From a virus, in the IMG/VR virus record IMGVR_UViG_3300047481_001404, positions 1-28,836 of that record: a stretch of 28,836 bases of DNA; one strand, written 5' to 3'. Under the pieces are notes generated by a model. It was given only the letters and a program-made list of their open reading frames with translations, ran no database searches and was not told the DNA's origin. Every line of letters starts with the position of its first letter. Position 1 is the first letter of the stretch. Position numbers and translations under genes: made by a program. Positions 1 to 28,836 of this stretch are shown here, in pieces.

Positions 1-1218
1 TCTGCTGTAATTAAAATTTGTTCCTTTGCCTTCTACTGAAGTTTTAACAAATACACTAGCATTTGGTCTCGCTGTGGTTGAAAACTGTTTACGCCACGAT
101 GGCATCTGAGCAAAACTTCCAAATTGCACTGTTGGACGTCTATAAGTAATAGTTCCGCTACCCCATGAGTTAATAGAATTGTCCCATGTATAACTTGTTC
201 CATTACTTACGACTGTGACATTAGCTGCACCAGCTGCGAGATTAGCCGGCGGAGGAGCCATTAGTCCCATAGTAACTAGTGGACGATTGATACCGTCGGT
301 GGCAACTAATTCTACATTTGCAGCAGTTGCACCTACAAAAAATCTTACTCTGTTGTTTACTGCGTCTGTAGTAATACCTGCTATAGTCAATGCAGTAACA
401 TTGGCGGCAAAAGTCGTAGCATTGACTACGTTACTGGCAAATGTCACTGTAGTTCCATTTAATACAAAATCACTACCACCAGGCACAGAAGAATTTACAC
501 CTAAGCCAGCCTGAACATCGGGAATACTGACGGCACTTGGAATTTGGTTAGCCCAATCATTTGAACCAAGTAAGTCCCAAGCATTATTTGGTCCTTTCTT
601 AAACACATACAGAGTACTTTCACCTATCACTGATGCGTAATCGCCAATACTACCTATACTAGTTTTAGGTTTTTTAGGGGTTACATTATCTTGTATATCA
701 GGATGACTACCGTTTGTGTTAAGATGAAACACTGTAACTGTTTTTTCAATGAATGCATCTGCCTCATTTGTTCCATCAAATTCAAAAATACCCCAATTTG
801 TACTAGCTGTATTAAACCAATTAGCACCATTGCTGCCTTTGCCCACTGGTCTAACACTGGTTCCTTTTAAAGTTGATGTGTCAATATCTGCTCTCATTAC
901 CCAAGCACGATTACCTAGTCCTAGAGCACTGTATGCTGCCATTAATCCATATTCATTTAACTCATCACCATGTAATGAAGTACCATTTGCACTTTCTTGA
1001 AATTTTGGAATACCAAACGTTGCAGCAAGTTCACGCTGGCTGGAAATGCCATAAATTTTACCTGCATTGGTTTTAGTGGTTCCCGGAGCAATTTGCCCAT
1101 TCACTAACTTGTTTTGTGCAGTAGCAATAATTACAAATGGTACGGTGCTTAATGCTGCTGGAAGATATTGACTTTCATCAATAACTGTAATTTCTACGCC
1201 TGGAGATACTAGTGCCAT
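1..1218 (-). CDS. gp18: Contractile tail sheath protein, gp18-like (3' end cut by window edge)
   Basis: The frame is open from ATG at 1218-1216 to the left edge, giving 406 residues with no stop, so the C-terminus lies outside. The protein begins MALVSPGVEITVIDES, the N-terminal pattern of tail sheath proteins of marine T4-like phages, and has a later stretch around residues 90-115 (LNEYGLMAAYSALGLGNRAW) that is also typical of them. Sheath subunits form the contractile outer tube that drives the tail tube through the host envelope. The region from about residue 225 on is Ala/Thr/Val-rich and probably belongs to the variable outer domain. A strong AGAGGA ribosome site lies about 8 nt before ATG, and a late-promoter-like AATAAATA sits about 40 nt further up. 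The family call is firm; the gp18 name follows from T4-like context. Confidence 0.85.
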   Translation of the reverse strand, partial: MALVSPGVEITVIDESQYLPAALSTVPFVIIATAQNKLVNGQIAPGTTKTNAGKIYGISSQRELAATFGIPKFQESANGTSLHGDELNEYGLMAAYSALGLGNRAWVMRADIDTSTLKGTSVRPVGKGSNGANWFNTASTNWGIFEFDGTNEADAFIEKTVTVFHLNTNGSHPDIQDNVTPKKPKTSIGSIGDYASVIGESTLYVFKKGPNNAWDLLGSNDWANQIPSAVSIPDVQAGLGVNSSVPGGSDFVLNGTTVTFASNVVNATTFAANVTALTIAGITTDAVNNRVRFFVGATAANVELVATDGINRPLVTMGLMAPPPANLAAGAANVTVVSNGTSYTWDNSINSWGSGTITYRRPTVQFGSFAQMPSWRKQFSTTARPNASVFVKTSVEGKGTNFNYSR

Positions 1219-1258
1219 GATCTATTCCTCTTATAAGTAGGTTAATCTACCTTGTAAA

Positions 1259-1266
1259 TATTTATT
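1259..1266 (-). promoter_or_regulatory. Candidate T4-like late promoter for the sheath gene
   Basis: Read on the minus strand this is AATAAATA, matching the NATAAATA -10 element of T4-like marine phage late promoters. It lies about 40 nt before the sheath ATG, leaving room for a short leader and the AGAGGA ribosome site. AT-rich intergenic DNA can match by chance. Confidence 0.45.
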
Positions 1267-1294
1267 TGCTGACCCTAAAATATCATGGTTAGCC

Positions 1295-1318
1295 GGTCCT
1301 TTAATAGGTCCTTTAATA
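1295..1318. repeat. Perfect tandem duplication of a 12-bp word
   Basis: GGTCCTTTAATA occurs twice head to tail (1295-1306 and 1307-1318) in the divergent gap between the sheath gene and the small HNH-like gene. The second copy runs into AATAAATA (1315-1322) only 5 nt before the next ATG. It could be an operator or a recent slippage duplication. Confidence 0.6.
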
Positions 1319-1326
1319 AATAAGCT

Positions 1327-1665
1327 ATGATCAGGAAACTATGTCCCATATGTAGCACACATTCAGTGGCTATAAACTATTATAGGAATAATAAAACCTA
1401 TTTTAGAACATCTTGCACACCCTGTATTCACAAGAAACGCAGAATTTCCACTATACCAAGTTGGGTCAAGTCAGGTTACAAGAAGAAAGATAAATGTGAT
1501 AGGTGCGGATTTAAATTTAAATTACCCGATCAAAGTAATGTTTATTATATAGATGGGAATGATCGTAATACGAATTGGGCCAATCTTAAAACTATATGTC
1601 TAAATTGCCAAAGTGAAGTAGCCAAAAGCCACTGGAAGCCCAGTGCTCTTACACCAGACTTTTAA
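1327..1665 (+). CDS. Small zinc-binding protein with a degenerate HNH-endonuclease core
   Basis: This 112-residue protein has two Cys pairs near the N-terminus (C6/C9 and C30/C33) and two more (C57/C60 and C91/C94) around the segment VYYIDGNDRNTNWANLKTIC. That segment has the shape of an HNH core (DGN, then N, then NL..C..C), and similar small HNH-like proteins are common in T4-like marine phages. The usual metal-site His of the H-[I/V]-DGN motif is Tyr here, and the final His after the last Cys pair is Gln (Q95), so nuclease activity is doubtful and a DNA-binding role is possible. It lies opposite to both flanking genes, has no clear ribosome site (AAGCT precedes ATG), and its last 17 nt overlap the end of the dNMP kinase gene. 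Confidence 0.7.
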   Translation: MIRKLCPICSTHSVAINYYRNNKTYFRTSCTPCIHKKRRISTIPSWVKSGYKKKDKCDRCGFKFKLPDQSNVYYIDGNDRNTNWANLKTICLNCQSEVAKSHWKPSALTPDF

Positions 1666-2293
1666 TTTGAGCATAAAGCTCGTCTACTGTACCGTTATTG
1701 TCAACGACTTGATCAAATTTAGTTCCTAACCAAGCCCATTCACTGGGATGGATATCAGGATAGCGTGATCGCATATCGCGTTGTTGGTCTGATATAATCC
1801 ATTGATCGTCGGCTGCGGTATGTATAGTCTGTAGAGCACAGGCCAGCCATTCGGGAGGGTTGCCACGTTCTACTAGAATCATCTTACCTTCAACACCACG
1901 TATAGCAGCAACTTCATTTGGGAAACGCACATCAGATATAACAATATTATCTGTGGCTGTACGCAGTTTATTTTCTAAACTAGCTACCCAAATATCGTCA
2001 TGGAAACAATGACGGCAAACTTCAGTGCCCCAATGCTGTAGAATCCAGCGTGGCGTGAGAAAGGGAAGATTAAGGCGTTTTGCCCACCAAGTATCTACTT
2101 GCTCACGCCAGGCACGACTAGCAGCAGTACGTCCTTCTAGCATGACCCTGTCCCATCCGAATACGCAAGCTATAGCATCTTTCAATGTACTAGCAAAACT
2201 TTCTCTACGAAAACCATGATAATTGACCAAGTAGTCAGCTACAGTGTCTTTACCTGAGCCTATGAAACCTGATATGCCTATAATCTTTGCCAT
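1649..2293 (-). CDS. gp1: Deoxynucleoside monophosphate kinase (T4 gp1-like)
   Basis: The 214-residue product starts MAKIIGISGFIGSGKDT, with a P-loop (G9-T17, GFIGSGKDT), a WGTEVCR segment near residue 88 and the ISDVRFPNE motif near residues 118-126; together these mark the T4 gene 1 dNMP kinase family (T4 protein about 241 residues). The enzyme phosphorylates deoxynucleoside monophosphates with ATP in the cytoplasm, feeding phage DNA precursor synthesis. Its end overlaps the convergent HNH-like gene by 17 nt. No good Shine-Dalgarno site precedes the ATG. It sits among structural genes rather than replication genes, which is common in T4-like genomes, where gene 1 lies near tail genes. Confidence 0.88.
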   Translation of the reverse strand: MAKIIGISGFIGSGKDTVADYLVNYHGFRRESFASTLKDAIACVFGWDRVMLEGRTAASRAWREQVDTWWAKRLNLPFLTPRWILQHWGTEVCRHCFHDDIWVASLENKLRTATDNIVISDVRFPNEVAAIRGVEGKMILVERGNPPEWLACALQTIHTAADDQWIISDQQRDMRSRYPDIHPSEWAWLGTKFDQVVDNNGTVDELYAQIKSLV

Positions 2294-2335
2294 AGCATGA
2301 ATTTTAAGCTATAAAGCACATGCTTGTCAATAGTT

Positions 2336-2722
2336 TTATACACCGTATTTGTTACGTTTTGGTTTAGCTGTAATACTTTGTCTATTTACTGTGTCTGCTT
2401 CTTTACTACGATGATCAGATACTACAGTTTCCACATTGGTATTAATTGAATTAAATGCTTGATGTAACATGTCGTGTTCTTCTTCGGTATAAGGTACTGC
2501 TAAATTATTTGTTGCATACCAAGTACGATCATCAATATCCAATTTTTTATCAGACCCATCTGCCATAGCCGCTGCTAGTCCTACTCTATAAAAATTATAG
2601 GTACCGTTAGTTTTGTATCCATCTCCAAATGCATGAGTTTTGTGCATGGCATTCGCAGCACTAGTTCTTAGCTTGCCTTTTCTACCGGGTGTACCTTCAA
2701 CTACAAATTCACTAGCTCTCAT
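2336..2722 (-). CDS. Conserved phage protein of unknown function beginning MRASEFV
   Basis: I start this at the ATG at 2722-2720, which overlaps the TAA of the upstream gp13-like gene as TAATG; an ATG five codons upstream would need a 16-nt overlap. The product is 128 residues, starts MRASEFVVEG, is basic at both ends, has a central segment (YNFYRVGLAAAMADG, then PYTEEEHDMLHQAF) and ends KRNKYGV. Small proteins with an M-[RK]-A-x-EF start and an NKYGV-type end are familiar from marine T4-like phages beside neck genes. I do not know a function. Tight coupling to the gp13-like gene suggests late expression and possibly a virion or assembly role. Confidence 0.75.
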   Translation of the reverse strand: MRASEFVVEGTPGRKGKLRTSAANAMHKTHAFGDGYKTNGTYNFYRVGLAAAMADGSDKKLDIDDRTWYATNNLAVPYTEEEHDMLHQAFNSINTNVETVVSDHRSKEADTVNRQSITAKPKRNKYGV

Positions 2723-3855
2723 TATCCTATCACCCATGTCAAAGGTATACTACCGTCTACATAGCGTTTAAGTTCTTCTTCTAATTTATCCATTTCTTCT
2801 TTGGCTTCTGCCAATAACGCTGTACCATTTAATGTAGTACCACCTTGTGGCCCTGCTATAGAACCAAACTTGCTACGAGCTTCACCTAGAATACGTTTAG
2901 CAAAACTGTAAGCATATTCTTGAATCCATGGAAATGTCATGTGATCATTTAACAACATTACATCTGGTTTGTAATTATATGTCTGTAATAAAACTACTTC
3001 CGAGGGATCATCTGTAGTGGGGCTCGAAACTTGTGTTCTACTTAGTTCAAAATCGGTAATACTAGAATTTTCTAATTCTTGTGTAGCAACTATGGTAATA
3101 GTTTTTGTAGCAGTATTAACAGTTTGAATACTATAATATCCGTTGTATCCTCCGATTCTACTGTTAGATATTTCAAGTGTGGCACCAACAACAACATTCC
3201 AGACATCAGCTGTAACTATGCTAATAATACTGCCTATTGCTGTACCATTGGCTGTAATGCTGGTAGTACGCACATACTTTCTGCCTGTGGCTGGTAATTT
3301 GCGTACTAATGTTAGCTTTCTAGTGGCACTATTATAATTAAAATTCATATGGCCACCAAACATCTTCATTGCTTGTTCCTGGTATTGCGTAAACAATTCA
3401 TAATTAGTTAATCCACCAACTCTGCCTGCCACTAACATGTAGGTGTTCAAATAACCACTGGCGAAAGGTTCAAATTGACTGGCTGTGGTTCCAGTCACAC
3501 TACCAATGCCACGTCTGAATATTTGTCTTACTGTAACTACTTCAGCAGGTAGTATATATTCTTGTGTTTCTGGTAACAATGGTAAGAAAGCAAAACTTTC
3601 TTCTACGCTGTTAGGAGCTCTCTGTCTATATTTTATAAGAGCCTGTTTGATGGATAAATCATAGTGTTGTTTGTCTAATTCTACATCTACTATACCATCG
3701 GCTAATCGTAGCTTAATATAATCAATTATTTCGTTGTACTTGTAGGTATAACTATTATTGAGTTGATTTTCGTCAAAGGCAATAGGACCGGGTCCGCCTA
3801 AACTATCGGCTATTAAACTTAGGTCTGAACGCAGTCCTGTAACTAAAGTGGCCAT
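2722..3855 (-). CDS. Virion structural protein, probable gp13-like neck / head-tail connector
   Basis: The 377-residue protein follows the plan of T4-like gp13 neck proteins. An acidic helical N-terminus (about 40-75, with DVELDKQHYDLSIKQALIKY) is followed by a hydrophobic LP..VVTVRQIFRRG strand pair (about 100-118). The C-terminus (about 300-377) has W-I-Q-E-Y...AKRILGEARSKFG, a GPQGGTTLNG motif, a charged helix and the ending PLTWVIG. gp13 and gp14 join the filled head to the tail. Residues about 195-270 form a Thr/Ile/Val-rich beta segment that interrupts the plan and may be an added surface domain. The start has GGGGA 6 nt upstream, inside a hairpin (3862-3888). The structural-protein call is fairly safe; the exact gp13 assignment is tentative because marine phages carry relatives of gp13 with the same C-terminus. 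Confidence 0.6.
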   Translation of the reverse strand: MATLVTGLRSDLSLIADSLGGPGPIAFDENQLNNSYTYKYNEIIDYIKLRLADGIVDVELDKQHYDLSIKQALIKYRQRAPNSVEESFAFLPLLPETQEYILPAEVVTVRQIFRRGIGSVTGTTASQFEPFASGYLNTYMLVAGRVGGLTNYELFTQYQEQAMKMFGGHMNFNYNSATRKLTLVRKLPATGRKYVRTTSITANGTAIGSIISIVTADVWNVVVGATLEISNSRIGGYNGYYSIQTVNTATKTITIVATQELENSSITDFELSRTQVSSPTTDDPSEVVLLQTYNYKPDVMLLNDHMTFPWIQEYAYSFAKRILGEARSKFGSIAGPQGGTTLNGTALLAEAKEEMDKLEEELKRYVDGSIPLTWVIG

Positions 3856-3861
3856 AAATTA

Positions 3862-3888
3862 TCCCCAGATAATATATTTACCTGGGGA
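3862..3888 (-). promoter_or_regulatory. Hairpin that sequesters a ribosome-binding site, or a weak terminator
   Basis: A perfect 7-bp stem (TCCCCAG at 3862-3868 with CTGGGGA at 3882-3888) encloses a 13-nt AT-rich loop. It fills the gap between the unknown 392-residue gene and the gp13-like gene. On the transcript the 3' arm contains the only Shine-Dalgarno-like GGGGA for the downstream ATG at 3855. No U-run follows, so control of translation or processing seems more likely than classic termination. Confidence 0.5.
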
Positions 3889-3895
3889 CTAATGC

Positions 3896-5074
3896 TTAAC
3901 CCACTTTGAGTAACAAAGTTTCCTCGTTAATTCTGCCGTTTAACTTAATTTCTACTGCTTTGATATCCTTAATATAGGACCGTAATGCCACTTTACCAGC
4001 ACGAGCAAACTCTTTAAGTTGTTCGTCTGGTTTACGCAAGGTCTTTGCTATACTTTTAACTTGATCATAACCGGTAATTGTAGTACCTTTGATACCAAGT
4101 TCACCCATTGCTTCCGCAACGTATTTGCCCAACTTGCGGGTTTTGGTGTTGTACACCCAAAGTTCTTGAGCTCCAATGATATCAACCGGATTGATGCTGA
4201 CAACTTTGAGGCTACGATCTTCTCGGGCATACTTAAGTCGTGCCACAACCTTTTCCTTTGCCGGTGCTTTGCGTACTCGTGCTTTTTTAACTGCTTTTTT
4301 AACGCCGCGGTATTGCTCGATTCCAGCCAAGAGATCAGCAAGAAAGGCAAACAAGCGTTTAAAATCACTAGCCCGATAATGACGATAAGACTCCACCAAC
4401 TGTGCATCTGATTTATCCTGTGCAGACATTAGCTCTTGAACGCGATTTTGAAATACCGTTTCATATTTACCTAATTGGCTTTGGGGCACTCGATGCACAG
4501 TGAGAAAATCGTAGACTTTGAAATCGGTTTTTTGATTCTTTAGTACTAGATCATAATGACCTTCAATCTCACCAATTAATTCCCCGGTGCGTTCTTGTAA
4601 ACGATCTTGTATAGTCAACTTGCGTTCAATTACAGCAGAAGGAGTGGCGATATCTTCTATGTCGTCTCCACCTTTACTGGCAAGGGACAAACTGTATTCA
4701 ACTTGATCATGTATATACTTAATGTGCCGTTCTTTTAAAGGCATACCTCTGCGGTGTGCCATTATAAGGCTACAAGGAGTCATTACCACATACTTGTCAC
4801 TTACACGTTCAAATTTGGCAATAACTTTTTTGTCAAACCTACTATTACGTCTAAGCCAGTCATCTAGGTGTTTACGACATTGTTTTACAGAATAATGGTA
4901 ATTGTAATACTGAAAACTTTTACGCAGATGATGGTCAAAAGTGTCGTCGTCGAAGCCAAGAGCTCGTTCGGTGTCCCACTGAGGTTCAGGTCCGGTGGCT
5001 TTTTCATCAGCAGCCAGCAATCTTGCATTAGGCTCTTTTTTCTTAGGTACTTTGATGCCTTTAATAATAGCCAT
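3896..5074 (-). CDS. Large phage protein of unknown function, Lys-rich
   Basis: This 392-residue protein is not a family whose function I recognise. It is highly charged. Residues about 1-25 are basic (KGIKVPKKKEPNARLL). The middle (about 60-215) is largely helical, with many Tyr and Arg. Residues about 262-280 form a very basic stretch (GVKKAVKKARVRKAP). The C-terminal third, containing GAQELWVYNTKTRKLGKY and GTTITGYDQVKSIAKTLRK, looks like a compact mixed fold and ends in TLLLKVG. The charge could suit DNA or head-interior contact, but that is inference. The start is well supported by TAGGAG 6-7 nt before ATG. It lies 8 nt after the small 5083-5355 gene and probably shares its transcript. 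Confidence 0.8.
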   Translation of the reverse strand: MAIIKGIKVPKKKEPNARLLAADEKATGPEPQWDTERALGFDDDTFDHHLRKSFQYYNYHYSVKQCRKHLDDWLRRNSRFDKKVIAKFERVSDKYVVMTPCSLIMAHRRGMPLKERHIKYIHDQVEYSLSLASKGGDDIEDIATPSAVIERKLTIQDRLQERTGELIGEIEGHYDLVLKNQKTDFKVYDFLTVHRVPQSQLGKYETVFQNRVQELMSAQDKSDAQLVESYRHYRASDFKRLFAFLADLLAGIEQYRGVKKAVKKARVRKAPAKEKVVARLKYAREDRSLKVVSINPVDIIGAQELWVYNTKTRKLGKYVAEAMGELGIKGTTITGYDQVKSIAKTLRKPDEQLKEFARAGKVALRSYIKDIKAVEIKLNGRINEETLLLKVG

Positions 5075-5082
5075 GTTTGCTC

Positions 5083-5355
5083 CTAGATTGACAATAAAGC
5101 TAGTGTAACATATTGATCCAGATTTGTCACTGCTTCTGAAAACTTGTTGCGTAAATCTAACAGTTTATGGTTATTTAATTGATTTCTGCTATTAACACTT
5201 TCTCTAGAAATATCTCTACGCAGGTTTTCGCAAGTTTTATACATACGAGTTAGGTCTCTTTTTACTTTGAAATCTGCAATATCCCTAATTCTATGGGGTA
5301 AATTTTGGTAAATTTCCTCTGCTTCATAGTGATCCATACATAATTGTATCCTCAT
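5083..5355 (-). CDS. Small helical protein of unknown function
   Basis: The 90-residue product is charged and predicted almost entirely helical by eye (HYEAEEIYQNLPHRIRDIADF, then KVKRDLTRMYKTCENLRRDI). It ends in a hydrophobic TLALLSI tail. There is no signal peptide, zinc motif or recognised domain. No Shine-Dalgarno site precedes the first ATG; GAGGA lies just after it, so the seventh codon (ATG, giving MDHYEAEE) is a possible alternative start. It is the first minus-strand gene to the left of the divergent gap at 5356-5409 and is 8 nt upstream of the 392-residue gene, so the two are likely co-transcribed. Confidence 0.6.
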   Translation of the reverse strand: MRIQLCMDHYEAEEIYQNLPHRIRDIADFKVKRDLTRMYKTCENLRRDISRESVNSRNQLNNHKLLDLRNKFSEAVTNLDQYVTLALLSI

Positions 5356-5380
5356 GTTTTTGGTTTGTCAACCGTGAACC

Positions 5381-5388
5381 CATAAATA
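5381..5388 (+). promoter_or_regulatory. T4-like late promoter candidate (CATAAATA)
   Basis: CATAAATA exactly fits the NATAAATA late-promoter element of T4-like marine phages. It is the only such element in the short divergent gap, is oriented toward the plus-strand neck genes, and lies 22 nt before the TTG start at 5410 and 11 nt before its GGAG ribosome site (5399-5402). Confidence 0.65.
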
Positions 5389-5409
5389 CTGTATATTTGG
5401 AGACTGATT

Positions 5410-6495
5410 TTGACACGTTTATCATTGTGGAAGGACGGACAACGTACAAACGATTATCGTTTTATTGATCGAACCATATCCGAATATTTTCAAGTTGGTG
5501 GAACGGGTATTTTAGTACACAAATACCTAGGTCCAAAAGATACTGGTCCCAGCGATGATGTTACTCAACCACAATACATAAACCAAAGTGCAATGAACAT
5601 CCAGGATCTATTATTTCTTGAAAATAGAGATAGAAAATATGATACCGCAGTGTATAAAATACGTGGCATGTATCAAGTTACCGACAATGCATTTGATTTA
5701 ACACAATTTGGTTTGTTTTTACAAACTGGTACATTGTTTATGACTTTCCATATTAACGACATGTTAGAAATCTTAGGTCGTAGAATCATGAATGGTGATG
5801 TGATTGAATTGCAACACCTTATAGATTACGACACATTAGATGAATCCATACCAGTTGCTTTAAAAAGATTCTTTGTTGTCAGTGATTGTACAAGAGCAGC
5901 AGAGGGTTATAGCCCAACTTGGTGGCCTCATTTATGGCGTTGTAAAATTAATCCATTGGTTGATGCACAAGAATATCGTGACATACTTAATACCATTACT
6001 ATTAACGATGAAAGCACTACTCCTATTAGAGATATATTGAGTACCTTTGACAAATATACCGAAATTAATGATGTAATAATTGAGCAAGCAGAATCTGAAG
6101 CACCTAAAAGTGGTTACGACACAGCACCGATATATCACTTTAGCAGCAATGCAGTAACACCAACGTATTCAACTAAGGCCTACTTGGGTGGTGATGGCAC
6201 TGCACCAAATGGACTACCTGCTACTCAAGGCACTAGTTTCCCTATGAATGCCACCGAGGGACAATATTGCCTACGTATTGACTATAAACCAAATCGATTA
6301 TTTAGATTTAATGGTGCTCGCTGGATCAAAATAGAAGATAATGTTAGAACTAGCTTCACCACTAACAGCATAGATAATCTTAGTATGAAGAATCAATTTA
6401 AAAATAACTCAAATACTTTCACAGATGTACGTGGTAATACACAACCCGAAAAACAAAGTCTTCATAATTTATTAAAACCCAAGGCAGATAATTAA
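5410..6495 (+). CDS. Virion structural protein, probable gp14-like neck protein
   Basis: The 361-residue frame starts at TTG (5410); GGAG at 5399-5402 is 7 nt upstream and there is no in-frame ATG nearby. The N-terminus (MTRLSLWKDGQRTNDYRFIDR), the VHKYLGP segment and the block QDLLFLENRDRKYDTAVYKIRG (about 65-85) are of a type common in marine T4-like phage structural genes. The block from about 100 to 195 (TFHINDMLEILGRRIMNGDV, then FFVV, GYSPTWWPHLWRCKINPLVD and QEYRDIL) follows the logic of T4-like gp14: a strand pair, a GD-[LV]-[IV] turn and a terminal strand. Its position directly before gp15 fits the T4 order 13-14-15. The exact role remains tentative. Its TAA overlaps the gp15 ATG (TAATG), so the two are translationally coupled. 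Confidence 0.6.
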   Translation: MTRLSLWKDGQRTNDYRFIDRTISEYFQVGGTGILVHKYLGPKDTGPSDDVTQPQYINQSAMNIQDLLFLENRDRKYDTAVYKIRGMYQVTDNAFDLTQFGLFLQTGTLFMTFHINDMLEILGRRIMNGDVIELQHLIDYDTLDESIPVALKRFFVVSDCTRAAEGYSPTWWPHLWRCKINPLVDAQEYRDILNTITINDESTTPIRDILSTFDKYTEINDVIIEQAESEAPKSGYDTAPIYHFSSNAVTPTYSTKAYLGGDGTAPNGLPATQGTSFPMNATEGQYCLRIDYKPNRLFRFNGARWIKIEDNVRTSFTTNSIDNLSMKNQFKNNSNTFTDVRGNTQPEKQSLHNLLKPKADN

Positions 6496-7931
6496 TGAGT
6501 TCATTTTTTTACTCAGGGCAAATACGTAGGTTCTTACAACAGTTTATAAGAGTTATGAGTAACTTTGAAATAGAACTGGGGAAAAGTTCTGCAGGGATTA
6601 GTACTTTGTTAAGAGTGCCAGTTTACTATGGAGATAGTAGCAGACAGGTAGCTAGTATATTAAAACAAAATAGTGAAAATGCCCTTAGCAGTGTGCCTGC
6701 ATTGAGCGTGTATATTTCTGATTTAAAATACGATAGGACTAGAGTCCAAGAACCATACCATGTAAGCAAAATGCAAATTAGAGAACGTGCATATGATCCA
6801 CAAACCGGACAATATTCAGAATATCAAGGCGATATGCTTAGTGTTGAAAGAATGATGCCAGTTCCTTATTTGCTCACGGTAAAATTAGATATGTGGACCA
6901 GTAACACCGATCAAAAGTTACAATTATTTGAACAAATTGCTCCTCTTTTCAATCCCAGCATGGAATTACAAAGTACTGATAGTTATGTTGATTGGACTAG
7001 TCTTAGTTATATTACTTTAATAGACAGCATATTTTCCAGTCGTACAGTGCCGGTAGGTACAGAAGAACCAATTGACGTGCATACTTTTGTATTTGAGTTA
7101 CCAATTTGGATCAGCTTACCAGCAAGAGTTAAAAAACAAGGAGTTATACAAAAAATTATTGCCAGTGTATATGATGCCGAAGGCAGCATAGATCACGAAA
7201 CTAATAATTTCGATCTGGGTGCCACGCAGATTATGACCAAAAAAATATTTACGCCAATTGATCTTAATATTGTCTATACAGGTAATACAATAAAGTTGTA
7301 CCTGAGTGAGAATGAAATTGAATTTAATGATAATATAGATCCACCACTGAGACCAGGTGATTGGCATGTTGCTATACAAAGTTTTGGTGAGCTAGCAGGG
7401 GCTAGCCCTAACACTGAGTTATTGACCAATGGGTTAAGTCAAATTAGATTAGAAAATGACAATATTACAATTGTAGGCACAGTTGCTTATCATCCAGTTG
7501 ATAGAAGTTTGTTAATTTTTAACGTTGATATCGACACATTACCTGTGAATACTCTGGTGCCAGTTAATGCCATAATTGATCCTTATAATGTTACTATTGA
7601 TAGTAATTTAACATTTCCATTGATTGGCACACGATATTTAATTATCAATCCAATTGGTCATCCTGATAACGATGACACAGATCCCTACAGTGTAGATGGT
7701 CCCGAGCTTTGGAACAGATTGAATCAACCACAACTTATTGCTAGGGCTAATGACATAATAGAATTTGATGGTAACAAATGGTTCGTAGCCTTTGACAGTG
7801 CTACATCAATTAGTGTAGAATATGTAACAAACTTGACCACTGGTACTCAATATAAATGGAAAAATCAACAATGGAACAAGAGCGTAGAGGGCCGCTACGG
7901 AGTAGGGGCTTGGAGTTTCGTGCCAAATTAA
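6495..7931 (+). CDS. gp15: Tail sheath stabiliser / tail completion protein, gp15-like, C-terminally extended
   Basis: The N-terminal part (about 1-225) has the features of T4-like gp15: an S-F-F-Y-S-G-Q-I-R-R start, VPVYYGD at about 43-49, a long ISDLKYDRTRVQEPYH region, a MMPVPYLLTVKLDMWTSNTDQ strand-helix block at about 120-140 and LPIWISLPARVK near 205-215. In T4 gp15 (272 residues) caps the tail tube and sheath after tail assembly and connects to the gp13/gp14 neck. This protein is 478 residues; the extra part, about 230-478, is rich in beta-type sequence and Asn/Asp and may be a domain unique to larger marine phages. It is coupled to the gp14-like gene by TAATG. A weak AAGG precedes the start. 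Confidence 0.75.
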   Translation: MSSFFYSGQIRRFLQQFIRVMSNFEIELGKSSAGISTLLRVPVYYGDSSRQVASILKQNSENALSSVPALSVYISDLKYDRTRVQEPYHVSKMQIRERAYDPQTGQYSEYQGDMLSVERMMPVPYLLTVKLDMWTSNTDQKLQLFEQIAPLFNPSMELQSTDSYVDWTSLSYITLIDSIFSSRTVPVGTEEPIDVHTFVFELPIWISLPARVKKQGVIQKIIASVYDAEGSIDHETNNFDLGATQIMTKKIFTPIDLNIVYTGNTIKLYLSENEIEFNDNIDPPLRPGDWHVAIQSFGELAGASPNTELLTNGLSQIRLENDNITIVGTVAYHPVDRSLLIFNVDIDTLPVNTLVPVNAIIDPYNVTIDSNLTFPLIGTRYLIINPIGHPDNDDTDPYSVDGPELWNRLNQPQLIARANDIIEFDGNKWFVAFDSATSISVEYVTNLTTGTQYKWKNQQWNKSVEGRYGVGAWSFVPN

Positions 7932-8344
7932 CCGAAGGCGTCGGTGCTTTAATTTACTGCAAAAATACTGGAAGATATCTTTTTTTACTTCGAAGTAACG
8001 GCAGTTATGCTAATACATGGGGATTGCCTGGTGGTAAGTTAGATACCAATGAAGCAATGGACGTTGCTTTACTAAGAGAAATCCGTGAAGAACTAGATGG
8101 TTATATTAAAGACCCAGAACTTGTTCTAATAGAAAGATATGTAAGTAGTAATAAAAAATTTATTTACCATACTTACTTTATGTCGGTGGACAGCGAATTT
8201 GTTCCAGGATTAAATGAAGAACACGTCGGCTATGCATGGTTACCGTTATCGGTCGCACCAAAACCTTTGCATCCTGGACTAATTAGAACCTTAAACAATC
8301 AATCAGTAATGAATAAGTTAAAAAAAGCTGAGTCTAACTGTTAA
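7910..8344 (+). CDS. Nudix hydrolase
   Basis: The Nudix box is clear: GGKLDTNEAMDVALLREIREEL gives G-x5-E-x7-R-E-I-x-E-E. The residue two after the last Glu is Asp where Gly is usual, followed by Gly. Nudix enzymes hydrolyse nucleoside diphosphates linked to another group (for example oxidised dNTPs, NADH, ADP-ribose or nucleotide sugars); the substrate cannot be told from the box. I prefer TTG at 7910, with GGAG at 7899-7902 exactly 7 nt upstream, giving 144 residues and a 22-nt overlap with gp15. The in-frame ATGs at 7856 and 7871 lack a ribosome site and would force a 61-76 nt overlap. It ends against the convergent methyltransferase gene, sharing TTAA at 8341-8344. Because a sugar cassette follows, a nucleotide-sugar substrate is possible but unproven. 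Confidence 0.85.
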   Translation: MEFRAKLTEGVGALIYCKNTGRYLFLLRSNGSYANTWGLPGGKLDTNEAMDVALLREIREELDGYIKDPELVLIERYVSSNKKFIYHTYFMSVDSEFVPGLNEEHVGYAWLPLSVAPKPLHPGLIRTLNNQSVMNKLKKAESNC

Positions 8345-8877
8345 ACTCTAATACCATAAAAATATAAATCATGCACGATTGTATTAGTGCTGAATTCAAA
8401 TTGCTTAAACTCACTCTCAAACTTACAAATCTTCCTAAAATCTTTCTCTGTTAAATTCTTATAATAGTCCCATCCTGCTGCCACAGTCAATGGTGAAACA
8501 CGCGGCTCACAACAACTGGTTCCATGTTCGGCTCTACCAACAGTGGCGCAACTAAAAATAATTAACCCACCAGGCTTACATAGTCGCAACATGTTAAGAA
8601 AAGTTTTTTCATAAAAAGGATCATGTTCAAAACATTCGCAACTTATCACACAATCAAATGTAGCAGTTGGCATATCATATTCATGCCCGAGGCCAACTAC
8701 ATCTACGCCTGGACCAGTGGCAATATCCAATCCAATATATGCACAATTCGTAAATAAAGGCCTAACTGAACCGTTTATATCTAAACTTCCTATTTCTAAT
8801 ACAGTGCTTTTATCAAAGTATTTTGGATACTGTTTTTTTACGAAACTAACAAATTCTATTTGTTGCTTATGTGACAT
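8341..8877 (-). CDS. Class I SAM-dependent methyltransferase (Methyltransf_11-like)
   Basis: The 178-residue product has a standard class I fold order: motif I VLEIGSL (26-32), the acidic residue after beta-2 (D51 in YIGLDIATGPGVDVV), the FDCVIS strand (74-79) with CECFEHDPFY, and a post-motif LCKPGGLIIFS (99-109). Such enzymes move a methyl group from SAM to small molecules, lipids or sugars. It is the last gene of the minus-strand cassette and overlaps the upstream GT-A gene by 11 nt. Methylation of a sugar made by the neighbouring enzymes is the likely role by context. No substrate-specific motif is visible. Confidence 0.85.
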   Translation of the reverse strand: MSHKQQIEFVSFVKKQYPKYFDKSTVLEIGSLDINGSVRPLFTNCAYIGLDIATGPGVDVVGLGHEYDMPTATFDCVISCECFEHDPFYEKTFLNMLRLCKPGGLIIFSCATVGRAEHGTSCCEPRVSPLTVAAGWDYYKNLTEKDFRKICKFESEFKQFEFSTNTIVHDLYFYGIRV

Positions 8878-9676
8878 CTACTGCTGCCCACCTAGCCTGC
8901 CAATCAATATGTGGATCTCGTTCTAGTTCGCTTTGGACATGCAATGCTAAACTAGTTATGGGCACTAATCCTAATACACCACGCTGGGTCAACATATAAT
9001 TTAAGCTACGGTTTTCTAAATCTCGATCTTCTGAGGTTAGCTTTTCTAGCAAAACAAAAAACATATCATACAAATCCCAGTGTTGACTAAACTGCCTGTG
9101 ACTAGTGAAAAAGCTACAACTCATGTCATAGTATTGGATCCAATAGCGATGTTTGCCTACTATCACAGTTCTAGGTGTGGGTCGATTTCTATAAGGGCTT
9201 AGCCAAAGCCAACTGTCATTATATGGACTAATTACGCAATCTGATCCGGTTTCATTATGTACTTGATAAAACATAGATGCAGATTCTTCTAGGCAACTGG
9301 GTTCAAATAAGTAATCATCCTGTACTTGAAATACGAAATTTTGTCCTTGATCTTGCAGCCAAAGATAACATTGTCGTATACCTTGGCAAATACCACCGGG
9401 ATCAAGATTATAAATTTCAATATGAATATTTTCTTTTCTATCACGGGCAAGTTCTTGATCTAACCATGTCTGTAAATTATCACTAGAACGATCCATGACC
9501 AATCTCAAATAGTGTTCTGTGTCAGATCGTTGGGCCAGTTGATCAATTGATACTAATAAAGATTTTATACTTTTCTTACTTAATAAAGTTCTATCATCAC
9601 CGCAGTACCTAGGCTTACCTTCTCGGCTGGCTAAGTCGCATACTTGCATGGCATAGTGAAATTTTATTGTTGACAT
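8867..9676 (-). CDS. GT-A type glycosyltransferase (GT2-like)
   Basis: The 269-residue protein has glycosyltransferase A features: strand segments HYLRLVMDRSSD (55-66) and IHIEIYNLDPGG (84-95), a helix with GICQGIRQCYLWL, then the acidic metal and nucleotide site QVQDDYLFE (117-125), and a late LALHVQ with a possible metal-binding His. Residues 1-13 (IKFHYAMQVCD) look like the first beta strand rather than a signal peptide. It probably transfers a sugar from a nucleotide-sugar donor in the cytoplasm; donor and acceptor are unknown. Its ATG overlaps the end of the FkbM gene by 13 nt, so the pair is coupled. The family call rests on pattern and is less certain than the Asp-Asp motif itself. Confidence 0.7.
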   Translation of the reverse strand: MSTIKFHYAMQVCDLASREGKPRYCGDDRTLLSKKSIKSLLVSIDQLAQRSDTEHYLRLVMDRSSDNLQTWLDQELARDRKENIHIEIYNLDPGGICQGIRQCYLWLQDQGQNFVFQVQDDYLFEPSCLEESASMFYQVHNETGSDCVISPYNDSWLWLSPYRNRPTPRTVIVGKHRYWIQYYDMSCSFFTSHRQFSQHWDLYDMFFVLLEKLTSEDRDLENRSLNYMLTQRGVLGLVPITSLALHVQSELERDPHIDWQARWAAVDVT

Positions 9677-10419
9677 AAAATGTTGTTAGCTTGCCGTTCA
9701 AATCGATATCCAAACGGTGTAAGAAAACCCACTATATCTTCATAGATACTGCGTACATTATCACTGTGTTCAATATAGATAGCAGGAAGATATTTGGTAA
9801 TCACAACAGTACCACCTTGTAACACTTCAAGATCCATGCCTTCAACATCTATTTTAAGTAAATCTATTTGTTTAATATTATAGTATTCAACAAACCAATC
9901 TAGTGTTTTAACTTCAACCACAAAGCGTTGATCAGTAATGGGCAACTTTGCTCCAAGTAGACTGAATGTGCCAAAGTCTTGCGTAGAATAATAATCAGGT
10001 TCGTAGGCATTAATTCGTTGTTCCTGTCTACCTAATCCATAAGGAAAGGCTCGAACATTATAGTAATTGTTTAAAGCCATGTTACCACATAGCATATTAA
10101 ATACTTGTGGTTGTGGTTCAAAGCTGTAGATTTGACCCTGAGGATAAGTTCGTGCAAACCAAGTGCTAAATGTACCAATATTAGCACCAATATCAAATAT
10201 AACAGGATCTGGTCTTGTTATAGCACTCATACAGGCATGTGCTTCGATGGTATTTGAATTACCATGATCTAACAACCACTGACTGTGGCCTACACCTTCG
10301 CAGTTGTCAAATCTACTAACAATCATCATGCCATGATCTGTCTGTAGCAAGACATTACGGGAAACGCGATCTCTTATACTGTTAAGGTCACTGGTAAAAA
10401 AGTTTCTTGAAAAATCCAT
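9664..10419 (-). CDS. FkbM-family methyltransferase
   Basis: This 251-residue protein carries the FkbM signature: IFDIGANIGTFS (74-85, SAM-binding motif I), YSFEPQPQVFNML (98-110), and DLLKIDVEGMDLEVLQGG (186-203), the last being the diagnostic [LI]-K-[ILM]-D-[VT]-EG block. FkbM enzymes O-methylate sugars and natural products and are common next to glycosyltransferases in surface-polysaccharide and protein-glycosylation loci. Its ATG overlaps the stop of the upstream methyltransferase as TAATG. The family call is confident. O-methylation of a sugar made by this cassette is inference from context. Confidence 0.9.
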   Translation of the reverse strand: MDFSRNFFTSDLNSIRDRVSRNVLLQTDHGMMIVSRFDNCEGVGHSQWLLDHGNSNTIEAHACMSAITRPDPVIFDIGANIGTFSTWFARTYPQGQIYSFEPQPQVFNMLCGNMALNNYYNVRAFPYGLGRQEQRINAYEPDYYSTQDFGTFSLLGAKLPITDQRFVVEVKTLDWFVEYYNIKQIDLLKIDVEGMDLEVLQGGTVVITKYLPAIYIEHSDNVRSIYEDIVGFLTPFGYRFERQANNILCQQ

Positions 10420-11036
10420 TACTTTTTGTAGCCACGATACCAGTCAGTGTATCTGCCAGGTTTATGTACCCGAATCCAAAGGCTAACAGTTTCGCCCACA
10501 TTACTCATGGTATTAAAGTTAATATTGAGTTGTTTAGCACCAACCATGCCTTCGGCTTGTTGTTCACGCCAATAGCCTACCATAGTATAATCTTCGTTAT
10601 ATACTTCAAGATCTACGCCAAGGTAAAACCCATGAGTGCTATCGCTGAGTTTTTTGGCGATAGACTCAAAGTTGACCTTTTGGTCAAACATTTTCATGCT
10701 CTTAGCAGTGAGTGGGCGAACATGAGTAAAATCATCCCAAAATAAGTCACATCTATGGTGCGGGAAGTTAATAAACCATTCAGCTTGATCTTCACTGACT
10801 CGATACATTTCCTTAATGACCTGAGCAAAGACCCGGGGGCTTTGACCTAGGTGTTCTAATATATTGTCAGCATTGATTTTCTTAAAAAAGTTATCTTCGT
10901 AAGGCCAAGGGAATTGTTCAAAATCTAATACTTGGTCTGGGTTACAGCCAGCTTCGATATCAACATTCCAATGATCATCTAGTTTTTTAAAACCACAACC
11001 CATGTTAAGGTTACGGTGTTCGGGTGTTATATCCAT
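10419..11036 (-). CDS. Class I SAM-dependent methyltransferase-like protein
   Basis: Starting from ATG at 11036 the product has 205 residues. It has a SAM-site loop LNMGCG (10-15), an acidic residue after the next strand (NVDIEAG, 24-30), ADNILEHL (56-63) in the place of the usual D-x-[IV]-x-x-x-x-V-L-E-H segment, and a long C-terminal beta part that departs from the standard core. It resembles the small methyltransferases found beside glycosyltransferases in phage and bacterial surface loci. An in-frame TTG at 11045 could extend it by three residues; I prefer the ATG, which overlaps the sulfotransferase stop by 10 nt. The substrate is unknown. The C-terminal 100 residues contain no motif I recognise. 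Confidence 0.75.
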   Translation of the reverse strand: MDITPEHRNLNMGCGFKKLDDHWNVDIEAGCNPDQVLDFEQFPWPYEDNFFKKINADNILEHLGQSPRVFAQVIKEMYRVSEDQAEWFINFPHHRCDLFWDDFTHVRPLTAKSMKMFDQKVNFESIAKKLSDSTHGFYLGVDLEVYNEDYTMVGYWREQQAEGMVGAKQLNINFNTMSNVGETVSLWIRVHKPGRYTDWYRGYKK

Positions 11037-11830
11037 GGTGTCCAAAATATCTCTCTATTATATTGTTCAAACAAATCTAAACCAATGTATTTTACACAAT
11101 TTACAGTGGTCTTTTCAAGACTAGGTTTAAGGGTTAGGGCACTATCATACCCAGCAATTTGATCATTATAGTGTTCTGTCTGTTCGATCTTTTCAAAGTC
11201 ATGGTCGAATGGCGTCATTTCGAAAAACTCATATATGCGACGAGTTTGACTCTTTGGATTACTGCAATATCTATTATAATCGATAAACAACATACGATCA
11301 AGATATCCCATAGTAACAGCGTCTTTGATATTTCTATGACAAATACCTAATATACCTTCCGGGCCGGCAATATGATAAGCACGACTGGCAATGCTACTAC
11401 CACCTTTAAGGGAATGATCAACGCGACTATAGAATAACGGATTACGATTACGCATTCGTTCATAACTGGTTATGATCTCGGCAGGATTACGTACACATAC
11501 CAACATCTTGATTGGTCGTTCTAGAATTGATTCAATCAGTCCAATGTGACTAACCCAACCAAAGTCTCGATCAAATACTTTGGGCTTGTCGACATGATTA
11601 TAGTACCCATCCACTATACCACGCATTACGCCGAATTTGGCTGACTGATTTTTCAATACACAATTTTGTTCGATTGAGTCCCATGTACTAAGTGTATTAT
11701 CTAATACTCCATGTAACGAGCTTATGCTTTGACCATGGATTTCAGGATTTTGATTAAGAATAGCAGTGATTAAGTTACTACCTGACCTAGGAAGACCTGC
11801 TATAAAATTAAGTGTTTTCTGTTGTGTCAT
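11027..11830 (-). CDS. Sulfotransferase (PAPS-dependent, Sulfotransfer family)
   Basis: I start at ATG 11830 (MTQQKTLNFIAGLPRSGSN), giving 267 residues and a 23-nt overlap with the upstream glycosyltransferase gene; a more upstream in-frame ATG at 11986 would lie deep inside that gene. GLPRSGSN (12-19) is the 5'-phosphosulfate loop that binds PAPS, and VCVRNPAEIITSY (111-123) is the matching 3'-phosphate motif (R-N-P-x5-S). Enzymes of this family move a sulfuryl group to a hydroxyl or amine on carbohydrates, lipids or peptides. PAPS would come from the host. Flanking glycosyltransferases and methyltransferases suggest a sugar acceptor. Sulfotransferases are known in some marine phages but are uncommon. 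Confidence 0.88.
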   Translation of the reverse strand: MTQQKTLNFIAGLPRSGSNLITAILNQNPEIHGQSISSLHGVLDNTLSTWDSIEQNCVLKNQSAKFGVMRGIVDGYYNHVDKPKVFDRDFGWVSHIGLIESILERPIKMLVCVRNPAEIITSYERMRNRNPLFYSRVDHSLKGGSSIASRAYHIAGPEGILGICHRNIKDAVTMGYLDRMLFIDYNRYCSNPKSQTRRIYEFFEMTPFDHDFEKIEQTEHYNDQIAGYDSALTLKPSLEKTTVNCVKYIGLDLFEQYNREIFWTPWI

Positions 11831-12857
11831 TGTTTGAAAATCTCTTATTAAGTTCTTGATGTACTGTTTCGAAAGTATTATCCCATTCACCAAAAATGGT
11901 TTGTCTAAATACCCTAGTAGTTTCTGGGTACCATGGGCTGTGGTCTTGGCCATAAGCCCATACATGATAAGGTAATAATGGAACAATTACCCATGTTGGT
12001 TTACCCATTGCTGCTGCGAGATGTGCTATACTAGTACAGGATGTTATTACCAGGTCTAGGTTTTCTATACAGGCTGCGGTATCTTCCCAACTAATGATAA
12101 TATGTTGTAGATCATATATTTGCTCAGGAAGTTCTCTGGTATCTGTGTCTCGCTGTAGACTATAAAATTGTATGTGAGGATTTTTCTTATACAAATTAAT
12201 CAATGACTCAGGTGGAAAAATCCTAAACTGCTGGTGTTCGAATAATGGACTACCACTCCAGCGTATACCAACTTTAGGACGCTCAGATTTAATTAAGTTT
12301 TTCCAAATCTCTACACTGTCAAAATTAGCAAACAAATATGGTTCGCGTGGTAAAGTTTCAAATGTATGCCCAAATAACCAACTGCAACTGAATCCAGGAA
12401 TCCAAAAATCATGTGCAGTTTGAGGTACTTCGTCTAAAGTAATACATTTTTTTGTGCCTGGTATTCTATTGAATATACTGTGTAGACTTTTTTCAGCACA
12501 CAATATGGCATTGCCCCCACGACGCCAAACTTCAGTAGCAAATCTGGCATAGATAATCTGATCCCCAAAACCACATTCCATATTTAAAATTACAGTTCGA
12601 TCCTTGAGATCGGTTTTGCCATCCCAAATTGGTTTACTGGTATTGATTTTACCGGATCCATATACACTAAGATGTCTGCCGGCTTCGAGACACTGAAACC
12701 CTTCTTGTAAATTTCCTTGATTTATCAAAAACCAACCGCGATTGAATCTGGCTCTGAGGTCATTAGGGTCTTGTGCTTCCATTTCTTGTGCAAGACGCCA
12801 TCCTTCTTCGAATCGACCACGAATCATTAGATTTAATTGTTGATCAATTAAATGCAT
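11808..12857 (-). CDS. TPR-containing glycosyltransferase (heptosyltransferase/GT9-like)
   Basis: The 349-residue protein has one or two tetratricopeptide-like helical hairpins at the N-terminus (about 1-62: GRFEEGWRLAQEMEAQDPND, then GWFLINQGNLQEGFQCLEAG). These are followed by a GT-B domain of the ADP-heptose transferase type. Visible marks are ECGFGDQIIYARF (94-106), KVGIRWSGSP near 213, LDLVITSCTSIAHLAAAMGK (about 268-287), the donor-site region, then PTWVIVPLLPYHVWAYGQD and SPWYPETTRVFRQ. TPR plus GT9-like enzymes are common in marine phages and in protein-glycosylation loci, where the TPR can hold a peptide acceptor. AAGGAG lies about 8 nt before ATG, the best ribosome site in the cassette. 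It is 26 nt after the second RCC1 ORF, so it likely shares its transcript. Confidence 0.85.
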   Translation of the reverse strand: MHLIDQQLNLMIRGRFEEGWRLAQEMEAQDPNDLRARFNRGWFLINQGNLQEGFQCLEAGRHLSVYGSGKINTSKPIWDGKTDLKDRTVILNMECGFGDQIIYARFATEVWRRGGNAILCAEKSLHSIFNRIPGTKKCITLDEVPQTAHDFWIPGFSCSWLFGHTFETLPREPYLFANFDSVEIWKNLIKSERPKVGIRWSGSPLFEHQQFRIFPPESLINLYKKNPHIQFYSLQRDTDTRELPEQIYDLQHIIISWEDTAACIENLDLVITSCTSIAHLAAAMGKPTWVIVPLLPYHVWAYGQDHSPWYPETTRVFRQTIFGEWDNTFETVHQELNKRFSNNDTTENT

Positions 12858-12882
12858 CGATAACTCTCCTTGATAATGTTAC

Positions 12883-15800
12883 TTATGCTAGTCCGTAGCT
12901 GACAAATGAATTTCCACCCAATGCTACATTGCTCCAATTTGCACTGCCAATCTGTGTAGGACTAGATCTATTTTGGTTTATGCCTATTCCTAATTGCCCC
13001 CTGACATTGAGCCCCCATGAATACAGCTTGTCGTTGGAATTGATTGCAGCCGAATGACTGTTTCCTGCTGCTAGAGTTTTCCAGCTGCTGGCTCCAACTT
13101 GTACCGGGCTTGCACGAGAAACAGTGGTACCATCGCCTAACTGTCCAACATTATTCAAACCCCAAGTAAACAATAGATCACCGCTGTCTATGCCCATACT
13201 ATGGGCATTTCCAGCCGCTATTTTTTTCCATGACCCTGTGCCAATTTGAACAGGACTTGATCGTGTAGCCCCACCTTGACCCATGACAATTGGACTAAGT
13301 CGGTCAATAGTGGTACTATCCCCCAATTGGCCAAAATCATTTTCTCCCCAAGCATAAGATAACTGAGTAACCGAATCCCATCCTATGCCAGATTGGGGAT
13401 CGTCATTGGCAGTACTATCTTGTGATGAAAATTTTGAATAGGAATAAACTTCGTATTGTTTTGGCCATAACGAAGTAAAAGTAAACCTATCAATGTCATC
13501 ACCGGTACCTAGCTGTCCAAAATTATTTTTTCCTGCTACAAATACATTACCATCGTATGTATATGCAGTTTGATAAACACCTACTGTAACTTTAGTAAAA
13601 TTACCAGGACTACCTACCAGCACAGGAGAGTTAACTATAGAAGTGTTTGCAGTTGTTCCTACCTGTATAGGACTTAAACGATTTATACTACTACCTAGCC
13701 CTAGCTGTCCTGCATTGTTTAAACCCCAAGTATATAATAAATTATTAGTACCAATGGCAGATGTGTGTGTTCCGCCAGCTGATACCCTAGACCAATTTGA
13801 TGTTCCTACTTGCACAGGACTAACATAACTTAGTAAATAAGTACCACTGGTATTATCTATTCTAGCTTCGACCCGAACATGAGTAAGGTAACAAGATTCA
13901 TTGGTAATGGCTTCGTTTAGCCCGAATAAATGATCTACGGTGAGGTTTTCTTGTGTATGATCTATCCAACCAGTGTCGATTTCTACATATCCGTGAGAAC
14001 TAGTAGTACCAGTTTCTGGTGCATATGAATACCCTGTGTCAGTACCAGTGCTAGTAAATGATGCTTTCAATAAATTATTAATCGTTGTGGTAATAGATGC
14101 GTTAGTGTAGAGTTTAGTAAATGACAGGTAACGCACTCCGTCAATGTCTAATGTATTAGTTTCTCCGTCATGAGTATCAACAAAATGCCAATAGACTTGA
14201 TATCTGATTTGATTATGTACAGGTAAATTTTTTAGTGTTAGGATAAAATTAGTTGATGGTACATACCCATGCCCAGTGCCAGATCCTAGGAAACCAAAGT
14301 TATCCATAGACTGTGTAGTGGTGTTGCTCCAATTTGACACATAAGCGGCAGCATTTAATCCTTCATCATACTGATATACAGTTTCAACATATCTATCAGT
14401 GCCCAGTTGTCCTAGGCTATTTAGACCCCAGGCATACAATTTATTAGAACTGTTAATAGCAAAAGAATAATTGTCGCCTGCCGATATTGCAGTCCACGAG
14501 CTTGAACCGATTTGTACAGGACTAGACTTAGATACAGTAGTACTATCCCCTATCTGTCCGACAGAGTTCACACCCCAGGTAAACAATGTTCCGCCAGACC
14601 TAATAGCTGCATTATGACTCAGCCCAGCACTAACAGCAGTCCATGAACTATTACCAATTTGTATAGGACTAGACTTATTGGTAGTAGTACCGTCGCCGAT
14701 TTGACCAGAACTGTTTAATCCCCATGCAAATAGTGTTCCACTAGCATTAATTGCCACAGTATGACTAGCACCAGATGCTACTGCGGTCCATGAACTTGAT
14801 CCGATTTGCACAGGACTTGATTTATTTACTGTGGTGCCATCACCTAGCTGTCCTGCATTGTTTAACCCCCATGTATACATAGTTGAATTGGAGGTGATAG
14901 CAAAAGTATGAGTGCCCCCGGGATATACATTAGCGAAATCAGCAACAGCATCAATATTGGCAGTAAACGGATTAGATTCTGTAATTGAAATAGACCCCGT
15001 TTGTGTTAACACATAAGCACCAGCGGATTTATCTAATAGAGTAGAACCATTACAAGTTAAAAGTATAGTAGTACCCGAGCCAGCAACACCCAATGACGTT
15101 GTAGAAGGCGTAAAATTAGCAGTGTATAACTGATCTCCTTTAACTATTCTAAGGTTGCTCATGGATCCTAGAAAATAAATTGCTCCGCAAGCATCAAATC
15201 TTCCAATAAGCGGAGCACCAAAGTTTGCCGTTTGGGTTGAAAGATTTCTAGCGGTAGCCGTACTAATTATTCCACCCACAAACAAATTTATAGTAGTACT
15301 AGTGGAGGTAGTTGCATTTAATGTCATGGCTACATGAGTCCATGTGTTAGTACTAATATTGGCACCGGTGTGTCTGAACTGATCTTGAGTGCTGGTACTT
15401 GTGGTCCACCCGAATTCAACTTGACCAGTGGTCGAGGAGGTTCCTACAGCAACTAAATACCAACGACCGTTTCCAGCTACACAAGCATAAGTTGCCATAA
15501 TGACATTACTAACATTGTTAGTGAATGAAGTAAAATATACCCAAACTTCTACCGTCCAAGTTGTTCCAGCCCAACCTCCCATGGCTGTATTAAACGCCGC
15601 CGATGTACTTAAATAACCATCAGGACCAAACTTCCAACTTATGTTACTAGAGGTAGATAGTAACCCAACAATAGCTGGATTGGATTGATTACTTACTACT
15701 GCGGTTCCTAACTGACCAGAAGTGCCTAATCCCCAAGCATATAAATATCCGTCCTGTCGCTTGGCAAATGATGTATTACCTCGGGCTGCTATTAGAGTCC

Positions 15801-17316
15801 AAGAACTTGCACCAACCTGCACTGGACTAGACTTGCTTATGGTAGTGCTGTCACCTAATTGCCCTGATGTGTTTAGTCCCCAAGCAAACAATAAGCCATC
15901 ACTTCTAATAGCCACAGTATGACTGGCTCCACTAGCTACTGTGGTCCAACTTTGAGTTGTCATACCATATGTTGTGCCTAATTGTCCTTCTGCTGCTCTA
16001 CCCCAAACAAACAAATAATTGTCTGTTCCAGAAAGTATAGTACCCGCAGTATGAAACATACCAGCGGATATTGCAGTCCATGAACTTGAACCGATTTGCA
16101 CTGGACTAGATTTTGTCACAGTGGTGCTATCACCTAGTTGCCCACTAGTGGCAACTCCCCAGCCAAACAATGTGCCACCGTTACGTATGGCCATACTATA
16201 CCCATTACCGGCACTAACTGCTGTCCAAGAACTTGATCCTATTTGTACCGGACTTGATTTGGTCACTGTGGTACTATCACCTAGTTGTCCACTAGTACCT
16301 AGTCCCCAAGTAAATAATGTAACACTGTTGCGAATTGCCACAGTGTGATAATTACCAGCTGATACAGCAGTCCAAGAGCTAGATCCAATTTGTGTAGGAC
16401 TAGATTTGTTCACAGAGGTGTTATCACCTAACATACCAAATACATTTAGTCCCCAAGAGAATAATGTACCTCCACTACGAATGGCCACTGAATATCTTGC
16501 ACCAGCACTGATAGCGGTCCACGAGCTAGTACCAATTTGCACCGGGTAAGGTCGGTCAATTGTGGTGCCATCGCCTAATTGTCCTTGATTATTTCGCCCC
16601 CAGGCATATAATTTACCAGTTCCATATTGTATTGCTAAGACATGATCATGTCCAATTCTAATATCAGACCAACGACTTTCAGACGCAGTCAGGGCGGGAA
16701 CTCCTAATTCTCCGTTTACCCCAGATCCCCAGGCGAATAAATTTCCTGTACTGGTTAAGGCAAGATTATGTAATTGACCGGCTGATATTGCTGTCCATGA
16801 ACTTGAACTGATTTGTACTGGACTAGACTTATTTACTGTAGTACTGTCGCCCAATTGCCCAGTGGAATTTAATCCCCATACAAATAATATATTATCCAAC
16901 CGTATGGCTGTTGTATGTGCGTTACCGGCTGCAACTGCGGTCCACGAACTTGACCCGATCTGTACCGGTGTAGACTTATTTACAGTGGTGCCATCTCCTA
17001 GTTGACCAATTGAATTAAGTCCCCAAGAAAACAGCTTGCCATCTTGTCTAATAGCGGCAGTATAACTATTACCAGCCGATACAGCAGTCCATGAGCTTGA
17101 ACCAACTTGTGTGATAGTGGATCTATATACCGTGTCGCCTGTGCCTAGTTGCCCAGCATTATTAAGTCCCCAGGTAAAAAGTATGCCATCACTACGAACT
17201 GCGGCAACATGGCTGGTACCTACACTCACCATAGTCCAACTTTGCACCCCAGTGTCTATCTTAGCTGGTTGATTTCTGTCTTTTAATAAAGCTGATGGGA
17301 CTGACTTATCACTCAA
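12883..17316 (-). CDS. RCC1-repeat / LamG protein, second giant ORF (probable adhesin or fibre-like virion protein)
   Basis: The 1,477-residue frame holds about 20 RCC1-type units of about 49 residues with the core W-[TS]-x-[VI]-x-[AS]-G-x-x-H-[TS]-x-A-[IL]-R, then [LI]-[FY]-x-W-G-[LR]-[NG], then GQLGD and KSSPVQ[IV]G. A LamG-like lectin domain lies at about 556-791 and an unrelated beta-rich insert at about 976-1162. Each RCC1 unit normally forms one blade of a seven-bladed propeller, so two to three propellers would fit. There is no signal peptide or transmembrane segment, which suits a virion protein assembled in the cytoplasm. It starts at TTG (17316-17314), overlapping the TGA of the upstream ORF, with GGAG 7 nt before. 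That start lies inside a broken RCC1 unit, so it may not be an independent start but the -1 continuation of the upstream ORF. Function as a receptor-binding protein is inferred. Confidence 0.85.
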   Translation of the reverse strand: MSDKSVPSALLKDRNQPAKIDTGVQSWTMVSVGTSHVAAVRSDGILFTWGLNNAGQLGTGDTVYRSTITQVGSSSWTAVSAGNSYTAAIRQDGKLFSWGLNSIGQLGDGTTVNKSTPVQIGSSSWTAVAAGNAHTTAIRLDNILFVWGLNSTGQLGDSTTVNKSSPVQISSSSWTAISAGQLHNLALTSTGNLFAWGSGVNGELGVPALTASESRWSDIRIGHDHVLAIQYGTGKLYAWGRNNQGQLGDGTTIDRPYPVQIGTSSWTAISAGARYSVAIRSGGTLFSWGLNVFGMLGDNTSVNKSSPTQIGSSSWTAVSAGNYHTVAIRNSVTLFTWGLGTSGQLGDSTTVTKSSPVQIGSSSWTAVSAGNGYSMAIRNGGTLFGWGVATSGQLGDSTTVTKSSPVQIGSSSWTAISAGMFHTAGTILSGTDNYLFVWGRAAEGQLGTTYGMTTQSWTTVASGASHTVAIRSDGLLFAWGLNTSGQLGDSTTISKSSPVQVGASSWTLIAARGNTSFAKRQDGYLYAWGLGTSGQLGTAVVSNQSNPAIVGLLSTSSNISWKFGPDGYLSTSAAFNTAMGGWAGTTWTVEVWVYFTSFTNNVSNVIMATYACVAGNGRWYLVAVGTSSTTGQVEFGWTTSTSTQDQFRHTGANISTNTWTHVAMTLNATTSTSTTINLFVGGIISTATARNLSTQTANFGAPLIGRFDACGAIYFLGSMSNLRIVKGDQLYTANFTPSTTSLGVAGSGTTILLTCNGSTLLDKSAGAYVLTQTGSISITESNPFTANIDAVADFANVYPGGTHTFAITSNSTMYTWGLNNAGQLGDGTTVNKSSPVQIGSSSWTAVASGASHTVAINASGTLFAWGLNSSGQIGDGTTTNKSSPIQIGNSSWTAVSAGLSHNAAIRSGGTLFTWGVNSVGQIGDSTTVSKSSPVQIGSSSWTAISAGDNYSFAINSSNKLYAWGLNSLGQLGTDRYVETVYQYDEGLNAAAYVSNWSNTTTQSMDNFGFLGSGTGHGYVPSTNFILTLKNLPVHNQIRYQVYWHFVDTHDGETNTLDIDGVRYLSFTKLYTNASITTTINNLLKASFTSTGTDTGYSYAPETGTTSSHGYVEIDTGWIDHTQENLTVDHLFGLNEAITNESCYLTHVRVEARIDNTSGTYLLSYVSPVQVGTSNWSRVSAGGTHTSAIGTNNLLYTWGLNNAGQLGLGSSINRLSPIQVGTTANTSIVNSPVLVGSPGNFTKVTVGVYQTAYTYDGNVFVAGKNNFGQLGTGDDIDRFTFTSLWPKQYEVYSYSKFSSQDSTANDDPQSGIGWDSVTQLSYAWGENDFGQLGDSTTIDRLSPIVMGQGGATRSSPVQIGTGSWKKIAAGNAHSMGIDSGDLLFTWGLNNVGQLGDGTTVSRASPVQVGASSWKTLAAGNSHSAAINSNDKLYSWGLNVRGQLGIGINQNRSSPTQIGSANWSNVALGGNSFVSYGLA
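13830..14390 (-). other. Unique beta-rich insert domain within the RCC1 protein
   Basis: About 187 residues (roughly 976-1162 of the second ORF) break the RCC1 pattern after GQLGTDRY and before SPVQVG. The segment FILTLKNLPVHNQIRYQVYW, then FVDTHDGETNTLDIDG, resembles the L-x-NLP-x-H...D-x-W-DG pattern of secreted jelly-roll-like domains. It lacks the LamG motifs, and no second copy exists in the window. Confidence 0.5.
14942..15650 (-). other. LamG-like domain in the second RCC1 ORF
   Basis: The coded segment has the concanavalin A-like lectin (LamG_3) hallmarks: WTVEVWVYF, NTWTHVAMTLN, LFVGG, and GSMSNLRIVKG, then YTANFTPS. It is followed by the connector PFTAN...FANV that leads back into an RCC1 unit, as at the other four LamG domains. 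Confidence 0.75.
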
Positions 17317-20300
17317 GATATATCTCCAAGTTGTCCAACATTGTCAGTACCCCAAGTCCATATATGATTATTAGCACTGATACCCATGCTGTGGCCTGTT
17401 CCTGCTGTAATTGCAGTCCATGATACTGAATTATTTGCCGAACTGATTAACACTGGACTAGACTTATTTACTGTAGTTCCATCACCAACTTGATATGTTG
17501 AATTCAATCCCCAAGCATATAATGCACTATCACCGGAAATAGCCACTGTATGGCTATCACCGGCTGCAATCGCAGTCCAACTACTACTACCAATCTGCAC
17601 TGGACTAGATTTATTCACTGTGGTACTGTCTCCTAACTGACCGGATGCTGCTAGACCCCAGGTAAACAATGTGCCGCCTGACCTAATTGCTACAGTATGA
17701 GCCCCACCTGCACTAACTGCTGTCCAAGAACTTGATCCAATGGCCACTGGACTTGATTTGCTGGTAGCAGTACTATCTCCCAATTGACCACTTGTTCCTA
17801 ATCCCCAAGCATACATTCTATTTGTTATGTCTAATGCTACTGAATGACTGGCTCCTGCCGATACCGCGGTCCATGAACTGAAACCAATCTGTTGAGGCTG
17901 TGATCTTGTAGTAGCAGTACCATCACCAACTTGACCTACATTATTAAGTCCCCAGGCCCATAGTAAACTATCTGCTCTGATAGCTAATGTATGAGCAGCT
18001 CCGGCACTAACTGCTGTCCAAGAGCTTGCACCGATCTGTACCGGGCTGCTACGATTTATAGTATCACCGGTTAATACAAGAACAGGAAGAGATTTAGAAG
18101 TTGCAGTGCCATCACCTAACTGACCTGAGGTACCCAATCCCCAAACATACACTCCAGCAGTTGACCCAATAGCCACACTAAAAGCATCACCGGTTGATAC
18201 ATTTGCCCAGGTAGAATTACCAATTCTAAATGGCGTGTATCTAATCGATGTTGCATTATCGCCAATCTGTCCCGACGAGTTTAATCCCCATGTAAACAAA
18301 CCTCCTGCAGAATTTATAGCCATTGTATGTGTGGGTCCTGCTGCAATAGCAGACCACGAATTTGATCCAATTTGTACAGGACTGCTTTGTGTAGCAGTTA
18401 TACCCGACTGTATTACAACCACTGGAACTGACTTGTTTACGGTGGTAGCATCACCAAGTTGTCCACTTGAATTCAATCCCCAAATAAATGCACCACCTAA
18501 ATCTGTTGTTACTGCGGCAGCATGATCTTTACCAATTGATACTGAAACCCATGAAAGATTTTCTAACCCATATGCAGCACCACCTATAATTAATGGACTA
18601 GATTTATTCACTGTGGTGCCATCGCCTAACTGCCCAGTGGCATTAAACCCCCACATGAATAAACGGTTATCGCTGCGTATAGCAGCCGAGTTACTTAAAC
18701 CAGCTGCCACTACCGACCATGAATTTGTGCCAATTTGAATAGGGCTAGACTTATTAACTGTGGTATTGTCGCCAATTTGTCCTGATGCATTTAATCCCCA
18801 AGTAAACAGTGTGCCACCTGACCTTATAGCCATAGTATGGAAACCGCCAGCGGATACAGCAGTCCATGAGCTTGAACCAATCTGTACCGGACTTGACTGA
18901 GCTCCGACTATAGCATTGTCTCCAACTAATTGTGGACTAGATTTAGCTATAGTGGTACCATCGCCGATTTGTCCAGAACTATTTGTTCCCCAAATATATA
19001 ATAGATTACTGCTTGTGATAGCTCCACCGTAATTGCTATCTGTGCTAATAGCTATCCAACTTTGGCTTCCAATTTGTACAGGACTAGATTTAGCCACTGT
19101 GGTACTATCTCCAAGCTCGCCTGAGCTAGCGAGACCCCATGTAAATAATGTGCCACCGGAACGAATAGCCATTGTATAACTTGTGCCTGCCGCTACTGCG
19201 GTCCAAGAACTTGAACCTAATTGCAATGGACTTGTTCGGGTCACTGTGGTGCTGTCGCCTAATTGTCCTGTATTATTTAGACCCCAGGCATAAAGAGTGC
19301 CTGTGTTATTAATAGCAGCACTATGACCATCACCAGCTGAAGCTACAGACCATGAGGTTCCGGTTCCAATCGGCACTGGTAACGATCTGTTATCTAGGGA
19401 ATTTATGCCTAACAGCACTGGACTAGATTTATTAATAGTAGTACTATCTCCTAGTTCACCAACACTGTTTAATCCCCAGGCCAACAACATATTATTTGCA
19501 GAAATAGCCAGGCTTGCAGTAGATCCAGCAGTTATCAGCGTCCAGGAACCGGAACCGATTTGCACTGGACTTGATTTTGATACCGCTGTACCGTCACCTA
19601 GTTGTCCTGAAGTTCCTAATCCCCATGCGTACAAAATATTTGTACTATTAATTGCTAAACTATGTGTAGAACCCGCTGCTACCGCAGTCCAGGAGCTCGA
19701 TCCAATTTGCACCGGGCTACCTTTGGTTACAGCGGTACCATCACCCAGCTGGCCGCTGGTTCCTAACCCCCAAGTAAACAATGTTCCACCGTTGAGAATA
19801 GCTAAGGTATGTGCTCCGCCACTGGCCACTGCCGCCCATGACTGCGAATTAACTTGTATGGGAGAACTTCTACTATAAAAATCAGCATTACCACCGATTA
19901 CCACTGGGCTTGACCTATTAACGGCGGTGGCATCTCCTAATTGTCCTGAACTATTTAATCCCCAAGTAAATAATGTTCCATCTGTGCGTATAGCAATGCT
20001 TTGAGTATCCCCTGCTGATATTATTGTCCACGAACTTGATCCAATTTGCACCGGACTCGATTTTGAAACTGCTGTGCCATCACCCAATTGCCCTGATGTG
20101 CCCAAACCCCATGCGTATACAAGGTTGGCTGATATTCCTAAGGTATGCGATCCTCCGGCAACAATGGCTGTCCATGAACTGGAACCAATTTGAACAGGAC
20201 TTGACCGAACAATTGTAGTTCCGTCGCCCAATTGCCCACTGGAATTAAATCCCCAGGTCCACAATGTGCTATCAGATCGGATAGCCGCAGTGTGCGTTCC

Positions 20301-23300
20301 GCCAGCTGATACCACAGTCCAAGAACTTGAATTAATTTGTACTGGGATCGATTGAGTATACGGAAACGCTGTGCCACCTAGTAGTACAGGACTAGATTTA
20401 TTAACAGTGGTGTTATCACCAATTTGTCCATAGTTATTCCATCCCCAAATTGAAATATTGTTACTGTTAATACCCGCGGTGTGATAACGCCCACCTGTTA
20501 TTACTGTCCACGAAGCTGAGGTACCTACTTGCACAGGACTAGATATCGCAGTCAATGACAAATTGCCTAATTGACCTTCACTTGCTCTGCCCCAAGCAAA
20601 TAGTTTTCCATCTGAAGCTATTGCTACGCTATGGGATTCTCCAGCTGAAATCGCTGCCCAGGAGCTTGATCCAATTTGAACAGGACTAGATCTATCAGTG
20701 TTTGTACCATCACCGACTTGTCCAACATTGTTATATCCCCAGGCAAATAATGAACCACCTGAACGAATAGCTAAACTATGATATTGGCCGGCAGCAACAG
20801 CCGTCCATGAACTATTCCCTACTTTAGTCGGAACATACTTGTCTTCGGTGTCAAACTGACCACCCACTTGTACTGGACTGCTATAGTTGGTAGTATTGAT
20901 TAATCCAAGTTGCCCTAAATTATTATAACCCCAAGTGTATAAGTAATTGTCTGCTGCAATCCCAGCCGCATAATATTCACCTTCACCGGCGGTTATAGCT
21001 ATCCAAGAAGCACTACCAACTTGAACTGGACTTGATCTAGTAGTAGCCGAACCGTCGCCGATTTGTCCTTCTGTACCGCGTCCCCATGTAAACAAAGTAC
21101 CGCCTGACCTTATGGCCACAGTCATAAATTCACCAGCAGCTACAGCAGTCCAAGAACTTGATCCTAGCTGTGTTGGGCTATTTCTAGTAACAGTATCACT
21201 TAATCCAAGTTGGCCGTAATCATTCCCACCCCAGGCAAACAACAAACCATCGGTTCTAATAGCTGCGGTATGTGTTTTACCAGCAGCTACCGCCGTCCAT
21301 GAACTGTTTCCAACTAATCTTGGGCTAGTTTTTGATAACCACAATGTGGCCACTGCCACCGGGCTAGATTTAGCAATGGTAGTGCTGTCACCTAACTGTC
21401 CACTGGATCCTAGTCCACCAGCCCATATATACTGTCCACTAAAATCAATAGCATATGTATTATGCTGCCCTGCTGCTATTTGGACCCTATCTCCTAGGTA
21501 ATTACTTGCGTCTGTGCCGCCCATTATGGGTGCAAAGGAATCCCTGCCATAGCCAATTCCGTTTTTCCTAGAAGTAGGCGCATTTACATTACTTGTGGAC
21601 CCACTCCATACTTGCCCCGAAGCTCCTAATCCCCAAGTGTAAAAATTACCAGTTGTGGTTAAAGCCACTGTATGGCTGTACCCAGTCTCAACTTGAGCCA
21701 CAGTTTCTAAAAGTCCCGCAATCACTGGTGAGTTTCTATTAGTAGTAGTACTATCGCCTAACTGTCCAGAAGCATTAAGACCCCAGCTCCAAACACTTAA
21801 AGAATCTTTTATACCCACAGTGTGACTTTGCCCAGCTGATATTGCTGCCCATACGCTGGTACCAATTTGTACAGGACTACTGCGATTATTAGCAGTACCT
21901 GTTAGACCAATTCCTAATTGACCAACATCATTCTTACCCCATGACCACAATGTACCATACCAAAGTGGATTTGGTGAAACACCTGCTTTAATAGCTAAAC
22001 TATGATCCCCACCAGCTGCAACCATTACCCAAGAATCGCTACCAATTTGTACGGGACTAGATTTATTTACAGTAGTACCATCACCTAACTGTCCTGATGC
22101 ATTTGTGCCCCATGTAAATAATTTGCCATCCGAACGAATAGCCATAGTATGGCTAGTGCCTGCGGCCACTACTGACCAAGAACTTGTTGAAAGAATTTGG
22201 AATGGTTGATATTTCGTTCGAGTGCCGGTGCCATGGCTTTGACCACCCATTACCACCGGAGAAGAGACGTTACCGCTAGTGCCGTTAACTCTACCATAGT
22301 TTCCGGCGCTATTAATTCCCCAGTGCCATAGTGTTCCATCTGCTTTAATTGCTGAGGCATGACTGTTACCGCCCCCCAATGTGGTTTTATACCCTGTAGT
22401 CCACCAATCTCCATCTGCTCCAATTTGTACAGGACTGGATTTGGCTACCATGGTGTTATCCCCAAGCTCACCACTAGTGCCTTGCCCCCAGGAATATAAT
22501 GCACCGTTAGTTCTTAATCCATGAGCAGTATATTGGTAAATTTTAACATCATGCCAATCAGTGAATGACCCCACTTGAACAGGAGAAAGACGAGATACTG
22601 TACTATTAAGACCCAAAGTTGTACCATTACCCCATGCATATAATTCACCATTGGTTATACCAAGAGTAGTAGTTCTCCCGCAAGTAATAGTAGACCAAGA
22701 ATTGTTAGCTACAGCACCAGCAATTTGCGTAGGACTTGATTTAGCTATATTTGTATTATCACCGACTAGGCCAGCATTGCCCCAACCAAATAATATACCA
22801 TCACTTCTGATAGCTGCGGCCATGAATAAACCCATTTCTACCATGGTCCAATTACTTGTACCTATCTGAACGGGACTAAACTTATCAACTGTGGTACCAT
22901 CTCCAAGTAGACCCGATGAGTTTCTTCCCCAGGTGAATAATTTTCCATCACTACGAATAGCAGCAGAATTGGCAAAACCAGCAGATACCCAAGTCCAACT
23001 TTCACCACCAATGGGTGTAGGGTAAGATTTGGCAACTGTGGTTCCATCACCAATCTGTCCAAAAGTGTTGTATCCCCAAGCATACATTTGTCCATTGGAA
23101 TCCAGTGCTACGATATGGCTGGCACTAGCCGATGCCATTGACCAAGTTTTATATCCAATTTGATTTGGGCTGTAAGTTACCTTAGGATCACTGACTCCGG
23201 CAGTTGTAAATGCAGTAGATCCCCAAGTAAACAGTAATCCATCATTGCGAATAGCAACAACTAGGCCATCACCGGCAGAAACACTTTTCCAACTATGTGT

Positions 23301-26300
23301 CTCTGAAACCAATGCACCAACACCACCGCCAACGTTTCCTCTACCCCAGGCAAACAATTTTCCATCTGTGCGTATGGCAATGGCGGAACCAGTATTTCCG
23401 GCCGATACAGCTACCCATGAATCTGTACCAACTTGCACCGGACTAGACTTATTTACAGTGGTGCCATCACCTAGTTGTCCAAAGTCATTTAGCCCCCAGG
23501 CATATAATAAACCATCAGTTCGTATACCGTATGCGTAATTAACACCCGCGGCCAAAATAGCCCATCTTGGGTCTTCGGCTCCGTCTAGACCGATAAATTG
23601 TGGAGGAGCATTTGCCAATATTCCAGTTTGCCCTTCAGTGGGTCTACCCCATGAGTATAATTTATTGTCTGTACCTATTGCAGCAGTATGACTGTGTCCG
23701 GCTGCTACATTAGCAAATCCTTGGAACGATGCAGTTGCAGTATATGGAGCAAAGTCGCTTATAATTGGCCTAGGTGTGGAATCAGAATAAAGAGGCAAGT
23801 TAGTGACCACGTCTACTAATTTTTCAGATTGGCAAGCTAAAAATTTAGTATATGTTCCTGCAGTCAGCGTTGATGTACTAGGTGTAAAGTTTGCAGTGTA
23901 TATACCTCCACCTTTGTTAATGCGTACACTGGAAATGTATCCTCTGAAATAATTTTCTACTCCGAATCCTAGTGCAGATGTCCCGATTGAAAGATAGTGT
24001 ACTGCACTCCTGTCGAAAAAAGCCAGCCCTCCGGTATAATTTAATGATCCTACATTTAGCCCATCGATATATAATTTATAGTAGTCATTTGCAGTTTTAA
24101 CTAATGCAATATGAGTCCACACCGATGACAGTACTGGTGTAGTACTCAGTTGCCAAGTCGACCAACCAACACCAATAATATTTGCACTTAGGTATACTGT
24201 ATCATCTGGATATAAAAGCAAACACCAGCCATCTGCCTCACCAGCATTTCGTAATGAAATAATACCACGATAACCATCGGGCTCAGTTACATAAATCCAG
24301 GCTTCAATTTGAAAATCTACTGAACTGCTCGACAAGTTGACATCACTGGGCCAGTCGGTGATATAAAATGTGCTAGTAATTAAATAACTAGTTCCGTCAA
24401 AATACACACTGGCGTTGCTGGTGGTATTCATTCCAATTGGTACCGGAATAGTTCTCATATTTTGAGTTCTATCGCCTAATTGCCCGTTGTCGTTTAGTCC
24501 CCATGTGTACAGTCTATTGGTGCTAGTAATAGCAGCAGTATGATAAGCACCGGCCGCTATTTGCGTCCAACTTACTGATACTGGTCTTTCTAATCCTATT
24601 TGTTGTGGTGTAGAATAATTGGTTAATTGTCTAGTGCCCAATTGGCCATAATTATTATATCCCCAGGTCCATAATGTGTTATCGGCTTTGATACCAACAC
24701 TGTGGTGCCATCCTGTGGCCACAGCTATCCAACTATTGGTTCCTATCTGTACCGGGCTTGATCTGTGATTTTGTGCCCTACCATCACCTATTTGCCCTTC
24801 TGTACTTCTCCCCCATGCAAACAATTTATAGTCGCTGCGTATTGCCAAAGTATGCCCAGCTCCGCTAGACACGCTTCGCCATGAATACTGAGTGGTGGCA
24901 TTCGCCGCTAATCCCAGTTGTCCATAAAAACCATATCCCCATGAATATAGTGAACCACTGGTGTCTATGGCTAGCACATGGTTATCACCGGATTCAACTT
25001 TATTATAATTTCTAGAAGTTATGCTGCCTGCAAACGGGGTTGCTATATCAACATGTGCGTGTTGAACTGTTTCAACGCTTAGGTCACTAGGTCCGTTATC
25101 TCGTAGAGTTTCGCTTTGACAAGTTAATAGAACTGTATTGGTTATGCTGGTCAATGCCGATGTAGATGGTGTGAAGTTACCGGTATAAACCGCAGTACCA
25201 TTCACTACCCTAAAATTACTAACATACCCATTCAAAGGATTACTATATAATTCTCCATTGTGACCAATTATAAAATTACAACCCTTGAATAATAGGCTTT
25301 GTGCTACTGTACCTTGTCCGCGTTGAGTGCCATTTACATAAATTTTGGTCTGGTTGGTTCCTGTGCCTTCCCTAACCACAGCGATATGTGCCCATTGATC
25401 GGTTAATGTGGTTTTGACATCACTGGTTGAAAATATCACTGTGCCATTTATATCTAAATCTATTAAGCCGTTACCCGCATCATCATATAGATTTAATTTA
25501 TTAGTGTTTCCACCTGAACCACCTATACCAAAGAAGTTTACCCATCCTGTATAATAACTGTAATTATTTGTATAAAACCAACCTTCAATAGTAAAAGGAT
25601 TAGTACCAAAATCAAAATTGGGGCTTTGAGATATTCTTAAATAGCTGCCATGAGCTTGGTAAAACCTGACACTAGCAATAGTGGTTGAATTTAAACTCAC
25701 AGGAGCCGGCACTGGTCTATACCCTTGCCCTGGATCGTTATTACCCAAATAGCCTCTGTCGTTTACTCCCCATGAATATAATACATTATCAGATGTAATA
25801 CCTAGGCTAAAATTATAACTTGCATTAATTGCAGTCCAAGAATTAGTTCCGATTTGGACCGGACTACTTTGATTAGTAAATAGCCCGTTCCCTAGTTGTC
25901 CGGTATGGCCTCGACCCCAAGCAAATAATGTTCCACCTGACCTTACAGCGAGGCTATGATAAATCCCAGCGGCAACAGCAGTCCAAGAACTTGAACCTAT
26001 TTGTACCGGGCTGGACTTATTAGTCGCGGTTTGATCACCTAAAGCACCGTAGGCATTTTCTCCCCAGGTAAACAACATGCCATCACTGCGAATAGCTAGA
26101 TTATGATGGTACCCTGACGCTACCTGCGTCCAACTTAAAATTTCTGATACATAACCTAATTGACCCTCGTCACCACGCCCTACAGCCCATATTTTGTTAT
26201 CGGTAGTGATAGCCATAGTATGACTGCCGCCTGCTGAGATTTTACTAAATGTTTGGGCTGTGGTAGTTCCTGCAAAAGGTAATGATTCTGTGGTTAACAC

Positions 26301-28836
26301 AGCACCAGTCACAGTCAACCTTTGATTACTACCATTGTCAACAAAATATGGATTTCTGAATAGTAATAGTGTAGTACTCGAGTCTTGAGTGAATGCCGAA
26401 GTAGGCAATGATGCCACAGACCTAGCCACTGTACTTACTCGTAAATTACTTAAATAACCATAAAAATTACTACCGTTATTGTACTGCCCAACTGTCAGCG
26501 TTTGATTAGCTGATCTAAAATTCATTGTGGTAGTACCAGTTAGGCCACTAGCAGTGGTACTACCAATGTACATAGAAATGGATTTATTATTGACTACTAC
26601 AGCAAAATAAGTCCATGTGCCTAATGTAAAGGTGGCTGTAGAAGTGCAAGTTCTTCCTGTGGGTTCAGTCCAGTAACAAATCAACTGTCTACTAGTGTTT
26701 ATGTAAAATACAAGATTTCCTGAAGCAGCAGTGGCACTCATTTCTCCAATGATATATCTATCGGTGGCAGCGTCTATCAAATAGACCCAGCCATCAACAG
26801 TAAATGTAGTGGCTGCTGTATCAATGATTTTATAAGTACCAGTTACATAATTGCCTGCTGCACCGCTGAAATAAGCACTAATATTGGCAGTGGTGTTCAT
26901 GCCTAATAGGGTTGGACTAGACCTGTTAGTGGAAGTAGCATCACCAATTTGATAACTCGAACCTAATCCCCATGTATACAAATAACCATCACTGCGTAGA
27001 GCAACCCCGTGACTTAAATCAGAACTTACCGCAGTCCAAGAACTTGATCCAATTTGCACTGGACTACTCTTGCTGGTCAGCGTACTATCACCTAATTGCC
27101 CTGTTGTCCCTAGCCCCCAAGTAAACAGTGTGCCGCCGGTTCTAATAGCCATGCTATAGTTAGTACCGGCCGCAACTGCGGTCCACGAGCTCGACCCTAT
27201 TTGCACTGGACTAGATTTTGTTACAGCGGTACCATCACCTAACTGCCCCGAAGTTCCTAGCCCCCAGGCAAACAACAAACCATCGTTTCTAATAGCCAGT
27301 GTATGTGTATTTCCTGAACTAATTTGTGTCCATGAATAGATTTGAGTAAGATGTCCGAGTTGGCCTTCTATTCCACGACCCCAGGTAAACAATGTACCTC
27401 CCGACCTTATAGCAGCCGTATGAGTTGTACCTGCGGAAATAGCAGTCCATGAGCTTGATCCTATCTGTACCGGACTTGACTTGTTTACTGTGGTACTGTC
27501 ACCTAATTGACCAGAGCTGTTTAGACCCCAGGCATATAGTATGTTTGCATCTGATAATCCCGTACTGTGACTACCTTCTGTGCTGATAGCAATCCAGCTA
27601 GCACTACCTATTTGTGTAACCACTGACTTATTAATTGTAGTACCATCACCCAATTGGCCAGAGCTGTTTAGTCCCCAAGTAAACAATGTGCCGCCTGATC
27701 GCAGTGCCATGGTATAACTAGCACCCGCTGCTACCGCGGTCCAAGAGCTTGAGCCGATCTGTATTGGACTTGACTTGTTTACTGTGGTGCCGTCACCTAA
27801 TTGCCCAGCATTGTTGAGTCCCCAGGCGAATAATATTCCATCATTCCGGATTGCCACAGTGTGGCTCACACCGTGAGATATTTGTGACCATTGTTGTTCT
27901 GCCACATAACCCAATCTAGAATCTGCACCACTTCCCCAGGCTTGTAAATTACCAGTGGTGGTAATAGCCATAGTGTGTGCTGAACCTGCCGACACTGAGT
28001 TGTATTTGCTTGGCTCGGTGTTGGAATTAAAAGGATTTACTGTACTAATAGAAATAAGATTGTCAACAGTTATATAAGAATTATTAAGTGAATTATCAAT
28101 GTAAATTTTAGACTGTGCTGCTAAAAATTGTGTATTAGTAACAGCAGTCAACGGAGAAGTAGGCACTGTGATAGGAGTACCTGAATACAGAGCACTACCG
28201 GTTACATAACGAAAATTACTGATGTAACCGGTTAAATAATCTCCACCTCGACCTCCAATTCGTATACCTGAATTACTAACATTATCTGTTCGTACAGCAT
28301 TATATCCTCTAACTCCATTAACATAGGCTTGTAGATTATTAGATCCATCACGCTGTAGAATAATATGATGCCATTGGTTTAAGGGAACTGATCCAAAATT
28401 GCCGGTTAGTTGCGAGGCCGATATCCATAATTCAGCAGTGTTGGCAGTGTTAAAAAATATTTGTAAACAAACGGGAGTAGCTGCGACATCTGTAAACAGT
28501 GTCTGAAACGCACTAACTGTTCTATATACCCATGCCTCGTAGGTAAATTGTCCTGTGCCCACAGCGAATAATTCAGCTGCTACACTTATTTGTGAAGCTC
28601 CAGGAAAGAAAAGACTTAATGTGTTAACATCTGGTAAATTAACTATTCTTGGACTAATTTTGTTAATAGTAGTGCCGTCGCCTACTTGTCCAGAAGAATT
28701 CAATCCCCAAGAAAATAAAACATTGTCAGATCTTATGGCAGCAGAATGACTGGCTCCTGCCGATACCGCAGTCCATGAATCGGTGCCAATTTGGACTGGA
28801 CTTGATTTGTTAACAATGGTAGAATCTCCCATCTGT
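17313..28836 (-). CDS. Giant RCC1-repeat / LamG protein, first ORF (N-terminus outside window)
   Basis: The frame is open to the right edge. The first Met (28832) lies in the middle of a unit and is preceded in frame by Gln, giving Q-M-G-D-S-T where others read G-Q-L-G-D-S-T, so it is not a start. At least 3,840 residues are coded, with about 57 RCC1 units and four LamG-like lectin domains, all in the part nearer the N-terminus. The second half is an uninterrupted RCC1 array with longer linkers, mostly every third unit. Fifty-seven blades could fold into about eight seven-bladed propellers. There is no signal peptide in view, no membrane segment and very few Cys. Context (phage structural genes, then sugar enzymes) suggests a very long adhesin, side fibre or surface-decoration protein. 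It ends at TGA in the middle of a repeat (GQLGDIS), one base out of phase with the next ORF. Confidence 0.88.
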   Translation of the reverse strand, partial: QMGDSTIVNKSSPVQIGTDSWTAVSAGASHSAAIRSDNVLFSWGLNSSGQVGDGTTINKISPRIVNLPDVNTLSLFFPGASQISVAAELFAVGTGQFTYEAWVYRTVSAFQTLFTDVAATPVCLQIFFNTANTAELWISASQLTGNFGSVPLNQWHHIILQRDGSNNLQAYVNGVRGYNAVRTDNVSNSGIRIGGRGGDYLTGYISNFRYVTGSALYSGTPITVPTSPLTAVTNTQFLAAQSKIYIDNSLNNSYITVDNLISISTVNPFNSNTEPSKYNSVSAGSAHTMAITTTGNLQAWGSGADSRLGYVAEQQWSQISHGVSHTVAIRNDGILFAWGLNNAGQLGDGTTVNKSSPIQIGSSSWTAVAAGASYTMALRSGGTLFTWGLNSSGQLGDGTTINKSVVTQIGSASWIAISTEGSHSTGLSDANILYAWGLNSSGQLGDSTTVNKSSPVQIGSSSWTAISAGTTHTAAIRSGGTLFTWGRGIEGQLGHLTQIYSWTQISSGNTHTLAIRNDGLLFAWGLGTSGQLGDGTAVTKSSPVQIGSSSWTAVAAGTNYSMAIRTGGTLFTWGLGTTGQLGDSTLTSKSSPVQIGSSSWTAVSSDLSHGVALRSDGYLYTWGLGSSYQIGDATSTNRSSPTLLGMNTTANISAYFSGAAGNYVTGTYKIIDTAATTFTVDGWVYLIDAATDRYIIGEMSATAASGNLVFYINTSRQLICYWTEPTGRTCTSTATFTLGTWTYFAVVVNNKSISMYIGSTTASGLTGTTTMNFRSANQTLTVGQYNNGSNFYGYLSNLRVSTVARSVASLPTSAFTQDSSTTLLLFRNPYFVDNGSNQRLTVTGAVLTTESLPFAGTTTAQTFSKISAGGSHTMAITTDNKIWAVGRGDEGQLGYVSEILSWTQVASGYHHNLAIRSDGMLFTWGENAYGALGDQTATNKSSPVQIGSSSWTAVAAGIYHSLAVRSGGTLFAWGRGHTGQLGNGLFTNQSSPVQIGTNSWTAINASYNFSLGITSDNVLYSWGVNDRGYLGNNDPGQGYRPVPAPVSLNSTTIASVRFYQAHGSYLRISQSPNFDFGTNPFTIEGWFYTNNYSYYTGWVNFFGIGGSGGNTNKLNLYDDAGNGLIDLDINGTVIFSTSDVKTTLTDQWAHIAVVREGTGTNQTKIYVNGTQRGQGTVAQSLLFKGCNFIIGHNGELYSNPLNGYVSNFRVVNGTAVYTGNFTPSTSALTSITNTVLLTCQSETLRDNGPSDLSVETVQHAHVDIATPFAGSITSRNYNKVESGDNHVLAIDTSGSLYSWGYGFYGQLGLAANATTQYSWRSVSSGAGHTLAIRSDYKLFAWGRSTEGQIGDGRAQNHRSSPVQIGTNSWIAVATGWHHSVGIKADNTLWTWGYNNYGQLGTRQLTNYSTPQQIGLERPVSVSWTQIAAGAYHTAAITSTNRLYTWGLNDNGQLGDRTQNMRTIPVPIGMNTTSNASVYFDGTSYLITSTFYITDWPSDVNLSSSSVDFQIEAWIYVTEPDGYRGIISLRNAGEADGWCLLLYPDDTVYLSANIIGVGWSTWQLSTTPVLSSVWTHIALVKTANDYYKLYIDGLNVGSLNYTGGLAFFDRSAVHYLSIGTSALGFGVENYFRGYISSVRINKGGGIYTANFTPSTSTLTAGTYTKFLACQSEKLVDVVTNLPLYSDSTPRPIISDFAPYTATASFQGFANVAAGHSHTAAIGTDNKLYSWGRPTEGQTGILANAPPQFIGLDGAEDPRWAILAAGVNYAYGIRTDGLLYAWGLNDFGQLGDGTTVNKSSPVQVGTDSWVAVSAGNTGSAIAIRTDGKLFAWGRGNVGGGVGALVSETHSWKSVSAGDGLVVAIRNDGLLFTWGSTAFTTAGVSDPKVTYSPNQIGYKTWSMASASASHIVALDSNGQMYAWGYNTFGQIGDGTTVAKSYPTPIGGESWTWVSAGFANSAAIRSDGKLFTWGRNSSGLLGDGTTVDKFSPVQIGTSNWTMVEMGLFMAAAIRSDGILFGWGNAGLVGDNTNIAKSSPTQIAGAVANNSWSTITCGRTTTLGITNGELYAWGNGTTLGLNSTVSRLSPVQVGSFTDWHDVKIYQYTAHGLRTNGALYSWGQGTSGELGDNTMVAKSSPVQIGADGDWWTTGYKTTLGGGNSHASAIKADGTLWHWGINSAGNYGRVNGTSGNVSSPVVMGGQSHGTGTRTKYQPFQILSTSSWSVVAAGTSHTMAIRSDGKLFTWGTNASGQLGDGTTVNKSSPVQIGSDSWVMVAAGGDHSLAIKAGVSPNPLWYGTLWSWGKNDVGQLGIGLTGTANNRSSPVQIGTSVWAAISAGQSHTVGIKDSLSVWSWGLNASGQLGDSTTTNRNSPVIAGLLETVAQVETGYSHTVALTTTGNFYTWGLGASGQVWSGSTSNVNAPTSRKNGIGYGRDSFAPIMGGTDASNYLGDRVQIAAGQHNTYAIDFSGQYIWAGGLGSSGQLGDSTTIAKSSPVAVATLWLSKTSPRLVGNSSWTAVAAGKTHTAAIRTDGLLFAWGGNDYGQLGLSDTVTRNSPTQLGSSSWTAVAAGEFMTVAIRSGGTLFTWGRGTEGQIGDGSATTRSSPVQVGSASWIAITAGEGEYYAAGIAADNYLYTWGYNNLGQLGLINTTNYSSPVQVGGQFDTEDKYVPTKVGNSSWTAVAAGQYHSLAIRSGGSLFAWGYNNVGQVGDGTNTDRSSPVQIGSSSWAAISAGESHSVAIASDGKLFAWGRASEGQLGNLSLTAISSPVQVGTSASWTVITGGRYHTAGINSNNISIWGWNNYGQIGDNTTVNKSSPVLLGGTAFPYTQSIPVQINSSSWTVVSAGGTHTAAIRSDSTLWTWGFNSSGQLGDGTTIVRSSPVQIGSSSWTAIVAGGSHTLGISANLVYAWGLGTSGQLGDGTAVSKSSPVQIGSSSWTIISAGDTQSIAIRTDGTLFTWGLNSSGQLGDATAVNRSSPVVIGGNADFYSRSSPIQVNSQSWAAVASGGAHTLAILNGGTLFTWGLGTSGQLGDGTAVTKGSPVQIGSSSWTAVAAGSTHSLAINSTNILYAWGLGTSGQLGDGTAVSKSSPVQIGSGSWTLITAGSTASLAISANNMLLAWGLNSVGELGDSTTINKSSPVLLGINSLDNRSLPVPIGTGTSWSVASAGDGHSAAINNTGTLYAWGLNNTGQLGDSTTVTRTSPLQLGSSSWTAVAAGTSYTMAIRSGGTLFTWGLASSGELGDSTTVAKSSPVQIGSQSWIAISTDSNYGGAITSSNLLYIWGTNSSGQIGDGTTIAKSSPQLVGDNAIVGAQSSPVQIGSSSWTAVSAGGFHTMAIRSGGTLFTWGLNASGQIGDNTTVNKSSPIQIGTNSWSVVAAGLSNSAAIRSDNRLFMWGFNATGQLGDGTTVNKSSPLIIGGAAYGLENLSWVSVSIGKDHAAAVTTDLGGAFIWGLNSSGQLGDATTVNKSVPVVVIQSGITATQSSPVQIGSNSWSAIAAGPTHTMAINSAGGLFTWGLNSSGQIGDNATSIRYTPFRIGNSTWANVSTGDAFSVAIGSTAGVYVWGLGTSGQLGDGTATSKSLPVLVLTGDTINRSSPVQIGASSWTAVSAGAAHTLAIRADSLLWAWGLNNVGQVGDGTATTRSQPQQIGFSSWTAVSAGASHSVALDITNRMYAWGLGTSGQLGDSTATSKSSPVAIGSSSWTAVSAGGAHTVAIRSGGTLFTWGLAASGQLGDSTTVNKSSPVQIGSSSWTAIAAGDSHTVAISGDSALYAWGLNSTYQVGDGTTVNKSSPVLISSANNSVSWTAITAGTGHSMGISANNHIWTWGTDNVGQLGDIS
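17314..17327 (-). promoter_or_regulatory. GGAG-N7-TTG restart overlapping the stop of the first giant ORF
   Basis: GGAG (17327-17324) is followed after 7 nt (ATATATC) by TTG (17316-17314), which overlaps the upstream TGA as TTGA. The same GGAG-N7-TTG spacing is used at 5410 and 7910, so a translational restart is credible. However, GGAG also codes the normal Leu-Gly-Asp of the repeat, so the match may be accidental. Confidence 0.45.
23719..24432 (-). other. LamG-like domain 4 of the first RCC1 ORF
   Basis: Hallmarks are FQIEAWIYV, SVWTHIALVK with YYKLYIDG, and GYISSVRINKGGGIYTANFTPS. It is entered from a unit ending IPVPIGMNTT and left through PYTATASFQGF into an RCC1 unit. Confidence 0.75.
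25010..25690 (-). other. LamG-like domain 3 of the first RCC1 ORF
   Basis: Hallmarks are FTIEGWFYT, DQWAHIAVVREG with KIYVNGTQRG, and GYVSNFRVVNGTAVYTGNFTPS. It is left through the connector PFAGSITSRNY. Confidence 0.78.
26256..26900 (-). other. LamG-like domain 2 of the first RCC1 ORF
   Basis: Hallmarks are FTVDGWVYLID, GTWTYFAVVVNN with SMYIG, and GYLSNLRVSTVARS. It is entered after SSPTLLGMNTT and left through PFAGTTTAQTF. Confidence 0.75.
28005..28640 (-). other. LamG-like domain 1 of the first RCC1 ORF
   Basis: Hallmarks are FTYEAWVYRT, NQWHHIILQRDG with LQAYVNG, and GYISNFRYVTGSALY. It is left through PFNSNTEPSKY into an RCC1 unit (YNSVSAGSAHTMAI). Confidence 0.78.

Follow-up and report, generated by a model that had tools for sequence, protein, structure and literature searches.

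A candidate adhesin-modification cassette of glycosyltransferase, sulfotransferase and methyltransferase genes linked to RCC1 genes in phages and bacteria

The window analysed here, i.e., the whole 28,836-base stretch of a virus record, belongs to a T4-like myovirus that is distantly related to phages Phosso, Atu_ph07 and PA5oct and encodes a gp15 tail-sheath stabiliser (PF16724) at positions 6495-7931. We assigned gene families using Pfam, PHROGs and NCBIfam and refined the ATG starts. The region beyond gp15 contains two RCC1 adhesin genes and six overlapping open reading frames, listed here in gene order:

17313..28832, minus strand: giant RCC1/LamG adhesin of 3839 aa, with 46 RCC1 blade stretches above the PF00415 cut-off and 4 LamG matches (PF13385); a possible acceptor
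12883..17316, minus strand: RCC1 adhesin of 1477 aa, with 17 RCC1 blade stretches above the same cut-off, 1 LamG (Pfam) and Ser/Thr-rich loops (SSSW, SSP)
11808..12857, minus strand: TPR-GT, combining TPR with a GT-B glycosyltransferase, proposed priming enzyme (weak PF01075 and TPR matches; AF2 model matching GT9/TibC; xGD motif)
11027..11830, minus strand: ST, sulfotransferase of the PAPS type with a PRSG motif and a TPST-like fold (PF00685, 1.4e-14; AF2 model)
10419..11036, minus strand: MT-B, SAM methyltransferase, third core gene (phrog_6636 'methyltransferase', 1e-6; alignment)
9664..10419, minus strand: FkbM-family methyltransferase, accessory (PF05050, 4.5e-22; TIGR01444)
8867..9676, minus strand: GT-A-like glycosyltransferase, accessory (QDDY invariant in the family alignment)
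8341..8877, minus strand: MT-A, SAM methyltransferase, accessory (PF13489/PF08241 above cut-off; phrog_32762)

The original prediction of six same-strand genes overlapping by 1-23 nt agrees with the refined layout at 8341-12857, where the overlaps, from TPR-GT to MT-A, are 23, 10, 1, 13 and 11 nt. The cassette was also held to lie directly downstream of an RCC1 gene, and indeed, only 25 nt separate its first gene from the RCC1 ORF at 12883-17316, with AAGGAG preceding the first ATG. The predicted complement of two glycosyltransferases, three methyltransferases and one sulfotransferase finds support in Pfam, PHROGs and fold comparisons, but the evidence for TPR-GT and the GT-A-like protein is indirect and weaker. 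The FkbM methyltransferase scores 117.3 bits with TIGR01444 (curated cut-off, 37.7) and the ST 54.5 bits with PF00685 (cut-off, 22). The GT-A-like protein of the window has no Pfam glycosyltransferase match, but its 31%-identical relative in locus L007 exceeds the cut-off of the GT2 family (PF00535). None of the six proteins contains a transmembrane-like stretch.

Close relatives of the ST are encoded on 70 IMG/VR contigs, in nearly all of which the order is RCC1, TPR-GT, ST. For counting linkage in phages, we used 58 dereplicated cassettes, of which 51 begin with TPR-GT; TPR-GT is found in 51, ST in 45, MT-B in 44, the FkbM methyltransferase in 25 and the GT-A-like protein in 18, and the accessory genes of other phage cassettes include GT25 and a 2OG oxygenase. 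The core is RCC1 - TPR-GT - ST - MT-B, with the FkbM, GT-A-like and MT-A genes as variable accessories. Of the six genes originally described, it is those of the core that recur most constantly beside RCC1. One frequent accessory gene with an 'APS kinase' match (c6) was considered as a supplier of PAPS, but NCBIfam suggests that its second domain is NMN-adenylyltransferase-like, which makes this role doubtful.

An RCC1 gene is present within the cassette in all 48 phage TPR-GT loci with readable upstream sequence, and in 43 of these it lies immediately upstream of TPR-GT, at a median distance of 45 nt. In the other five, either one extra ORF is inserted between the two genes (L042, L145) or the RCC1 gene is located downstream in the cassette (L049, L050, L055). 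Recurrence in many divergent contigs argues that this order and adjacency are not due to chance, and the linkage cannot be attributed to shared background synteny, given that the genes outside the cassette vary from locus to locus. Identity between these phages amounts to 57-78% for TPR-GT but to only about 45% for gp15, as compared in the loci that have a gp15 of the same structural type (L013, L015 and L029). RCC1 relatives are rare, being found in 26 of 50,697 phage records, and yet RCC1 is present in every record whose TPR-GT match is near full-length and reaches at least 29% identity (BUCT-ZZ01, S-SRM01 and AG-345-E08). In the cultured Synechococcus cyanophage BUCT-ZZ01, RCC1 is followed by TPR-GT; S-SRM01, also a cultured cyanophage, combines an RCC1 - TPR-GT - 2OG oxygenase array with another RCC1 gene directly before an ST homologue; and in AG-345-E08, one RCC1 gene precedes TPR-GT at a distance of a few genes, while a second one immediately precedes an ST homologue. 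No such cassette was found in the 5-kb flanks of the RCC1 adhesin genes of phages of Gram-positive bacteria (Clostridioides, Brevibacillus, SP-15, Listeria).

The association extends to cellular genomes, so that the module, originally tied to a phage adhesin, retains its RCC1 linkage but is not phage-specific. A scan of bacterial genomes for TPR-GT yielded 23 contigs, in many of which RCC1 directly adjoins TPR-GT, and the pair was found in genomes of Bdellovibrionota and methanotrophs. Within the Bdellovibrio class, RCC1 is adjacent in most of the strong TPR-GT matches, several of them on megabase-size contigs. Some of the contigs from the bacterial data (L161, L162, L173 and L175) may be of phage or prophage origin. 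Pfam detects RCC1 in 14 of 15 genomes with TPR-GT but in none of the 14 controls; several of the TPR-GT genomes have, among the matches listed, no RCC1 contig other than the TPR-GT locus. A tree built from 107 TPR-GT domains contains a clade (SH-aLRT 97) of 57 members, 49 of which are RCC1-adjacent; several of the others are located at the end of a contig or within a short locus. By contrast, none of the 37 members of a separate clade of generic TPR-GTs has an RCC1 neighbour. Homologues consistently located away from adhesin genes would have refuted the prediction, but RCC1 accompanies the enzyme in the phage loci, cultured cyanophages, Bdellovibrionota and methanotrophs alike. Tat exports folded proteins, and a Tat motif, (S/T)RRxF, is present in the RCC1 proteins of all 6 Bdellovibrionota genomes with a visible N-terminus (TRRQFLE, SRRDFLK, SRRAFLL, SRREFIA, SRRTFLV and TRRGFIK), as would be expected if a folded propeller were modified in the cytoplasm before export.

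These observations bear on the interpretation already published for glycosyltransferase-rich islands of pelagimyophages (PMC7029224) and jumbo cyanophages (PMC7824862), under which the enzymes would modify host lipopolysaccharide (LPS) or capsule during infection so as to prevent superinfection or readsorption, and their position beside an adhesin gene would merely reflect a host-recognition island. The 'LPS biosynthesis' clusters described in these studies contain genes of the same kinds (PfkB kinase, nucleotidyltransferase, cupin, epimerase, glycosyltransferases and methyltransferases), and those of pelagimyophages are situated close to tail-fibre genes (PMC7029224). Both studies assign host-surface modification, and neither text mentions RCC1 or the RCC1 - TPR-GT - ST linkage. 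GT25, which is of the LPS type, and Hld genes in some of our cassettes are in line with this interpretation. However, the first enzyme tracks RCC1, rather than phage lineage or location, in bacteria too; the window cassette lacks a membrane or flippase partner; and a constant first enzyme followed by variable later ones is unlike what tracking of diverse host surfaces would produce. Modification of host LPS is not excluded, but we consider it unlikely, and it offers no reason for the first enzyme to accompany RCC1 in bacteria as well.

Gene fusions connect the core enzymes to each other. Four loci encode ST and TPR-GT as a single polypeptide, in the order ST-TPR-GT in L171 and L173 and TPR-GT-ST in L138 and L236; TPR-GT is fused to MT-B in L150, and a GT-A-like domain to a methyltransferase in L060. 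With the exception of L060, all these fusions lie directly beside RCC1 in the loci examined. The glycosyltransferase, sulfotransferase and methyltransferase thus probably serve one substrate in successive steps.

The ST itself has the features of the PF00685/PF13469 sulfotransferases: R15 and G17 of the PAPS-binding PRSG motif are invariant and S16 nearly so in the family alignment, and the best Foldseek match of its AF2 model (pLDDT 86.9) is the tyrosylprotein sulfotransferase 5wri (E = 3.9e-8). TPST1/2 being the best structural and profile matches, it is conceivable that the ST, as a protein-tyrosine sulfotransferase, modifies the adhesin directly and that the glycosyltransferases have some other role. 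We give this scenario very little credence: identity to TPSTs is only about 15%, carbohydrate sulfotransferases also match the model with significant E-values, and the alignment position close to the catalytic Glu of TPSTs varies within the family and is Q in the window protein, albeit without residue-level superposition. Moreover, the four fusions to TPR-GT suggest action on a glycosylated product, and hence a sugar as the acceptor of the ST.

Single-sequence searches of the PDB with TPR-GT and with ST gave no match, so that profile and fold searches were needed. With the TPR-GT model (pLDDT 88.4), the top Foldseek matches are 3tov, 1psw and TibC (E about 1e-6, TM about 0.5), in keeping with the GT-B fold of GT9 heptosyltransferases. 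At the sequence level, TPR-GT scores 16.9 bits with the GT9 profile PF01075, below the gathering score of 22, and 25 of 34 family members match it only at E up to 0.1. D99 of the xGD motif is invariant, and so is a single cysteine of the 34-sequence alignment, Cys274, which aligns with the conserved Asp of the GT9 C-lobe DS/DT motif. An SCTS motif that had seemed unique to the RCC1-linked enzymes was discarded because generic TPR-GTs have it too.

With respect to the donor, a four-gene block of HldE-/HldD-like genes plus a cupin is represented by at least three genes in 11 of the 58 phage cassettes and is complete in 9. The best NCBIfam matches of block representatives are heptose-1-P adenylyltransferase (5e-29), heptose-7-P kinase (1.5e-38) and ADP-heptose 6-epimerase (1.5e-65), the last of which is matched in 9 of the 11 Hld-bearing cassettes; all HldE/HldD-like matches fall below the curated cut-offs, and Hld genes are absent from most cassettes, including that of the window. 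The GT9/TibC-like fold together with these genes makes ADP-heptose the best-supported donor, in which we place moderate confidence; the replacement of the GT9 Asp by Cys274 implies that the donor may not be a heptose.

The most likely acceptor in the window would be the RCC1 adhesin at 12883-17316, judging from the position of RCC1 immediately 5' of TPR-GT in 43 of 48 loci and from repeat composition. Candidate acceptor sites are inferred to be the Ser/Thr-rich loops of each blade, where the Ser/Thr content of the SSP loop is 79-84% in phage partners and 71-82% in bacterial ones. The serines do not predict the enzyme, given that RCC1 genes of the same repeat type without a nearby TPR-GT (L214, L223, L229, L234) encode loops with the same serines; moreover, bacterial partners lack SSSW, and we therefore abandoned SSSW/SSP loops as a mark of enzyme-paired RCC1 proteins. 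N-glycosylation sequons in the repeats were likewise discounted, the N column being variable (31%). Alternatively, the pathway could decorate a small molecule or another virion protein, such as the long fibre encoded upstream of RCC1, in which case RCC1 would merely be a lectin-like binder of the product. A long fibre-like ORF does lie upstream in a number of loci, Bdellovibrio L166 and L167 among them, but fibre ORFs vary by locus whereas RCC1 is the constant neighbour, which makes this possibility improbable in our estimation.

We therefore favour, as the probable though by no means assured explanation, a modification pathway dedicated to the adjacent RCC1 beta-propeller adhesin, in which catalysis, acceptor and sugar are all inferred. 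A cytoplasmic GT9/TibC-like TPR-GT would place the first sugar, probably heptose from ADP-heptose, on Ser/Thr of the loops that recur along RCC1, whose repeats would be recognised by the short TPR arm. The ST and MT-B would then sulfate and methylate this sugar, after which accessory enzymes (FkbM, GT-A-like and MT-A here; GT25 and 2OG oxygenase elsewhere) may extend or diversify the cap. The most likely biological effect, which has not been shown, would be tuning of adhesion, stability or shielding of the virion adhesin. Self-decoration of the adhesin, as first envisaged, thus gains support from the universal presence of RCC1 in the phage loci, the bacterial pairs and the lack of RCC1 beside generic TPR-GTs, i.e., from observed gene content, linkage, phylogeny, fusions and fold similarity; direct evidence that any RCC1 protein is modified is lacking, and no experiment addresses the chemistry, including the sulfate and methyl caps, or the target.

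The closest precedents are TibC, which heptosylates the Escherichia coli adhesin TibA, and AAH-AIDA-I, BAHT systems in which the gene of a soluble GT-B enzyme likewise lies beside that of a repetitive adhesin (PMC4358343). TibC ranks with the top fold matches of TPR-GT, the GxGD-type Asp is invariant, and ADP-heptose-type genes accompany some phage cassettes. TPR-GT also meets the BAHT criterion of a gene beside an adhesin, although of another type and without demonstrated modification. Unlike BAHTs, which possess an N-terminal beta-barrel, TPR-GT has an all-helical, TPR-like N-terminus in the model, and it lacks the four-cysteine iron finger that in TibC requires Cys339, 342, 358 and 370 (PMC4358343). 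Furthermore, its partner is an RCC1 propeller protein rather than an autotransporter, it is followed by a sulfotransferase and methyltransferases, and it occurs mostly in phages. By analogy, the system may work in the manner of TibC-TibA without belonging to the BAHTs. The LPS heptosyltransferases WaaC and WaaF (GT9) share the GT-B fold and C-lobe motif with TPR-GT, which differs in scoring below the Pfam cut-off, in the Asp-to-Cys change, in the fused TPR and in linkage to RCC1 instead of LPS genes. OGT/SPINDLY-type GT41 enzymes similarly combine TPR with GT-B for modifying cytoplasmic proteins, but are weaker fold matches, and TPR-GT has a short TPR arm, a GT9-type C-lobe motif and no GT41 Pfam match. 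Virion proteins of mycobacteriophages are glycosylated as well; there, the targets are reported to be capsid and tail-tube proteins (Freeman et al. 2023, cited in PMC12619734).

Adhesin-dedicated protein glycosylation is thus known in kind, but the present case differs in its enzyme family, in the fold of the acceptor, in sulfation and in its phage context; a search of the open-access literature turned up no account of glycosyltransferases or sulfotransferases linked to RCC1. Tentatively, and with less than even confidence, we propose an undescribed way of modifying adhesins that phages share with predatory bacteria: a TPR-GT9-like enzyme would add heptose to the blades of the RCC1 beta-propeller, and a sulfotransferase and methyltransferases would cap this sugar. 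Its products would include a sulfated virion glycoprotein that the phage makes with enzymes of its own.

Phage glycosyltransferases encoded near tail fibres are usually taken as tools for altering the surface of the host. A glycosyltransferase that keeps to a single adhesin family in phages and bacteria and is fused with a sulfotransferase or methyltransferase points instead to a decorated virion binding protein, and the standing ambiguity as to whether host LPS or the virion is the target of phage sugar enzymes becomes directly testable. The occurrence of the pair in dozens of phages and in predatory bacteria suggests that such decoration of adhesins is widespread and has so far gone undescribed. 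If true, this would bear on models of adsorption, on phage immunogenicity and on the use of RCC1 domains as binders.

The first core enzyme of the cassette, a glycosyltransferase combining TPR repeats with a GT-B domain (TPR-GT), is fused to another cassette enzyme in five of the loci compared:

L171:1096-2838, TPR-GT fused with sulfotransferase
L173:1293-3032, TPR-GT fused with sulfotransferase
L138:8001-10004, TPR-GT fused with sulfotransferase
L236:15001-16929, TPR-GT fused with sulfotransferase
L150:8001-9716, TPR-GT fused with methyltransferase

The sulfotransferase occupies one end of the fusion or the other, and all five fusion genes are adjoined by RCC1-repeat adhesin genes. RCC1 adhesins with SSSW repeats of the same type in L214, L223, L229 and L234 are followed by opposite-strand genes, with no TPR-GT in view beside them. 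In Bdellovibrionota, RCC1 proteins encoded close to TPR-GT carry Tat signal motifs (L253, L254, L255, L257, L261 and L168), and the giant fibre-like ORFs upstream of RCC1 in L166 and L167 are reminiscent of predator fibre adhesins.

Three records labelled 'phage', ON073792.1 (L303), PP438404.1 and PP438434.1, each comprise 42,586 bases, yield identical RCC1 query scores and are assigned to two host genera. The portion of L303 whose genes were inspected, including polysaccharide export and sugar transferase genes, looks cyanobacterial rather than phage.

Elsewhere in the window, at 6495-8344, the 3′ end of the tail-sheath stabiliser gene gp15 is overlapped by a Nudix hydrolase gene by 76 nt in a different frame; an overlap of these two ORFs is also present in relatives L001, L013, L015 and L029, and in Pseudomonas phages the gp15 match rests on a nudix annotation. 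A small ORF with CxxC motifs resembling an HNH endonuclease (1327-1665, plus strand) adjoins a P-loop kinase-like ORF (1649-2293).

Among accessory genes, cluster c6 is common (17/58 cassettes; e.g., L066:3422-4276) and encodes a P-loop kinase joined to an NMN-adenylyltransferase-like domain, a NadR-like combination and a possible link to NAD. Eleven cassettes (L002, L005, L008, L009, L014, L029, L057, L150, L152, L154 and L159) contain genes for an HldE-like adenylyltransferase, an HldE-like kinase and a cupin, joined in nine by an HldD-like epimerase gene. Judging from sequence matches below curated cut-offs, these Hld-like genes may represent phage-encoded synthesis of the ADP-heptose type.
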